Assembly (NCBI GenBank): GCA_017302795.1
Contig: JAFLCB010000006.1
Location: 1-64,000, forward strand
Length of the DNA stretch: 64,000 nucleotides
Direction: 5' to 3'
Origin: Deltaproteobacteria bacterium
Lineage (GTDB): Bacteria; Bdellovibrionota; Bdellovibrionia; Bdellovibrionales; JAMPXM01
How positions within the stretch are numbered: position 1 is the stretch's first letter; the number at the start of each line of letters is the position of its first letter. Under the pieces are notes generated by a model, which had not been told where the DNA came from, searched no databases, and saw only the letters and a program-made list of their open reading frames with translations. Both the position numbers and the translations under genes were made by a program. Positions 1-64,000 of this stretch are shown here, in pieces.

Positions 1-60
1 CTGCTTAGCCAGTTCGAGCGCTTCAATCTTGAACTCGGTCGTGTGTCGTTTGCGTTGCAT
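1..60 (-). CDS. IS3-family transposase OrfA, N-terminal fragment
   Basis: The ATG is at 60-58 and the frame stays open to base 1, so only 20 residues are visible. They read MQRKRHTTEFKIEALELAKQ, the basic lead-in and first helix of the OrfA helix-turn-helix that binds the IS ends. An AAGGGG ribosome binding site lies just upstream. The protein is truncated by the window edge, not by mutation. In this family OrfA is usually joined to OrfB by programmed frameshifting, which cannot be seen here. Confidence 0.75.
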   Translation of the reverse strand, partial: MQRKRHTTEFKIEALELAKQ

Positions 61-99
61 CTATTTCCCCTTCGGACGTGTGGTTATACCACACTATTT

Positions 100-126
100 G
101 GTGTCCGGAAAATCGGGGGAGGATCA
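100..126 (-). repeat. Probable IS3 terminal inverted repeat
   Basis: Read from 126 inward on the minus strand it starts TGATCCTCCCCCGATTTTCC and continues to GGACACC near 100. A TGA start and a C-rich tract are usual for IS3-family ends. The partner repeat is not in the window. Confidence 0.55.
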
Positions 127-186
127 ATTTTGAGTCAGGGGGGAGATCGTCCTCTGAGACCGATGTGAAACAGTGTTTTTCGCGAA

Positions 187-852
187 CTATCTTTCGATTC
201 GAGCTTTATCGAATACTTCGATTTCGCTCAAAACCACTGACTCACCAACTGTGTGAGCTTTAACACTAAAAACAGCTACGACTTTCGTATCTGAACTCAA
301 TTTGAAAATGGCATAGCAATGACCTTTTCGAATGCCTACTCTCTCTGTTTTCGTGCCGTTTAGTGCTCCATAAGCGTGCGAGTATTGGAACCAGAATTTT
401 GGATCAGTTTGACGATGTATTTTGTGTGGGTAGCCACCCTTTTTCAGACCAGGATACTCGCCATTTTCTTCGTACATGTTTTGAATGTCTTTGCAGGACA
501 TTTCACCAAGATCAACGATTCGTCCAATGTCTCCAACGACCATTTCAGTGTTAAAACTGTCGCCAAAGCCCAACCCAGGGGAGGCTAGGAGATCCCAGCT
601 GTTTCTTGTGAGTTCGACATTGTCTCTTGTGAGATGAAAAAAGCTGTAGGTTGAGGTGACATAATTGTCTGTTTCGCCAGATCTGTTACGAATTGTCAGT
701 TCGACATCTCGATCTAGCAGCCCCAAACCAGTGATTTTTACAGGCACAGTCGAGATATCTGTAGATGGGACGTTGCTATCGCTTTTCGTGCAACCTAGTC
801 CGAGTATCATGATTGCTGCTGTACTGAATATTGCGGCTTTAATCATATTCAA
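187..852 (-). CDS. Putative lipoprotein of unknown function
   Basis: The product is 221 residues. It begins with a short basic segment and a hydrophobic stretch ending in the lipobox ILGLG followed by Cys21, so it should be exported and lipid-anchored. I recognise no domain in the mature part, which is mixed alpha/beta in character with a few scattered cysteines. It stands alone between the IS end, 60 bp past its stop, and the toxin-antitoxin candidate. The IS inserted just beyond its C-terminus and does not appear to break it. Confidence 0.7.
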   Translation of the reverse strand: MNMIKAAIFSTAAIMILGLGCTKSDSNVPSTDISTVPVKITGLGLLDRDVELTIRNRSGETDNYVTSTYSFFHLTRDNVELTRNSWDLLASPGLGFGDSFNTEMVVGDIGRIVDLGEMSCKDIQNMYEENGEYPGLKKGGYPHKIHRQTDPKFWFQYSHAYGALNGTKTERVGIRKGHCYAIFKLSSDTKVVAVFSVKAHTVGESVVLSEIEVFDKARIER

Positions 853-1147
853 ATCCCGGGAAAAAGTTCAGAGATCGCAACAAAGTTAGTCACCTGAAAG
901 TGCCTTTAGGTTGGTTTAAAGTAGTCCTTTGGTGCCGGCCCTAATACAGCACCAAGCGTGCCACAAAATATGAGATTTGCGGGCTAGATCTAATTAAAGC
1001 GCCTCTTCGCGGGAGGGATTGTATCGATGTCTCGGTGGTCTATTTGCAGGTCTTCCATTGAGAAATTGTTGGGTCTTCAGGAAACTCAGTTTCTCTGGTA
1101 AGAAGCGCCTCTATCTTACTCTTTAAAGTGAGCATCGCTTGCGAAGC

Positions 1148-1951
1148 TTACTCTGGTGTGGTCTCCAGAAAATCTTTGAGGCGTGACGAAATCGTCGTCT
1201 CGATCTCATCCGAACTGAATTTTCTCGACAGCAGTTCATGGCGGATATCTTCGATATCCCAGGTTGTCGATTCACCGCCAACAAGTGCTTCTAAGGCGGT
1301 CCGAACAAACTGACATTCTTTGTGAGACTCGAGGTCGGTCCACTCGGTGCCAAAATCAAAGTGATGTCCTTTTTCAACGAGGCTCCAGCAAATCTCAACG
1401 ACGTCGGCAAGATCCTTGCGGCGCCGGTCAGGTGAGTTCTGGTAGGCGTAGAGCTTTAATGCAAGCATGCCGATGAACCGGGGAATTCGAATCGAGTTAA
1501 GAACTGTGTATCCCGTTTCCATCGCGAATTTCATTCCATTGAGTGAGAATTCACTTGCGACGTTCATACTTGCACGCGCCTCGTCGTCACCCACGGCATC
1601 AGTCGCCGGGTGCGAAAGAATGTCGACGTAAGACATCGCACCTGGAATAGCCTTGGGCGAATGCCATCGATATGGATGATCGTTGTCCGGGAGATATTTT
1701 AATTTCTTAAAGGCTTCGACGAATTCAGCATATTCGCTGGAAGAAGCCACAAGCCCGACACTGAGGTCAAGATCGCCAGTTTTGCCGCGCCGAAGAGGAG
1801 CGATCCAACCAAGCTCCGCGTAGAGTTCAAGGACGCCCGCACCAAGCACCAAGATGGGAGACTTGGAAGCCTGCGTTGTACTCTTGAGCCCAACGAGGGA
1901 CTGGTCAACGGCGTTGATCCAAGCTTCGACTTTGTCATTATCGAATTTCAC
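1148..1951 (-). CDS. Nucleotidyltransferase-fold protein, probable AbiEii-like toxin
   Basis: The product is 267 residues. The start is GTG at 1951, preceded by AAAAGG. Residues about 33-66 carry the signature of minimal nucleotidyltransferases: a glycine-rich turn (LGAGVLELYAELG) followed by GKTGDLDLSVGL, whose two aspartates would bind metal. This pattern, and a C-terminal helical half rich in basic residues (SPDRRRKDLADVVE), resemble AbiEii/AbiGii-type toxins, which transfer nucleotides to RNA. The gene overlaps its upstream partner by 14 bp, so the two are co-translated. Family assignment is by eye; it could also be a non-toxic nucleotidyltransferase. Confidence 0.6.
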   Translation of the reverse strand: MKFDNDKVEAWINAVDQSLVGLKSTTQASKSPILVLGAGVLELYAELGWIAPLRRGKTGDLDLSVGLVASSSEYAEFVEAFKKLKYLPDNDHPYRWHSPKAIPGAMSYVDILSHPATDAVGDDEARASMNVASEFSLNGMKFAMETGYTVLNSIRIPRFIGMLALKLYAYQNSPDRRRKDLADVVEICWSLVEKGHHFDFGTEWTDLESHKECQFVRTALEALVGGESTTWDIEDIRHELLSRKFSSDEIETTISSRLKDFLETTPE

Positions 1952-2960
1952 TTCGAGCCTTTTCTATTAATTTGTTCATGCAGTCGATCTGGATCTCTTG
2001 CACGCGTTCATCGCCGAACCCCATGTCCCAGACAGAGCGGAGTGTATTGTACTTCGGCGAAATCGCATCTATCTCTTTTGCAGTCACCAGTCGACTCGCG
2101 ATGGCTTCATCGGTGAGAGATCTCTTCGGCGAAGCCAAGTAGCAGATTGGTTTATCTGGTCTCGTGCCAGGTATGAGCCGATACTTCTTTTTTACTTTGC
2201 GAATGGTCTCTTCGACAGCCCAATACGAAGAGTCCTTTGATCTTAAGAATCCGAGATCGCGTGCCGCATTTAGAGGCCCGGCAATCAATCCGTCGGATTC
2301 GAGAACTATCGAACTGATGTCATCGGGCTCATCGGTAGAATTAATATAATGCGTGAGGGCCACGTCGAAAAACGGCGTCATCCGCTTCCGAGTCATCGGG
2401 TCGCGAAGTGCGTTCGTCCACCATTCGAGCGAAAGGTCCAAAAGTCGTTCTTTTAGTTCGACGACAGACTTCGCTTTGAGCGAGGTCATCATTTGACTCA
2501 GTTTAGCTTGAACGAGGGCGTAATGTTTCGTGAATGAGAGGCCGGAACTAAAACTTTGAAGCTCGGAGCTGCTCGCCCTGAAAATTACATCCGCGATGCT
2601 GAGACCGTTGGGACTTACGATCAAAGTCGGAGAGATTGATTGTCGAAGCTTCTTCGGTTTTGAAGGCTTTTGGTTCAAACGCTTGATATTGATCTGTAAG
2701 CGTGAATCCGTCTTTGCGAGATACAGTTCTCCATCAAGGGTGAGAAAGCTTCGTTCGGCTTCTATAAACTGTTTGGCAGTTTTTGCGCCCATCGTGCGGG
2801 TGATGATTCCGTATTCTGGATTCGAAGCCTCTTGAGTCTGACGCGAAACGAAGCGTTGGCCATTTACGATGAGCCCGGTCTTCGTTTGCCGTTTTGACAA
2901 ATGGGCACCCGTCTGCGTCTCAATTTGATCAAGGACTTTAAGATAGGGCTTTAGGTCCAT
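1938..2960 (-). CDS. Probable antitoxin/regulator partner of the nucleotidyltransferase
   Basis: The product is 340 residues and overlaps the downstream nucleotidyltransferase gene by 14 bp. I cannot name a domain with certainty. The C-terminal half has winged-helix-like segments and ends in a basic helix (MNKLIEKARSEIR). Position, coupling and the elaborate operator immediately before the start codon suggest the AbiEi role: binding DNA to autorepress and neutralising the partner. It is longer than typical AbiEi antitoxins (about 200-300 residues). The start at 2960 has GGAG about 12 bases upstream and lies right next to the operator. Confidence 0.5.
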   Translation of the reverse strand: MDLKPYLKVLDQIETQTGAHLSKRQTKTGLIVNGQRFVSRQTQEASNPEYGIITRTMGAKTAKQFIEAERSFLTLDGELYLAKTDSRLQINIKRLNQKPSKPKKLRQSISPTLIVSPNGLSIADVIFRASSSELQSFSSGLSFTKHYALVQAKLSQMMTSLKAKSVVELKERLLDLSLEWWTNALRDPMTRKRMTPFFDVALTHYINSTDEPDDISSIVLESDGLIAGPLNAARDLGFLRSKDSSYWAVEETIRKVKKKYRLIPGTRPDKPICYLASPKRSLTDEAIASRLVTAKEIDAISPKYNTLRSVWDMGFGDERVQEIQIDCMNKLIEKARSEIR

Positions 2961-3017
2961 ATTATTAGGATCTCCATGTTATTAGTATAATCCTAATAAC
3001 GGTATAATTCTAATAAT
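2961..3017 (-). promoter_or_regulatory. Symmetric four-half-site operator and promoter of the toxin-antitoxin pair
   Basis: Four half-sites are arranged symmetrically about base 2989: ATTATTAG (2961-2968), GTTATTAG (2978-2985), CTAATAAC (2993-3000) and CTAATAAT (3010-3017). The two left copies are 17 bp apart, as are the two right copies, so an inner and an outer palindrome are concentric. On the minus strand the inner palindrome contains a -10-like TATACT. A protein bound here would cover the promoter and the ribosome binding site of the gene starting at 2960, which fits autorepression. Confidence 0.65.
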
Positions 3018-3302
3018 AATTGAGCTAATCTGTAAGCCATCGAAAGAATTCAATATTTTTGGCTCCGGCGGCGAATCGTGAAAAGCGCTGGCCATCAAAT
3101 TGGTCGGAATAATTACCAGATTAGCTATGAGCCCAGAGCAGGTATCGATTCACGAAGTTTGGATCAAAACTAAGAGGAAAATAGAAGCCACAGTTCAAAA
3201 AGGTGCTTAAATGTCGCTCTTTGGTTTACATTGGAGAGTCAAAATAAACCAAAAACCGACCTTAAGCGGGGATTTCGCCCCTAGGGCACGATAGACCCAT
3301 GC
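3018..3302. other. Intergenic region without a convincing gene
   Basis: Only a 27-codon open frame (3127-3210, plus strand) is present and it has no clear ribosome binding site. A GGGG/CCCC inverted repeat near 3270-3285, with a T-run further downstream on the minus strand, could be a weak terminator for the gene at 3303-3599. Confidence 0.4.
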
Positions 3303-3599
3303 TTAGGTTTTCCCTATAGTTCTCAATAGCGGTTCGGCGTTCTTTCGAACTTTCAAGAGCATCGATCGTTTCCGGGGATACTTGCTCACCACAACGCACT
3401 CGCCAACCCCGAGCGATTTCACGACATTTGGATGAATGATGAATTCGTCGATGATCACCGTGAACGGCTTTCGATCACTGGGAATCTGTTTAATGAGCTC
3501 GGCGACTGCATCAGGAGATTTCGTGCACCGAACTACGAGATGGAGATCTAACTTCAATGCGCGGTTGTCGCGAAGTTCGGTAGCAGAATCGTTGTTCAA
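3303..3599 (-). CDS. Small hypothetical protein
   Basis: The 98-residue open frame begins with TTG at 3599 and has no obvious ribosome binding site. The sequence looks protein-like, with alternating hydrophobic strands (DLHLVVRC, FTVIIDEFIIH, GECVVVSK) that suggest a small alpha/beta fold. I recognise no family. It lies between the toxin-antitoxin pair and the integrase, so it may belong to the element. It could be spurious. Confidence 0.4.
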   Translation of the reverse strand: MNNDSATELRDNRALKLDLHLVVRCTKSPDAVAELIKQIPSDRKPFTVIIDEFIIHPNVVKSLGVGECVVVSKYPRKRSMLLKVRKNAEPLLRTIGKT

Positions 3600-3871
3600 A
3601 AGATTGTAGGACGATGAGTTTGATTTAAAGGGGACCTAAAAATGGGGTGTTCGACTGTTTCTAAGGTTTTTAAGTACTTAGACTGGCCGATAGTCAAATT
3701 AGACAAAATCTGGCTGATACAGGTTCGATCGCTTTAAGACGCATGTCGCTAGCGATGCAACTCTCGACTTCTGGTGAAACGGCTCTCCAAACCACTTGGT
3801 TCTCTTTTGTTTACAGCGTCACTTAAGTCCCCATGACCAAAGCATCCGCTCGTACTCTTAATTCCAAAACT

Positions 3872-5056
3872 TTAAGGCTTTGGCTCTGTCTCGGCCTTTG
3901 AAAGCCGAACATCTCTCATGTTCACGACCTTTTTCTTCGTCTCTTCATCCGTAGGCAAAGTGAAACTTAAACTCTCCGTAGCGCCTGACACATCAAGGCC
4001 AGCAAGGCGAATGTAACGGTTCATCACTTTCTCTTCCGTCCAGCCGCAGATCTTTTTAACGATCGGTGCCGAGACACCTGCGTTTAAAAGGTGTGTCGCA
4101 AAACACGCTCTTAGAGCATGGAAGTTTACTTCCGTAATCCCGATCTGCTGGCAAAACCCTCGAAGAAACTTTGCTGACTCGCCATGATCCCACCGAGATA
4201 GTCTTGGAAGCACATGCTCCTGATCCATCGGCACTTTTGCGCGAAGGTCTTTAAGCATCGCTTCAAGATCCACGTTCATGGGAACCTTTCGCCAGTAGCC
4301 GGCCTTTGTCGATTTCGTTTTCTTCATCCTGTTGTTATAGGACTTAGAAACCGTGATCAGCCGATTATCCCAATCAATATCGGTCCAAGTTAGCGCATAG
4401 AGTTCACCGGACCTCATTCCGGTATTAAGCGCCATGAACCAAACCGGGTACCACGGATGCTCCGCTCGTCTTGCTTCCTCAAGAAGTTTTTGGATTTCAG
4501 AGAGACTTAAAATCAGTGGAGGCTTTTCCTCTTTTGATTTTTGAATCATCACGTTCTGAGCAGGGGAGTGGGTGACACCGTTTAAGTGACCCTCTTCCAT
4601 TCCAAACCGAAAAACTCCGTTCACTCCAGATTTCACCGCGCGGATTCTGCCGCGCGAATAGCCGTCGGCTTCCATACGGTTAAAGATCTGTCTCACGTCA
4701 CCAGGGGTGATCGTGCGACAATCCCGCTTGAGCCAGTCGGCCGTAAAGTTTCGAAGCATCGAGATCGTTTCTCGAAGAATGTTTGCCTGCATGGGCCTAA
4801 GGCACGCTGTGCCTTTTCGCATCTGAAGCTCGTATCGCTCTAAGAGTTCGTCCCAGTTAAGGGTTGTCCCTTCTTTTTTTGCGAGCTCCATTGCGCATTC
4901 CTGGACCATCTTCTTTTCGGCCGCCTGCGCGTCGCGAAGATTGGTGTAGCCGCGCCAGAGTCTTTGGACTCTTACGCCCGGTCGGTGCTTGCTCCGAATG
5001 CAGAGCGAAACTTCATAGGTCTTTTTGCCTTCTACTATCTTTTCCCTTATCGCCAT
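3872..5056 (-). CDS. int: Tyrosine recombinase (phage/ICE-type integrase)
   Basis: The product is 394 residues. An N-terminal SAM-like core-binding domain (about 60-165) precedes the catalytic domain. The active site is complete: Arg215 in NTGMRSGE, a candidate Lys in the beta-hairpin near 251-257, His313 and Arg316 in HALR, Trp339 in GW, and the nucleophile Tyr348 in MNRYIRLAG. The start at 5056 has AGGAG upstream and overlaps the excisionase-like gene by 10 bp. It would insert and excise the surrounding element at an att site. About 270 bp without a gene follow the stop. I found no tRNA gene or repeated core there, so the attachment site is unresolved. Confidence 0.92.
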   Translation of the reverse strand: MAIREKIVEGKKTYEVSLCIRSKHRPGVRVQRLWRGYTNLRDAQAAEKKMVQECAMELAKKEGTTLNWDELLERYELQMRKGTACLRPMQANILRETISMLRNFTADWLKRDCRTITPGDVRQIFNRMEADGYSRGRIRAVKSGVNGVFRFGMEEGHLNGVTHSPAQNVMIQKSKEEKPPLILSLSEIQKLLEEARRAEHPWYPVWFMALNTGMRSGELYALTWTDIDWDNRLITVSKSYNNRMKKTKSTKAGYWRKVPMNVDLEAMLKDLRAKVPMDQEHVLPRLSRWDHGESAKFLRGFCQQIGITEVNFHALRACFATHLLNAGVSAPIVKKICGWTEEKVMNRYIRLAGLDVSGATESLSFTLPTDEETKKKVVNMRDVRLSKAETEPKP

Positions 5057-5337
5057 CGATTTCTCCTGTTCAGCACTTTGGAAGCGCCGCCAGAGTCCTC
5101 AATGAGTGAGTCAATATACACGCGATCAAAGTAAAGGCGCCCGAAGAGCTTTTTGTGCTCGATGCGCTTACGTTGAACGAGCTTTTTGACCGCATCTCGG
5201 GACGTACCGAGGTAGAGGGCCAATTCACCAGTTCTCAACCATCTTTTGACTGTCAAAGATCGAATTTTCGCTTCCGCCGACTCAAGCTCAATTTCAGCTC
5301 TTATCAGCGAAAGCTCCGCTGCCTGTTCGTTATCCAT
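5047..5337 (-). CDS. Excisionase-like helix-turn-helix protein
   Basis: The product is 96 residues from the ATG at 5337, chosen over a TTG seven codons upstream because AAAGGAGGAG lies directly before this ATG. An N-terminal acidic coiled segment leads into a MerR-like winged helix: LRTGELALYLGTSRDAVKKL, then RIEHKKLFGRLYFDRVYIDSLI. This is the pattern of excisionase-type DNA-binding proteins, which bend att-site DNA and steer integrase toward excision. The overlap with the integrase gene supports that role. Confidence 0.78.
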   Translation of the reverse strand: MDNEQAAELSLIRAEIELESAEAKIRSLTVKRWLRTGELALYLGTSRDAVKKLVQRKRIEHKKLFGRLYFDRVYIDSLIEDSGGASKVLNRRNRWR

Positions 5338-5358
5338 CGTCTCCTCCTTTGGGTTCAA

Positions 5359-5706
5359 TCACTTTTTGGAAATTTGAATCTCGCCGCGAATCAGGCGGCC
5401 AATAAATTGATCGAGCGAGATCTTGCCGTTCGTTTTCTGAAAGTCCTCATGTGCCATCCTGAGCCTGTCTTGCTCCGATAGCGTCTGATCCTGAAGCTCG
5501 GTGATCTGCGGTTCGCCTAGAAGCCGAAGCCCTGCGGCAATCAGTTCGGCGTCTCGGACTTTTCGTCCGTAGGGCTTTTTATTAGCTCGGTCACGAAGCT
5601 GGCCTAAAAGCTTCGAGGTCTCGAGATCGATCTTCTTTAGGCACGTCTGGCGCTTTGGCTGCGTCCGTTTGGGGGTTTTTGGTTCCGATTGGGTTTCAGT
5701 CGTCAT
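5359..5706 (-). CDS. Small basic, possibly ribbon-helix-helix, element protein
   Basis: The product is 115 residues from the ATG at 5706, preceded by AGGAGG; an in-frame ATG ten codons upstream lacks this. The first 30 residues are disordered and rich in Lys, Thr and Pro. A helical region follows with RELLGQLRDRANK-like spacing and DAELIAAGLRLLG, which could be a ribbon-helix-helix or relaxosome-accessory fold. It lies between the VirB10-like gene and the excisionase gene in one transcription unit. The function is unknown; regulation of the element is the simplest idea. Confidence 0.6.
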   Translation of the reverse strand: MTTETQSEPKTPKRTQPKRQTCLKKIDLETSKLLGQLRDRANKKPYGRKVRDAELIAAGLRLLGEPQITELQDQTLSEQDRLRMAHEDFQKTNGKISLDQFIGRLIRGEIQISKK

Positions 5707-5732
5707 TTCGTCCTCCTTTGTGAAAAAATAAG

Positions 5733-6512
5733 TCACAGTTTTCTTTTTGGTTGTTCAAGAATGAGAACTTGAATCGCGGTCGGTCCCTCTAAGATCGAAT
5801 ACTCTGGGGCTGCTCGAACTTTTTCCGCAAAACGATCAGCGGTTCTTGAAAGCGCGCTTCCTAACGCTTTCTTTCCAGATGTATCAATCGACCGCTCTTC
5901 GATTTGATTCCCCAAAACATTTGTCGACCGACTGATGCTCGCATCAGCGAATCCCGCCGCAGCACTTGCTAGAAGTTCGGCTCCAAAGTACTTGGCTTCG
6001 CCTGAAACATAATCGCCTTTAAGGCCAAGGGTGCCGCTGGAATCAAGAACGTGCGCTTTCAATTCAAAGACTTCACTCGAGCCAGCGAGAACTGCTGAGT
6101 TAAACTCAATCGCGATTCGTTTTGAGTTTGACTCTAGAGTCGCGAAACCGATCAAGATGACATCGCGTCCATTTCGATCAGTAATCTTCGCATGAACGGG
6201 CGATTTGCCATTTCCAAACGCCTGCACACTTGTCTGAATAACTCCACGTTCAATCGTCCCAGGTAAGATCGTGTCGAGCGTTCGATTTACAGAAGTGCCT
6301 GGTACAATGATCGGGTTACCTTGAATCACATCTGACCAACTCGTATGGTCTTTAGGGTGAACATTCTGTTTTCGTGAGATGGAAGCTGTATGCGCGTCCG
6401 TTGATTCGCTTTGTGGTCTTTTAAAAAGCGGAGTCCGTGCGCTCGCCTCCGGTACGGATTGAAAAAGCGCAAGAGTACTCACAGTAAGAAAAATTATCTT
6501 AGCCAGTTTCAT
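5733..6512 (-). CDS. VirB10/TraB/DotG-like type IV secretion protein
   Basis: The product is 259 residues with a signal-peptide-like N-terminus ending near ASA (residues 1-25). The core resembles the VirB10/TrbI C-terminal domain: ILPGTIERGVIQTSV, then a G-rDVILIGFA strand, then KRIAIEFNS and a GTLGLKGDY turn. These match the pattern of releasing pressure, polishing and bridging strands in the outer membrane core complex. It is shorter than canonical VirB10 (about 380 residues) and lacks the usual transmembrane anchor plus proline linker. It overlaps the VirB9-like gene by 4 bp. By analogy it would span the periplasm and gate the channel. Confidence 0.65.
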   Translation of the reverse strand: MKLAKIIFLTVSTLALFQSVPEASARTPLFKRPQSESTDAHTASISRKQNVHPKDHTSWSDVIQGNPIIVPGTSVNRTLDTILPGTIERGVIQTSVQAFGNGKSPVHAKITDRNGRDVILIGFATLESNSKRIAIEFNSAVLAGSSEVFELKAHVLDSSGTLGLKGDYVSGEAKYFGAELLASAAAGFADASISRSTNVLGNQIEERSIDTSGKKALGSALSRTADRFAEKVRAAPEYSILEGPTAIQVLILEQPKRKL

Positions 6513-7030
6513 TGGAGTTTACTCTCCATCACGATTTTCGTATTCTCTGTAGGCCGTGGAAGCGGTGCCAGTTCCAACTGCTTTAGAGTGCGCACGCGGG
6601 AATTATTTGACGTCGTTGGACTACCAAATGCGCTTTGAATTTTTAGGTAGTCCTGGTGCCGGTTCAGATCTGGAATGATCTCAAAAACAAATACCCGTTT
6701 TGTTGTTCTAACGATGAGGTTTGTTTGGGTTCTAGTTCGGGCTACCCAAAATAGTGTCAGTTCACTTGGATCTGTTGTTGAAATCACTGCCTTCAGGTTG
6801 CTCGGCGCGCCAACTTTCGTCTCTGCAATTGTCTCTGGGAGCGTTAAGACTGCAACTCGCCCCGGGGAAATTGATATCCTCTGCGCAGAGCTTAAATCCA
6901 TGTGCAAACTAGTGATGGGTGATTTGATGCTATCGTTGCCGAACGCAGCTTCTCGAAAGAGCAGCAGGATACAGAAACCAACCGTAACTGATATAATTTG
7001 GCTCAATGAAGGAGGTGAGAGGTGGCTCAT
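6509..7030 (-). CDS. VirB9/TraK-like periplasmic protein (N-terminal-domain only)
   Basis: The product is 173 residues from the ATG at 7030, chosen because it opens directly into a signal peptide (hydrophobic ISVTVGFCILLLF, then EAAFG). The mature part resembles the first domain of VirB9/TraK or secretin N-domains: ISISPGRVAVLTLPETI, a beta-rich segment, and TNLIVRTTKRVFVFEI. The C-terminal VirB10-binding domain of VirB9 appears to be missing. No ribosome binding site is visible at this start. The start overlaps by 9 bp with the divergent ribbon-helix-helix gene at 7022, which is unusual. Confidence 0.6.
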   Translation of the reverse strand: MSHLSPPSLSQIISVTVGFCILLLFREAAFGNDSIKSPITSLHMDLSSAQRISISPGRVAVLTLPETIAETKVGAPSNLKAVISTTDPSELTLFWVARTRTQTNLIVRTTKRVFVFEIIPDLNRHQDYLKIQSAFGSPTTSNNSRVRTLKQLELAPLPRPTENTKIVMESKLQ

Positions 7031-7267
7031 GTTAGAATGAGGGTTCGCGTTCCCGAAGAAGTTGCACGTCGGTTTAATGAACAATTTGGGCGCACGGAAA
7101 GATCGAACGCAATAGTTGAAGGAATTGAGCTTCTTTTTGAGAAACGTAAAAACAGCACAGATTCTCAAGATTTGATTTCGGACTACAAGTTGAGAGCGGC
7201 CGAAAGCACTGCCGAATCGGAAGATTGGGACGTGACTCTTCGTGACGGGATCGCTGATGAAGACTGA
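7022..7267 (+). CDS. Ribbon-helix-helix DNA-binding protein
   Basis: The product is 81 residues. It starts at GTG 7022 behind a strong AAGGAGGTGA. Residues 3-45 fit a ribbon-helix-helix: a basic beta strand (VRMRVRVPEEVARRF), then RTERSNAIVEGIELLFE. The acidic tail is probably unstructured. It is the only plus-strand gene inside the VirB-like operon, and its start overlaps the start of the divergent VirB9-like gene. It could therefore repress transcription or translation of that gene. No toxin partner is adjacent. Confidence 0.75.
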   Translation: MAHVRMRVRVPEEVARRFNEQFGRTERSNAIVEGIELLFEKRKNSTDSQDLISDYKLRAAESTAESEDWDVTLRDGIADED

Positions 7268-7310
7268 ATCAAATCTTTTGAGTCCTGCTTCAGTACAATG
7301 CTGTAAAGCC

Positions 7311-7880
7311 CTATAGAGTTTCATCGCGTACCTCCGTGATTTCAAAGGGCCAAGGGTTCGTTTCGGTTCTCTCAATTGGACGGACCGTCAATGTGACTTT
7401 GAGATTTGTTGAAATGGTCTCGATTCGTTTTAGAATCGTAATTTGAAGGGCGGCTTCGATTGTCTCTCTATCGACGAGATCAATCGACAGAATCTTCGCT
7501 GTTTGAACAAGCGGTTCGGTTTTTAGTCGCTCATTCACCTGCTTCAAATCTGCGCGCTTTGACTCCCATAGGGCCGAAGCCATGATATCGCCCGCACGAC
7601 TGATCTTCTCGGCGTGATTAGAAGGCGTGAACACGTAGTAGTTTTCAATGAAGCTACGAACGAAGCTCACGATTTCTTTTCTTCGTAAAGCTTCGTTTGA
7701 ATCCGAAATGACATAAGAGGCGTCATCGGCAACACCGATGAGAATAGTTCTGTCTTTTTTAAGGACTGCGAAAACTGTTGCGGAAACAGCCCAAAGACCA
7801 AGTACTATAATAAGACCTAATCGCAGGACTTCTTCTCGAATGAACCGACTTCTTAGCCAGTATTGTATCACGGGCTTCAT
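7311..7880 (-). CDS. VirB8/TraE-like inner membrane protein
   Basis: The product is 189 residues. It has a short cytoplasmic tail, one transmembrane helix at about 21-40 (GLIIVLGLWAVSATVFAVL), and a periplasmic domain with the mixed helix/strand pattern of TraE/VirB8. The length is that of F-plasmid TraE. A GGGAGG site precedes the ATG, and the gene overlaps the VirB6-like gene by 4 bp. In type IV secretion systems VirB8 nucleates the inner membrane assembly. The conserved position between B6 and B9 supports the call. Confidence 0.7.
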   Translation of the reverse strand: MKPVIQYWLRSRFIREEVLRLGLIIVLGLWAVSATVFAVLKKDRTILIGVADDASYVISDSNEALRRKEIVSFVRSFIENYYVFTPSNHAEKISRAGDIMASALWESKRADLKQVNERLKTEPLVQTAKILSIDLVDRETIEAALQITILKRIETISTNLKVTLTVRPIERTETNPWPFEITEVRDETL

Positions 7881-8620
7881 TTTGTGATTCCTCCCATTGT
7901 GGCGGTTCCGATCCTTGCGGCTGCGCTAATGGCGGCTTGGGGGCGAAGATCCCTGAGAAGAGAAAGACAAAAGAGTGGTGAGAAGATCTGAAGGACAAGG
8001 ACAACAATCGAAAAGATGAGGCTACTTAGGGAGCTACCTTGAAACTGTAGCCAAAGCTTGGAACCCAATAGTCCGATCACATTCCAGAGAGTTGGCCAAA
8101 GGCACATTGCTAAAATCATTGTTGAAACTTGCGAAACGCCGATCCCTCGGCCCGTTAGGTAGGCTGAGATAAAAACCAAAGGCGATGCGACTGCGAGGAG
8201 GCCAATCAGTACCGAGTAAACCGCGCGGATCACGTGATAGACGGCTAAACTTCCAAGCTCGTTTAAGAAACTGATCCAAGGGATTGCTTGGGATATCGCC
8301 GAGAAGAATTCGTCGATAGCTCCAAGCTCACGCATTTGTGATTCAACTCGAATGAGTCCTGCTAACTCACCGGTGCCACTTACGAGGATTCTGAAAGCGT
8401 GCGGGAAGATCGTAAGTGCCAAAAGCAGCGTGAGGGTTTCTTTGAAAAGCATAAAGTAGCTTTCAGCACTTTCCATTGAGACTAAGAGAAGTGCTGAGCG
8501 AACTATAAATAGAGCACCAATTAGGCCAGTCGCGGCCTTCGCAACAATGCCGAACGTATTTAAGACAGCCTCCATCATGGAAGGATCAAGAGGTGGAAAG
8601 GCCATCATGGCTGTCTCCAT
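7877..8620 (-). CDS. VirB6/TrbL-like polytopic membrane protein
   Basis: The product is 247 residues with about five to six hydrophobic segments: AATGLIGALFIVRSALLLV, ETLTLLLALTIF, AVYSVLIGLLAVASPLVFI, VSTMILAMCLWPTLWNVI and LIFSIVVLVLQIFSPLFCL. This is the profile of VirB6/TrbL, the inner membrane channel component. A second ATG at 8608 has a better spaced GGAG and may be the true start. The gene overlaps its upstream neighbour by 16 bp and the VirB8-like gene by 4 bp. Confidence 0.7.
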   Translation of the reverse strand: METAMMAFPPLDPSMMEAVLNTFGIVAKAATGLIGALFIVRSALLLVSMESAESYFMLFKETLTLLLALTIFPHAFRILVSGTGELAGLIRVESQMRELGAIDEFFSAISQAIPWISFLNELGSLAVYHVIRAVYSVLIGLLAVASPLVFISAYLTGRGIGVSQVSTMILAMCLWPTLWNVIGLLGSKLWLQFQGSSLSSLIFSIVVLVLQIFSPLFCLSLLRDLRPQAAISAAARIGTATMGGITK

Positions 8621-9222
8621 CTGCTTGCTCTTGGGATTTCAAGCCTCCGCGTTCGCACACCTTCTTCGTCCAAGACCTTCGCGATCGAGAGCTGAAACTT
8701 CGCGCGCGATTCTTTGGAATTCAGAGCCTCTTCAAACTGCATGCGCCTAATCGCCATGAGCTCGTCTAGGATCATGTATTGAAGTCTCGTCTCTTGAATT
8801 TTTAGAGCCTTCTCGCCAGCCTTGGGCCTAAAGCCCATCAAAGCCGCAAGGCGCTTCGTGGTGCGGATCATTTCTCGTAACCGACGAACCTTTGCCTGAA
8901 ACGTTTGAGCGCGCGCGAAGTCGGTCGTGACAAGGCTTGAGAGTTCTTTTCTTGAAACTCTTAAGTCACGCATTTGATTTTCAAGCGCTTCAAGTCTTCT
9001 GACTTGAGCTTCGATTTCTTGATCAGTCTCTGGTTCGATTTCAAGTTCCGATAGCAAATCAGAAACGGCGAACCCTGCATCAGCAAGTTCGTCGATCTTA
9101 TCAAGTCCGCCCATGATGCCCGAGACGGCCTGTGCGCCCGTCGCGATCGTGAAGGGATCAAACGCAAGGGCTTTGCTTCCAACAAGTACGATTAAAATTG
9201 GCCAGCTCTTACCGATAGGCAT
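8605..9222 (-). CDS. Periplasmic coiled-coil protein in the VirB5/TrbJ position
   Basis: The product is 205 residues with a signal-like N-terminus (PILIVLVGSKALA, residues 8-20) and a GAGGAGG site before the start. The rest is almost entirely helical and charged, with heptad-like segments at about 70-130. TrbJ and VirB5 proteins are secreted helical bundles that sit at the pilus tip or help pilus assembly. The assignment relies on gene position between VirB4 and VirB6 and on helix content, not on a recognised motif. Confidence 0.55.
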   Translation of the reverse strand: MPIGKSWPILIVLVGSKALAFDPFTIATGAQAVSGIMGGLDKIDELADAGFAVSDLLSELEIEPETDQEIEAQVRRLEALENQMRDLRVSRKELSSLVTTDFARAQTFQAKVRRLREMIRTTKRLAALMGFRPKAGEKALKIQETRLQYMILDELMAIRRMQFEEALNSKESRAKFQLSIAKVLDEEGVRTRRLEIPRASRWRQP

Positions 9223-11327
9223 CGGATCGCCTCCTCTGTTGAAAGTCCAGGTACGGCCTGAATCAGGTTGGTAAGTTTCATTCGATCTTGTTGAGATGAA
9301 GTCACGCGCCAGTACTCTTCTTGCGAGAGCTCAAGCCGCATGGCCTTTGCCTGCGAATCTTTTTGGTAAACGAACTCCGAAAACCTTCGGCTTTGAAACC
9401 TGAGACTCGAGAGTGTTCGCATATCTTGATCTCTTAAGCGAAAGCGCTCTTGGAATTCAGTTAAGTCGCCGTCACTAGAAAAGAGCAGCCGGTGGCCAGC
9501 ATTTTCGATAAGCGACGTATCGCCCTCAAAGACGAGATGCTTTGAAGTTTGAGCCACCAATATGACCGAGCCGCCAAACTTTCGAACGTTGGCTGAAGAG
9601 GTTTTGAAGAAATCAAAACAGCTTTCGATAAAGAACGGTGTTTCGTCGCAGATCAAAACTAGCCGAGATTCTGGCTCAAGCCACATCTCCATATTGAAGA
9701 CAGAAAGCACTGACGCCATCACGGCTCGCGCGAAGTCTTCTTCCTTGGCCTGAAAGATATCTTGAAAGTTGAAGTAGCGGAGTCTTGCAGGGGTGTAAGA
9801 AAGTCGGCTGCTAAACGGTTTCCCATAGAGGCCTCCAAGTCCCCATCTGGCGAGTAGGTGCTTTCGGGAAAAGCCAACCTTCAGCAGATCCTCAATCGAG
9901 GGGCGTTCTCTTTTCTCAAGTATTTGTTTTAGAAATTCGTCGATCTCGACTCGGACAGCTTTAGGAAGACGTCGTTCGCCATCTTCAAGAACCAAAGTCT
10001 CAACGAACGATCCCAAGATCGATCGGACGGTTTCTGATCTGTCTTCACCAACAAGTGAAAATGGATTGAGACCATTTTGAGATTGGAGATTGAGACGATA
10101 TTCTTCGCCACCCAAGAGCGCGCATTCTTTTGAGTGCGAGCCGCCAACATCAACTTTGATCACTTTGACGTAAGGATCGCGAAGGAGTGCTTCGGTCAGG
10201 CATCCAAGTAGTGCACTTTTGCCTCTCCCAGAGCTCCCAATGATCAGGGCAGTTGCGTTTTGGTTACTCCAATCGAGAAGTGAGACCTCATCGAGGCTTA
10301 AATCTCTTCGGTGTAGCACTAAAGAGCTGCTAGTCGTTGGTTTCAAACATTGGCCTGTTCGCCATACCGGTAGGAAAACGGGAAGAGTTGAGCTTACTTC
10401 CAAAAGCGGAACATGAAGCCCAATGCCTGGCAAAGTCGCCAAAAACGATGGACCAACTCCGACGGTTTCAATGATCACATCACCAAAAACGCGCAAAATC
10501 CCTGCGGCTTCGAGAAGGCTTGTGTTTAAATCGCTTTCGGTATCTCGCTCGATTGAGACGAGCATTTCGTAATCAAAAAGGTCATGACCTTGAAGCGCCG
10601 TCTTTTGAATGGTCGATTCGACGGCCTCTTGTCTAGCTAAGCTGACCTTGCCATCGCCATTCGATTGACGAAAACGTCTCCTGAGTCCGATTTGAGCGCG
10701 CTCTTTTGCGCTCTTTTGAAACTGGACCGTGAACTTATAAGGTGCAGGGAGCTTTCCCAGCACATTGCTCATCGCTTCGGTCGATAGTTCTGTACCTACA
10801 GGTTTGTAAAGTCTCACGACTCCCAGGTATCTTTGCCCTTTTAAGACATGGCTTCTGTTTAAAACCCAGGGTGCTGAGCCATTTTCAAAAAGCTCACACG
10901 TGGCAATATCGCCAAGGGGTTTAAGTTCGATGCCTGCATCACGGAAGGCTCTCGCGGCCTGCTCGATTCGAATTCTCGGTCCAAGTTCTCCGTGGCGTTG
11001 TCGGTAGACGAGTTCTAGGAAGGGGTTCCGATTTGTTTGGATGTGAACGATTGTCTCGTAATTCCGAAATCCGGTTTTCAAAAGAGCTACGCTCCGGCTC
11101 GAATCAATCCTAGGCGATTCGCCAAGCGCACACGAGGTCTCTAACTTTACGATGATACCAGCCGGAAGAGCTTGAAGTGCAGATTCAAATTTACGGTGCT
11201 CGGTTGGGCGATCACACGTCTCAATGTCGATGGATTCCATCAAACACGACGCACCAACCGCTCCGTCGGTGGTTTGCCAAATTGCAAGGTCATGATGCTT
11301 TTCGATGAGATCAAGTTTCGGGATCAT
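9192..11327 (-). CDS. VirB4/TraC-like type IV secretion ATPase
   Basis: The product is 711 residues. The N-terminal half is the beta-rich VirB4/TraC domain, and the C-terminal half is a RecA-like ATPase. Walker A is GSSGRGKSA at 364-372 (Lys370). Walker B is RLVLICDE with Asp561 and Glu562, followed by an ILVAQTSKHL motif typical of the VirB4/FtsK superfamily. It would sit at the inner membrane and power pilus biogenesis and substrate transfer. It overlaps the VirB3-like gene by 17 bp and the VirB5-position gene by 31 bp. This is the most secure marker that the operon encodes a type IV secretion system. Confidence 0.9.
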   Translation of the reverse strand: MIPKLDLIEKHHDLAIWQTTDGAVGASCLMESIDIETCDRPTEHRKFESALQALPAGIIVKLETSCALGESPRIDSSRSVALLKTGFRNYETIVHIQTNRNPFLELVYRQRHGELGPRIRIEQAARAFRDAGIELKPLGDIATCELFENGSAPWVLNRSHVLKGQRYLGVVRLYKPVGTELSTEAMSNVLGKLPAPYKFTVQFQKSAKERAQIGLRRRFRQSNGDGKVSLARQEAVESTIQKTALQGHDLFDYEMLVSIERDTESDLNTSLLEAAGILRVFGDVIIETVGVGPSFLATLPGIGLHVPLLEVSSTLPVFLPVWRTGQCLKPTTSSSLVLHRRDLSLDEVSLLDWSNQNATALIIGSSGRGKSALLGCLTEALLRDPYVKVIKVDVGGSHSKECALLGGEEYRLNLQSQNGLNPFSLVGEDRSETVRSILGSFVETLVLEDGERRLPKAVRVEIDEFLKQILEKRERPSIEDLLKVGFSRKHLLARWGLGGLYGKPFSSRLSYTPARLRYFNFQDIFQAKEEDFARAVMASVLSVFNMEMWLEPESRLVLICDETPFFIESCFDFFKTSSANVRKFGGSVILVAQTSKHLVFEGDTSLIENAGHRLLFSSDGDLTEFQERFRLRDQDMRTLSSLRFQSRRFSEFVYQKDSQAKAMRLELSQEEYWRVTSSQQDRMKLTNLIQAVPGLSTEEAIRCLSVRAGQF

Positions 11328-11583
11328 AGATCACCTTTGGAAGGATGAGAGTTTTAAAGAAGTCGCGAATGATTTTGCTTCGAAGTCTTAGGCGAATCGC
11401 GATTAGTAAATATGTCGCTAGCGCCACAACAAAAAACGACAAGAAACCTAAGCCTAATTGCTCAAGAGCCGCATGGCTTACGACGAGCAGGTAACCTAAG
11501 AAACAAAGATCAAGACTTGAGAGTCCAAGAAGTCCTGACGGCTCGTTCAAAATGCGAAGCGGAGTGCACGTGACTTCATTCAT
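11311..11583 (-). CDS. VirB3/TraL-like small membrane protein
   Basis: The product is 90 residues. A short N-terminal cytoplasmic segment with an LNEP motif near 12-15 precedes two hydrophobic helices (LDLCFLGYLLVVSHAAL and FLSFFVVALATYLLIAI), then a basic tail. Size, two helices and position between pilin and VirB4 are those of VirB3/TraL, which docks VirB4 to the membrane. It overlaps the pilin gene by 4 bp and the VirB4 gene by 17 bp. Confidence 0.7.
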   Translation of the reverse strand: MNEVTCTPLRILNEPSGLLGLSSLDLCFLGYLLVVSHAALEQLGLGFLSFFVVALATYLLIAIRLRLRSKIIRDFFKTLILPKVIYDPET

Positions 11584-11858
11584 AGCGCAGCTCCAAAGAT
11601 TCGCCCCAAAAGTCCAATGAGTGCTGGGGCACCTAGAATCGCAACTGCACCCACGAAACCACTGATCATCAGCGTGCGTCCGATCTGTGCGGCACCAAGG
11701 GCAAAAAGGATTCCCCCAAGCGTGAGGCCTATTGAAATAGCGGCGATACCGATGCGATTAAAAAAGCTCTGGGCACTTGAAGCGGCGTCAACAAGGTCAC
11801 GAGCAAGTGCAGGGTAGGCCGCAAAGGTCAAACTTAAGAAGACGAAGAATCGATTCAT
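11580..11858 (-). CDS. VirB2/TrbC-like pilin subunit
   Basis: The product is 92 residues. A signal peptide ends near YPALA (residue 19). Two hydrophobic helices follow at about 36-58 and 63-88, separated by a short polar GRT loop, which is the VirB2/TrbC pilin topology. An AAAAGGAG site precedes the ATG. The mature subunit would be about 73 residues, usual for conjugative pilins. Four-base overlaps on both sides show tight coupling. Confidence 0.75.
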   Translation of the reverse strand: MNRFFVFLSLTFAAYPALARDLVDAASSAQSFFNRIGIAAISIGLTLGGILFALGAAQIGRTLMISGFVGAVAILGAPALIGLLGRIFGAAL

Positions 11859-12340
11859 TGTGAAGCTCCTTTTGTTCGGTTCGGATTTAAGCTTGGTGGA
11901 ATGAGTTCCATGATGAGGTCTTGGTGAATGAGGCGGTTTTCACCGTCTTCAACCCATTGGTCGATTTCGCTCACACGCCAAGCCCCTGGCTGAATGAGCG
12001 AGCGATATTTGTCTGGGATCTTTGCCCCAAATGTTGCTGGTGATTCGACAATTCGTTTCGGCGCTCGCAGACGTTCGAGTTCGTCCATCGCACTCACTGC
12101 TTCGTTTCGAAGTCGCTCAGCTTCGGTCTCGGAATCCCAATGATAAAGACCAAAGACGCCTGCCCCAGCAGCAGCGATACCGCCGTAAAGTGCTGCATTT
12201 TGGTTTTTAGCCTCTGGGCGGCTTGCGCCATGAAGTGCGCCAGCAATACCGGCCGCAGCCATCGCTTGCAGAGTTTTTCCGCGATTCGTTGTGGCACAGC
12301 CGGTGAGTACGCAAATACCTAAGATTAAGACCAGCTTCAT
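11855..12340 (-). CDS. Operon lipoprotein, VirB7/TraV-like candidate
   Basis: The product is 161 residues with the lipobox VLTG before Cys15. The mature protein has a glycine/alanine-rich helix (GGIAAAGAGVFGLYHW) that could insert in a membrane, followed by a charged helical region. Lipoproteins such as VirB7 or TraV anchor the core complex in the outer membrane. Identity is suggested only by lipidation and location directly upstream of the pilin. A GGAGG site precedes the start, and there are four-base overlaps with both neighbours. Confidence 0.6.
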   Translation of the reverse strand: MKLVLILGICVLTGCATTNRGKTLQAMAAAGIAGALHGASRPEAKNQNAALYGGIAAAGAGVFGLYHWDSETEAERLRNEAVSAMDELERLRAPKRIVESPATFGAKIPDKYRSLIQPGAWRVSEIDQWVEDGENRLIHQDLIMELIPPSLNPNRTKGASQ

Positions 12341-13473
12341 CTTGAACCTCCGTTTGAAAGGATGATCTCTAAGTGCTTGGAAGTGAGAGTTCTGCTGATG
12401 GGGTTTGAATCGAGAGCCAATGAATCAGGATCTGTGACTTTAAATTCCTGAAGATCCAATTCTAAAGCTGGATCATCCTCGTCGGTTCCGATTCGAACGA
12501 ATGCATGAGTCGATCTTGGAATCGGAGAGCCAATCATGCGCTCGGGTTCTAGATGTTCGCGATATACAGCACGATCGGGCGCGCATTCCTTATCAACGCG
12601 TGTCGTGTTTGCGACTTCCTTAAAAGGTGCCGCCGCAAAGACTTTGTCCAAGTACGCGTGATTGGCAAAAAGTGAAAGCGTCGTGCTTTCGGATTGGCCG
12701 AGTTTTCCTAGCTGAGATTCGAGCGAAAACAGTTTGGGCCACTCGTCAGTTAGTTTAAGCTGCTGTTCGACCACGATTACTTCGAGCGGCAGGATCTCAG
12801 ATGAATCTCGAGACGTTTGCGAGATCACGCAGCGAAGAAAATCAAAGTCGTAGTCATGACGAGTAAGTCTTCGTTTAAGCTTTGCCTGAATTTTTGTGGG
12901 CCAGTGCAGACCGAGTTCGCCGATGACGGATCTCGAAATCTGGAATTCACCAACAAGATGGAATCCAGCCCCAGCTCCGACTTCATGAAGACTCGCATTG
13001 TTTGCAGACCGAGTGATCTCTAAGGTCCGAGGTAGTGTGCGAATGGAGAAGTTTAAGTTCTGAGTGTCAGTTTCAACTCTAACGGCGTGAATACCGTCGA
13101 CGCCGTCCTGAAGGGCGAGATCAAGACCACGAAGTGTGATCTCTTCTTGTCCTTCGATTGTGACACAGTCGAGGCGAACATTCGATTCACCGCGAACCCA
13201 AATATTGGCAACGCAGTCTCGGCTCCCGCCGATACCTAAAATGGTAAGCGTCTTTGGCGGCAAAGTAACGGGCACTCTTGCGCCGCTGGCGAGCTCACCG
13301 TTTAATGATTGAAACGTACGCTTAACTTCGCGGGGCCCGACGTCATCGACCCACTTAAAAGTAAGATCTGTCCGCGCCCCGGACACCAAAGGGACGTTTG
13401 GCGCATCGCGAAACTCGCAGCCAGTTTGACACCAACTCATTCCCAAAATGAACGCCAAGGCCCTTCTCGACAC
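12337..13473 (-). CDS. First gene of the VirB-like operon, putative lipoprotein
   Basis: The product is 378 residues. It starts at GTG 13473 behind AGGAGG. A lipobox-like QTG precedes Cys19. The mature part is rich in beta strands with several cysteines; I recognise no domain. As first gene of the operon, with signal sequence and lipidation, it may be a surface or outer-membrane component of the secretion system. Adaptation to an unusual recipient or host envelope is possible but is only inference. Confidence 0.6.
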   Translation of the reverse strand: MSRRALAFILGMSWCQTGCEFRDAPNVPLVSGARTDLTFKWVDDVGPREVKRTFQSLNGELASGARVPVTLPPKTLTILGIGGSRDCVANIWVRGESNVRLDCVTIEGQEEITLRGLDLALQDGVDGIHAVRVETDTQNLNFSIRTLPRTLEITRSANNASLHEVGAGAGFHLVGEFQISRSVIGELGLHWPTKIQAKLKRRLTRHDYDFDFLRCVISQTSRDSSEILPLEVIVVEQQLKLTDEWPKLFSLESQLGKLGQSESTTLSLFANHAYLDKVFAAAPFKEVANTTRVDKECAPDRAVYREHLEPERMIGSPIPRSTHAFVRIGTDEDDPALELDLQEFKVTDPDSLALDSNPISRTLTSKHLEIILSNGGSR

Positions 13474-13561
13474 TCCCTACCTCCTGTTTGGGTAGAGGTA
13501 ACCTATTGAAATCAATGCGGTCACAAGCTCTCGAAATTTCGCGAACGGGCCCACCGTGAAG

Positions 13562-13606
13562 ATTCAGCAATGAATTTTCAAATTCAGCCGTGAACTTTTA
13601 GGTTCA
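13562..13606. promoter_or_regulatory. Tandem operator between VirB-like operon and XRE regulator
   Basis: Two copies of ATTCAGCnnTGAAnTTT start at 13562 and 13582, exactly 20 bp apart. Each contains the small palindrome TTCA-4-TGAA. A further GTTCA at 13602-13606 forms TGAAC-6-GTTCA with the second copy. The site lies in the divergent region between the operon start at 13473 and the regulator at 13676. This fits an XRE-family repressor controlling both directions. Confidence 0.55.
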
Positions 13607-13675
13607 TTAATTTCAACTATCGAGTTGCCAAAAAGGCAGCACCTGGGCCAGTTATGTGGCTGAAAAAGAGGGCAA

Positions 13676-14005
13676 ATGCTTAGCAATCGTCTGAGTCTTT
13701 TGGTTAAGGCCAAGGGGCTCACGCAAAAGTCCATTGCAGATAAGATGGGTGTTTCTGAACAAGCACTCAGCAGGTACTTGCATGGCAAAACGGCGATTGG
13801 TGCGGACTCGCTTGAGGTTCTACTTTCGTGTCTTGGGATCAACGTCGAAAAACTTGTCGACGCCGAGATCGCAAAAGCCATGAAGTCTCAAGAGAAGCTT
13901 TCCGCCCGAAAGCGAAACTTGCTAGCGGAGCTTCAAGAGGAGCAAGTCTCGAAAGTGATGACTTGGTACTCGAAGACGAACGCAGCGGTTGCTGCTCGTA
14001 AGTAG
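13676..14005 (+). CDS. XRE-family transcriptional regulator
   Basis: The product is 109 residues. Residues about 4-60 form a lambda-repressor-like helix-turn-helix: RLSLLVKAKGLTQKSIADKM, then VSEQALSRYLHGKT and SLEVLLSCLG. The C-terminal third is a charged helix. It is divergent from the VirB-like operon and next to the tandem TTCA/TGAA repeats, so it probably represses the operon. It is followed 17 bp later by a DUF4423-like gene, likely in the same transcript. Confidence 0.85.
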   Translation: MLSNRLSLLVKAKGLTQKSIADKMGVSEQALSRYLHGKTAIGADSLEVLLSCLGINVEKLVDAEIAKAMKSQEKLSARKRNLLAELQEEQVSKVMTWYSKTNAAVAARK

Positions 14006-14022
14006 TTCGAAACGGAGGGGCC

Positions 14023-14568
14023 GTGGAAACACAACTCGTAGGCGGAGGACCGCTGAAAGAGTTCAAACGCGAAGAACTCTTGCAGCGCCTATCAGGGAGC
14101 TGGAAGGGGCGGTCCATTTTCGCACTTCTCGAAGTCCCGCGCTTTCAAAAGAATCCGCGCGAAATTGCACCAGAGCTCGGCATCACGCTCGACGAACTAT
14201 TCTTTTATCTCGATCTCCTCGAAGCCGTGTCCCTGATTCGCCGCGACGCCAACGGCGGCTACCTGCGTATGGTTGAAGCTTTGGATTTCCGAAAGCTCGG
14301 ATTAAATCGAGAAGAGAGCTTACGCAGTTTTTCATTGGTAACGGCTGAGATTTTGTCGCGTCAGTCGTTTGATGTTCCTTGTCACCATGAATCCTCCATC
14401 GTCTACTCGAACCGAGATCTCGTGAAGCAGCTGATCGGCAAAATCGGAGCTGCAATGGACGAGTTTGAACAGGCGTCAAAGAAGAGCCCCGATAAGAGCT
14501 TCCTCCTTGGCGTCACGACAGCGTTTGTTGACCTCATCGAAAGTAAAAAACTTGGGAGTGAACAATGA
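14023..14568 (+). CDS. DUF4423/TIGR02147-like protein without its N-terminal part
   Basis: The product is 181 residues. The start is GTG 14023 after CGGAGGGG. Residues 20-75 look like a winged helix (NPREIAPELGITLDELFFYL, then AVSLIRRD-GGYLRM). The remainder matches the layout of DUF4423, found in TIGR02147 proteins that are numerous in Bdellovibrio. Those are usually about 270 residues with an extra N-terminal domain, which is absent here. It is probably a regulator. The next gene starts within its last codons. Confidence 0.55.
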   Translation: METQLVGGGPLKEFKREELLQRLSGSWKGRSIFALLEVPRFQKNPREIAPELGITLDELFFYLDLLEAVSLIRRDANGGYLRMVEALDFRKLGLNREESLRSFSLVTAEILSRQSFDVPCHHESSIVYSNRDLVKQLIGKIGAAMDEFEQASKKSPDKSFLLGVTTAFVDLIESKKLGSEQ

Positions 14569-14960
14569 AACACATCATTCGCACCACAGCGTTCACACTA
14601 ATTCTCGCAAGCTCATTATTGGCAGTTGAAGCCAAAGCTGATCGCCAAGGTGGCGGCACGCTGTTCACGTCAGGTCATGTAAGCGTCGATAAGTGGATCG
14701 ACTTCGATGCACGCTTTGTTCCTGTAGCTGTGCCTGATATTAACCTCTCAGATGTGACGACGAAGCCTGTTTCTGAGTTTGTTCGGTTTAAGTCGGCGCA
14801 AGGTGATCAGGTTACGTTTGATTACACTTGGTTTGTTGGCGCCGACAAAGGCCTTGCCGAAGTCACCCTCGATAAAGCGAAAGCTAGCGAGCAGACTGCA
14901 GATCTGATCCGCGCACTCTTGGAATCGAAGGCGAAATCAAACTGGGAAGCGATTAAGTAA
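14565..14960 (+). CDS. Exported hypothetical protein
   Basis: The product is 131 residues with a classical signal peptide (TTAFTLILASSLLAVEAKA, cleavage near residue 25). The mature 105 residues have no cysteine and no recognisable motif. It overlaps the DUF4423-like gene by 4 bp (ATGA), so XRE regulator, DUF4423-like protein and this exported protein form a three-gene operon. Confidence 0.65.
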   Translation: MKHIIRTTAFTLILASSLLAVEAKADRQGGGTLFTSGHVSVDKWIDFDARFVPVAVPDINLSDVTTKPVSEFVRFKSAQGDQVTFDYTWFVGADKGLAEVTLDKAKASEQTADLIRALLESKAKSNWEAIK

Positions 14961-14974
14961 TTTAAGATGTCCCG

Positions 14975-15988
14975 CTACTTAAGACTTTCAAAAAGGTCTT
15001 GGCTTGTTTTTGGAGCCGATAGTAGGCGGGTACTTCCTTGGCCAAAGCTAAGACTTAAAATTAGGTTTCCATCGATTTCAACTATGTGTGGATCACAAAC
15101 ATGTACACCTTTCGTTCCAACAATGAATTTGTCTGTATGGGTGGTCCACGTTGTACCTCCTGGGTTTAGTCCGGCTGAAATCGTGGAAGCGGTGATGTAC
15201 CACTCTGTCCCAAAGCCTTTGTTAGGCGTGTAGGCTTGTCCATGAATAGCGAATATACCCTTTCCGGGTATATGCTTGATCCAAGGATTCCCGCCGCCTT
15301 TAACGACGTGAATCTCGCTTCGGTTTTCATCAAAACTGATTTCATCATCCACCAGGCGAGCATGTGAATAGGCAAGGCCCACTTCGCGCTGATCAGGCGT
15401 GCTGTCGCTTGATTCTACCAGCAGATGCCACGTCCCATCGTCGGCGATATCGACCGCGACATTCCAAAGTTGATGATAAATCGAAGACCGGTCTTCCGAC
15501 CTCCTAAGGACAGGTCTCCCGCCATTAATCTTCATCCACGTAAGGCCCAAATCAAGAGACTTCCAAAGGTAGACATTGCCGTCGACGGTCGCGAAATTGA
15601 AAAGCGTTTCGCCTTGACTGATGGTGTAAGGGAATCTCGCACTTTCGATCACAAGATGAGGCGACACTGTTTCTAAAAGAGTGGTTTGAAGTGGGACTCG
15701 AAACATCTTTCCGGTCCACTCGTGATCATAAAACGCTAGCAAACTTCCATCGACATTCACCAAAGAAGTTTCAACAACCGATCTATTTTTAAAGGCATGA
15801 TCTGGAATCTCTGAAAACACCGATGCTTCGCCGATAAGCTCTATGTCGGTCGGTGACGCATCTTTTGTGCACCCGCAGCCAATGGACATCAGCGACACGG
15901 CGAACGCTGTTAAAAAAAGTGAACGCCGATCTTTTGTGTTCGCCGTTTTGATAAGATTTGGGTCTGTAGGTGTCTCGCTATGTTTCAT
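14975..15988 (-). CDS. Beta-propeller (sialidase-like) lipoprotein
   Basis: The product is 337 residues from the ATG at 15988, chosen because GGAGG precedes it; an ATG 21 codons upstream does not have this. A long basic N-region with RRSLFL precedes a hydrophobic stretch and MSIG-Cys38, so it is probably a lipoprotein; the twin-arginine could indicate Tat export. The mature part has repeated blades with Trp and Asp, as in LWKSLDLGLTWMK, and resembles exo-sialidase or BNR-repeat propellers. A true BNR Asp-box is only approximate, so enzymatic activity is uncertain. Confidence 0.55.
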   Translation of the reverse strand: MKHSETPTDPNLIKTANTKDRRSLFLTAFAVSLMSIGCGCTKDASPTDIELIGEASVFSEIPDHAFKNRSVVETSLVNVDGSLLAFYDHEWTGKMFRVPLQTTLLETVSPHLVIESARFPYTISQGETLFNFATVDGNVYLWKSLDLGLTWMKINGGRPVLRRSEDRSSIYHQLWNVAVDIADDGTWHLLVESSDSTPDQREVGLAYSHARLVDDEISFDENRSEIHVVKGGGNPWIKHIPGKGIFAIHGQAYTPNKGFGTEWYITASTISAGLNPGGTTWTTHTDKFIVGTKGVHVCDPHIVEIDGNLILSLSFGQGSTRLLSAPKTSQDLFESLK

Positions 15989-16071
15989 TATGGCCTCCCG
16001 GATCGATTGATTTCGATCAGGGTGCCGAGGTGCGGTTGCAGCTGAGGTCACAGTAAAAGCGCGAAGGGGCC

Positions 16072-16096
16072 CCGTGTGTCCCTATGTGACACACGG
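16072..16096. promoter_or_regulatory. Perfect 9-bp inverted repeat, probable operator
   Basis: CCGTGTGTC (16072-16080) and GACACACGG (16088-16096) flank a 7-base spacer. The repeat lies between the lipoprotein gene starting at 15988 on the minus strand and the XRE gene starting at 16169 on the plus strand. No T-run follows on either side, so an operator for the neighbouring XRE protein is more likely than a terminator. Confidence 0.5.
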
Positions 16097-16168
16097 ACCT
16101 TTCAAGCTAAGAGAAGTCGCACTTTCATATCCCGCTTGAGGTGGTAAATTAGTTCCTCGAGGGTAAAT

Positions 16169-16498
16169 TTGGATAGAGTCATCGTGATGCGACCGAAAGA
16201 ATGGTCTATGCAGCTTGCGAAACGATTAAGAGAACTTATCAGACAGCACGATCTGACCGTGGCGAAGCTATCAAAGCGAACCTCGATTCCAGTCAACACT
16301 CTTCATAATTGGCTTTCTGGCCAACCACCCCGAAACATCGCCCAAGTAAAATCGGTGGCTGACTTTTTAAATGTCAGCGTTGACTTCCTTGTCTTCGGCA
16401 AAGAGCTAAACCTCGAACCCCAAGCCATCCCAGAACTTTTAAAATCCGGCCAGTTCGAAATCGTCCTCCGCGCCCGCGCACCAAAACGAGAGTCGTGA
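16169..16498 (+). CDS. XRE-family transcriptional regulator
   Basis: The product is 109 residues; an internal ATG at residue 7 is an alternative start. The helix-turn-helix lies at about 15-70: LRELIRQHDLTVAKLSKRT, then IPVNTLHNWLSGQPPRNIAQV and ADFLNVSVDFL. This is the Cro/CI fold with the FLNVSVDFLV ending often seen in phage-type repressors. It lies upstream of the barrel protein with a 16-bp gap, so it may be in the same transcript. The adjacent 9-bp inverted repeat is a candidate binding site. Confidence 0.82.
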   Translation: MDRVIVMRPKEWSMQLAKRLRELIRQHDLTVAKLSKRTSIPVNTLHNWLSGQPPRNIAQVKSVADFLNVSVDFLVFGKELNLEPQAIPELLKSGQFEIVLRARAPKRES

Positions 16499-16514
16499 AC
16501 AAAAGGAGCTTTCA

Positions 16515-17939
16515 ATGAAACAAGGTATTCTGACCGTGGCTTCAATAGTCACCTCATGTTTCGTTGCAAGCACTGGCTTCGCCCAAGTCCCGGACGCGCC
16601 AGCGGCAGTTCCGCCACCGCAAGCTGTCGCGCCGAAGGCGCTGGCACCCGTGCCGGCACCACCTGTACCGGTGGCTAAACCAGTTGAAAGCCTGCGCGTG
16701 CGCCAAATGTTTCTTGATCGCGACTTACTTGTGGCCGAAATCCCAAAGGCGGCGTTTCCAGCTTCTGTGCAAATCGGCGACGAATTTATTGCAACTTTGC
16801 CTAGCGGGAAACAATGTGCGCTGAAAACGGTTGGCGCCCAAGGTGTCAACGTCACGCTAGATACCAAAGATTGCCGCTACAAATTCGATCTTGTCGTGGG
16901 TCTTCAGCTCGAACGATCACTTTTAGTTGTTGATCCCAGTTTCGTACCGGCGCCATCATCGGCTAGCGGTACCGAACCCAAAGTCGATCCTCCTGCGCGA
17001 GCAGCGAAAGCAGCACCACAAAATCAATTCCAAGAGCCTTCAGGGCCTTATGCTACTCGGTTTTCAGACTTTAGCTTCATGCCGAAGCAGGGGCAGTTCA
17101 TCGTGTCGCCGTATATTCAGCGGATGAACGTAAAGGAAACCAATACCATTAATCGCGTTTCTATCGCTGCGGCAGACAACATCGAATTCGTCGGAGGACT
17201 GGCAATCGAAAGTGGTCTCAGTGATCGAATGAAGCTGGGGGTTGAAGTTCAGCACTCATTCAATGATCAAACAGATATGTCGTATGGCCCAGCGTCGACA
17301 TCCAATGGTTTGACTCAGACATTGACGAGCAAGGGATTCTTTGACCCTAGGTTTCGACTAGAAGTTCAAGCGTTGGATCAAAGTCAGGACCCGATGTCGG
17401 CATTTGTTGCGCTTACGGTTAAGCCATCGTTAATTGAAGCAAAATCTGCGACGGTCTCGATGGACGGGACGCAAGGAACCGGCGGCGGTCAGTACGGTTT
17501 GGAAGGTCGCTTAACAACAGAATCTGCGTTTTTTGGCTTTGAAGTTAAAACGTCATTTACCTACTATGAAAAGCGAACCACTAAAAACGAGACGGCCAAC
17601 ACATCCACAGAATTCACCGGTGGCGATCTCTTTACGTTTGGTCTTCGCGGGCAGGCGAAGTTCTCGCCCGTTTTTTCCGGCAACATCGGCGCAAGGTGGG
17701 TAGGTGTCGGTGCCTCCGAGGCACGCACCGGAACAAACCCCACGAATGTTGTAAAAGCCTATAACTATGTTTCCTATGAAGTCGGTGGAAACTTAGTGCT
17801 CGTACCAGATCGCTTCATGCTGGAAGGCGAAATCCAGCTCGTCGATCGAATCACGACCAAATTAAAATCAGGTACCACCGAAACTGACCTCGAAGCTTCT
17901 GGCAGCGGCTTCCGCCTGGCCGCCAAGTATTTGTTTTAA
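16515..17939 (+). CDS. Outer-membrane beta-barrel-like protein
   Basis: The product is 474 residues with a signal peptide ending near GFAQ (residue 23). A Pro/Ala/Val-rich linker (about 25-55) leads into a soluble domain with two cysteines (about 60-130). A second Pro/Ala-rich linker (about 140-180) precedes about 300 residues of alternating strands ending in FRLAAKYLF, a typical C-terminal barrel strand with terminal Phe. AAAAGGAG precedes the ATG. The function is unknown; it could be a surface porin or adhesin. It is the last gene before the Zorya locus. Confidence 0.65.
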   Translation: MKQGILTVASIVTSCFVASTGFAQVPDAPAAVPPPQAVAPKALAPVPAPPVPVAKPVESLRVRQMFLDRDLLVAEIPKAAFPASVQIGDEFIATLPSGKQCALKTVGAQGVNVTLDTKDCRYKFDLVVGLQLERSLLVVDPSFVPAPSSASGTEPKVDPPARAAKAAPQNQFQEPSGPYATRFSDFSFMPKQGQFIVSPYIQRMNVKETNTINRVSIAAADNIEFVGGLAIESGLSDRMKLGVEVQHSFNDQTDMSYGPASTSNGLTQTLTSKGFFDPRFRLEVQALDQSQDPMSAFVALTVKPSLIEAKSATVSMDGTQGTGGGQYGLEGRLTTESAFFGFEVKTSFTYYEKRTTKNETANTSTEFTGGDLFTFGLRGQAKFSPVFSGNIGARWVGVGASEARTGTNPTNVVKAYNYVSYEVGGNLVLVPDRFMLEGEIQLVDRITTKLKSGTTETDLEASGSGFRLAAKYLF

Positions 17940-18061
17940 TAGTCCCATTTAGAATCGAACTCGTTAACCGCGCGCCAACAATTGCTTAGCTTCTCATTGT
18001 GGCACTGTGGAAAAGTCAAAGTTAACTGACGATTGTTTAACGGTCTGTACGACTATAGCCG

Positions 18062-20932
18062 ATGAGAATCAGCGGCCCGTTAATTCACTCTAGAACGCTT
18101 CAATCGAAAGGCATCCTGGATTCCAAAATGAAAGTTATCATTTCGCCCAAGGACCTATCATCCGACGCGCACGTTGCCTTTACGGCCTTCGCGTCGCTTT
18201 GGGCAGATCATATGCTGTTAATTGGCGGTGAGGGCGACAATCAAGCTCTGGACATAGACGTGGCACTTGAAAGATTTGTTGCGCTGTCAAAAGTAACGCA
18301 ATCATCGTCATTCGTAGATGCGTTTGTCGCCAAAGAGGAATTCGATTCTTTGGGGCATTTTTTATCGGTGCATTTTTCTGGCAAAGAAGAACTAAAAATC
18401 GAATCGCACTCTAATCTTGGTCACGAAAATTTTAAAATTCAATTTTATTATCGAAACAGTTCAGGTCAGCGAAATGATGTCTCGTTACGTGAGGCGAACG
18501 ACCATCGTCACTTTGGACCGATCGGTGCAGGGTTGGCAAAAATTGCCGCTAAGATTGAAGGCGTGGATAGCCATTTTCAGGTAGTCCACGAGATGAAAAC
18601 TTTTTTAAGTGCACAGAGCGAAACAGTCGAAAAAGTTTCGTTCGATGCAACTTTGAACGCCTTGAGAACAGTTGAGGTCGAAAAGTTTCGTCCGATAGTA
18701 GAAGAATCAAAAGTGCCGGGTTCCTTCCAAGTATCTCTTGCTGTCGAAGATACGAGTGGGACTACCCAAGAAGTTAATACCAATCTTATCAATCCGAAAA
18801 CTAAAACGATTAGATGTGCGGACGGCGCAATTATTCCGTACGGAAGCGGCGAAGCTGGTTTTATTGATGAGATTCGCAGTCGGCAATCGATGAACCGCAA
18901 GCAGGCTGAGCGATTGGCGCAGCACCCAGAAGATCTGATACCGCCAGGTGCCGACACCTCGAGGCTTGATCTGTCCGAATACCACAGTCGGGTTTTGGGT
19001 TTTGAGCCGCGCAAACAGCAGAAAGTACTAGAGTTCTCGTCGAGTGGCATCGATTGGTTTAGTGATCTTGATGGTGAGCCTAGTCTTCGCGTTCAGGATA
19101 CAACAGGCAAGACGGTCGAAATGAAATTGCCGTCCAACGACAAAATAAAAAATGCGATTCAGGAAGTAACATCACAGCTTAAAGAATCTCAATCCAATCC
19201 CGGCGCATATGTCCCGAAACTGGTACCGATAGACGAACATGGCCAGTTTGTCATTCAACCCACCGCAGAGTCGCTACTTGGCCTAGGCGTGATTGAAACG
19301 ATTTCGGAAAAGTGGGCAGCGTCGCCAGAATTGAAGAAACAAAGGCGGCCTGTCGAAGTCGCGGTACTTCGCGAGCAAAATGCGAAACTCGCCACTGTTA
19401 TTGCCGATCCTGTTTTATTTGCTGAGCAAATCGATTCTGTAACAGATGCGAAACTCGATCCTCATCAAATTGACGGCGTTAAATGGCTACTTGGGCACAT
19501 GCGACGGCAGCGAGGTGGCGTTGTTTTGGCCGACGAAATGGGTCTTGGCAAAACGGCGCAGATGCTTGTTGCGTCGGGCATATTGTACAACCTGATTCGT
19601 AACCAAGGGGCCACACCATGGTTTCATGCATTGCCGGTTTGGCGTCCGGTGCTCGTGGTTGCGCCGAAGATTCTCCTTACCAACTGGATTAGGGAGGCAG
19701 GGCGTTTCCTAAAGATGGATGTCCTGCCAAAACGAGAAATTGTCGGTAGCAGCACAATTCATCATCTTCTTGGTGATGGAGGTAAAGATGCGACCAAACT
19801 TCTTGAACTTGACCTCATCGCGATGAACTACGAGACCTTGGCTAGCTATCAGCGCGAACTTCTTAGATTAGACTTTTCTGTTGTAGTGTTCGATGAATCG
19901 CAAAACATAAAAAATCAAGACACCGCCAAAAGTATCGCGGCGCGCGCGGTTAAATCATTCCTGCCGATTTGCTCGACCGGTACGCCCGTTGAAAATTCGC
20001 TGAGTGATCTCTGGACCCAGATCGATGCGACAAATCGCATTCCTATCAATCCATTAGGAACATCTAAAGACTTTAGTGCCGATAAGCGGAATTCAGCCGA
20101 AAGACTTACCGAAATACGTTCCCAGCTGGATTTCCAGTCTAAAAAGACGATCATACTGCGAAGAGAAAAGTCGATTCTTAAGAACTTTCCAAAAAAAGTT
20201 ATTCATCCACCGGTTGTTCATTCAATGACGGAAGAACAAGCGGCGCGTGAAGCGAATTTGACGAAAGCAATGAAAGGCTCGCCCTTAGAATTGATGACTG
20301 AGCTGCGGAAGCTATATCAGCATCCGATACTATTGTTGAAGAGCGCAAATGCCAGCTCTTTGTCTGTTAAGCAACTTATCGAAAAGGGGCCGAAGCTAGC
20401 TGCGACTATCGAAATTCTAAAAAGGATTAAAGGGCTAGCACAAAAAGTTCTTATTTTCACTCCGTCTGTACCGATGCAAGCAATTCTTGCTAGAGTCATA
20501 GCTGAAGAGTTCGGCGTGGCGGTCAATGTCATCAACGGCGAAACTAACCAACGTGGTGCCCCGGGCGAAGCCGCCGAAAAAATAATTGAAGACTTCAGTG
20601 CGAGCGATGGATTTGGTGCGCTCGTTCTTAGTCCCTTGGCAGCAGGCGCCGGTTTAAACATCACGGCAGCCAATCACGTCATTCACTATGGACGTTGGTG
20701 GAATCCGGCCAAAGAGGATCAAGCGACTGATCGTGCATATCGGCGGGGGCAACAGCTGGATGTGAACGTGTACTACCCTATATTGTCGAATCTCGAGGGC
20801 AAAGGGTTCGATGTTGGACTTCATGAACTTGTCGAGCGCAAGCGAGCACTCGCACGGGATTTCTTGGACCCAATAGAGTCTTTCAATATATCTCGGACTG
20901 AAATGGATGAAATCAGCAAGGGGCGAGTCTAA
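18062..20932 (+). CDS. zorD: ZorD-like SNF2-family helicase of a Zorya system
   Basis: The product is up to 956 residues; the ATG at 18128 (residue 23) is an equally plausible start because neither has a clear ribosome binding site. About 460 N-terminal residues without a recognised motif precede a SNF2 core: Walker A ADEMGLGKT (Lys497), Walker B FDESQ (Asp611), STGTPVENSLSDLW, and a helicase C domain ending in ATDRAYRRGQ (Arg891, Arg894). ZorD in characterised type I Zorya is an SNF2-like protein with a large N-terminal region, which degrades or processes phage DNA after recruitment. The stop overlaps the zorA start by one base (TAATG). Here it is first in the operon, whereas canonical zorD is last. 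Confidence 0.82.
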   Translation: MRISGPLIHSRTLQSKGILDSKMKVIISPKDLSSDAHVAFTAFASLWADHMLLIGGEGDNQALDIDVALERFVALSKVTQSSSFVDAFVAKEEFDSLGHFLSVHFSGKEELKIESHSNLGHENFKIQFYYRNSSGQRNDVSLREANDHRHFGPIGAGLAKIAAKIEGVDSHFQVVHEMKTFLSAQSETVEKVSFDATLNALRTVEVEKFRPIVEESKVPGSFQVSLAVEDTSGTTQEVNTNLINPKTKTIRCADGAIIPYGSGEAGFIDEIRSRQSMNRKQAERLAQHPEDLIPPGADTSRLDLSEYHSRVLGFEPRKQQKVLEFSSSGIDWFSDLDGEPSLRVQDTTGKTVEMKLPSNDKIKNAIQEVTSQLKESQSNPGAYVPKLVPIDEHGQFVIQPTAESLLGLGVIETISEKWAASPELKKQRRPVEVAVLREQNAKLATVIADPVLFAEQIDSVTDAKLDPHQIDGVKWLLGHMRRQRGGVVLADEMGLGKTAQMLVASGILYNLIRNQGATPWFHALPVWRPVLVVAPKILLTNWIREAGRFLKMDVLPKREIVGSSTIHHLLGDGGKDATKLLELDLIAMNYETLASYQRELLRLDFSVVVFDESQNIKNQDTAKSIAARAVKSFLPICSTGTPVENSLSDLWTQIDATNRIPINPLGTSKDFSADKRNSAERLTEIRSQLDFQSKKTIILRREKSILKNFPKKVIHPPVVHSMTEEQAAREANLTKAMKGSPLELMTELRKLYQHPILLLKSANASSLSVKQLIEKGPKLAATIEILKRIKGLAQKVLIFTPSVPMQAILARVIAEEFGVAVNVINGETNQRGAPGEAAEKIIEDFSASDGFGALVLSPLAAGAGLNITAANHVIHYGRWWNPAKEDQATDRAYRRGQQLDVNVYYPILSNLEGKGFDVGLHELVERKRALARDFLDPIESFNISRTEMDEISKGRV

Positions 20933-22851
20933 TGGGAACTAATTCAATTTTCACTTCAGTCCTCCAGATCATTGATAAAGGGAAATCGGAAGACTGGATT
21001 GTTGTCGGTGTAGTTTTGTTTTTCGCTCTTGTTATCGGAATTGCCATACGATTGACCAAGTCAAAAGTACTCAAGGAAGTTGAGGCGCTTGCGCATTCGT
21101 TACGTGAAATTGGACGAGGTCAAGATTCAAACGGGTATGGCATAGCCTACGAGAGTATTTTTCTGGGGAGCTTTGATATCCCGGGACGAGGTCTCACTAA
21201 CGTTTTCAAAGTTGATCCGGTACAGCACCTAAAAAATTATGCGAAGAACCAATTTACTAGAAATTTGGGCGTTCAAGCCGCGCCTTACATTTCCGGCATC
21301 GCCCTTTTCTTGACTTTCTTTCTGATCGGCGTTGCCGTTTTCCAGATTGGTGGCTCGCTGTCCGGCAAAGAGCAAGTGGTTAAAGAGGTAAGCGTCGGTG
21401 CGCAAACTGAATTACGCAATATGGAATTGACTGTTGCAGAGCGACTTGAAGCGCCGATTCAGCATCTCTCTTTCAAATTTTTTGTATCTGCAATTGGATT
21501 GATAGCCTCGATTTTACTTTCAGTTTATAGATCGAACATGTTGAACAAGATCGAGGAAGCGGTCGAGAAGGACCTTCACTTCCTGTATTCCAAGGTCACC
21601 ACGCGTGATGCAAGCGATATTGCCCTCCAAATTGAACAGGCAAAGGGTGCGACAGAAACAGTGGCGCAGCTGAAGCGAACAAATATTCAGCTAGAGTCCC
21701 TAGACAAACTAGAGGTAAAGGTAAGTGACCTTTCCCAGTCTGTTTTGCAAGCTGTTGCGACGCAGATTACCGACGAGCTTGGTAAAAGTATGGGCCTTCT
21801 TTTAAGTCAACAATCAGATAGCTTAAAGGAAATTGCCGAGGCGATGAATAAAAGTTTGGAGGCTTCTGTCGGTAAAATCGGCGAAGACTTGAATCAGAGT
21901 TTTAGAATCATGTCTGAAACACTGAACAAAAAGTCAGACTCTGGGGTTGGCGATATAGTCGCAAAGCTAGAATCAATGTTAAGTGGAGGAACTAAGCAGT
22001 ACGGCGAAGAGCTTGGTAAATCACTCTCGGGCTTTGGTAAGCTTCTGCCTGACCTTGAAAAAAGTTTGAATTCTATGATGAATCAAATGGCAGCACTCGC
22101 CAAGGACAACGCGGAACGGGCTGAAAAGCAAAACCTCGTTCAGGAAGAAACTTTGAATTCAAGTCTACAGAAGATCAACGAAGCGATTCAAAAGATTTCC
22201 GCTACGCAAACGCAGTCACAAGTTCATCTTGATTCGGCTTTAAGCCGAATTAAGGAGGTTTCAGATAACGCTGTATCAGCAGCATCAAGCTCAATCGAGA
22301 GCGTTTCAAATACAATGGGGCAGCGCCTAAGAGAGCAAACGTTGGAATCGCAACGTATGATCGATCGCCAAATGACCGACATGAAAGAAGTGTCGGCCAT
22401 AGTGAACACGGTTGTCGCGTCTCTTCGGCCGATTTTGTCAGAGCTTCAGCCAATTATGCAAAATACCAGCAGCATTGCGATTGAATCTAAAGCTGCGGCC
22501 ACACAACTTCGTTCAGTGTCTGACAGCTTTAAAAGTGTATTCGATCAAACACTTGAGCTTCCGAAGGCCGTTAATGCTGTGAACCGAGACTTCAATCAGA
22601 CCCTCAGTGAGCAGGCAAGAATGCTGGCCCAAAACCAAGCGTCATTTAAGGACCTCGGGGAAACTGTTGGTAGTGGTGTTTCGAGCGCATTAAGTGTGGT
22701 TCGCGCAGGATTCGAACATTCGAAAAACGAAATTCAACATGGTCAAACCCAGCTAGCACAAAATTTCGGATCTAAAATCGAATCGTTAAGTGATTCGATG
22801 GAAGAGCTCAATGGAAGTATTAACAAGATTGTTTCATTGGTTAAGAATTAG
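20932..22851 (+). CDS. zorA: ZorA-like MotA/TolQ/ExbB-type motor protein with long tail
   Basis: The product is 639 residues. Hydrophobic helices lie at about 22-41, 118-140 and 181-199, as in the MotA/ExbB/TolQ proton-channel fold. About 430 residues of polar, heptad-rich helix follow, with many Gln and Ser and few Pro. This long cytoplasmic tail is the hallmark of ZorA, where five subunits surround a ZorB dimer and the tail extends inward to transmit the signal. It is translationally coupled to zorD, and zorB follows after 12 bp. A methyl-accepting or generic ExbB protein would lack this topology and context. Confidence 0.85.
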   Translation: MGTNSIFTSVLQIIDKGKSEDWIVVGVVLFFALVIGIAIRLTKSKVLKEVEALAHSLREIGRGQDSNGYGIAYESIFLGSFDIPGRGLTNVFKVDPVQHLKNYAKNQFTRNLGVQAAPYISGIALFLTFFLIGVAVFQIGGSLSGKEQVVKEVSVGAQTELRNMELTVAERLEAPIQHLSFKFFVSAIGLIASILLSVYRSNMLNKIEEAVEKDLHFLYSKVTTRDASDIALQIEQAKGATETVAQLKRTNIQLESLDKLEVKVSDLSQSVLQAVATQITDELGKSMGLLLSQQSDSLKEIAEAMNKSLEASVGKIGEDLNQSFRIMSETLNKKSDSGVGDIVAKLESMLSGGTKQYGEELGKSLSGFGKLLPDLEKSLNSMMNQMAALAKDNAERAEKQNLVQEETLNSSLQKINEAIQKISATQTQSQVHLDSALSRIKEVSDNAVSAASSSIESVSNTMGQRLREQTLESQRMIDRQMTDMKEVSAIVNTVVASLRPILSELQPIMQNTSSIAIESKAAATQLRSVSDSFKSVFDQTLELPKAVNAVNRDFNQTLSEQARMLAQNQASFKDLGETVGSGVSSALSVVRAGFEHSKNEIQHGQTQLAQNFGSKIESLSDSMEELNGSINKIVSLVKN

Positions 22852-22863
22852 AGGGCAGTATAG

Positions 22864-23679
22864 ATGGCCGATGAACAAGAAAAAATTGATTTTAGTCACT
22901 CAAATACAGACTTGATGGCAAGTATAGCTGTGATATTTCTATTGCTTGCGGTCGCGATGATTCTGGCGAACTCCGCAGCTGTAAGCAAAGCTGAAAATGC
23001 CCAAGAAAAGTTGAATGCGGAACGTAACGAATTTAATAATGAAATTAGAGACTTGCTGGACCTACCGCCCGGCGGAAAAGATGTAAGCGACGACGGATGC
23101 ATTCGTGTTATCAACGACGATTTGAAAAGCGAAATTAGAATTCGTTTTATCGATGGTCATTCGGCCGGGGGAGAAAGGTGTAGGGGCCTCACTTTTGGTA
23201 CGGCTAAATTTGAGTTAGATGGCGATGGTGACAGCAAGAACATTCTAATTAAACTTGCACGGATTTCCTCAAGGGCTTGTCAAAAAAAATCTGTCGGCAA
23301 AGATTCACCAATTTGGCGACTTAGTATCGAAGGGCATACCGATACCGATCGATACCTCGATTTTAAGCGTTCAGATTGTAAAGACCCTAGCGAGGAGTTT
23401 TGTGGGAATCTGTACTTGAGCGCCCAAAGGGCCCGAGAGGTGTACCTTTGGATTGCTCGAACAATGGCTACCGACCAGAAAATCAGTCGGGATAAACAAT
23501 GCTTTGAAAAGATGGCCCTGATTTCTGGGAGGGGGCCTCTCGATCCAGTGGAAGAAGGCGATCGTGAGACAGCAGCCGTTGATGACGAGGCGGACTCAAA
23601 TCTCGACGGAAAACAAAGTAACCGGCGTGTCGAATATATTGTTCACTTCAAGGTCGCCAAGATCGAGGCGAGCAAGTGA
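22864..23679 (+). CDS. zorB: ZorB-like MotB/OmpA-domain stator protein
   Basis: The product is 271 residues. One transmembrane helix (about 17-37) is preceded by Asp16, in the position of the proton-carrying aspartate of MotB/ExbD. The periplasmic part carries an OmpA-like peptidoglycan-binding domain: FGTAKFELDGDG, SIEGHTDT (156-161), LSAQRAREVYLWI and a NRRVEYIV ending. Several cysteines (about 79, 106, 139, 167, 179) could form disulfides in the periplasm. With ZorA it would build the ion-driven complex anchored to the cell wall that senses phage entry. Its last four bases overlap the zorC start. Confidence 0.87.
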   Translation: MADEQEKIDFSHSNTDLMASIAVIFLLLAVAMILANSAAVSKAENAQEKLNAERNEFNNEIRDLLDLPPGGKDVSDDGCIRVINDDLKSEIRIRFIDGHSAGGERCRGLTFGTAKFELDGDGDSKNILIKLARISSRACQKKSVGKDSPIWRLSIEGHTDTDRYLDFKRSDCKDPSEEFCGNLYLSAQRAREVYLWIARTMATDQKISRDKQCFEKMALISGRGPLDPVEEGDRETAAVDDEADSNLDGKQSNRRVEYIVHFKVAKIEASK

Positions 23680-25004
23680 GCAACCTCAGGAAACTCATCG
23701 AAAAAGCTGCCGTGGCTTTTGTTAAGGAAATCGAATTTACGAATTCGAGCTACCTTCGACGATTGAATGAGTTGACGAAGGATCTCGAAAAACTGGATGT
23801 CGCTCGATCTGTTTCTCCGACTAGTAAATCTAGAATCGATAGAATCTGCGAAAAGGTATACTCCGGCGACGAATTGTCTGGGAGTGACTGGCGCATAATG
23901 GGCCGGTCCATTGCGGCATTCGAAAATCAAACCCTGGAAAGAGCGTTAAAGGCCGCGACTGACAAACCGGTCGCAATGGGCAAAGTAATGGAAGGTCTTC
24001 TGAAGAGCTGGCACGGCGGGGTGGCAGTTGCAGAAAAACTAAAGCTTTTCGAGGCGCAGACGCCAACACTTTCATCAATTGCATTCGGATGGGGGGATTT
24101 GCAGAGCGCACGTTCTGCGCTTTCGCGAATTCGAAAAGGTGTCGGCGGTTTGGAAAACACTGGACCAGGAATTAAGAGTTTGGTGTGGCTTGCAAATGTT
24201 TTGCGTGAGCCCAGTCGAAGTCGTCAGCTGGCGATGTTCACTGAGGTCAACGCATCAATTCTGCCAGAAATTCGACCCTGGTTGAAAACGACTCATCGGG
24301 CCCCGGTACATATTGAGCTCTCGAGTCTTGGCGTCGAAGTAGCGCTGGAAGTTTGGAACAATAGCCAACAGGACAAAAGTGCCATGACCTTGCTAGATCA
24401 AGTGCTTGCGCACCCAGAGATCGGTGATCCGCGCGGTTTTAGTAGAAGCATAATCTGGTCGGAGATTGAAAAAAATAGGCCTGAGTTATTTAGGAAGCTT
24501 CTGGTTTCCTTGAACCGAGGCGACATCGAATTCTTTTTTAGTAAGCTCAAGGGACTCGACAGAGACCGAAAAAACTTCTGGATTAATTATACCGATCAGA
24601 TGCTTCGAACTCAGGTAATTCTACGGCGGGTCGAAATGAATCAATTAGCCCATAACTTTCCGGCTGGAAGTGAAGAACGAGCCATCATTGATCGAGCTTA
24701 CGTTTTTGCTGGAAGTAGCCAGCAAAATCTACTGGTGTTTTATTTCGGCAGTTGTGTGGCCGTTGAAGCGGGCGAGACTGGCCAGGCATGCTTCATATAT
24801 GACCGAAGAAACTTTGAATCCATCATGGAGCGTACATCGCGACTTTCCGAAGCTAGCCGGCAAGTTCAAGGTACATCCCAAGACTTCAACGATAAGTCTT
24901 TGATCAAACACCGTCAAATTCATCATCCACCGGGAGTTTGGCAACGGCGCCTTGACGACGTCCTCGCACATCTAGGTGTAACTTCGAATGGGAGAGCGGC
25001 ATAA
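23676..25004 (+). CDS. zorC: ZorC-like EH_signature protein
   Basis: The product is 442 residues. It starts at GTG 23676, overlapping the zorB stop by four bases. The protein is mostly helical. Near 355-376 is a strand-turn pattern with conserved-looking Glu (FGSCVAVEAGETGQACFIYD), and near 410-425 a histidine-rich HRQIHHPPGVW. Together these fit the EH_signature domain that defines ZorC. In studied systems ZorC binds DNA and acts with ZorD. It is shorter than E. coli ZorC (about 560 residues). Assignment rests on context plus this C-terminal pattern. Confidence 0.72.
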   Translation: MSNLRKLIEKAAVAFVKEIEFTNSSYLRRLNELTKDLEKLDVARSVSPTSKSRIDRICEKVYSGDELSGSDWRIMGRSIAAFENQTLERALKAATDKPVAMGKVMEGLLKSWHGGVAVAEKLKLFEAQTPTLSSIAFGWGDLQSARSALSRIRKGVGGLENTGPGIKSLVWLANVLREPSRSRQLAMFTEVNASILPEIRPWLKTTHRAPVHIELSSLGVEVALEVWNNSQQDKSAMTLLDQVLAHPEIGDPRGFSRSIIWSEIEKNRPELFRKLLVSLNRGDIEFFFSKLKGLDRDRKNFWINYTDQMLRTQVILRRVEMNQLAHNFPAGSEERAIIDRAYVFAGSSQQNLLVFYFGSCVAVEAGETGQACFIYDRRNFESIMERTSRLSEASRQVQGTSQDFNDKSLIKHRQIHHPPGVWQRRLDDVLAHLGVTSNGRAA

Positions 25005-25032
25005 ATAGCTAGTGCGCAAAACTGAAAACATC

Positions 25033-26760
25033 CTAAGCAATGCTTTTCGTCTTTTTAGCGGATTTACCATTTGAAGAATCACACCAGCCTAGAAGGCTCT
25101 TTAAGTGATTATCCTTTGGCAAAAATAGCGCGTTGGTCATAAGTTTCTCGGGCGCAAAGCAGTAGAAACGGCTTCTTGCTCTGGTCACTGCGACATTCAG
25201 GCGCCGTCCATCGGACAAGAACTCTTTTTCGCCAGGCCTGTGTTGTTCCTGTTCCACACCAATTGAGAAAATCATTGCTTCGCGCTCTTGGCCTTGGAAA
25301 CGTTCCACTGTGTCGACCAAGATTCGCTGGGAATCGGTGATTCCGATTTTCGCCTGAAGCGCACCGCAAATTGCCCCGGCTTGTGCACGGTGTGGTGTCA
25401 CGATGCCGATTTCTGTAAATGGCAAGTACCCATCGTCGCTGAGTGCCTGGACTAGATCCGCAACCATTCCCGCCTCTTTTAGGTTGGCGTTGTTTTGTGA
25501 ACTTCCGCCATGGCGAATGAGATTTACGGGCGAGGTCCCTAGAAGGCCAGACGCGCTTGATACGCCACTTAGGACATCGCGGTCGCGGTTACTGTCGTCG
25601 GGCTTAAGTCGCCCGTTGTAAAAGCGATTAGACGACCACTCTTGAATGCCGGCATTCATGCGGTACTGGGTTTCAAGCATTGGGTAGGTGTCTTGCGAAA
25701 TTTGATAAGAAAATATGTCATCCGCCGGAAGATTATGTCGAACCGCTTGAATGACGGGTGGCAGCTGTTTGTGATCGCCGAACATGATGACTCGTGAGCA
25801 CAGCTTTTCTAGAAACGGGTAGAAGTAGATTGGGACTTGGCTTGCTTCATCAATAATCAGGAGATCTATTTCAGGCGCCCGAGCGGCCATACACCAAGAA
25901 TGCATGCTCGCAGCATAAACGCGCGCTTCTTCATTTATTTCTTTAAATGATTTCACCCACGGGATGCTGACTCCGCATTTAGCATAGGGTTCAGCTTTGA
26001 TTCGTTCTTTATTCGTCGAAATGCGTGCGACCAAGTCTTCATCGGCACCACCGGCCATAATTCGCGCCAGCGCATTGTCGATTGCAGAGTGTGACAAGCT
26101 TGCAAGGCCAATACGAACCCCACTGTCGATGGCTAGTTTAACGAGGCTAACAAGCAGGTGAGTTTTTCCGGTACCCGGTGGGCCTTGAACAAGTCCCTTG
26201 AAATCGTTGTCCATCAGGAACTTCAACGCATCAACCTGCGTCGAGTTTAAGCCATTGATTGATCGAGCAAAGTTCTTTCGCACCAATGTGTGGTCAATCG
26301 CGAAATGCTCGGCAACACCGCCAAGGCGATCGAGATCAAGAAGCTTTTGTTGAATGATTTTTCGAATGCCAGTTGCACTCTTCGGCAAAAGGAAAAGTTC
26401 GCTGCCATCTTCTGGTATCAGCCTTCCTGGCACAATGACTTCTAGAACACCAGGGGAGGGGAAGCGAACCGACGTGATGCTTGTCCCAGATATGACTTGA
26501 AACCGTTTTGTCAGCGGATCAATGCGTCCGACATCTACCTGGTCGCCTGCACGAAAGCGGCTAAAGTAGATTCCGTTGGCACGAAGAACAAGATTCGTAT
26601 TTTCACGACTAGCCGTCGTAAGCGGTCCAAGTACGTCGCCGGATGCGATGCTTGACTCTGGATCAGCCGTTAAAATCCTCTGAAGACGGCCCCACTCAAT
26701 GCGTGTTTCCGCCTGAATGAAATCGGACAGAATTGAGACATTCAAATCGCGGCTTTTCAT
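25033..26760 (-). CDS. UPF1-like SF1 DNA/RNA helicase
   Basis: The product is 575 residues with all SF1B motifs: Walker A GPPGTGKT (193-200), Walker B IDEASQ (303-308), GDHKQLPP (328-335), ETQYRM (363-368), VERFQGQERE and NVAVTRARSR. The first 150 residues are beta-rich and may be an OB or stalk domain. It resembles the UPF1/IGHMBP2/DNA2 group. It is convergent with zorC, 28 bp apart, and divergent from the ribbon-helix-helix operon. It may be an accessory of either system or a stand-alone defence gene. Standard Zorya descriptions do not include it. Confidence 0.85.
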   Translation of the reverse strand: MKSRDLNVSILSDFIQAETRIEWGRLQRILTADPESSIASGDVLGPLTTASRENTNLVLRANGIYFSRFRAGDQVDVGRIDPLTKRFQVISGTSITSVRFPSPGVLEVIVPGRLIPEDGSELFLLPKSATGIRKIIQQKLLDLDRLGGVAEHFAIDHTLVRKNFARSINGLNSTQVDALKFLMDNDFKGLVQGPPGTGKTHLLVSLVKLAIDSGVRIGLASLSHSAIDNALARIMAGGADEDLVARISTNKERIKAEPYAKCGVSIPWVKSFKEINEEARVYAASMHSWCMAARAPEIDLLIIDEASQVPIYFYPFLEKLCSRVIMFGDHKQLPPVIQAVRHNLPADDIFSYQISQDTYPMLETQYRMNAGIQEWSSNRFYNGRLKPDDSNRDRDVLSGVSSASGLLGTSPVNLIRHGGSSQNNANLKEAGMVADLVQALSDDGYLPFTEIGIVTPHRAQAGAICGALQAKIGITDSQRILVDTVERFQGQEREAMIFSIGVEQEQHRPGEKEFLSDGRRLNVAVTRARSRFYCFAPEKLMTNALFLPKDNHLKSLLGWCDSSNGKSAKKTKSIA

Positions 26761-26894
26761 TTCACCTCGAGTATCGACTCTTCGGCGGCTGCGAGGCCGG
26801 ACTTAAGTTAAATGCCTGACGCCACATGGGAATTTCGGCTCCTCTCGAACTCCAGTTGGCGTATATTTGGCCCCAGGCATAAGTCGTTGAACGA

Positions 26895-26911
26895 TATACA
26901 ATGTTATACAA
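26895..26911. promoter_or_regulatory. Candidate ribbon-helix-helix operator
   Basis: TATACAA occurs at 26895-26901 and 26905-26911, exactly 10 bp apart, about 57 bp upstream of the ribbon-helix-helix gene. Ribbon-helix-helix dimers often bind adjacent short direct repeats spaced by one helical turn. The region also lies between divergent genes. I see no strong -35/-10 pair. Confidence 0.35.
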
Positions 26912-26967
26912 AACATAGACATGTGGCCTTAGGTGACATACGACGTGCGCCAATCAAGGGGCGTTGT

Positions 26968-27228
26968 ATGTCAAAAATCCGGGCTATTAGGCTTAATCCC
27001 GAAGAAGAAAAGCTAGTTCAAAGCTTCCTTCAAAAAAATCCACTGTTTGATTTCACAACCCTTGTACGTGCAGCGCTGCGGGAATTTATCAGACGACCTC
27101 AGGTCAGCCTAACAGCGGTTGATTCTTCGAATTTCGAATTCGACCGAAACACAAAGGCGCCAAAGCAAACAGCGAAATCTAAGAAGAATCTAGCCTCCAG
27201 ATCTCACTCAAAAGAGGTGCAGCCATGA
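26968..27228 (+). CDS. Small ribbon-helix-helix-type protein
   Basis: The product is 86 residues from the ATG at 26968; longer upstream starts would add an implausible N-terminus. Residues 1-45 fit a ribbon-helix-helix: IRAIRLNPEEEKLVQSFLQK, then FDFTTLVRAALREFIRR. A basic disordered tail follows. It overlaps the radical SAM gene by four bases (ATGA), so it is co-expressed with the two enzymes. It probably autoregulates the operon; a nucleic-acid-targeting role for the basic tail is also possible. Confidence 0.72.
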   Translation: MSKIRAIRLNPEEEKLVQSFLQKNPLFDFTTLVRAALREFIRRPQVSLTAVDSSNFEFDRNTKAPKQTAKSKKNLASRSHSKEVQP

Positions 27229-28649
27229 GCATGGATCATGATGACTCAACTCAGTCTTTCCACACACTACAACCTTCCAGCAGCATACTGACTTTCCCAG
27301 GCGCTCTTCAGCCATCCTCTGTCCAGCCGGTGCCAGTAACGACGATGTCGGCACGGCCGATGGGTCCGATTGAATATGGCATGCGGAGGAAGCTTGAGAC
27401 ACTGAAGGGATCGAAGTATCCAGATTCATTTGATTGGTCGATCTACGATCGAATATCAGATCGTTTTGGCGACGATCAGCCTCGCGCCGGGGTTGTCTTT
27501 AAGACGACATTTAAGCTTGTCAACTACCATACAAGCTGTTCGAAGTGTCATTATGCGTTTGAACTCGATAGTTACGGACGTGGTTGCATTCATAACTGCG
27601 CCTATTGCTATGCGAAAGATCAACTCACTTCACATGGCATCTGGAACCGTCCAATGCCATTCCCGGTGGATCTGAGCGAGATCCGTAAAATCATGTACAC
27701 GATCTTTGAGACGGATAAGCCAAGCAAGTGGCGTGAAGTCATGGGTAAGCGCGTCCCGCTTAGGATTGGATCGATGAGCGATTCGTTCATGCACGTCGAC
27801 AAAAAATATGGTGTAACAAAAGAGCTGCTCAAGATATTGAGCTTTTATGAATACCCACACATTATATTTACGCGATCCGACCTTGTGGCCGATGATGAGT
27901 ATCTAAAAATCATGAAACCAAGGCTAGTGAGCATCCAGATGTCGATGTCTGGCAATGATGAACGAATCACAAGACTCGTCGAGCCCGGCGCACCAAGTGT
28001 GACGCGTCGACTAGCTGCGCTTAACAAGGCAGCAGAGGCGGGTTTCTGGACCACTGTTCGACTCAATCCATTTTTTCCGACTCATCCCGATGGTTATTAT
28101 ACCGACCCGGAAAGTATAAGGGAACGGTTTGGTTCAAAAGAGCAAGTGCCAGAATTTAACTGGTTTAACTGGGATATGTTGGATGAACTGAAAGACGCTA
28201 AAGTGCCCAGTGTTTTAGCTGGCGTAGTAAGGCTTTCGGGCAAAGCAATCAATAATATGAGTAACGTTACGGGTGTTGATTTCAAGACATTCTTCAGGCC
28301 AGAGGAACTAAAGGGCAGGGGCGACAGGCGTTTTTCAGATAAAGAGATCGCGTACTACTATTTGAAGCTGAAAGAAGAATCGTCAAAGCGTGGGATAAGA
28401 TTCAACACGTGTTATATAGGGAATGGCGAAAAGGACTATTACCAGTACCAGCTATTGTGGAACAACCGTGTCGATTGCTGCGACGCCGTTGGAAACGTTC
28501 CTGCATTTAAGACGACATCGCAAAGTGTTTCTTGGGATGAGCGCCTGAGGCATTCGCCGGCAAAGAGTATCGCGGAAAAATCCATGGAGCAGGATAAACT
28601 GTTATCCAAGCAGTATTCGAAACTACCGGATCCGCGTACGCTTATATGA
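27225..28649 (+). CDS. Radical SAM enzyme, SPL/Rv2578c-like
   Basis: The product is 474 residues. The cluster motif is C121-x3-C125-x2-C128 (GCIHNCAYCYA), which binds a [4Fe-4S] cluster and SAM. Cys105 and Cys108 just before it are additional metal-ligand candidates. The following TIM-barrel half has RIGSMSDSFMH and a conserved-looking RLNPFFP. The arrangement resembles spore-photoproduct-lyase-like or Rv2578c-type radical SAM proteins, which act on nucleic acids where known. The substrate here is unknown. It lies between a ribbon-helix-helix gene and an ASCH-domain gene with four-base overlaps at both ends. Confidence 0.8.
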   Translation: MSMDHDDSTQSFHTLQPSSSILTFPGALQPSSVQPVPVTTMSARPMGPIEYGMRRKLETLKGSKYPDSFDWSIYDRISDRFGDDQPRAGVVFKTTFKLVNYHTSCSKCHYAFELDSYGRGCIHNCAYCYAKDQLTSHGIWNRPMPFPVDLSEIRKIMYTIFETDKPSKWREVMGKRVPLRIGSMSDSFMHVDKKYGVTKELLKILSFYEYPHIIFTRSDLVADDEYLKIMKPRLVSIQMSMSGNDERITRLVEPGAPSVTRRLAALNKAAEAGFWTTVRLNPFFPTHPDGYYTDPESIRERFGSKEQVPEFNWFNWDMLDELKDAKVPSVLAGVVRLSGKAINNMSNVTGVDFKTFFRPEELKGRGDRRFSDKEIAYYYLKLKEESSKRGIRFNTCYIGNGEKDYYQYQLLWNNRVDCCDAVGNVPAFKTTSQSVSWDERLRHSPAKSIAEKSMEQDKLLSKQYSKLPDPRTLI

Positions 28650-29062
28650 AGAAAATTGTCGTGCCCGGAATCAATATTCAGTGGCCGTGGTCCCAACTTC
28701 TCTTGTCAGGTAAGAAGACGGTAGAGACGCGCGGCTATGAATTGCCAGCGAAGCACGTTGGTAAACCTTTAGTCATTATCGAGACTGCCGGTCCGCGAGG
28801 CAAAAAAGAGGCCGGGATCGACCGAGCTAGAATCGTTGGTCTGATTGTTTTTCGATCCTCGTTCCAATATCAGTCGAACTCACATTGGCGAAAGGATCAT
28901 AATCGACACCTAGTCGATGTCGATGACCCGATGTTTGCTTGGGGAAAGTCCAATGAGCGTTGGGGCTGGGAAGTCGAGTCCGTAAAGGTAATTGAGCCGC
29001 ATCAGAACGCGCCAAAGAAAAAAGGCATCGTATTTACGTCTGCGTGTACGATCTCGATTTAG
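28646..29062 (+). CDS. ASCH-domain protein
   Basis: The product is 138 residues. The N-terminal motif QWPWSQLLLSGKKTVETRGY carries the ASCH signature (a Trp, then GxKxxExR at about 21-29), and GRSS/RIVGLIVF strands complete a PUA-like beta barrel. ASCH proteins bind RNA or modified nucleotides; some hydrolyse N4-acetylcytidine. It starts within the radical SAM stop codon. Its own last four bases overlap the end of the convergent giant helicase gene. The pairing with radical SAM suggests recognition of a modified base. Confidence 0.75.
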   Translation: MKKIVVPGINIQWPWSQLLLSGKKTVETRGYELPAKHVGKPLVIIETAGPRGKKEAGIDRARIVGLIVFRSSFQYQSNSHWRKDHNRHLVDVDDPMFAWGKSNERWGWEVESVKVIEPHQNAPKKKGIVFTSACTISI

Positions 29063-32000
29063 ATTTGCGCCTTTACCACGCTTACAACATCTCGGATTTT
29101 TGACCACTCCTGATTGCTTAGCGCCACCTGATAGACTGAAATATCATTTATCGCCATGACCGCGTTTCCAAGCTGGTAGTCATGAAAATTGTATTCGTCC
29201 TTAACAGCATACCGAACTACGCAGTTTTTCCCATCGCTATCGGTAAAAGAAAACAAATTCCCGAACCCATTAAGTGACCAAACATCGGCGCCGATGATTG
29301 GATCGACAACTGAGAAATCGGAAGACTCACCAGACGAGTGCATGTGAAGCGCAGATTTGAAAATACTGACGATTTCATTCACTTGTTGTGTATTGAGCGT
29401 CCGATTATCAAATTGACCATGTTGCATCGGAGGCAGCGGCGACCAAGTCGCCGGTACTTCGTTTGTTACGCCAAGCCATTTCAATGTCGCAGGGATAATC
29501 GATTGGCAATTTCGAAGTGAAGTGTGAGTAAGCACCGTCCAGGCTTTACCTCTGAACGTCATTAAATTTCTTTTTCGAAAATCCTCGGTTAAAACTTCCC
29601 ATTTTTCGTGTGGATCTCGCCCATCTATAAATAGAAACCGATTGTTAATCCCAGATTGATAGTCTGGACGTGTTATTCGTTCGTGCGGGAAAGCATCCAT
29701 TTGGGAGCGCAGTTGGCTGCCGCGCACGCCAAAGTGCCAAGAGACCATCTCCGCAAAATATTTTTCTAAAGGCGAGGAATTGTCATAGCTAACAGGGTCA
29801 GAAATATCCGGCGACTTTGATGATTTGACAGATTCTGACCAAAACTTATTTTCGTGTTTGAAGGCTTGTAAAATGCGCTTTGCTGCATGTCGAGAAATTC
29901 GCAGGTGAAATCTTTGATTACCATAGTCAAGTAGGCAACGGTCACAGGCCCGCTCGCAATCACAACCGTTTGTTTGACCATCTATTCGATCGGCGACTCG
30001 GCTTAGTGCTGTTTCAAACCACTCATCTCGCCGGTGCCACAATTCTTTTATCGTTCCCGAGCCGCCTTCAATAGGATCGTAAAATATTAAAAAATTCTCG
30101 CGGTCATTGAAAACATCAGCAGCAATACCTTCACCGCGAGGTCCAAGTTCGCAGACCTCACGTGCGGATCTCAGGAGAGCTTCCAAAAGCGATCGATGAA
30201 TGTCGATGTCCGAATCTTCAAAATCACCTTCAAAACCAAAGACTGGTGGTAGCCTTAGCTCGATAGCGTCAGTTCGCTCTCTTTCAGCCATTAGCACTAC
30301 GCCTGATTGATTTTGCCCGTTGGCCGGCGGTTGATTGAAACGAGGGCATTTTCTTGAGTGCCATTGTGCCGGAGTGTCTTGATCGGCTTGTCGAGGTGGT
30401 GTCCTTAGGGCTGAACATAGTTCGCAGTATTCGTAGGTCTCCGCATTGCCAAATCGGCTAGGTGAAACAATTTGAATAACTCGAGTATTTGAGCGCTTGT
30501 GCAAAAGAGCTACGCCGGCTGCTGGGTTGACACTCGCTTCTTCCGAGAGCGTATCTAAAAATGTACCATTATCAGCAGTAATATAGGTTTGAATATCTAG
30601 ACCAGCAACGCCGCGGTCTTCAGAATCGTCGCCAATGGCGCCGTCTCGAGTAGCATCAACCTTGATTGGCTGAAGAGGAGTTAGGTTGATAGTGGCTGTT
30701 GAAGTTGAAGTACAACTTGGACACACGTCTTCAATATTCTTAGAAATGAAATTGTGATCCCGACAAACTCGGATTCGGTCTGGAATCTTTCCCTCGGCTT
30801 CGACCCTAAAATAGGCAGGTCTAAATTTGCCCCCAAGAGCCCATACAAATCTGTCTTTTTGTGCACTTGGTGCCCAGTCTCTATGTGCTTTGAATTTGTC
30901 GTCAAGAACCTCGTAGGGGTCCTCTTTACTTGAAAAGCATGTGAGCGCGAGTGTGTCTCCTGGGAACTCATACCTAGGTAAAAATCCGCGATCAGCCAGA
31001 AAAAACAAGGGAGCCCAGTCTCTAACTGACTTGTATCCGTTTTGTCGATTGAAGCCCAAATGAGTTAAAAGTTGGTTCCGTGCTCTTTTTACAGCGCGGC
31101 TAGCTTCGTCTCCTGAAGCTCCACCAATAGTTAGGTTTGCGGCACTTGCCTTTCGAATTTCGACAACCAGTTGTTGGTAGCGAATGCACCAATAGTCAAG
31201 AATTGGCCTAAGCCTGCCCTCAACGCCCAATCCGATTTTTTCTATATCCTCGGGATTACAGTTACTAAAGACTCGGTTCAGTTCATCCTTTTTTTCAATT
31301 GCGTGTCTTGATAGCGGCACGATCAAGCGCTCTGTAAATCTCGTTGGACTTGGTACGGCCTCAAGACTCATTTCTGACTGTGGACTACTGTCATCAAACA
31401 TGAGGTTCCGCCAAAACCTTAGCGATTCCAAAATTTCAGATGGTGCTGTTTCAAGCAAATGCGCGTAAACGTGACGCGAAATTACAAGCTGGTTGTCAAT
31501 TGGCATGATGAGGCTTCCAATTCGACCTTTTATCAGCCGATTTGGCTCATCAAAAAACATCGAGTCGTATGGCGAGGCTCGAGTGTGGGTGATCGCTAGA
31601 CCAGCTTTCGATTCCCTGCCGGCTCTACCAATTCTTTGTCGGTAGCTCGCCGGGCTAGGTGGAACATTTCGCAAAAGCACTGCCGGCAATTTTTTAAGGT
31701 CGACACCCATCTCTAAAGTTGGGCTAGCGACAACTAGATTCACTTCAGCTGAGCCTGGCGATGAATTGTTAAACAGGGCTTCAATCTTTTGTCTTCGTTC
31801 GCCTTCCACCCAGCCTGAGTGTTCGACAGCATGAAGTGGCGTTGACTCGCGCACGAGATGGCCAAGCCGGTAGTAGAAAAACTGCTCTCTCGTTTCTAAA
31901 GGCAAGATTGTCATCGCGCCGTCGCATCTGGAGTTGATACATGGACCGCCACTCGCTATCTGACCTTTCGGGATAAATCGAAGTCTTCGGCACTTTGGGC

Positions 32001-34545
32001 ATTCATGGATATCGCCCTCAGTCGCCAACATGAAAGATGAGTCTTGGAGCAGCCAATGGTTGTTTTCCTTTCTCAGGTAATTGTAGTTTTGAAGGATGTT
32101 TAAAAACTGCTCTGCTAGGGTAATCCGGTCTTCGTCTGCACGAGTGTTAAAATCGGGAATAATTTTTGAGATTTGGGACTCAAAGAAAGAACGCCCTTTG
32201 TTTGCAAGAAGAGCCATGCGTCCGTTGCCGGCGGGTCCATCGACGTTTGCGATAAACCGGGTTCTAAGTCCAGTGGCCCGAAACTTATCGAGCATAACTC
32301 GAATGAGCCATGTTGCGGTCTCTTGCGAAAAGTCAGGCGACACTTTTGTTAAATCGCCGGCTGCCTGTTTAATTTCAGTTCCGTTTCGTCCTCGATAGTC
32401 AACGGCGATGTAGCATACAATCTCGGGACTAGTTTGAGATGTGCTTTCTGTCGTGAGAGTAGGCCGAATGAGGTGTTTGTCTAGGGCCTTTTCTAATTCA
32501 GTCATCTCAGCTGAATTGGGCTCAGTCGAAAGATTTCCAATAGATCGTTTGTCAAAGTACTCTGTGCGCAATTCAGCGTCGGCAAGTGTTAGCCATGCCG
32601 CCTGTCTTCGTTTGTCTTTCTCAGCAGCGGGGATCAGTTCGACGGGTATCTGAGCCGCGCACCAATCAAAAAAAGGCAGAAATGAAAAGTTACCGACGAG
32701 TCTCTTTACAGGCTGAGTTTCAGTGTACTTTGCAAGTAGCGAAAACACCGCAAGGCGGTGCGATCGCTGGTTCGAAAACCCTGCCTGCAAAGCAACATCC
32801 TGGCGCGAGTCAGCAAACACAAGAAGGCGTCTTTCATTCTGGTCTGCATGCCTAAGTACTGATGCCGAGAGATTGGTGATATTAGATGATGCTCCAGAGA
32901 GAATCGGTCTAATCTGTTCGCCCATAGGGTTAACAGCTGCGCAGAACGGGCATCGGGTGAACCCGCGGCCTGTTCCATCCTCGTTTTGGTCAATGTTCAG
33001 TACGAAGAGTCTTTTTGCACCTTCTTCAGGCGGTGGAGTGGCCCTACCTCGTCGTGCGCGCGGTACAGGTTCTGCAAGAATTAAACTTCGTTCTGTGTCT
33101 GTTCTTATGTCAATGAGGTCTGCGCCTTCAAACGGCTCCGTCGTTATCCACACTGCGCCGGGCTCTGCGCCCGGTTTACGTCCATTGTTATCAAGTAGGT
33201 TCCCTGACTCATGAATCCTTGCAATCCAACCGTGTGCGCCACATTCGCGGCATAATCCTATAGAATAGTGTGGCTCGGATTCACTCTTCGGCGCCAAAAA
33301 GTCAAATTGACGTACACCAATCGGCGAAGATACTCGAATCGCTCCGCTTACAAGAAGGTGAGCTCGATGTTCAATCGACGGTTTGTCGGCCTTTCTATCA
33401 CTGGGCCAAAGGGTCTTGAGAACCGTTTGTATTTCCAAGGCATTTTCTGTCTCAGAATTCGCCTTGCGAGAGGCATCATTTGGTAGCCATCGTTTGGCCG
33501 CATCTTCGATTGACCGACCTCCCCAAAAGGAATGCATTAACGCATCTTCTAAATTGCGCTTTGTTTCAACTGTCAGTTTTTCGAGATCGAAAGAGAATTG
33601 CGGCGGTGCTTTGGGTTCATGGCTATCTGGAAATCCGACAATCGAATCTTGAGAAAACTCGGTCCCAAAAAAACGACTGGCAAACCGAATCAGTTTTTCT
33701 TTATCAAGCTGTTCTTTGCCAGTTGTGGCGGACGCGGCGATTGCGTGCAGTTGCTTGGGTAAGACCTTGGCTGCTTCACGAAGTCGTCGGTTGAGGTATG
33801 CGACTTCCGCTCCCTTGACGCCAATGTAGGTGTGAAGTTCGTCGTAGAACATCCACCGAAGCCGCGAGTTTCCTGAGCTCTCAACCATTTTCTTAAATTC
33901 ACCACGAAGAAGCATGAGTTCGAGCATCTTGTAATTTGTCAGAAGAATTGTAGGTGGGTTGGTTTGCATTTCCATGCGATCTTGAATCGCGATTTCACCA
34001 GAATAGACTTTTGCGGTGATGCCCCAAGCAGGGTCCAATAGAGGAATTTTGCCACCTTCAGTTTCGGTTAGTCGTTTGTGTTGATCGTTAAGCAAGGCGT
34101 TCATCGGGTATATGAGAATCGCTTGTAGACCTTTTTGGGACGGCGACTTAAGCAGATCGCTAATCATTGGCACTAAGAGTGATTCGGTTTTGCCGGTACC
34201 TGTACCCGAAGTGAGCACAAGATTCATTTGCGACCCATTGCCTAGCTTAGTCCAGCTTTCTGCTTGGTGGGGGTAAGGTGAGGAGAAGGGGAGTCTTGCA
34301 AGGATACGTTTGTCGATTGGAAAGTCTTCTTTTTTTCTCCCGTCAGGTTCTATTCGGGTGACTTCAACATAGGGACCTCTAAAAATTGGACTCTTTGGCG
34401 AACTTGCAAAAGTGGAAATCGCAGTGCGGAGATTTTCATCTCGCACTGGAAACTCTGAGAGAAAATAATCGCGGTAATCCGCCAAAACTTTCTCGGCCAA
34501 AGAAAGTGCATCGCCACCAGTATTGCTCGAGCGTTCTTTGCCCAT
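29059..34545 (-). CDS. Giant DEAD/DEAH helicase with DUF1998 domain (DrmA-DrmB fusion-like / DruE-like)
   Basis: The product is 1828 residues. The SF2 helicase core has Walker A TSGTGTGKT (112-120), Walker B DELH (235-238), SAT (272-274), a YxxRIGRAGR motif VI and a VASPTLEMGVDL motif. Several Cys pairs form putative zinc sites (CPKC, CINSRC, CPSC, CELC). Near 1525-1547 the DUF1998 cluster CDCERACDRCLLDYGNQ appears, followed by about 280 further residues. DISARM splits these parts into DrmA and DrmB; Druantia DruE carries them in one protein of this size. It starts two bases after the methylase stop, last in the operon. Confidence 0.85.
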   Translation of the reverse strand: MGKERSSNTGGDALSLAEKVLADYRDYFLSEFPVRDENLRTAISTFASSPKSPIFRGPYVEVTRIEPDGRKKEDFPIDKRILARLPFSSPYPHQAESWTKLGNGSQMNLVLTSGTGTGKTESLLVPMISDLLKSPSQKGLQAILIYPMNALLNDQHKRLTETEGGKIPLLDPAWGITAKVYSGEIAIQDRMEMQTNPPTILLTNYKMLELMLLRGEFKKMVESSGNSRLRWMFYDELHTYIGVKGAEVAYLNRRLREAAKVLPKQLHAIAASATTGKEQLDKEKLIRFASRFFGTEFSQDSIVGFPDSHEPKAPPQFSFDLEKLTVETKRNLEDALMHSFWGGRSIEDAAKRWLPNDASRKANSETENALEIQTVLKTLWPSDRKADKPSIEHRAHLLVSGAIRVSSPIGVRQFDFLAPKSESEPHYSIGLCRECGAHGWIARIHESGNLLDNNGRKPGAEPGAVWITTEPFEGADLIDIRTDTERSLILAEPVPRARRGRATPPPEEGAKRLFVLNIDQNEDGTGRGFTRCPFCAAVNPMGEQIRPILSGASSNITNLSASVLRHADQNERRLLVFADSRQDVALQAGFSNQRSHRLAVFSLLAKYTETQPVKRLVGNFSFLPFFDWCAAQIPVELIPAAEKDKRRQAAWLTLADAELRTEYFDKRSIGNLSTEPNSAEMTELEKALDKHLIRPTLTTESTSQTSPEIVCYIAVDYRGRNGTEIKQAAGDLTKVSPDFSQETATWLIRVMLDKFRATGLRTRFIANVDGPAGNGRMALLANKGRSFFESQISKIIPDFNTRADEDRITLAEQFLNILQNYNYLRKENNHWLLQDSSFMLATEGDIHECPKCRRLRFIPKGQIASGGPCINSRCDGAMTILPLETREQFFYYRLGHLVRESTPLHAVEHSGWVEGERRQKIEALFNNSSPGSAEVNLVVASPTLEMGVDLKKLPAVLLRNVPPSPASYRQRIGRAGRESKAGLAITHTRASPYDSMFFDEPNRLIKGRIGSLIMPIDNQLVISRHVYAHLLETAPSEILESLRFWRNLMFDDSSPQSEMSLEAVPSPTRFTERLIVPLSRHAIEKKDELNRVFSNCNPEDIEKIGLGVEGRLRPILDYWCIRYQQLVVEIRKASAANLTIGGASGDEASRAVKRARNQLLTHLGFNRQNGYKSVRDWAPLFFLADRGFLPRYEFPGDTLALTCFSSKEDPYEVLDDKFKAHRDWAPSAQKDRFVWALGGKFRPAYFRVEAEGKIPDRIRVCRDHNFISKNIEDVCPSCTSTSTATINLTPLQPIKVDATRDGAIGDDSEDRGVAGLDIQTYITADNGTFLDTLSEEASVNPAAGVALLHKRSNTRVIQIVSPSRFGNAETYEYCELCSALRTPPRQADQDTPAQWHSRKCPRFNQPPANGQNQSGVVLMAERERTDAIELRLPPVFGFEGDFEDSDIDIHRSLLEALLRSAREVCELGPRGEGIAADVFNDRENFLIFYDPIEGGSGTIKELWHRRDEWFETALSRVADRIDGQTNGCDCERACDRCLLDYGNQRFHLRISRHAAKRILQAFKHENKFWSESVKSSKSPDISDPVSYDNSSPLEKYFAEMVSWHFGVRGSQLRSQMDAFPHERITRPDYQSGINNRFLFIDGRDPHEKWEVLTEDFRKRNLMTFRGKAWTVLTHTSLRNCQSIIPATLKWLGVTNEVPATWSPLPPMQHGQFDNRTLNTQQVNEIVSIFKSALHMHSSGESSDFSVVDPIIGADVWSLNGFGNLFSFTDSDGKNCVVRYAVKDEYNFHDYQLGNAVMAINDISVYQVALSNQEWSKIRDVVSVVKAQI

Positions 34546-34547
34546 AA

Positions 34548-37500
34548 CTAGTTACTACCAAACTTCTTCATATATTCATCAAACAACGCCAAGATTCTGT
34601 CGCGATTCAGTGGATCTAGAGTTCCGCGATCAGATTCCTCATTCTCATCTGTCTCAGCTTCTTGCGACAATGCAGTTGATTCCCCAATTTGATTTTGGTC
34701 TTGGAAAATTGATTTAAAGTACGTCGACAGAATATGCGATAAATGGTCACGATTGAATGCACCACCAGTTGCAATTGAATAGGCGACGGCGACAAGCGCA
34801 TTTAGTTCTTCCGCAATCACGCCGCGCTCTGAAATACTAGTAGGTAATGCAGGTAGGTTCTTTGCGTCACTTGTTGCGTAAAGCTCTTTTAGGGCCTCTT
34901 TGCCGAGCAGTAGTGCCATTTTCTGCGCAACTTTAGGCATTAGTCTGCTGTTTGGCTTCACAACAAATATTTTTTCAACCTGCGGAATATTGCAGTTCAC
35001 CGCGCCGAATAGCCTCATATTTGCGTCTGCGACGAGTGAACCTAAGCATGCAAGTTGCCACAGTCTATTTTCGAAACTGCTAACCGGTGAAAGTATATAT
35101 GCTGAGTTGCCTAGAACTATTCCTGGGGGCACCATTGCAATCAAAAGAGTTCGTGCGTCGGTTGATCGTGCAACATTTCGCCAAGCGATTCGCCATTGTT
35201 TGTATACTGGAAGTCCGTTGACGCTACCCAGTGCCTCCGCGTCTTGCTCTTTCACATACAAACTGACATATGGTTTAAATCTTGGTCCCGCATTTTCGGG
35301 AATCGCAGCGAACTTAGTCTTTGTACCTTCGCCTTCAAAGGAAGCGTCCTCTTGTTGAAAGTAAGGCTTCCAAATATGAAAGTGACCGCCGCGCCAGACT
35401 GGGACGTATCCGACCTGGTGGGTAGTCATCTTCTTGACGATCTCTGGAAAATCGTTGCTGAGATGAAAGTCATTTTTACTTGATTGAACTTGTTTCGCCG
35501 GAATCCACTCGGCACATGTGTGGCCAGTCTTCGCAATAGCGGCGAGAAACTCAATGCACTTCTCTGATTTGACCTCAGGCAGTGCTAAGTCTTTTGCAAA
35601 GGACTCAACTTTTTTCCACGAAAGGGTAAGGAGTGCTGGTTTCTCGACTGGGATGCTGCCTACAGCTTTTAAATGTCTAGGACGATCTAGATTTAAGTAG
35701 TCGTCTGTATTTCGCATTCGAAATACAGCGTCCATCGACTCAGATTTCTTACCTGCCTCAAAAGTGCAGACACCAAAGGTGTAACTTGCATGTACGGACG
35801 AGAAGAACTTCTTACCAGCATTTTCAAAGCCAATTAGTCTGCTCCAACCTAGTTCGTCGCGCAATAACTTACGAATCTCAAACGAAGTGCCGTTAATCCA
35901 CAAAGACTGTGGCAAAAGCATTGAACAACGTTTGCCAGCAATTCGTTTCGCCTGTTCAGCAAACGGACGATAAAGGTCAGCTTCACGAGTAAGTGTCGAA
36001 TAGTCGCCGCTTTCTTTCAGAAATGTGCTGAACTGTCTGTCCTGGAGATATTGTTTCTCGTATTTAACGTCATTCGATATCAATCTAGCGGTGGTAAGAT
36101 CCTGTTTAACTTTTTCAGCGCTGAATCCTTTGGTGCCAGACAAAGGGTGATATCGGCCCCAAAAATCAGATTCGCCTACATCACTCAAATCCCAAGGCGG
36201 GTTCGCAACAACAATGTCTGGCTTTTTTCCATCTAAGAAGAGTTCTGGGAATTCAACTTCCCAATGAAAGAAACTATTTTGATATCCGATTCGAATTCCG
36301 GCTTTCAGCGCTTCGACTTCTGGACCAGGTTTTAGTGGTTTTTCATCTATTCCCAAAAGTCTTGAGACAATTCTGTAGTACACCGCTGGTGTTGGATAGT
36401 GCTTCATTTCAGCATGTGGCCAGAAGTACAGTGCAGTCGCCAAATCCCCAACAATCCGCATTTTTCTAAATGCTGGAAGCTTTTCGACTGACTTTGCAAA
36501 GTCCAAGTCTGTTTTGAGAAGCAGTGTTTGGGAATCTGTGGGCTCACGCAAAACATCGCCGAGCTGGTGACTGAATAACGCTTCCTGACGATTTACATCG
36601 ACAGATTTCCAGGACTCTTTAAGAAATTTCGATCGTTCCTTTGAAATGGATCTAATCTGCGATTCGGCGGCCATATTGAGTTTGGAAATCAATTGATCGC
36701 CAGGTGTCGATTCACTCCACAACCTTTTGATCGCTTTCAAAGACGCTGGGATTTCGCCAAGTTCCATTCTTTCGCGATTGGCTGGTGTTAAGATTGCGCT
36801 AAGCGGCTTCTCGCCGGGATTAATCCATCTTGGGATAGAACCTTTATCGTGCGCAAAAAACCAAGTGCCGACTATGGCATTGCCTGGACGAATCTTGTGA
36901 TTTAAAAATGGCAAGGGGAGTTCAGGCGTAGCGCATTCCTGCCAAAGAGCTGCACGTGCTAGTTCGACCGCGTCTGACTTTAAGTCGACACCGTAAACCA
37001 TCCGTTCAACCACTCTTCGTTTGCCGTGTTGAAGAAGTCTTCGCTTCTCGCGGTCTGGAAGGTTATCAAATGCAGATCGGGACTTAATGCGTTTTCCTTC
37101 TAGGAGTTCCGAAATGGCAACATATTCCCCTGCGATCTGCACAGCTTGCGCGACGATGCCTGCACTACCAATACTGGGCTCAAGAATGCTTAGTGAAAGG
37201 ATGTCTTCGGTTGCACCTTTCATTGCCAGAGGTTCAATAATGCCGCGAATTCCTTCGGCCGCAATTACTGCACCAAGTGCTGCGTTGGTGAAGTGCGACC
37301 CTGTTTGTGAACGAACAGATGATCTAGGATTCATTCGAAATCGAAGACTCTCATTTCCAAGTTCAGATTCTCTTTTCGCATTCGGGATGGAGAGCGCATC
37401 AGCGTCCCTTTTGGTCATATAAAAGGGTTCATCTTTGGCCTTTGCGCAAACCTTTACGCCTGGACCCTTTAAAATCTTAGGATCAAATTCAAGGAGCCAC

Positions 37501-38852
37501 TGGTAGATTTCACCTAAGTGATTCACTTGCAAAGATGAAAAGTCACAATATTCGTAAACCTTTACTCCTCCACGCTGCACTGGAACTCGCGAAATTTCGT
37601 CAATGACAAGCGCCATGATCGCGTCTGGAACTTTTAGGGTTGAAAGCGTGGGAATCTTTCTCGCTTCAAATAATTGACCGTTAAAGGGCGGGATTGAAAT
37701 GCCATTGACAGAATTCGAGCCCTTTCTGCAAAGGTCAAAGAGGTCGGTGATGCTATCCCAAATGAAGGTGGTTTCTTTAAGCCACGCTTGGTTCCGAATA
37801 AAGCTTAAATTAGCGGCGCGCTTTCGGACAAAATAGGTACTGTAAACGGGTAGTGCGCCACCACCTGAGGCCCATTTGGCTTCAACCTGAAATTGACCTT
37901 TAGCCTCTGCAGAGAAAAGAAAAAGCAGGCGATAGAGGTATCGCGAACACTCGACTCGAATTTGTTCCGCTGAGGTTGTGGGTCTCTCCGTGTTCGTTTC
38001 GGGTAGACGAGTGCGATTTGATTTTGTTTTCTTATTATTGAGTTCATCTACATTGACGCTATTTATAGCAGCAGTCGCAAGTAGCTCCATCGCATTCTTA
38101 AAGCGAGTTCTCAATTCTTCAATAGGGTAGGAATTGAACGATGTTCCCTTTGCCGTGTCGGCTGCCTTGAGCGGATTGTTCTCGATAGGAAGAAAGAATG
38201 CCGGCGAAAAAATTGCTGGCAAAACTACTTCGGCCCTATCGCGAGCGGCGGTGTTCTCTAAGACTCTATTGAAGTACACTGTGAATGACGCAAATGTCGT
38301 CCCTCGTCGCCGCCACCAAGTGACGCCACCTGGGAATGATTGGAGCACAAATGGATGTTCTTCATTTAGCAAAACCTCTAGTAAAGAATCTGGTGCTGAG
38401 TCGAATCGAATGAACTCATTCGGCGTTAACTTCCCGTTATCCAGTGCTAGTACATGCTCGCTATGTCGTGAGCTCATTATGACGATTGGTATGCGAATCG
38501 AATCAAGTGGGCCATCGTCACCAGGCGCACTAAAGTCAAACTCAAGTGCGGGCAGAGTAATGTCCTTTTTGTTGAATGAAATTGATATTGGCGACATTGC
38601 CTCTGATGGCCATGAGAGTGCGGCAAGCCATTCTTTTGTGATTGTGAAAGCCTCCTGTGGCTGACTCCACATTTCTTTGTTTGCGGACTTCCGCATGAGC
38701 GATGTCCAAGCACGCCGGTCGACCGTCACTTTTGTCGCAATCGCTTCCTTGAGGCTTTCGAACTTCTTTTGTCCCTTTTGGGTAAAAAGTTGATCGAGTA
38801 GGCCGGGTTCGAAGAATCGATCGTTTTCATATTCTGCAAATGTTCTTAGCAT
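34548..38852 (-). CDS. Large adenine-specific DNA methylase (DrmMI/PglX/Eco57I-like)
   Basis: The product is 1434 residues. SAM motif I is LEPSIGSAGI near residue 557. A VDLKSDAVELARAALW acidic loop follows, and the catalytic ANPPW of N6-adenine methylases is near 886. The first 500 residues are a helical scaffold and the last 350 resemble the target-recognition region of Eco57I/PglX enzymes, ending in an acidic tail. I see no PD-(D/E)XK nuclease motif, so it probably only methylates, marking self DNA. It lies 7 bp after the SNF2 helicase gene and 2 bp before the giant helicase gene, the drmD-drmMI-drmA order of class 1 DISARM. Confidence 0.85.
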   Translation of the reverse strand: MLRTFAEYENDRFFEPGLLDQLFTQKGQKKFESLKEAIATKVTVDRRAWTSLMRKSANKEMWSQPQEAFTITKEWLAALSWPSEAMSPISISFNKKDITLPALEFDFSAPGDDGPLDSIRIPIVIMSSRHSEHVLALDNGKLTPNEFIRFDSAPDSLLEVLLNEEHPFVLQSFPGGVTWWRRRGTTFASFTVYFNRVLENTAARDRAEVVLPAIFSPAFFLPIENNPLKAADTAKGTSFNSYPIEELRTRFKNAMELLATAAINSVNVDELNNKKTKSNRTRLPETNTERPTTSAEQIRVECSRYLYRLLFLFSAEAKGQFQVEAKWASGGGALPVYSTYFVRKRAANLSFIRNQAWLKETTFIWDSITDLFDLCRKGSNSVNGISIPPFNGQLFEARKIPTLSTLKVPDAIMALVIDEISRVPVQRGGVKVYEYCDFSSLQVNHLGEIYQWLLEFDPKILKGPGVKVCAKAKDEPFYMTKRDADALSIPNAKRESELGNESLRFRMNPRSSVRSQTGSHFTNAALGAVIAAEGIRGIIEPLAMKGATEDILSLSILEPSIGSAGIVAQAVQIAGEYVAISELLEGKRIKSRSAFDNLPDREKRRLLQHGKRRVVERMVYGVDLKSDAVELARAALWQECATPELPLPFLNHKIRPGNAIVGTWFFAHDKGSIPRWINPGEKPLSAILTPANRERMELGEIPASLKAIKRLWSESTPGDQLISKLNMAAESQIRSISKERSKFLKESWKSVDVNRQEALFSHQLGDVLREPTDSQTLLLKTDLDFAKSVEKLPAFRKMRIVGDLATALYFWPHAEMKHYPTPAVYYRIVSRLLGIDEKPLKPGPEVEALKAGIRIGYQNSFFHWEVEFPELFLDGKKPDIVVANPPWDLSDVGESDFWGRYHPLSGTKGFSAEKVKQDLTTARLISNDVKYEKQYLQDRQFSTFLKESGDYSTLTREADLYRPFAEQAKRIAGKRCSMLLPQSLWINGTSFEIRKLLRDELGWSRLIGFENAGKKFFSSVHASYTFGVCTFEAGKKSESMDAVFRMRNTDDYLNLDRPRHLKAVGSIPVEKPALLTLSWKKVESFAKDLALPEVKSEKCIEFLAAIAKTGHTCAEWIPAKQVQSSKNDFHLSNDFPEIVKKMTTHQVGYVPVWRGGHFHIWKPYFQQEDASFEGEGTKTKFAAIPENAGPRFKPYVSLYVKEQDAEALGSVNGLPVYKQWRIAWRNVARSTDARTLLIAMVPPGIVLGNSAYILSPVSSFENRLWQLACLGSLVADANMRLFGAVNCNIPQVEKIFVVKPNSRLMPKVAQKMALLLGKEALKELYATSDAKNLPALPTSISERGVIAEELNALVAVAYSIATGGAFNRDHLSHILSTYFKSIFQDQNQIGESTALSQEAETDENEESDRGTLDPLNRDRILALFDEYMKKFGSN

Positions 38853-38859
38853 CGGTGCC

Positions 38860-41490
38860 TCAATTCTCGTCTCGGACTATCACGCCAAGTATTTTGTCAT
38901 CGTGTTTCAGATTACTATTAAGTTTCTCATATCGATCGGTAACCCAATCACGGTGCGCGCGTCGAGGCGCTGCTCGAGTGATGTTCGTTCTGCCAAGTTC
39001 ATGTAGTTCTTCACTTAGTACCAATATCGCCGCATCTGCCGGTTGCGTTATCCAGTTAGTTTGTTTTTCAAATAGGTAGAGATTCAATCCAGCTTTTGAT
39101 CGCACAATGAACAGTACTTGCGGCTTCTGTGATTGAATATTAGAGAGAACTACATTTACCGATTCGCGGCTTTTTGTTTGCCAGTAGGTCGCTTGTTCAA
39201 GCTCGTCCCAAATTGCATGGGCCCATGAGAATACTTCGGTCGATTCAGTGTAGACGCAGTCTTCTTTTGTCTTGAGAGCAAGACTGATTTTCTTATCAGA
39301 TCGCTTTTGCTCTGGCCGAATTCGGCCCCAAATTTCGGCACCGGCGCTACCGACAATTTTTGTCGCAGCACTATTTGTTTCTATGGAAACTTCTGCGGTT
39401 CCGCTTTCGACCCAATATGTTTGGAGAATATTAAACAGTTTCGATTTTACGCGGGACAAGAGGTCGACATCTAGGTCAACTTCCTTTTGGGTAGCCCAGG
39501 ACAAACTCTTAATGCTCGCATTATCAGCGAAGTCATAGTCTTTTCCTTTAAACTTGCTCGTTAGTGAAACGTCGTATTGGTCCGGCGAAAGTGTGTCAGC
39601 TTTCTTTAGCGTTGAAGTAACTTTTGAAATCAAATCCATTTCACTTTGTTCATTGATAGCGAGCGCTTCAAGAACTGGGACTAGCGAGTTATTTAGTGCG
39701 TTGGCTTGCTGTACGAGAAAGCCGTATAGCCGTACAATCGATAATGTGTCAGAAAGTACACTTTGCGCCGACTTGGAGTCCTTGGATTTTGTCCATTTGA
39801 CTAGGCTATCTTCATACGGCGTTAAAAGATGAATTATCGGTTTATGCTCTTGCCCCATCCGGTCGATACGCCCGTTTCGTTGCTCTAGGCGATAGGGCCG
39901 AAATGGTAGATCGTAGTGAAGGAGCCGATGGCAATTGTGTTGAAGATCGACGCCTTCAGAAAGCGCATCTGTTGCGATGAGAATCGTTTTGTTTTGCGCC
40001 TTAAACTTTCTAAGTGACAGTTCAAGTTCCTCTCGATCAGCACCGGTCGCAACTAGGACCTTTCGATCAAAGCGACTTAATTCGTTAAATCTTTTTGCCA
40101 GGTACCTAGCAGTTGATTCGAATTCCGTGAAAATGATGAAGTTATCATTCTTAGGCACGTCAGTTTTAAGATAGTTAAGGAGCGTTTCAAATTTTGAATC
40201 TTGCTCTTCCAGTTCCTTTATAAGCTTCGATATTTTTTCTTTGTTCTTTGCTCCGGCAGGTGTTTCTAAAAATGAAGACACCATCCCGTCATCTGAGATG
40301 TCGTCTTCTCGGTCATCAACACCCTTAAGATTTAACGTGTCGGAAAGTGCTTGGGGGGATGACATGAAGCGCTTTAAAAGCACTATTCGGAGCAGTTCTC
40401 GCGGGGATTGTTTGTCTTCAGTTGAAATCGCTTCGACGAGCTTATCGATTTCATTTGCGATGTTTTCCCAGTTTTTGTGTGGGTGAAATCTCATAAATTT
40501 TGGTTCTGGCGCGAGCGCGGCACTTGCGTGTGATAAATCTCGTCTTAACCGACGAATCACGATTGGCTTTGCTGGCTTCGGTAATAGCGGATTTTCTGTT
40601 TTTAGCAGATCGATTAGTGATTGAAACGACGCAGGATTTCCGTCATGGGGAGTGGCCGACATGATTACTAGGCCTTTTGTGCTTTGCGCGAGCTCCCTTG
40701 CGAGTCGCGCACGCATCGCAACCCCTGACGGAGCATCACTTCTGTCGGCTACCCGATGGCACTCGTCTATAATTACTAAATCCCAGGGTGATTCTTTTAG
40801 TCTGGAACGAATGAACGGCTGTTTGGCCCAGTCTAAACTCACTACGACTCTGTCGAGTAGTGTGAACGGGTTTTCATTTGCGTTGAGTTGCATTGATCCG
40901 TAAACGTTTGCGAGATTGTCGCCGTCTATTGCAGAAAACGATAGCCCGAATCGCTGATTAAGTTCGGGCATCCATTTTTTGTTTATAAGCTGAGCCGGGC
41001 AAACAATAAGCACCCGTTTGGCCATTGAGCGAGCAAGAAACTCGTTTATTATCACTGCGGCTTCGGTGGTTTTTCCAAGACCGACGTCGTCGGCAATCAT
41101 AAGTCGCGGATGTTTTTGTTCGAGTGCGAAGTGAAGTGGAACGAGCTGTCGATCGATTTCCTGTATCTTGACCGCAGTCGACCAAAGAAGACGGTCTTTT
41201 TTAGCCCAAGAGGGAAATCGCAAGAAAGGCAGAATGGCAAGCCGAAGAGTTGTTGGGTCCCATGAGGCGCGTTCGTCGTCTGAAGGGAAAATTAGGGCCT
41301 GATTGTTCTCGATTACTTCAATCGAACTTTCAGGTGTAAGGGCGCGAGCAATTTTCACTCGGCCGATGGCCTTCTGCTGAATAGGGTCATGCGGTAAAAG
41401 TTCGAGATGAGTTTTACTAATCTCTTCAACAATCCAATTAAGGCTGCGCCAGTTAACGAGTGAACCTACTGCTAAATCTTTCGCGGCCAC
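38860..41490 (-). CDS. SNF2-family helicase (DrmD-like)
   Basis: The product is 876 residues. The start is GTG 41490 after GGAGG. About 80 N-terminal residues precede the core: Walker A IADDVGLGKTTE (Lys140), Walker B IIDECH (242-245), MSATPHDG, EGVDLQHNCHRL and RLEQRNGRIDRMGQ. The C-terminal 250 residues resemble the accessory domain of RapA/HepA-like proteins. In class 1 DISARM the first gene, drmD, encodes such an SNF2 helicase. It may translocate on incoming DNA. Confidence 0.87.
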   Translation of the reverse strand: MAAKDLAVGSLVNWRSLNWIVEEISKTHLELLPHDPIQQKAIGRVKIARALTPESSIEVIENNQALIFPSDDERASWDPTTLRLAILPFLRFPSWAKKDRLLWSTAVKIQEIDRQLVPLHFALEQKHPRLMIADDVGLGKTTEAAVIINEFLARSMAKRVLIVCPAQLINKKWMPELNQRFGLSFSAIDGDNLANVYGSMQLNANENPFTLLDRVVVSLDWAKQPFIRSRLKESPWDLVIIDECHRVADRSDAPSGVAMRARLARELAQSTKGLVIMSATPHDGNPASFQSLIDLLKTENPLLPKPAKPIVIRRLRRDLSHASAALAPEPKFMRFHPHKNWENIANEIDKLVEAISTEDKQSPRELLRIVLLKRFMSSPQALSDTLNLKGVDDREDDISDDGMVSSFLETPAGAKNKEKISKLIKELEEQDSKFETLLNYLKTDVPKNDNFIIFTEFESTARYLAKRFNELSRFDRKVLVATGADREELELSLRKFKAQNKTILIATDALSEGVDLQHNCHRLLHYDLPFRPYRLEQRNGRIDRMGQEHKPIIHLLTPYEDSLVKWTKSKDSKSAQSVLSDTLSIVRLYGFLVQQANALNNSLVPVLEALAINEQSEMDLISKVTSTLKKADTLSPDQYDVSLTSKFKGKDYDFADNASIKSLSWATQKEVDLDVDLLSRVKSKLFNILQTYWVESGTAEVSIETNSAATKIVGSAGAEIWGRIRPEQKRSDKKISLALKTKEDCVYTESTEVFSWAHAIWDELEQATYWQTKSRESVNVVLSNIQSQKPQVLFIVRSKAGLNLYLFEKQTNWITQPADAAILVLSEELHELGRTNITRAAPRRAHRDWVTDRYEKLNSNLKHDDKILGVIVRDEN

Positions 41491-41685
41491 ACATCCTCCG
41501 TGATGTTCGGTGCTATTTGACTAAATCGCTCGTAATGCTAAAAAATGTACAATCTTAATATCGGCATTATCAGAATGAGATCCACAGACGTTGGCCCAGT
41601 TGGGTGATTGCAGTCTTAGTTCTATTTGTTTGGCGGGGCTAGGTCGCGGTGTTCGGGACTTCCGCAAGAATCGGATCAAGTCTTT

Positions 41686-41925
41686 TCAAGGCACGAACGT
41701 TTTAATCTTTATGAATAGATCTATTCCAAAACCGGCTGATATGGCAAATAGCCCAAATTTAAATTTAAGTGGGCACTTTAACATAGCGACAGCTCGAAAA
41801 TTCCCATTCTCGTCGTCGGCGCCGGCAATACCATCACCCATCGGGCCAATGGAAATCGCGATTGCGAGTGAGCCAGCGAATGTAAGAATAGAGCTCAACA
41901 TGCCTAAACCTGAAATGAGTGTCAT
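41686..41925 (-). CDS. Small two-helix membrane protein
   Basis: The product is 79 residues. AGGAG lies about ten bases before the ATG at 41925. Two hydrophobic segments (LISGLGMLSSILTFAGSLAI and KFGLFAISAGFGIDLFI) flank a polar loop with Asp and Glu. I recognise no family. It lies in the gap between the 152-residue membrane protein and the SNF2 helicase on the same strand. A plus-strand open frame over the same bases looks less like protein. Real but not certain. Confidence 0.5.
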   Translation of the reverse strand: MTLISGLGMLSSILTFAGSLAIAISIGPMGDGIAGADDENGNFRAVAMLKCPLKFKFGLFAISAGFGIDLFIKIKTFVP

Positions 41926-42066
41926 TTACATCGCTCCTACACATGAAAAAGAAGGATTCAGTTTAATACCATTTGTGGATTGCGAGTCGAGTAGCGGGAA
42001 AGGATTCGATTGAATTTTTGTATTGAGTTCGACTCTGGACTCAGCTTACTGCGATAAACGGATAAG

Positions 42067-42525
42067 CTATCCAGTCTTAGCTTTGAATGCGCGGATTGTT
42101 TTTGAAATGGCTTTGCTACTTACTTGCGGTACGCCACTCGCTGCGAGATAGGTGTCAGCGGCGACTTTTACCAGCGGAGCGATGATTTCAGATTTTAGCT
42201 GTCTGATCTTTTCATAGCTGAATTCTTCGACGATCTGTTCGGACATCACAAACTGCTCGCCAACAGGGATGCCAGAAACAAACACCTGTCCCTTCACGGT
42301 AAAGCGCTTCGAGTTCTTAACAGCGCCGAGATGGTCTTCGATGTAGTCAAAGTATCGAATTTCAACGATCGGGCCAGTCGGTGCTTGTGGAAGGTTTACT
42401 CCACCGTCAGCTCTGTCTGTTGATTCGATTTGCTTAGATGCGCTTCGCACATTGAGCGCAATCCAGGCTAGCAGGCCCGCATTTAATAGAAGTGTAAGTG
42501 TGATTGCGATGTGTCCAAGTTCCAT
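42067..42525 (-). CDS. Single-pass membrane protein of unknown function
   Basis: The product is 152 residues. One N-terminal transmembrane helix (about 5-27, HIAITLTLLLNAGLLAWIAL) is followed by a soluble domain with strands (IVEIRYFDYIED, FTVKGQVFVSGIPV) and C-terminal helices. No signal cleavage site is evident. It lies between the nuclease and the small membrane protein in the putative defence operon, 28 bp after the nuclease gene. It may tether the system to the membrane; nothing shows this directly. Confidence 0.6.
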   Translation of the reverse strand: MELGHIAITLTLLLNAGLLAWIALNVRSASKQIESTDRADGGVNLPQAPTGPIVEIRYFDYIEDHLGAVKNSKRFTVKGQVFVSGIPVGEQFVMSEQIVEEFSYEKIRQLKSEIIAPLVKVAADTYLAASGVPQVSSKAISKTIRAFKAKTG

Positions 42526-42553
42526 ATGTTCAGTCCGATCTTGGTACTCGTTT

Positions 42554-43483
42554 TTAGGCCACTTTGCTGAGCTTGAAACTGACTTGATATCTGAAAAACT
42601 CTATGTCACGTGCGACTTTCAATGCTCGGCGGATATTGATGTCATCCTCCATCGCTATTATTACGCCACGGACTTTCTGATCTGGCTCAGCAAGTTCCTC
42701 AAGAACATATCCCATGTAGCGCTGTACCTGGCCAACTACAGCGTCGTTAGTTCGGCCTTTTTTTAGTTCGACGACGAGAAGTTCCTTTTTATCCTTGCTG
42801 ATCGCAAGAATGTCGATCCAGCCGTTGTCGACGCGATACTGCTTTCCGACGACCTCGCCATCTTCTTCGTATATGTCATATTTTTTGCTAAGGTCTGTTT
42901 GATTCCAATTTTCAACGAGAAAGTCTTCTAAGTGTTTTTCAAGTACAAACTCAGACGGGCTCTCGATTTCCGGACTGCTGGTTGTCACAATCGGTGCAGA
43001 CTGACCGCCAATAAGACGGTCAATTTCCTCTGCATATCGCGTGATATCGCAGACTGTGCCAATCGCGCCCGTTGAGTTGCGCAAAGGTTCGCTCATAGAT
43101 TTTCTGTCTACAGGGTTAGGGAACCACTTTACGAGTCTGCGGTGAGGAAGCGTCTTGCCAGGGTGGTAACTGTATTCAGATATGATTTCGCCAACCATAT
43201 ATTGGCCTTCACCATTTGGTGAAAGCACAATCGAACCTTTTGGTAAGCCCTTCGCGATTGTCCATAATGCCGCGCAAGCGAGACCAGCGGTAACTTTGCT
43301 CTTTTCTGGATGTTCTTTGAGGTAATTTGGAATATTGTCGCGGTTGAAGTCCCGCCATTCTTCTGGAAGTTTGCCCGACAGATTTATTGCTGAAAGAAAG
43401 TCGGTACCTATAAAGCCACCTTCCAGGCATTCTTCGGCGTAAATTGACTTACGGCCCAGCATTACTCGGTTGTAGCTTTTCAT
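42554..43483 (-). CDS. PD-(D/E)XK nuclease-fold protein (NucS/DUF91-like C-terminus)
   Basis: The product is 309 residues. AAGGACACC precedes the start. The C-terminal domain contains GWIDILAI with Asp224, LLVVELKKG with Glu239 and Lys241, and Gln252 in GQVQRYMGYV: a complete D-ExK-Q set like NucS/DUF91 and Mrr-type nucleases. The N-terminal 140 residues have a beta-rich domain (KGSIVLSPNGEGQYMVGEI) that could be an EVE- or PUA-like reader of modified DNA. It is 11 bp downstream of the WYL regulator gene. It may be the effector nuclease missing from the DISARM-like part. Confidence 0.75.
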   Translation of the reverse strand: MKSYNRVMLGRKSIYAEECLEGGFIGTDFLSAINLSGKLPEEWRDFNRDNIPNYLKEHPEKSKVTAGLACAALWTIAKGLPKGSIVLSPNGEGQYMVGEIISEYSYHPGKTLPHRRLVKWFPNPVDRKSMSEPLRNSTGAIGTVCDITRYAEEIDRLIGGQSAPIVTTSSPEIESPSEFVLEKHLEDFLVENWNQTDLSKKYDIYEEDGEVVGKQYRVDNGWIDILAISKDKKELLVVELKKGRTNDAVVGQVQRYMGYVLEELAEPDQKVRGVIIAMEDDINIRRALKVARDIEFFRYQVSFKLSKVA

Positions 43484-43494
43484 ATTGGTGTCCT

Positions 43495-44508
43495 TTAACT
43501 TGCTTTTTTAGTGTATGAATTTGAAAGCCGCTCAATCTCGGTTGCCATCTGCTCACGAAGCTTCTGCGGGCTGGCGACTTCCGCACTTGAACCCATCCCA
43601 AGTATCCACCTTACAAGTTCATCATTCACGCGGACTTCTAGGCTTAAGCGGATGCCGCTTGCGGTGCGGACGGAGCGTTGGGACGGGTGCCATTGGCGTT
43701 CGGCGATGTAAGAGGCCATTGGCTCTTTTATGTTGATTTCGACTTTTGCGATTTCGCCTTCTCGGTAAACGGCGAGAGAATCTTTTTGGAAATGATCGAA
43801 ATCAAAACCTTTTGATGTGTATTCTTCATCACTCATCATGGCACGCTTCACACGGGCCACGGCATAGGTTTTCATTTGCTGACTCTCGGTCGCAAGATCC
43901 CTTGCGATCAGATAAATTCCAGAGTCTGCAAAGTAAAGCATCTCTGGTCCGACTTTGCGTGTTGCTACTTGCCCTGCGCGTTCGCCGCTTGATGCTAGGT
44001 AGTCGATATCAAGCACATGGCCTTCAGCGCAGGCTTGGTGAAGGGTATCTAGAATTTCTCTAGGTACTTTTACACCGTAAGAAGCGCGGTGCTTAAAGCC
44101 CATGTATTCGGAAAACTCCTTCATCGCTTTTTCGCCTTTTAGACCAAGAAGCTTTTCTAAGCGCTGAAACATTGGGTTTAAGACATCTTCTAAAGTTGTT
44201 CCGTCAAAAATCCGCATGGATTCGCGAGAGATCGTAAGCGCTAGAAGTTCAACGTAACTAAACGCCACGTCTTTCGAAACGTGCGCCACGCGAGAGAGTT
44301 TGTATTTTGAAGGATCTGTTGATTCATCGATGTCTAAAGGGATGAAGGCTTGTTCGATCGCTTTAAGATCTCGGTAAACGGTTTCGCGACTGCAGTTGTG
44401 ACCTTCGTCATTTAATTTATTTAAGATGTCCCTTGCAGCTAAGCCATTGGCGTTTAGCTCGAGGTGATGAAGGATACGAAGGATTCGTGAGACCTGCCGG
44501 TTACGCAT
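43495..44508 (-). CDS. WYL-domain transcriptional regulator
   Basis: The product is 337 residues. An N-terminal winged helix (LEL-ANGLAARDILNKLND, then RETVYRDLKAIEQ) is followed by a WYL domain (about 145-220, VLDIDYLASSGERAG and GIYLIARDL) and a C-terminal WCX-like region containing RVNDELVRWILGMGSSAEV. WYL proteins (BrxR, CapW and others) repress defence operons and respond to nucleic-acid ligands. It is first in the minus-strand defence operon and divergent from the NERD helicase, so it probably controls both. A close paralogue lies at 61789-62853. Confidence 0.85.
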   Translation of the reverse strand: MRNRQVSRILRILHHLELNANGLAARDILNKLNDEGHNCSRETVYRDLKAIEQAFIPLDIDESTDPSKYKLSRVAHVSKDVAFSYVELLALTISRESMRIFDGTTLEDVLNPMFQRLEKLLGLKGEKAMKEFSEYMGFKHRASYGVKVPREILDTLHQACAEGHVLDIDYLASSGERAGQVATRKVGPEMLYFADSGIYLIARDLATESQQMKTYAVARVKRAMMSDEEYTSKGFDFDHFQKDSLAVYREGEIAKVEINIKEPMASYIAERQWHPSQRSVRTASGIRLSLEVRVNDELVRWILGMGSSAEVASPQKLREQMATEIERLSNSYTKKAS

Positions 44509-44843
44509 GGTTATTCATCGGCCATCTCGACCAATGTCCTTAAGATTTGTTGGTTAATGAAAGTGAACATGTCTCATCCTGGTATTTTTCGATTGCTCGT
44601 TGCCCACAATATGTAACGTAATCCTTCTTCGTTTCACATGAGGTCACGAGTCATATTTTTTTCGAAGAAATCGCTAAGGGAAGCATCAAAACGAAGCGTC
44701 GTGGCCTCTGGTGACACCCAAAAAATGGTAAGAGAAAACTGCAGGATCCAAGCTTTGTAATCAGCGCGGAGAAAATTGAGGCGCAAGGGACTTTGAAGAG
44801 TCTTATTGTTTAGTTCTAGTGATCAAAATCCGATCCGTCTAAT
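44509..44843. other. Divergent intergenic region between WYL regulator and NERD helicase
   Basis: About 335 bp without a gene. It must hold promoters for both sides. A GTGGCCTCTGGTGACAC stretch at about 44701-44717 resembles the hairpin at 50967-50985. I see no clear long palindrome for the WYL protein. Confidence 0.4.
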
Positions 44844-46541
44844 ATGTCATCTCGTATTCATCCTAGTGAAACTTATAGGCCCACTACATCTCGCGGAGAA
44901 ATTAAAGTTTACGAGGCGTTGGTGCGACATCTGCCCCAAGGCTGGCAAGCGTGGCACTCCCTTAAGCTCGATACTGGAAGCTATCTTGAAGCGGAAGCGG
45001 ACTTTGTTGTGGCCTCACCTGAACATGGATTTATTGTTTTGGAAGTTAAATCTGGGAAGATGAGAGTCGAGGACGGGCATTGGTTTCAGAATTCCCATCG
45101 TTTGCAACGCGCGCCAATTGATCAGGCGACAAATTTTGCACATCATCTCTCGAACCGAATAAAGCGTGAAACCGGCGAACTGGTTCCCTTTGTTTCAATG
45201 GTGGCGTTTCCTGATGTCGACACTCTTGAGGGTAAACCAAGTGACGATCTTGTTCGCTATTCAATTACCGGAAAAGATCTTGGCGAAATAGCGACAAAAC
45301 TAAAAGCAACGCTCGAGATTGCGAGTGGCAATGGTCGGAATCCGCCAAAAAGCGCTGATTGGATTAAGCTCATACATAGGCTTTGGGGCCACACATGGAC
45401 GACTAAGCCGTCGCTCATCTCTGATGTCTTGGAAATCCCAATCAAGCTAACGGACACCCAACTTGCAATTTTGGATGGACTAGTCGAGAACCCTGCGCTG
45501 TTAATTGAAGGAGGGCCGGGAACTGGTAAAAGCTTTATTGCAAGAGAAGCGGCTAGTCGCTTCAAGCGCGCGGGCAGAGAAGTCTTGTACCTCTGTTTCA
45601 CAGATCCCCTAGCGAAGTGGATGAGTTTTGAGTTGAAGGGGAAGGCAACGGTTCGGACGCTTCGACGTCTAGCTGCTGATTTGGCTGGAGTCAGTCCGAC
45701 GAATAGCGATGATTGGGCGTCCGTTACAAATAGGGCGATCGAATCATGGTCTGCGAGTGATGTGGCCAATCCCTTTTTGAAGTGGCTAAAAGAGGCAAAA
45801 CCTGTGGTGCTACTTGATGAGTCACAGGATCTGGCTGAGGATGATTGGCTTTTGGTTAATCAGATTGTTAATGATCTTGGTAAGCCTGGGGAACTTTCAC
45901 CGATCTGGTGGAGCTTTGCGGATAGTGACCAAACCATATTGCCCTTCGCGAAACTAGAGATCAGTTTCTTTCCTGCGCGTTTCCGGTTGGGGCCATCATA
46001 TAGGGCGCCGTTGGATCTTGTGAATGCGAATGGACTATTTAGGGAGGCGAGTCAGTCTAACGAGCCGCTGACAGTATTGCATGAAAGAATAGTGCCACTC
46101 TTTCGCAACGAGAAACTATCTGGTCCGGTCGCCAGACTAAAGTGGACTGAAACGAAGGATGATTTAGACAATGAAGTTCGAGTCGCGATCGAAGTAGATC
46201 AGTTGATAAAAGAAGGCTTTAAACGAAATCAGATTGCGGTTTGCTCGGTTCGCGGACGCGATGAAAAGCGGAGTCTCAATGGTAAGACTCGGATTGGTTC
46301 TCACCCATGTGTACCTGCTGACCACGATAGTGCGCCGCTATCTTTGATTGTTGATACATTTGCTCGATTGAAAGGGCTTGAGCGTCCAGCGATTGTCGTG
46401 ACAGACATTCATTTGATGCAACCTGGGCGCGAAGCTGAATTGATGAAACGTCTTTATGTAGCAGCTACTCGCGCACAGATCTGTGTACGAATTGTCGGTC
46501 CGATTCCAATGCGAAAAAAGGGAATAGGTCACGCTGCTTAA
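44844..46541 (+). CDS. NERD-domain SF1 (UvrD-like) helicase
   Basis: The product is 565 residues. An N-terminal NERD nuclease-like domain (about 18-130) has EADFVVASPEHGFIVLEVKS with Asp53, Glu67 and Lys69. The helicase follows: Walker A EGGPGTGKS (222-230), Walker B LLDESQD (323-329), and a C-terminal region with FARLKGLERPAIVV and YVAATRAQ. NERD-helicase fusions are common in defence neighbourhoods and resemble Gabija-type or nuclease-helicase effectors. It is divergent from the WYL gene and has no strong ribosome binding site at the ATG. Confidence 0.82.
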   Translation: MSSRIHPSETYRPTTSRGEIKVYEALVRHLPQGWQAWHSLKLDTGSYLEAEADFVVASPEHGFIVLEVKSGKMRVEDGHWFQNSHRLQRAPIDQATNFAHHLSNRIKRETGELVPFVSMVAFPDVDTLEGKPSDDLVRYSITGKDLGEIATKLKATLEIASGNGRNPPKSADWIKLIHRLWGHTWTTKPSLISDVLEIPIKLTDTQLAILDGLVENPALLIEGGPGTGKSFIAREAASRFKRAGREVLYLCFTDPLAKWMSFELKGKATVRTLRRLAADLAGVSPTNSDDWASVTNRAIESWSASDVANPFLKWLKEAKPVVLLDESQDLAEDDWLLVNQIVNDLGKPGELSPIWWSFADSDQTILPFAKLEISFFPARFRLGPSYRAPLDLVNANGLFREASQSNEPLTVLHERIVPLFRNEKLSGPVARLKWTETKDDLDNEVRVAIEVDQLIKEGFKRNQIAVCSVRGRDEKRSLNGKTRIGSHPCVPADHDSAPLSLIVDTFARLKGLERPAIVVTDIHLMQPGREAELMKRLYVAATRAQICVRIVGPIPMRKKGIGHAA

Positions 46542-46581
46542 GACTTAAATTTTGTGAGCGCACAGCGCGTTTCGAGGACAC

Positions 46582-47976
46582 ATGCCAGAGCTTAAAGATA
46601 TCGACGGCTACCTGGAAGAAATGTTCGCCGCCTTAGCAAAGAAAAAGTTCGCGAAATTTGATGCTGTCCATGGTGAACTCATGAAAAGTGGCCTAGTCGG
46701 TTGGCATGATACGCCTCTCAGGCTCGATCTTTTGGAGCTCTGTGAGAATGGTGATTTCTCACGCGCAAACTACGCTCTCGCAGCGGGGATTGCTCCACTC
46801 GATGACGATCAGCTTTTTTTGCATGCATGCAGCTACGGCAAACCGAAGGATATCGATGCGGTCCGCTATGCGGCATACAGAGAAAATGAGGACGGAGGCA
46901 GCTTCGATTCTAGCACCGATCTTACGCCATCAGCTCTCATCAAAGCGACATTCAATCTTCGTCAAATGAAGAATTTCGTTCACGTTTTGCCATTGATTTT
47001 ACGTGATTCGGAAGAAGTTGATTCCGATCTATCTGAAAGTGATGATTTGAATCTGACCGACATCATTCGCTATTTTGAATCGAAAGACTCAAAGTATCTT
47101 AGGGCCATATTGGCCAACCGCAAATTCAAAAAAGCGACGCTTTCTAGTGCGGTGTTTGTTTGTGAGTCAGTGTCAGCGATCAAACTGCTGGTGAAACACG
47201 GCGCCGACGTTCATACACTTGCAGGCAACACGAGGAAGAACTTGTCCATTCGTGCCGTTGAGTGTGGAAATATTGATGTGCTCAAATTTGCTCTCCAACA
47301 AAACGTTTCTCCGTTTCAGCTGGATAGCTTCGGCGATTCAGCATACACGAAGAGCCGTGTGCGAAAAAAAACGGCCGCTATGGCAAAGGTTTGCATCACG
47401 TGGGGCAAGCGACATCCCAAATTAGTACAATCATTGGTGGACACAGCGCTGAGAAAGCGGCGCAAGCGAGATTTTGTACTTCTCGAAGGTTTAAAAAAAG
47501 ACGGCCTGCTTAACAAGGTACAGACAGCGGCAATCGCAAACGCAAAGAAGCAGATTAAAATTAACGATAAGCTGCAGGGTTTATATGCCGCAACTTCCTT
47601 CCAAGCAAACATTCCAGATGGCGAGCTCATCATTCGAGTTGATCAAATTTGCCCGGCCCTTGACAGTTTGATGGCGCTTCATGGCGTGCAGTGCGCTTGC
47701 TATATCACTGCAGATAACCCTGGATCGAAGAAAAGCACGGAAGAGAAAAATACGAAGGCGCGGCAGAGTTTGATTTCTGCGCTCAAACGAAAGAAACTTA
47801 CTTTCTTTACCGGACAAGGTAGGCCTGACAACGGAACTTGGCCCCCAGAGGAGAGCTTTCTTGTTTTGGGTATGTCTTTTAGGGAAACAATGGCTCTCGC
47901 AGAAAAGTTCGGACAAACGGCCATTGTATTTATTCACCGAGGCTCGCCAGCGAAATTGGTATTTCGTAATTTTTAG
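46582..47976 (+). CDS. Ankyrin-like repeat protein with C-terminal DUF3293 domain
   Basis: The product is 464 residues. GAGGACAC precedes the ATG. The N-terminal 45-90 segment (HDTPLRLDLLELC at 42-54) is shared with the 133-residue protein at 52975-53376. The middle has weak ankyrin-like repeats (AIKLLVKHGADVHTL, GNIDVLKFALQQNVSP). The C-terminal 130 residues match DUF3293: LYAATSF, ITADNPGSKKS, a TWPPEESFLVLGM core and KFGQTAIVFIHR. The role is unknown; ankyrin repeats suggest protein binding. It follows the NERD helicase by 40 bp and could be co-transcribed. Confidence 0.65.
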   Translation: MPELKDIDGYLEEMFAALAKKKFAKFDAVHGELMKSGLVGWHDTPLRLDLLELCENGDFSRANYALAAGIAPLDDDQLFLHACSYGKPKDIDAVRYAAYRENEDGGSFDSSTDLTPSALIKATFNLRQMKNFVHVLPLILRDSEEVDSDLSESDDLNLTDIIRYFESKDSKYLRAILANRKFKKATLSSAVFVCESVSAIKLLVKHGADVHTLAGNTRKNLSIRAVECGNIDVLKFALQQNVSPFQLDSFGDSAYTKSRVRKKTAAMAKVCITWGKRHPKLVQSLVDTALRKRRKRDFVLLEGLKKDGLLNKVQTAAIANAKKQIKINDKLQGLYAATSFQANIPDGELIIRVDQICPALDSLMALHGVQCACYITADNPGSKKSTEEKNTKARQSLISALKRKKLTFFTGQGRPDNGTWPPEESFLVLGMSFRETMALAEKFGQTAIVFIHRGSPAKLVFRNF

Positions 47977-48027
47977 CCAATTATGTGGCGCTTTCGAATT
48001 CGAGACGCTCCTCCTGATAGGTGATCG

Positions 48028-48549
48028 ATGAGCAATGCAGAACGACTTGTTAAAGCGATGGCACAGATACCAGGATTTATGCGGGTTCGCTCCACGCGAG
48101 AGACCCTGCCTGAGCTAGTGACCTATGCGGTCATTCAAGGAGCCAACATTTTGACCATAGGATCTGGAAAAAAAGAACGCTTCAAAGTCTTGATGGGGAA
48201 CCGGGGCGCGCATAATAAGGCGCCCCTTGTCGGTCTCTGCCATCGTCTATTTGATCAGCCAATCGAATTTTACATTTGTAAATACACGCCCGCGGGTGCG
48301 ACCAATTCCAGCGAGGAGCGCGAACTGCAGCGCGCTTTTGGCGAGACAGAAATTGATGGCAAACGTTCCTATGGCGAGGCGATGAAATATCTGCGTGGCC
48401 AGCTGGGCTTAAATGAAACGAGTTTGGAAGCAGTGCTTTTGGATTTGATGGAAACTCATGGCGATATTCTCAATCACGCGCTACGGACCGAGTCCACAGC
48501 CGAGACAGTTGACCAGTTGTTTAAGGGCTATTGGAAAAAGTCTGCATAG
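48028..48549 (+). CDS. Hypothetical protein, possibly GIY-YIG-like
   Basis: The product is 173 residues. TAGGTGATCG lies before the ATG. The segment ILTIGSGKKERFKVLMGNRG followed by LFDQPIEFYICKY and EERELQRAFGE is reminiscent of a diverged GIY-YIG nuclease core (I-G turn, Arg, late Glu). The canonical GIY and YIG triplets are not clear, so this is only a suggestion. It lies 51 bp after the ankyrin/DUF3293 gene and may be in the same transcript. Confidence 0.55.
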   Translation: MSNAERLVKAMAQIPGFMRVRSTRETLPELVTYAVIQGANILTIGSGKKERFKVLMGNRGAHNKAPLVGLCHRLFDQPIEFYICKYTPAGATNSSEERELQRAFGETEIDGKRSYGEAMKYLRGQLGLNETSLEAVLLDLMETHGDILNHALRTESTAETVDQLFKGYWKKSA

Positions 48550-48662
48550 GTAATCTTCGCCTGATCAGCTTACAAATTTGCTAGTAACAGACCAAAGTGC
48601 AGGCTGATTTGAGGGTTAAAGTCCGATAAGAAAACGATCTCAAGTAAGCGGGGAAGAGCCAA

Positions 48663-50132
48663 ATGAATTATGATGTTCTCGTTTCAGGTGTAGCCCTCAT
48701 GATTGGTCTATTCCTAGGATACACTATCGGTGGCCTGCGCAAGAGTAGGGCGCAAATCGCAGAGACTGATTCCGGTTTGATTCCCATTCTGCAAAAAGAG
48801 AAAGAGCGCGCTGAAATCAGATTAGGCGAATTGGCCGCTGCGTTGGAACGTAGCAAAATCGAAAGTGCCGAGCGAAAGAAAGAAAACGAATTTTTGCACA
48901 CGTTGACGGCAGGGGCCAAGAGCGCGGCCGAAGCTGCAGAGACTAAATGTGCGGCCGCAATCGACGCATGGAACGAACTCAAGCCAAAATTTGAAACGGC
49001 AAAGTCCGAAACCGTGTGGTTAAAAGAACAGCTTGAAAAGAGCAGTCAGCAGCTGATGGACCTAGAAAAGGTGCTGTCCGATCGTTTCATGACACTCGCG
49101 CAAAAGGTTTTGGAGGATCAGAACCAAAAGTTTCAAGACTTCGGCAATAAAAACCTGGGTGGACTAATCACTCCCTTGCGCGAGAAGCTACAGACGTTCG
49201 AAAAGCAGATTCAAGACACTTACGCTAAAGAGTCTACCGAGCGCTCGCTGTTACGTCAGCAGGTGGAGGGATTGATCGGCGCACAAGCCAAACTCAGCGA
49301 GGATGCCAATCGTCTCTCAAGCGCTTTGCGCGCAGACGTCAAACAACAGGGCAATTGGGGTGAGCTCGTTTTGCGCAGAATTCTTGAAAGTTCTGGTCTG
49401 CGTGAGGGGCAAGAATTTGTTATGCAGGGAAAGGGAATGGATTTGAAGGGGGACGATGGCGAAGGCCAAAAACCCGACTATATTATTTGGCTCGAGGATC
49501 GAAAGTTCCTGATCGTCGATTCGAAAGTCACGATTCGTTCATTTGAAAAATTCATTCATGCCCAGGATGAAAATTCCAGAGACGAGCACTGGCGCCATTA
49601 CCTATTAGCAATCGAAGATCATGTGAATGGTCTTTCTGGCAAACACTACCACAGCAACGAAAAGCTAGGGTCGCCCGAATACGTCATGATGTTTATGCCA
49701 ACCGAAGCCTCCTTTGCGCTGCTCGTAGATCGCAGCCCAGATTTGATTGAAAAAGCTTGGGGTAAGAAAATAATTCTCGTCGGTCCAACCAATCTGATGG
49801 CGTGTCTAAAAGCCGTCGACTCGGTGTGGAAATTTAATCGGCAAAACAAAAACGTCGAAGAGATTATGAGTATCGGACAAAAGGCCCTGCACAAGTTTGC
49901 TGACTTCACGGCCAACATTGAGGCCATCGGCACGAGTCTAAAAGGTGCACAAACGTCGCTAGATAAGGCCACGGCCCAGCTCCAGGGAAAGGGCGGCATG
50001 GTTTCGCTGATGAAGAAGATGAATACTCTTGATGTCCCATCTACGAAAGCGCTGGCGAAATTTGCCGCTGATGTCGATACCGAAGTCGGTGAGCTAAGCG
50101 AACCTGGGACTAAACCTGACGGCGCTGCCTAA
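48663..50132 (+). CDS. rmuC: RmuC-family DNA recombination protein
   Basis: The product is 489 residues. An N-terminal membrane helix (SGVALMIGLFLGYTIGGL) is followed by a coiled coil (about 45-215). The RmuC nuclease-like domain follows: KQQGNWGELVLRRILESSGL, EDRKFLIVDSKVTIRSF, YVMMFMPTEASFALL, and GPTNLMACLKAVDSVWKF. RmuC limits inversions and repeat recombination and has a PD-(D/E)XK-like core. It appears complete. RmuC is common in ordinary chromosomes too, so this may mark an edge of backbone DNA. Confidence 0.9.
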   Translation: MNYDVLVSGVALMIGLFLGYTIGGLRKSRAQIAETDSGLIPILQKEKERAEIRLGELAAALERSKIESAERKKENEFLHTLTAGAKSAAEAAETKCAAAIDAWNELKPKFETAKSETVWLKEQLEKSSQQLMDLEKVLSDRFMTLAQKVLEDQNQKFQDFGNKNLGGLITPLREKLQTFEKQIQDTYAKESTERSLLRQQVEGLIGAQAKLSEDANRLSSALRADVKQQGNWGELVLRRILESSGLREGQEFVMQGKGMDLKGDDGEGQKPDYIIWLEDRKFLIVDSKVTIRSFEKFIHAQDENSRDEHWRHYLLAIEDHVNGLSGKHYHSNEKLGSPEYVMMFMPTEASFALLVDRSPDLIEKAWGKKIILVGPTNLMACLKAVDSVWKFNRQNKNVEEIMSIGQKALHKFADFTANIEAIGTSLKGAQTSLDKATAQLQGKGGMVSLMKKMNTLDVPSTKALAKFAADVDTEVGELSEPGTKPDGAA

Positions 50133-50222
50133 TCCTATTTCATCCGTCGTGAAGCAGTAGAAAGTTTCAGTGCGGTTCCTGAACTCGAGCAGTGATAGGC
50201 ATCACCTAAAGAAAGGTGCGAA

Positions 50223-50951
50223 GTGAGCGTTAGCGAGCGAACGAAAGTCAGAATCGCCGAACTTCGCGCCTTACTGCAAGACGGGAAGTTTGATCAATGG
50301 CATCTTGCGCTGGTGGGCAAGGCGTTCCCGAAAAAAAGTTCAGACGAACTCGCTGAATGGATTCTTTCCAATAAGAACGAAGCCGCAGTGCTGTTCGGTA
50401 AATCTGTTGTCGACATGTTTGAACTCTCCATTCTGAATTGGGTTTCGTCATTAAAAATAGAAATCAGATCGGATGAAGAAATTTTTGATTCTGTATTGGA
50501 AAACAAGAAATCCGAACCGTGGTCCTCGTTTCTTCGCGATTGGGGCGTAATATTGGTTGGCGGTTCGGTTGCCGCGCAAGGCCTGGTGCCGCCCTGTTAC
50601 GTCAAATTTTATAAGCCTCATGATCCGTTTTGCGGTCCTTGGCGCTGTTCTGATGGTATCACACCAAAAGTGTACCGGCTCCCCGAACTTGTGCATCGAG
50701 AGTACAAGTATTGGGATAGCGAAATTTGGTCAGGAGAGCAGGACGAAGTAGATGAATTTGAAGTCGACTTTGACCCGATTAATCATGTTCCGAAAGATGT
50801 GTTGGCGTCGATTGCGATCGGCCACCGTTCGGATCTCGACTCTGGTGGTTTTGCATGTATCGCCGGAGGGTTCGGATTTAAAGATGGGGAGATCAGCTTC
50901 ATAGGATTAGAACACGACGAGTGGGTGTATCAACAAGCGAACCTCAAGTAA
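50223..50951 (+). CDS. Hypothetical protein
   Basis: The product is 242 residues from GTG 50223 after AAAGG. The sequence has an N-terminal helical half and a C-terminal mixed half rich in Asp, Glu, Trp and Tyr, ending in GLEHDEWVYQQANL. I recognise no family. It has no signal peptide or membrane helix, so it is probably cytoplasmic. It follows rmuC by 90 bp. Confidence 0.6.
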   Translation: MSVSERTKVRIAELRALLQDGKFDQWHLALVGKAFPKKSSDELAEWILSNKNEAAVLFGKSVVDMFELSILNWVSSLKIEIRSDEEIFDSVLENKKSEPWSSFLRDWGVILVGGSVAAQGLVPPCYVKFYKPHDPFCGPWRCSDGITPKVYRLPELVHREYKYWDSEIWSGEQDEVDEFEVDFDPINHVPKDVLASIAIGHRSDLDSGGFACIAGGFGFKDGEISFIGLEHDEWVYQQANLK

Positions 50952-50966
50952 GCCGGCGGGCAGCGC

Positions 50967-50985
50967 TGTGGCCTTTGGTGCCACA
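50967..50985. repeat. Short hairpin element
   Basis: TGTGGC and GCCACA pair around a CTTTGGT loop, without a following T-run. It is just downstream of the gene ending at 50951 and may help terminate transcription. A closely similar but imperfect copy (GTGGCCTCTGGTGACAC) lies near 44701. Confidence 0.45.
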
Positions 50986-50992
50986 ACGTTCA

Positions 50993-51032
50993 TCGAACCT
51001 ATTGTTTGATATTCGAACCTATTAGTTAGTAT
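50993..51032. promoter_or_regulatory. Two 20-bp tandem repeats before the deacetylase gene
   Basis: Unit one (50993-51012) and unit two (51013-51032) each begin TCGAACCTATT and end TAT, with 16 of 20 positions identical. Two helical turns between copies suit a dimeric regulator bound twice. The site lies about 60-100 bp upstream of the deacetylase start. Confidence 0.4.
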
Positions 51033-51088
51033 TTCTTGTATGCTCATGGGGTAGCCGTATCAAAATAATTTTGGAGAAGAGTGCTTAA

Positions 51089-52042
51089 ATGACAATGACT
51101 GGATACTTCACTCACCCAAGCTTTCGGCTTCATGAGATTGCACCGGGTCACCCCGAATGCCCTGAGCGTCTTGATGCCATTGATGACCGCCTGTTGATTG
51201 CGGGACTGGATGTGTTGCTGGATAGGCGCACGGCTACCCCCGCATCCACCTCGGACATTGCGCTGGCGCACGACCCCAATTACATCGCGGCCCTTCGCGG
51301 TTTGAGCGCCGAACTGAAGACAGAAGTTGCCGCAGGTGGTGCCGATCACTTGGCGATTGATGCCGACACCAGCATCAACATACACACGTGGACAGCGGCA
51401 CTGCATGCGGTAGGTGCCGCGATCGACGCCGTTGATGCAGTCCTGGCGGGCGAATTCAAAACGGCTTTTTGCGCCGTGCGTCCCCCAGGCCACCACGCCA
51501 CCCACAACCAGGCCATGGGTTTTTGTTTTTTCAACAATGTGGCCATTGCGGCCAAGTACGCGCTAGAGCGCCACAACCTCAAGCGGGTGGCCATTGTTGA
51601 TTTTGACGTGCACCACGGTAACGGCACCGAAGACATCTGCAAGAACGACAACCGAATCCTAATGGTGAGCTTTTATCAGCACCCGTTTTACCCGCTCGAC
51701 TGGCCACATTCCAACGCGCCCAACATGGTCAACCTTCCGGTCTCGGCCGACACCAAAGGCATAGACATCCGCGATATGATCGAGACCGTCTGGATGCCGC
51801 GCTTGGAGGAATTCAAGCCCGAGCTGATTGTGATCAGCGCCGGCTTTGACGCCCACCGCGAGGACGACATGGGCCAGTTGGATCTTGTGGAAAACGACTA
51901 TGCGTGGATCACCAGCCGCATCATGGACGTGGCAAACCGTTATGCGCAGGGGCGCGTGGTGAGCTGTTTGGAAGGCGGCTATGTGATGGGCTCGCTCTCG
52001 CGCAGCGTAGAGGCACACATACGAGTCATGGCGAATTCGTAG
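51089..52042 (+). CDS. Histone-deacetylase-family amidohydrolase with foreign composition
   Basis: The product is 317 residues with all motifs of class II HDAC-like proteins: RPPGHHATH (131-139; His135/His136), GFCFFNN, DFDVHHGNGT (Asp171, Asp173, His175), SAGFDAHREDD (Asp254, His256) and LEGGY. It would bind zinc and deacetylate proteins, polyamines or small amides such as acetoin-linked or polyamine substrates. In a 45-codon sample about three quarters of third positions are G or C, well above its neighbours, suggesting recent transfer from a high-GC proteobacterium. A second HDAC-fold gene at 56863-57708 has native-like composition. Confidence 0.88.
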   Translation: MTMTGYFTHPSFRLHEIAPGHPECPERLDAIDDRLLIAGLDVLLDRRTATPASTSDIALAHDPNYIAALRGLSAELKTEVAAGGADHLAIDADTSINIHTWTAALHAVGAAIDAVDAVLAGEFKTAFCAVRPPGHHATHNQAMGFCFFNNVAIAAKYALERHNLKRVAIVDFDVHHGNGTEDICKNDNRILMVSFYQHPFYPLDWPHSNAPNMVNLPVSADTKGIDIRDMIETVWMPRLEEFKPELIVISAGFDAHREDDMGQLDLVENDYAWITSRIMDVANRYAQGRVVSCLEGGYVMGSLSRSVEAHIRVMANS

Positions 52043-52108
52043 GTGCCCCAGATAGCGCTTTAGATGGCGCTTCTTCGGATGAGCGTGAGGTTCCTAACAT
52101 GGACTTCG

Positions 52109-52978
52109 TTAATAGTCCTTTAGCAGTTCTTCAAAATGTTCGCGGCGTTCGAGTGCTGCCAACCAGCTTTGTGGGATCGCATCAACTCCTTCGATGGCGC
52201 CCCACAGTGCGCCGCAGATGGCGCCATTGGTATCTGCATCGCCACCTAGGTTCACGACTTTTACCAAGGCGTCCTCGAAACTTTCGCAATTGAAGAGGGA
52301 CCAAATTAGGACATGAAGGGAATGAACAACCCAGCCTGAATTAGGGAGCTCGTCCCAATCGGTAGATTCCGCGCCTGTTAAGTGTTCAGCAAATGGCCCG
52401 AAATCTAAAACAGAATTAAGTAGGACTGCGCGCACTTCGTTTAATTGCGCACCGTTGAGCGACGCTTTTAGCGCGCGAACGAAGCAGCGATCGGCGACGA
52501 GGCAGTTTATGTGGGCATGTGTTAGGCGCGCTTGCTGTTCGATCACAGAAATAATTTCGGCATCAGGCAGATCAAGAAGCGCAAGCGGCGCGACTCGCAT
52601 AAGTGAACCATTTCCTTGCTCGTCTTCGTTTTCGGTTCCACCAAAGGCTTCGCCGTTTTTGAGGCGGCCGATTGCAGAAGCGGTAGTGTTGCCGATATCG
52701 ACAGGCTCAGCATCGAGGTACTCAACCAGGCTTTTTCTCAAGGCCGCCAAATCAAAAGAGGATTTTCCCTTGATTGCCTTTAAAACCAATAGCGCAAGAT
52801 CTGTATCGTCCGTCGCTTGTCCTGGCCGCCAGTCGAAGCTGCCTCCACCGGTCATAGAGCGGTGGCTTAAATCTGGGAGACTCGGTCCAAACTCCAGTGG
52901 CGCACCTAGCGAGTCTCCCGTGTGAAGACCCAGCAGCATACCTCGGATTCTCTTTCGGCGTTCGACGTTATGACTCAC
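52109..52978 (-). CDS. ADP-ribosylglycohydrolase family protein
   Basis: The product is 289 residues. N-terminal RGMLLGLHTGDSLGAPLEF is followed by ATDDTDLALL with Asp57, Asp58 and Asp60. C-terminal GGDADTNGAICGALWGA (about 246-262) supplies the other metal ligands. This is the DraG/ARH signature, which removes ADP-ribose from proteins or nucleic acids through two Mg ions. It overlaps the upstream 133-residue gene by four bases, so the two are coupled. In defence islands such enzymes can act as antitoxins to ADP-ribosyltransferases; no transferase is recognised here. Confidence 0.88.
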   Translation of the reverse strand: MSHNVERRKRIRGMLLGLHTGDSLGAPLEFGPSLPDLSHRSMTGGGSFDWRPGQATDDTDLALLVLKAIKGKSSFDLAALRKSLVEYLDAEPVDIGNTTASAIGRLKNGEAFGGTENEDEQGNGSLMRVAPLALLDLPDAEIISVIEQQARLTHAHINCLVADRCFVRALKASLNGAQLNEVRAVLLNSVLDFGPFAEHLTGAESTDWDELPNSGWVVHSLHVLIWSLFNCESFEDALVKVVNLGGDADTNGAICGALWGAIEGVDAIPQSWLAALERREHFEELLKDY

Positions 52979-53376
52979 TCTTCGTCGCCATCCGCTGTTT
53001 CAATTTCGTAGGTTTCACAGTCCTGATCCAGTGAAATTAGAAGGTCTCGAATTTCTTCGTCATCTTCCGCACTGTCATACAAATCTTGCATAGCGAGTGG
53101 GCCGACACTGATTTCGAGTGCGCGCAAAACAAAATCACGTTTACCACTACTGTAGGCCGCCAGAAGATCGACTCTCACGGGCACATCATGACGCGTGATC
53201 GCTAGTTTTGGATTCCATTTACCCATTTCTTTTATACGAAGTTCGTGTGCCTGGTTGAGTAATTCAAAATCCGCTTTAGCACAGGCGCGATCAAGCCACG
53301 ATTGAATAAGTAGAAGTGCCTTTTCTGGTTTATTCGTTGCCTGAGTGCGTATTTCTTCAATTTCAGTTTTGGTCAT
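52975..53376 (-). CDS. Small protein sharing a domain with the ankyrin/DUF3293 protein
   Basis: The product is 133 residues. CGGAGGC precedes the ATG. Its middle, HDVPVRVDLLAAY at 63-75, aligns by eye with HDTPLRLDLLELC of the 464-residue protein at 46582. The C-terminus is strongly acidic. It overlaps the ADP-ribosylglycohydrolase gene by four bases and is translated first. I know no family for the shared segment; it may be an adaptor for the downstream enzyme. Confidence 0.6.
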   Translation of the reverse strand: MTKTEIEEIRTQATNKPEKALLLIQSWLDRACAKADFELLNQAHELRIKEMGKWNPKLAITRHDVPVRVDLLAAYSSGKRDFVLRALEISVGPLAMQDLYDSAEDDEEIRDLLISLDQDCETYEIETADGDEE

Positions 53377-53712
53377 AGGCGCCTCCGATCGTAACGGTTT
53401 TTAAGAACATTTTCCGCTCGGGCGGTCATTTGTTCTGGTGGTTATTTTCGCATACAGAGTGACCGTAAATCTAATGGAAATATGAGCAGGCATCGAAACG
53501 TTCAAATATTATACCTTTGGTAAGCACAAAGTCCTGTCCGGCGAGAAACGGGCAAGAGGAATACATTAAGTGCTTCGATTGACGGTCTAGCAATCTGCTT
53601 TGTCGACGCGCAACAGTTCGACACGTAAAAAATTACGACCTAATGTTAAACTGAAAAAGTATTTCTTTAACCAAAATGAAGTGCGAGGCCGCAACTGGCA
53701 AAAACTCAACTT
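53377..53712. other. Divergent intergenic region
   Basis: About 336 bp without a convincing gene. It must contain promoters for the ADP-ribosylglycohydrolase pair on the minus strand and the DUF2779 gene on the plus strand. GTTAAA at 53645 and TTTAAC at 53666 form a weak inverted repeat with a 15-base spacer. Confidence 0.4.
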
Positions 53713-55653
53713 TTGACAAAATCGAGATTTAAAATTGGGGCTGAGTGTCCGACGAAGCTTTATTACAATGATCGAAAAGAATACGGGAATAAGAAAAGCC
53801 AAGATGAATTTTTAAAGGCACTTGCGGAGGGCGGGTTTCAAGTTGGCGAGCTGGCTAAGATGTACTTTCCCGGCGGAGTTGAGGTCGATACGCTCGAAAA
53901 ATCCGCTGCAATCGCGAGAACGAATGAGCTATTGAAGCAAGAGAACGTGACGATTTTTGAAGCAGCTATCGCATTTGATAATTTTCTGGTGCGCGTGGAT
54001 GTTCTCGAGAAAAAAGGTAATCAAGTAAATCTCATCGAAGTGAAGGCGAAGAGTTTCGATTCGTCAAAAATCTTTGAGTGCTTCGACAAACGCTCTCTTA
54101 AAAAAAATGAATATAAGCTAACTAGTGCTTGGGGGCCCTATGTCCTCGATGTCTCATTTCAAACCTATGTATTGCAGCAGGCCTATCCGCAACTCACGGT
54201 TACGCCTTATCTTATGCTTGCTGACAAATCCAAGTCAGCGTCTCTGGACGGTATTCATCAATTGTTTCTTATCGAAAGGGACGCAGCAGGCCGGACTCGG
54301 GCAAGAGTCACAAACGATGTTAAAGGTGGCGAACTGGGACGTGAACTCTTGGTGAAGGTTCCACTTTCAAACGAGGTCGAGAAGATTCTTACTCGAGTGA
54401 AGCTAGATTGGGCGGGGGACTTCAATGCGCTCGTGAAACTGCTTTCGGCGCTTTTGAAGGAGGATAAACAGTATCCACCGACCGTTGGGTCACACTGTAA
54501 AACCTGTGAGTTTCGAATCGATCATGGGCGCTTTGATGCCGATACAAAATCTGGATTTTCAAATTGCTGGCGCCAAGCGCGAAAGCTCAACGATGACGAC
54601 TTTAAAAAAGAGTTCATCTTCGACGTTTGGAACTTTCGGGCGAGTGAGGATGCGATTGAAGCCGGAACCATTTTTATCGAACAGCTGACTAAAGAAGACA
54701 TTGACGTGAAACCCCGTGAAGATGACAAGGCGGGGCTATCGCGTTCTGAACGGCAGTGGGTCCAGATCGAGTCCGTGAAGAAGTCTGACGGAAGCGTGAT
54801 GTTCGATCGCGCGGGGCTCGCGGCAGAAGTCCGAGGCTATAAATATCCTCTTCACTTCATCGACTTTGAAACCGCGACGGTTGCCATTCCTTTTCACAAA
54901 GGGCGTAGGCCCTATGAACAGCTCGCCTATCAGTTCTCGCATCACGTGCTTGCTGCAGACGGAAAGCTTGAGCATCGGACCGAATATCTTGATACTAGGC
55001 AAAATGAGTTCCCAAATTTTGACTTTGTTCGTGCCCTTAAAAGAGCGCTTGAAGGCGACGAGGGCACGGTCTTTCGGTTTGCACCACACGAAAATGTCGT
55101 ACTTAATCAAATCCATCATCAATTGAGGGAATCTGTCGAGCCTGATCGTGATGTCTTGATGGCTTGGATTGAATCGCTAACTACGCCTTCAAAAGATGCG
55201 GAAATTCAATGGACGCCAAAGAGACAGTTCGTCGACATGCTCGACTTGACTCATCGATTTTACTACTTGCCCGAGACGCGTGGTTCAAATTCAATCAAAA
55301 AAGTCTTACCAGCGGTTCTTCGCTACAAGGGGCGAGCACTTGAATCTAAGTTTCCGGCTTGGATTCAGTTTGATGAGGCCGGTCGGGCAAAAGATCCCTA
55401 CAAGCTCTTACCGCCGATTTTCACCGACATTGACCAGGCACAGTTGGAATTGATTGAAAAGTTATTGATTGAGAAAGAGGATCTGAATGACGGGGGAGCG
55501 GCACTGATTGCCTGGTCACGCATGCAATTCACAGAAATGTCTTCCTTCGAGCGGCAACGGGTTAGCGAGGCGCTACTTCGTTACTGCGCACTGGACACAC
55601 TGGCTATGGTGATGATCTGGGAGTGGTGGATGCTTGAGATCGGAACGGCGTAA
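53713..55653 (+). CDS. DUF2779-domain protein
   Basis: The product is 646 residues from TTG 53713; the next upstream in-frame stop is at 53677, and the TKSRF-IGAECPTKLYY opening is the usual start of this family. The N-terminal part resembles a Cas4/RecB-like nuclease: FEAAIAFDNFLVRVDVLEK, then NLIEVKAKS, followed by SHCKTCEF and FSNCW, four cysteines that may hold an Fe-S or zinc site. The C-terminal part starts HFIDFETATVAIPFHKG and looks like an RNase H-type exonuclease. The family is uncharacterised. It is followed after 19 bp by an unknown gene. Confidence 0.8.
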   Translation: MTKSRFKIGAECPTKLYYNDRKEYGNKKSQDEFLKALAEGGFQVGELAKMYFPGGVEVDTLEKSAAIARTNELLKQENVTIFEAAIAFDNFLVRVDVLEKKGNQVNLIEVKAKSFDSSKIFECFDKRSLKKNEYKLTSAWGPYVLDVSFQTYVLQQAYPQLTVTPYLMLADKSKSASLDGIHQLFLIERDAAGRTRARVTNDVKGGELGRELLVKVPLSNEVEKILTRVKLDWAGDFNALVKLLSALLKEDKQYPPTVGSHCKTCEFRIDHGRFDADTKSGFSNCWRQARKLNDDDFKKEFIFDVWNFRASEDAIEAGTIFIEQLTKEDIDVKPREDDKAGLSRSERQWVQIESVKKSDGSVMFDRAGLAAEVRGYKYPLHFIDFETATVAIPFHKGRRPYEQLAYQFSHHVLAADGKLEHRTEYLDTRQNEFPNFDFVRALKRALEGDEGTVFRFAPHENVVLNQIHHQLRESVEPDRDVLMAWIESLTTPSKDAEIQWTPKRQFVDMLDLTHRFYYLPETRGSNSIKKVLPAVLRYKGRALESKFPAWIQFDEAGRAKDPYKLLPPIFTDIDQAQLELIEKLLIEKEDLNDGGAALIAWSRMQFTEMSSFERQRVSEALLRYCALDTLAMVMIWEWWMLEIGTA

Positions 55654-55672
55654 TAGCATTGAGGAACTTTAA

Positions 55673-56845
55673 ATGAGTAATCATTTTTTTAACGAAATCC
55701 AGCAGGTTTACAGGGAGCAAGTGAATTGGATGTCGGATTTAACCAAAATCCGAAATGAGGTCACGGCGGACTATGCCAGCTTTGTAGAGACTGAGACGCT
55801 TGAGTTTACTTTATTGCCCGGCGGTATGGCCACAAGCAGCTTCGATGGTCCTTCCGGAATGGGTTTGGTTAAATTTCAGCTTGAATGTGAGGATTCACAA
55901 AAGTTTTTGAACCTCGTTCGTATGCGAATTCGTCCAAATGACGAATTCAAAGACTTGGGCGAAGTAAGTAATGAAGTCGGGTGCAGCCTGGTATATCTTG
56001 TCGATGACAAAGAGACCGAAGACGAACATCTGGACGATGAAGAACAGGACGATGTCAATAAACTCGTCGATCGAGTGCTTGAGCTTCTCCCGAAAGTTCT
56101 TTTTGATCAGAATTTTTATCGAGCCTGGGGGCCAGCGGCGCTACCGAAAAGTGCCTTCTTGAGAGTGAGTTTTCAGCGGCTAAATTTCGAACGGCTAATC
56201 AATGACTTCGCCTCAGTTCACGTTGAGGAAAATTTGCGACAGCTTCTTTTGCGAACTCCTTTTCCCATTTTATCGCCGACTTTTTTGCAAAGTGAAATCA
56301 GAGCCCAAGCAGCTTTAATTAGTATGCTTCATAGTTCGCTTTCGTCTTTCACGCGGTTGGATTCTAAAAGTGCAATTGATGAGGTTAGGCTTGAATCGTT
56401 CGAATTGAGCTCAGCGCCAGCTTTCGAAACTCTTGAAACCCCCTCTGGTCCGCAATATGCCGGCGTTTCGATTGTTTCTGTTGCTGCGCCAATGGACTTC
56501 GTCCAGCCGATAGAAAAGTTCGGGGACGAGGAACTACATCTTCCCTTCGATTTTCTGTTTCTTGGAATTTGCAACTCGTTGTCGCAGTCGGACGTTTTAA
56601 GAACACTTTTTGGTGAAGATCGTTTTTCTTTTGAGAGTTCAGGAACATTTCAATTTGATTATTTTCCATCAAATTATTTTTCTCAAAATCCAGGGTCGCT
56701 TAAGGTCGATGTTCTGAAAATCCCTGCTAGTGTTTTCACCGCCGACGAGGCGGCCGGCAAATCTGTCGAAGCTAACTTATGTAATTGCCTGACACAGCAC
56801 TTTAAGATGTTGGAAGAATCTGTTTACACCAGCAATGTCATTTGA
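55673..56845 (+). CDS. Hypothetical protein downstream of DUF2779
   Basis: The product is 390 residues. GAGGAACTTTAA precedes the ATG. No signal peptide or membrane helix is evident. There is an acidic segment at about 103-118 (DDKETEDEHLDDEEQDD). I recognise no family. The 19-bp spacing suggests co-transcription with the DUF2779 gene. Confidence 0.6.
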   Translation: MSNHFFNEIQQVYREQVNWMSDLTKIRNEVTADYASFVETETLEFTLLPGGMATSSFDGPSGMGLVKFQLECEDSQKFLNLVRMRIRPNDEFKDLGEVSNEVGCSLVYLVDDKETEDEHLDDEEQDDVNKLVDRVLELLPKVLFDQNFYRAWGPAALPKSAFLRVSFQRLNFERLINDFASVHVEENLRQLLLRTPFPILSPTFLQSEIRAQAALISMLHSSLSSFTRLDSKSAIDEVRLESFELSSAPAFETLETPSGPQYAGVSIVSVAAPMDFVQPIEKFGDEELHLPFDFLFLGICNSLSQSDVLRTLFGEDRFSFESSGTFQFDYFPSNYFSQNPGSLKVDVLKIPASVFTADEAAGKSVEANLCNCLTQHFKMLEESVYTSNVI

Positions 56846-56862
56846 GTTTTGAAACTGCGTAT

Positions 56863-57708
56863 CTATTCAAAGACTTTCCGAAATGCCACCATTGTGTTGT
56901 TGTGAAGCTCGAGCACCGGGCCAATCCCACCGGATGCGTCCCGTTGGTAGCCTCCTGCTAGACTCGTGACCGATGGTATGCCGAGAGTTTTCACAATCCC
57001 ATAGACGATCAGATCACGTTTATACATTTGTTCAGTAGTTAGAAGTCCGCCCAAGGGGTCATTTATGTGGGGATCTGCGCCAGCATTGAAAAGTATAAGG
57101 TCGCAGTCGCGAAAGCCGCCAAGGTACTGCGGAAGCCGTTCTAGCCACTTAAGTGAATCGCGTGGACAGGCGGGGCGGTGTTCGCGGAAAGAGTAGTGCT
57201 GAACGAAGTTCAAGCCGAGCTTTCGAATGATATCGTCAGTGCCATCGCCGTAATGCATATCGAGGTCAATTATGCCGATACGTTTTGCGCCGGCGAGCTG
57301 TGCTTTGACAGCGGCGAGCACGAGAAAGTTAAAGGTACAAAAGCCGACGGCTTTATTGTAATGCGCGTGATGCGCGCCAGAGGTGGGGGAAAAGCTATTT
57401 GCTTGGTTTTTCAATGCATAAAGCGTTGCCGCGACCATTGAACCTGAAACCCAGGGGAGCGAAGTGGCAACTTCCGCATTGGTGTTTCCGAAGCCATTTG
57501 GAAGTTCGCAGTTCAATATCCCGTCAACATAGGCTGGCGCATGAACAAGTTTTAAGTCTTCCGAGGTCATCGGCGAAAATGGCATAACAGTGATTGGGTG
57601 TTTCATTAGCTGCCAGTGTGCTACAACTTCTGCCGGCTTTTGCGCACTCGGGCTGGTTGATTTGTTTGTCGTGACCGATTGCCGTACATCGAAAAATACT
57701 GGAATCAT
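56863..57708 (-). CDS. Histone-deacetylase-family amidohydrolase
   Basis: The product is 281 residues. Motifs are SGAHHAHYN (His113/His114), GFCTFN, IIDLDMHYGDGTDD (Asp148, Asp150, His152), NAGADPHINDPLGG (Asp212, His214) and LAGGY. AGGGGACAGC precedes the ATG. It is shorter than the first HDAC-fold protein and diverged from it, so the two are not recent duplicates. It overlaps the upstream 127-residue gene by four bases. Confidence 0.85.
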   Translation of the reverse strand: MIPVFFDVRQSVTTNKSTSPSAQKPAEVVAHWQLMKHPITVMPFSPMTSEDLKLVHAPAYVDGILNCELPNGFGNTNAEVATSLPWVSGSMVAATLYALKNQANSFSPTSGAHHAHYNKAVGFCTFNFLVLAAVKAQLAGAKRIGIIDLDMHYGDGTDDIIRKLGLNFVQHYSFREHRPACPRDSLKWLERLPQYLGGFRDCDLILFNAGADPHINDPLGGLLTTEQMYKRDLIVYGIVKTLGIPSVTSLAGGYQRDASGGIGPVLELHNNTMVAFRKVFE

Positions 57709-58088
57709 TGCTGTCCCCTTTTGGTAAATTCGCTCGGATTCATAGGCGGTTTATCAAGACGAAGGCCTCCTGTGGGTTGAGTACTAGCGCGATAGATCGT
57801 TCCGTCCGACTCGCAGAAATAGGATTCAGTTGGACTCACCACGAGACAACGGCGTAGGCCATCCGCAACAGTTCGTCGAAGAATTTCATTTTGCAGCAAG
57901 AAGAGCGCGGTAGAAGTTAAGGTCCCGGTTTGCGCAAAGGTTGAGTCAATGGCAACTAGGTTGTGCGCAAGCTCAGCAGAATTCCAGCGGTAGTCTGGAT
58001 TAGCCGCTAAAATTTTAATTGGCTGAATCTGATAGACAGCAGCCATATAGCGCACCACTAAATGGGGGTACAAAATCTTCTCGTTCAT
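57705..58088 (-). CDS. Hypothetical protein coupled to the deacetylase
   Basis: The product is 127 residues with no signal peptide. No domain is recognised; the sequence is mixed alpha/beta with two cysteines. Its stop overlaps the deacetylase start by four bases (ATGA), so the two are co-translated and may act together. Confidence 0.6.
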   Translation of the reverse strand: MNEKILYPHLVVRYMAAVYQIQPIKILAANPDYRWNSAELAHNLVAIDSTFAQTGTLTSTALFLLQNEILRRTVADGLRRCLVVSPTESYFCESDGTIYRASTQPTGGLRLDKPPMNPSEFTKRGQQ

Positions 58089-58122
58089 TGGTTCTCCAAT
58101 CTTTAGGAACCCAGCGGCTGTT

Positions 58123-59193
58123 TTAAAAAGACTTTACGTTAAGCCAGAAGATGTGAAGTTCGTTGTTAAGTGGAGCTGCAATCACAATGAAGGGAGTACC
58201 TTCAGTGGTGCCATTTAGCTCGGTCAGCATTGATGTTGTGAACCCGACTTGGGCAGCAGCTATGCCTGGCCAGCCAGAACTTGCCGATGAAAGGTTAGGA
58301 TAGTCTTCGCTTGGCAACAGTGCCCAGCGTACGGAGTTTGTTGTCATATCACGGCTAAAGACGGCCTGCTTTCCGTAGGGAAGCAAAGAGCCGATGGCAA
58401 AGTCATTTGAAAGCGACCAAAGCCTTCTTGTGCCAGTGCTGACATTCGCGCCAATCGAAAACGGTCTGAGGAACCCAAGGTTGGCTACGCCGGATGAGAT
58501 AGTTCCGCTTACGGTATTGGAAAAGGCCTGTGTTTGCGGCGTAAACTGCCGAACGCGGCGCTGTGATTCGGTTGGTGAATACTCGAGCAACCAGAGGTTT
58601 TCACCGTCCGCTGCAAAGTATGGATAGCTTGAATTGAAGTACGGAGTTGAATAAGAAGCGGGAATTGAAATCACATTCGCTTCGACCAGACAGGTCGACA
58701 CATTCACTTTTCGAATTCGGTAACCAGAAAAATAGTTCGGATCAAAAACGTAGACATACGGAAAACCGACAGCAATTGACTTTCCAAAACGGGTATCGTC
58801 GAGGATTGAGCATAGTCTTGTCCATGAGGTGTCGGCTCGTTTCTTTCTTTCGAAAGTCATAAACGAAACACCGGAGGAATCAGTTCGACGATACATAAGA
58901 TACGCCCAGTCGTCCGGCGACGTCGCAAAGCCGTAGAATTGAGTTGATGGAATGGGCACTACGTTAACGTTTGTGATCTGATAGCGACCACCACTGGAGG
59001 TAGGGTAGTTTTTAAGTCCAGAGGTAGGATCGGTTGTCGGTGGGGAAGGTGACGTCGGATCTAGTGGCGTCGTGATAGGTGCTGGCACAATGCCGATGTC
59101 ATCGTTTGTGACGTTTTGGTCAGACGCATTGTTGCCGCAGCCCAAGACCACGGTGAAGTAAAAAAATATGAATAGTTTAATCAATAGTCCCAT
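58123..59193 (-). CDS. Putative surface lipoprotein with repeats of beta-propeller type
   Basis: The product is 356 residues with lipobox VVLG before Cys19. A Pro/Thr/Ser-rich linker (about 35-60) leads into a domain with recurring Trp/Tyr-rich strands such as FYGFATSPDDWAYLMY and NLWLLEYSPTE, reminiscent of a propeller. The function is unknown. It overlaps the PEGA-like gene by 13 bp on the same strand. Confidence 0.6.
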   Translation of the reverse strand: MGLLIKLFIFFYFTVVLGCGNNASDQNVTNDDIGIVPAPITTPLDPTSPSPPTTDPTSGLKNYPTSSGGRYQITNVNVVPIPSTQFYGFATSPDDWAYLMYRRTDSSGVSFMTFERKKRADTSWTRLCSILDDTRFGKSIAVGFPYVYVFDPNYFSGYRIRKVNVSTCLVEANVISIPASYSTPYFNSSYPYFAADGENLWLLEYSPTESQRRVRQFTPQTQAFSNTVSGTISSGVANLGFLRPFSIGANVSTGTRRLWSLSNDFAIGSLLPYGKQAVFSRDMTTNSVRWALLPSEDYPNLSSASSGWPGIAAAQVGFTTSMLTELNGTTEGTPFIVIAAPLNNELHIFWLNVKSF

Positions 59194-60992
59194 GTGAGGC
59201 CTACCTTTGTTCGAGTTGTATCGATGGGTTTGAAAACGGACGAAGGCGCGGTGGCTTGATGTTTAAAGCTCTCAATGAAAAAGCCTCTAGTTTCACCGCT
59301 AGTTTGAAAGCGAATTGCGATGCCGTTGATTTGTTGATCGAGCGTGGTTTTTACGTTAGCGCCAGCACTGGATTCGAGATCAAAACGTCGAACGCCCGCA
59401 CGGTATTCGACGCCTAAAAAAGACTTGCGGCCAATCGCAGTCACGGTTGGTGTTTTTATGCCGAGCGCACCTTCGATACCATAGGCATTTGTTGCGCGAA
59501 CGTTTGCGTTTTTAAATTGTTTTTCTGCATAGGGAAGGCTTAAGCCACCTTGCACATAGAGGAGATGCCAGAGTTCATTTTCCCAGCTTATGGATAGCTC
59601 ATTGAGCGACATATCAACGGTGTTTAGAAAAGCGTTTGTTTGTCCAATGGATATCAAAAAGCGTGCTTGCGGTTCAAAATGCGACCACGGCGTTCTTTTG
59701 TGTTCGCTTTGAGCATCGTCCTCGTTGCGCGTTTTTTCGGTGGTGGTTTCGCTGGACTCCTCCCTGATTAATCCCTGATCTGAATAGATTCTTGCTGCAA
59801 CTGATCTACTTTTAGTTTTCAAAATGTCATAAAAACTAACGAGATTGTTTTGCCCTGGTTTTACTTCGATTTCTTTGCAACAATTGTTTCGGCAATCTAG
59901 TTCTTGATTGTTGGCTAGCGCTTCGCTTGCAAAACAAACGTTGTACGTCCCCGGACCAATGTTTTGGGTTCGTCCTCTTAGAAGATCAAAGCTTTTTCGG
60001 TCAATGGACGCACGGTAAGTGCCCACAATTTCGGGGCCAGTTACCTGCAGTGTTGTGGGCTTAAACCTAAGCTTAAATTCTGCAATCTGCTGGGCAGGTT
60101 CACGGTAAACGTGCACTTGTTGTTCTAGGGGTTCAGTATCTGGATGTTCAAGCCTAACTTTGATGACATCGCCTGCAAATGCAGAGATGGAAACAGGCGT
60201 AGGGCCCTCGTTCACGCCATTAATGATGGCCAGCGCGCTGCCTGGGACCGATTGTAACTGTATTTTTACCGAAGCTCGTTCAAGCGTACTATTGATGATA
60301 ACTGCTTTTCCGGGCATCGCGCGGACTATTTTTGTTTCCGAAAGATGATTTGGGTGATCGAAAAATAGTTCGTGTTCGCCAGGCTCAAGATAGCCGCGAA
60401 GTGTGAAGGGTGTTGGAAGTGTAACGCGTCCATCGACGGTTACCATCGTTCCTTGCGGAATTGCTGTAACATGTAAATCAGACCGGTGTGGGCTTGGCTG
60501 ACCAATGATACTTGCTTGTACCTGGCTAGGAACTGTTCGGAGATTTGTGGGCGCAGCATTTTTATTCAATAGGCGCTGGCGCTTGATGGCCGCGTCCAAG
60601 ATTGACTTTGGAATCGTGTAAACATTGACGGCTTTGAATTGACCATTAGGTCCTGGTAGCAAAGCCCCGTCTTTTAGTCGTATTCCGCTTAAGTTGAGTT
60701 TATTGACTTCGATGGAGAGGTCTTTTGCGTAGGTTACGCTGGTTCGTGATTGCTGAATAGTCTCTTGGAGACGGATCGTCGTATCAAAATGTTTTTGAAT
60801 GAGTTTTGTTAACGCATCAGCATACGCAGCGTCGTTCGCAGCCTCATAGTTTGTCGCAATGCCCATCCCCGAAAAATCAACCATTGTTGTCAGGCCTTCT
60901 ACGGCCTTCGCCTTAGTGCTTGCGACGACACAGGCAAGAAGCACGAGGCATATTCGAAATGCGGTAGTGAAGCTCAAGCTTACGTATTTCAT
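59181..60992 (-). CDS. Exported protein with PEGA-like domains and C-terminal barrel-like region
   Basis: The product is 603 residues with a signal peptide ending at KAKA (residue 30). An N-terminal segment resembles LPP20-type domains (NYEAANDAAYADALTKLIQK). Two or three PEGA-like repeats (about 175-330) include TMVTVDGRVTLPTPFTLRGY and GSALAIINGVNEGPTPVSI. The last 170 residues are strand-rich and may be a barrel or surface domain. Four Cys in DCRNNCC could be disulfide-bonded. No ribosome binding site is seen at the ATG. Confidence 0.6.
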   Translation of the reverse strand: MKYVSLSFTTAFRICLVLLACVVASTKAKAVEGLTTMVDFSGMGIATNYEAANDAAYADALTKLIQKHFDTTIRLQETIQQSRTSVTYAKDLSIEVNKLNLSGIRLKDGALLPGPNGQFKAVNVYTIPKSILDAAIKRQRLLNKNAAPTNLRTVPSQVQASIIGQPSPHRSDLHVTAIPQGTMVTVDGRVTLPTPFTLRGYLEPGEHELFFDHPNHLSETKIVRAMPGKAVIINSTLERASVKIQLQSVPGSALAIINGVNEGPTPVSISAFAGDVIKVRLEHPDTEPLEQQVHVYREPAQQIAEFKLRFKPTTLQVTGPEIVGTYRASIDRKSFDLLRGRTQNIGPGTYNVCFASEALANNQELDCRNNCCKEIEVKPGQNNLVSFYDILKTKSRSVAARIYSDQGLIREESSETTTEKTRNEDDAQSEHKRTPWSHFEPQARFLISIGQTNAFLNTVDMSLNELSISWENELWHLLYVQGGLSLPYAEKQFKNANVRATNAYGIEGALGIKTPTVTAIGRKSFLGVEYRAGVRRFDLESSAGANVKTTLDQQINGIAIRFQTSGETRGFFIESFKHQATAPSSVFKPIDTTRTKVGLTWDY

Positions 60993-61131
60993 GTTTAGAA
61001 TTTTGGCGAACTGTATGGACAGGAAAGGTCCTCTGTCGCAATTTGATTCAACTTTGAATTCGAATCGATGATTGGACCCGACGTGTCCGCCGCTTCGGGA
61101 TAATCAGTTGAAACCATCGAGGAGGTTTAAG

Positions 61132-61779
61132 ATGTCGTTAGGTAAATCCAATCGTCTTGTTCGAAGAATCGCCATCGGCGTTGTACTAAGTGTCTTGGGA
61201 ACTTTGTTGTCCGCCTGCGGTTCGGCGGTCAAAAATGATACGGCAAGGCTTCATCCGTCAGAGCGGGTATTGATTGAATCTTCGCTGGGCGGGGAAAAGC
61301 GACCTGTGTGGCTTGAAACCACTGCCGTCTTTGAAGACGATGGAACAAATCTTCGGTTCATCGGGCGCTACAGCGGGCTTGGGTCAGATCGAATTCCGAC
61401 CTGCTACCGATTGGCGGAGGCTGACATTCAGGTGAGGATTGCCCAGGAGGTCCGTAATCAGGTTAAGGCCGAGCTTGTGCAAATGGCTGAAGGATTAGAT
61501 GAACGCCTGGATGCAGCAGTGTTGGATTCTATATTGATCGAATCTGCTGCGGAAGTCAGAGGTGTACGGGTCGCCGATCGATATCATGAACGTGCGCTGG
61601 TCAATGGGGTAGAGCGCGTGGATTGTTTTGCAAGGTCACAGGTCTCTCGCGCCGAATTTATGCGTTTGAAGAATGGAACACGGGAAGATGTCGCAAGTCG
61701 AAATCCCGAACTGAAAAAGCTTCTTACAAAACGGCAAAAGCAGTTTCTCGACGTCCAAGCTGAGGCTGTTAGCGAATAG
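61132..61779 (+). CDS. Putative lipoprotein
   Basis: The product is 215 residues from the ATG at 61132, chosen because GAGGAGG lies before it; a start 20 codons upstream would give no sensible signal. The lipobox is LLSA before Cys29. The mature protein is helical and charged, with a coiled segment at about 120-160. It is divergent from the PEGA-like gene and lies 9 bp before the WYL regulator gene, with which it is probably co-transcribed. Confidence 0.65.
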   Translation: MSLGKSNRLVRRIAIGVVLSVLGTLLSACGSAVKNDTARLHPSERVLIESSLGGEKRPVWLETTAVFEDDGTNLRFIGRYSGLGSDRIPTCYRLAEADIQVRIAQEVRNQVKAELVQMAEGLDERLDAAVLDSILIESAAEVRGVRVADRYHERALVNGVERVDCFARSQVSRAEFMRLKNGTREDVASRNPELKKLLTKRQKQFLDVQAEAVSE

Positions 61780-61788
61780 AGGCTCAAT

Positions 61789-62853
61789 ATGAGACGCTCC
61801 AACCAGAATCAAAAAAGTTTTGTGCGAGAGCAGCCGAAGAGCATTCGTATGGCGAGAGGCGACACCTTAGAAAGAACCTTGCGAGTGATTAGGCTGCTAG
61901 AGTTAAACCCTCGTGGTTTAACCGCAACTCGAATTGAGGCACTTTTAAAAGAGGAAGATGGAATCGACGTTCACATCAAAACGGTGCGACGCGATCTAGA
62001 TGTGATTGCGACTTCAGGATTTCCAGTTGAAAAGGATGCCGAGGGTCGATACCTGCTTGCGCCGGTTGCCACGGTGTCAAAGGCCCTCGCCTTTAGTTAC
62101 GAAGAACTGATGGCACTTTACCTTGCGCGCGGGACGTTTGAGACAAATCGCGGAAGTGCCATTTTTAATCATCTACGTGGTTTCTTTGACAAACTTGAGT
62201 CCGCGCTGGGGCCCAAAGCACACAAGGGACTACAAGAACTTCGCCGACATGTCGGCATTAAGCCCGAACCTTCCTGGGCCGCGGGCGTTTCGCAAGAAGT
62301 TATGGATACGGTGCATGGAGCTTGTGCCGAAGGTCACCTTTTAAAAATCGAGTACAGATCAATTAGCGCGACAAGTGCTTCCTCTAGAGTCGTAGGGCCC
62401 GAAGCGATTTATTTTGCCGACGCCGGTGCCTACCTGGTTGCCAAGGATAGTGATAACGTACACAAGCTTTTTGCTTTGGCTCGCATTCGAAGCGCTGAAC
62501 GACTGGACGATCAGTACGTGAGTTCGGGTTTTGATTTGTCTGAATTTCTTAAAGATGGAATTGGTGTCCTGAGGGTGGGCGAAATTCAAGAGGTGCTGGT
62601 GCATGTAGACGAACCAATCGCAAGTTACATTAGCGAGCGGCGTTGGCACGAATCCCAAGTGGTGACTCGAATTTCAACTGGTATCGAGTTAAAGCTGAAA
62701 GTCCGCGTGAATGACGAGCTCGCCCGCTGGGTTCTTGGCCTTGGGCCTTCGGCGGAAGTCTTAGCGCCGCCTAACCTGCGTGAGCGAGTTCGAGTTCTCG
62801 CCAGCGAAATCTGCAATCGAATTGATACACCAAGAAAAAAATCTGCCAGCTAG
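61789..62853 (+). CDS. WYL-domain transcriptional regulator (paralogue)
   Basis: The product is 354 residues with the same layout as the regulator at 43495-44508: winged helix (LELNPRGLTATRIEALL, then KTVRRDLDVIA), WYL domain (LKIEYRSISATSASSR, AYLVAKD) and the C-terminal RVNDELARWVLGLGPSAEV, nearly identical to the paralogue. GAGGC precedes the ATG. It is not next to an obvious defence operon, so its target may be the lipoprotein/PEGA genes or the downstream gene. Confidence 0.85.
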   Translation: MRRSNQNQKSFVREQPKSIRMARGDTLERTLRVIRLLELNPRGLTATRIEALLKEEDGIDVHIKTVRRDLDVIATSGFPVEKDAEGRYLLAPVATVSKALAFSYEELMALYLARGTFETNRGSAIFNHLRGFFDKLESALGPKAHKGLQELRRHVGIKPEPSWAAGVSQEVMDTVHGACAEGHLLKIEYRSISATSASSRVVGPEAIYFADAGAYLVAKDSDNVHKLFALARIRSAERLDDQYVSSGFDLSEFLKDGIGVLRVGEIQEVLVHVDEPIASYISERRWHESQVVTRISTGIELKLKVRVNDELARWVLGLGPSAEVLAPPNLRERVRVLASEICNRIDTPRKKSAS

Positions 62854-62909
62854 TGACCTCGCCTGTCCCGAGTCTATCGCATTCTTAGGTCCAAGGATGC
62901 GGGGGTTTT

Positions 62910-64000
62910 ATGGCGAGAGAGTTAGGACCATTCGAACGAGAGCGAATTCTCCACGGCATGATGGTAGCTTACAACAATAGCGAGCCAATTTCTTCGACTT
63001 CGCTTGAGGCATTAGAAAATGAACTAACCGATGCGCAAATCAAACAGTCGACTGAAACGTTAGCAATTTATCGAACGCGGACCCACTTTCAAGACGGTAA
63101 GATCATCCACGCCTACAAAACGTTGGCCGCTGCACTTTCAAAAGACCCCCACAATCTTTTACTTCAGCTCGAGCGGCTTAGAATGTTGGATGGAATGCAG
63201 GAGCAGCTTTTATTCCTGCTTACAAAAGATTTGCATAACCCATCAGCTGAAGCGCTTTACGGGATTCTGGCCAAAGAGGGCTGGCTGAACGCAGGACATC
63301 ATTGTGGCTATTTATCGCTTTTAGTAGCGGAAAAACGCTGGCAGGAAGCAATCGAACTGGCGATACCTCTTGTCGAACTTTATCCTTCGATTCTTTCGTA
63401 CAAAGAGGCGATCGGCATTATTGCAAAACAAACACTACATCCAAGGCTGCTTGAAGCAGTGCGCGTGCGGCAAGAGGATGAACTCGGGGGCTGGGTGTCT
63501 AAGCCTCCGTCCGGCGCTGAAGCGTATGAGCTACTCGGCAATTTTAGCAGACTAAATTCAATGATCAACCACTCGCATCTCAATGAGGAAGCTGTGGCGT
63601 TGTTGAAAAAAGTGATTGGCACTGACCCAGATTCCTCGGAATACGAAATCGAACTGAAAGAGTTTTACTTCATAAAAGGCACTTTAGAAGAGCGTTTGGG
63701 TAGTGCCCTGCAGGCAGTTTTGACATTTAAAAAGTTGGTTCAGCTAGATTCCTGTCGCCTCGAATACAGAAGTGCCCTTGATCGTGCGATGCATTCGCTT
63801 TCATTAAAGCTATCGGAGGAAAGTCGAACTGAATCTTCAAAAGTGGATCTCATCGGCTTGTACCCAGTTCTAATTGAAATTGGTTTTTTGGGATACGGAT
63901 TGTTGACGCTAGTCTGCAAGGCAGAAGTGAAAGCCGGACGATCGGAACAGGCCAAATTTAAGATGCAGCAATTGGTTGCACTCAATACCTATGACTTTGA
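62910..64000 (+). CDS. Helical-repeat (TPR-like) protein, C-terminally cut by window edge
   Basis: Starting at ATG 62910 with GGGGG upstream, the frame is open to the window end (363 codons, no stop). The sequence is almost all helical with repeat-like segments such as IIHAYKTLAAALSKDPHNLL and SALQAVLTFKKLVQLDS, suggesting tetratricopeptide-like repeats. No signal peptide is visible. A shorter overlapping frame beginning at 62780 is a shadow. It may be co-transcribed with the WYL gene, 56 bp upstream. Confidence 0.65.
   Translation, partial: MARELGPFERERILHGMMVAYNNSEPISSTSLEALENELTDAQIKQSTETLAIYRTRTHFQDGKIIHAYKTLAAALSKDPHNLLLQLERLRMLDGMQEQLLFLLTKDLHNPSAEALYGILAKEGWLNAGHHCGYLSLLVAEKRWQEAIELAIPLVELYPSILSYKEAIGIIAKQTLHPRLLEAVRVRQEDELGGWVSKPPSGAEAYELLGNFSRLNSMINHSHLNEEAVALLKKVIGTDPDSSEYEIELKEFYFIKGTLEERLGSALQAVLTFKKLVQLDSCRLEYRSALDRAMHSLSLKLSEESRTESSKVDLIGLYPVLIEIGFLGYGLLTLVCKAEVKAGRSEQAKFKMQQLVALNTYDF

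Follow-up and report, generated by a model that had tools for sequence, protein, structure and literature searches.

Type I Zorya, as studied in Klebsiella and E. coli, is the closest described relative of the operon reported here. In the Zorya systems studied, ZorA and ZorB assemble in a 5:2 ratio into an ion-driven motor that is attached to peptidoglycan, a Ser/Thr ring surrounds the ZorB Asp, and deleting any type I component abolishes protection (PMC11890865). Type II and III systems have ZorA and ZorB in common with our operon, and in these ZorE, or ZorF and ZorG, replace ZorC and ZorD (PMC11890865). The type I operon of Klebsiella, annotated zorA1-zorB1-zorC-zorD (locus L121), reads A-B-C-D, whereas the operon described below reads D-A-B-C (D-first). 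The A-B-C-D order of the studied systems is a descriptive trait, not known to be functionally required.

The window, a stretch of 64,000 nucleotides from a Bdellovibrionota genome, carries a zorD-zorA-zorB-zorC operon at 18062-25004, read as four adjacent open reading frames on the + strand that overlap or nearly do so. We consider it very likely that these genes make up a complete type I Zorya operon, probably a functional anti-phage one, from a derived lineage whose zorD has shifted from last to first place. As the first-pass annotation had proposed, zorD leads the operon and is coupled to zorA through a TAATG overlap, which is visible both in the reading frames and in the sequence itself. 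Its features are the following:

18128..20932, + strand: zorD, SNF2-family helicase/translocase, 934 aa (956 aa if read from 18062)
20930..20934, + strand: TAATG, overlap of the zorD stop (TAA, 20930-20932) and the zorA start (ATG, 20932-20934)
20932..22851, + strand: zorA, MotA-like motor subunit, 639 aa
22864..23679, + strand: zorB, MotB/OmpA-like subunit, 271 aa, 12 bases after zorA
23676..23679, + strand: GTGA, overlap of the zorB stop and the zorC start
23676..25004, + strand: zorC, EH_Signature protein, 442 aa, GTG start
18106..25009, + strand: four-gene cassette, the stretch shared with locus L002 (blastn, 82% nucleotide identity)

The limits of the cassette come from locus L002 of Bdellovibrionota bacterium KLAP46, which carries the same four genes between different flanks. 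The unit consists of exactly four genes and was inherited as one cassette, since DNA similarity between the two loci ends on both sides of 18106-25009 and the flanks are unrelated (blastn). No conserved fifth gene was found near the 19 complete D-first loci surveyed below. The cassette has a G+C content of 46.7%, similar to the 47-49% of its surroundings. The comparison also bears on the start of zorD: position 18128 is likelier than 18062, because similarity to L002 begins at 18106, just ahead of 18128, where an in-frame ATG corresponds to the zorD start of L002 at 10022.

All four genes match PADLOC type I profiles, and each product retains the residues expected of its Zorya counterpart. The aligned positions given below are presumably the functional ones, to judge from the Ser/Thr ring around the ZorB Asp (PMC11890865) and from work on the E. 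coli system. First, ZorD matches ZorD1 (2.4e-116) and contains Pfam SNF2 and Helicase_C domains, with GKT at residues 496-498 and DE at 611-612 (956-aa numbering), the latter aligning with D730/E731 of Klebsiella. E. coli ZorD (8QY7) is its best PDB match both by sequence (9e-63) and by structure model (5e-41); the protein is shorter than the ZorD of Klebsiella and E. coli (934 versus about 1080 aa). Second, ZorA matches ZorA1 (3e-11) and is a MotA-like membrane protein with three hydrophobic segments (about 23-41, 114-140 and 180-198) and a cytoplasmic tail of ~440 residues, in agreement with the three membrane helices and ~430-residue tail initially described; in the alignment, its T128 corresponds to T147 of Klebsiella ZorA, and its S186 to S184. 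Third, ZorB matches ZorB1 (2e-17) and has a single hydrophobic segment (17-35). Its membrane Asp16 and OmpA motifs had also been noted beforehand: Asp16 aligns with Asp26 of Klebsiella, and the peptidoglycan-binding domain bears the motif EGHTD...NLYLSAQR, with N182/L185/R189 aligning with N152/L155/R159. ZorA and ZorB are very divergent at the sequence level, and a PDB sequence search returned no Zorya match to either of them.

Finally, the 442-residue product of zorC had been called an EH_signature-like ZorC, a call that failure to match ZorC would have undone. The assignment holds by domain and by fold: the protein scores 65.4 bits against Pfam EH_Signature (cut-off 27.5) and matches PADLOC ZorC1 (5e-12). 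E. coli ZorC (8R68) is the sole PDB match below 0.001 for its structure model (Foldseek, 1.6e-7), and VIA gives 8R68 a Z of 14.4, the next match reaching 7.1. The structure models of ZorC and ZorD, whose folds thus match those of the E. coli type I proteins, are of middling confidence (mean pLDDT of the two, 70 and 69). E364, equivalent to E400 of Klebsiella, is nearly invariant in the alignment, and H416 or H417 occupies the histidine position, aligned with the Klebsiella histidine region at 443. No ZorE HNH nuclease, the mark of type II, was found among the Pfam and PADLOC matches of the genes scanned around the operon. The locus therefore has the same four genes as the type I systems of Klebsiella and E. 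coli, with motor, peptidoglycan-binding, EH and SNF2 residues aligned.

Because the key residues that were checked are kept, the best guess is that the operon works like the type I systems studied. In the inner membrane, ZorA (five subunits) and ZorB (two) would form an ion-driven motor that ZorB anchors to peptidoglycan. A disturbance of the envelope caused by phage would activate this motor, the ZorA tail would relay the signal to the cytoplasm, and ZorC and the ZorD translocase would then act on DNA. Most likely, the permutation keeps the four products co-translated, with a D-A coupling instead of a C-D coupling, and leaves the mechanism unaltered; nothing indicates that a D-first operon works differently. 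We infer that the operon is expressed, and that its products assemble, are active and defend the cell.

The length of ZorC deserves separate consideration, as it had been described as shorter than usual. This is true with respect to Klebsiella and E. coli, whose 560-aa ZorC bears a C-terminal extension of roughly 90 residues that the 442-aa protein lacks, but not with respect to type I ZorC at large: lengths run from 440 to 471 aa in the D-first lineage and from 459 to 563 aa in A-B-C-D systems of Poribacteria, and the PADLOC ZorC1 profiles matched by the window protein are 432-575 long. A short ZorC does not distinguish the D-first lineage, and it is unlinked to the permuted order, because the extension is also absent in A-B-C-D Poribacteria and in some Myxococcota.

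Gene order was read with profiles built in this analysis, across phyla that were unevenly sampled, Pseudomonadota through plasmids only. Complete D-A-B-C operons were found at 19 distinct loci, two of them in Bdellovibrionota (the window and L002) and 17 in Myxococcota (L004, L005, L007-L012, L056, L104, L112-L118). Three further D-first loci are cut by contig ends (L003, L006 and L045); for L003, a different contig of that genome carries the zorA-B-C end. The order D-A-B-C also occurs, outside these 19 loci, at L135 (2562-10012), in the phylum of G245 and L006. In nearly all D-first loci, zorD and zorA overlap or lie a few bases apart. Of the 20 Myxococcota genomes in which an EH_Signature protein occurs, 16 are D-first, three are A-B-C-D and one holds a fragment, so that D-first is the majority order in this sample (16 of 19 readable genomes). 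The Myxococcota systems (Corallococcus, Hyalangium, Pyxidicoccus, Polyangiaceae) belong to another phylum than the window, with which they share gene order, clade and similar gene lengths; their ZorD proteins are about 30-32% identical to that of the window. The complete A-B-C-D order was found at 20 loci: eight in Poribacteria, four on Pseudomonadota plasmids, three in Myxococcota, two in Bdellovibrionota, two in the phylum of G260 and one in Vampirovibrio. A third order, B-A-C-D, occurs in a type I locus of the phylum of G260 (L183, 5889-12826, - strand). Searches of plasmids returned no match for the window ZorC and one weak match for the D-first ZorC of Pyxidicoccus. The Actinomycetota sample (phylum of G261) gave no EH_Signature match and no control match either, and is thus uninformative.

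Some loci depart from a four-gene layout. At L114, otherwise a complete D-first locus, zorA is in two frames (6068-8095). At L064 (8310-10756) and L065 (8838-10711), a piece of zorA is directly followed by the C-terminal part of zorD, and no zorB or zorC was found. In the phylum of G251, that of Vampirovibrio, loci that carry zorA-zorB and an EH_Signature protein (L161-L167, L169-L174, L177, L178 and L180) have no zorD within the fetched stretch. In 16 of 20, a small gene encoding about 114-137 aa is conserved before zorA or after zorC; the one tested has no Pfam or PADLOC match.

The first-pass annotation had suggested that the permuted operon represents a distinct lineage of type I, and the gene trees agree. 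In each of the four unrooted trees, a single branch separates D-first from A-B-C-D systems, with a support of 100/100 for ZorD (34 rows, including 19 D-first loci) and of 100, 90 and 97 for ZorA, ZorB and ZorC, respectively (29 rows each, including 14 of those 19 loci). When the ZorD tree is rooted with eight non-Zorya SNF2 proteins, all Zorya ZorDs form one group (support 100), and the main D-first clade (100) is nested with two A-B-C-D rows (97). To judge from this rooted tree, the D-first order is derived, because the main D-first clade lies inside the A-B-C-D systems. The order probably arose more than once: the ZorD of L135 joins the Klebsiella-type ZorDs (95), and forcing it into the D-first clade gave a p-AU of 0.022. 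A common origin for every D-first locus is thus weakly rejected, L135 sitting on a long branch, and long branches make this second origin uncertain. Since gene order has been rearranged, probably more than once, we argue that it is not mechanistically required.

Three other readings of the operon were weighed. The long branch that separates D-first systems in all four trees, the adjacency of zorD and zorA in nearly all loci and the lack of the canonical ZorC extension could together point to a functionally distinct lineage, in which ZorD-ZorA coupling and a ZorC without extension would amount to a different sensor or effector arrangement, with ZorD docking, for instance, on the ZorA tail without ZorC. 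We regard this as unlikely: conservation extends to the EH residues, those of the motor and the helicase motifs, A-B-C-D systems have short ZorCs as well, and gene order alone is uninformative on mechanism. Equally doubtful is the corresponding proposal that the D-first clade constitutes a separate subtype, in which ZorD, made first, would dock on the tail of ZorA and ZorC would play a smaller part; if true, motor and DNA-processing enzyme would form one pre-assembled complex.

A remnant operon, either decayed or silent, seems a very unlikely reading. No clear sigma-70 promoter was found upstream of zorD (8 promoter-like sites versus 8.3 expected by chance), the promoter and terminator scan of the region being no better than chance, and zorA is split at the related locus L114. 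Nevertheless, the four frames of the window operon are intact and overlapping, and their key residues are conserved; the four frames of its L002 relative are intact as well, at 82% nucleotide identity. The independent recruitment of a non-Zorya SNF2 helicase in front of zorABC, which would make zorD no orthologue of ZorD, is hardly credible and is rejected by the rooted tree: although defence islands commonly hold SNF2 helicases, with another one in the window at 38860-41490, all ZorDs, D-first ones included, form one clade apart from the eight non-Zorya SNF2 proteins (support 100), and both the sequence and the fold of the window protein have their best PDB match in E. coli ZorD.

The reading of a type I operon with relocated zorD also has to be set against existing catalogues. 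The window proteins stay far below the NCBIfam cut-offs, with 36 of 190 bits for ZorA, 40 of 490 for ZorC and 242 of 1500 for ZorD, and no match for ZorB; these cut-offs are curation thresholds rather than biological features. Scored with the PADLOC models native to them, Klebsiella ZorA and ZorC reach 1355 and 949 bits; the D-first ZorA, ZorB and ZorC of Pyxidicoccus reach at best 30, 46 and 55 bits with PADLOC models. The D-first lineage is without a native model in the PADLOC and NCBIfam models scanned. If many catalogued type I systems already had zorD first, the claim of a distinct lineage would be weakened; the order is common in Myxococcota, but has no native PADLOC or NCBIfam family. 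A literature search for Zorya gene order in Myxococcota returned no match. The D-first order is the hallmark of an old branch of type I, under-catalogued in these two libraries, that occurs in myxobacteria and relatives of Bdellovibrio. Type I Zorya thereby gains a second, deeply diverged branch that is absent from present profile libraries, so that counts of Zorya in Myxococcota and Bdellovibrionota may come out too low in surveys. The divergent D-first sequences also constitute material for testing which contacts between ZorA, ZorC and ZorD are essential.

The operon lies within a defence-rich stretch that includes several helicases, an Eco57I-type methylase and a PADLOC candidate family. 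Immediately downstream, and beyond the end of the L002-like cassette at 25009, a MkoA-like SF1 helicase with AAA_11/AAA_12 domains (25033-26760, - strand) converges with zorC. Three large genes on the - strand (29059-41490) form a DISARM- or Druantia-like cluster:

within 29059-41490, - strand: DEAD helicase with MZB domain, 1828 aa, DruE-like
within 29059-41490, - strand: Eco57I-type methylase, 1434 aa, DrmMI/type IIG-like
38860-41490, - strand: SNF2 helicase, 876 aa, DrmD-like

Further on, a member of PADLOC candidate family PDC-S02 (42554-44508, - strand; 3e-148) with a NucS-like nuclease domain adjoins a WYL-domain regulator. Upstream of zorD, a stretch carrying an HTH gene (15986-16491) is 75% identical to 9210-9715 of L002; its distance to zorD is 1.6 kb in the window, compared with about 0.3 kb in L002.
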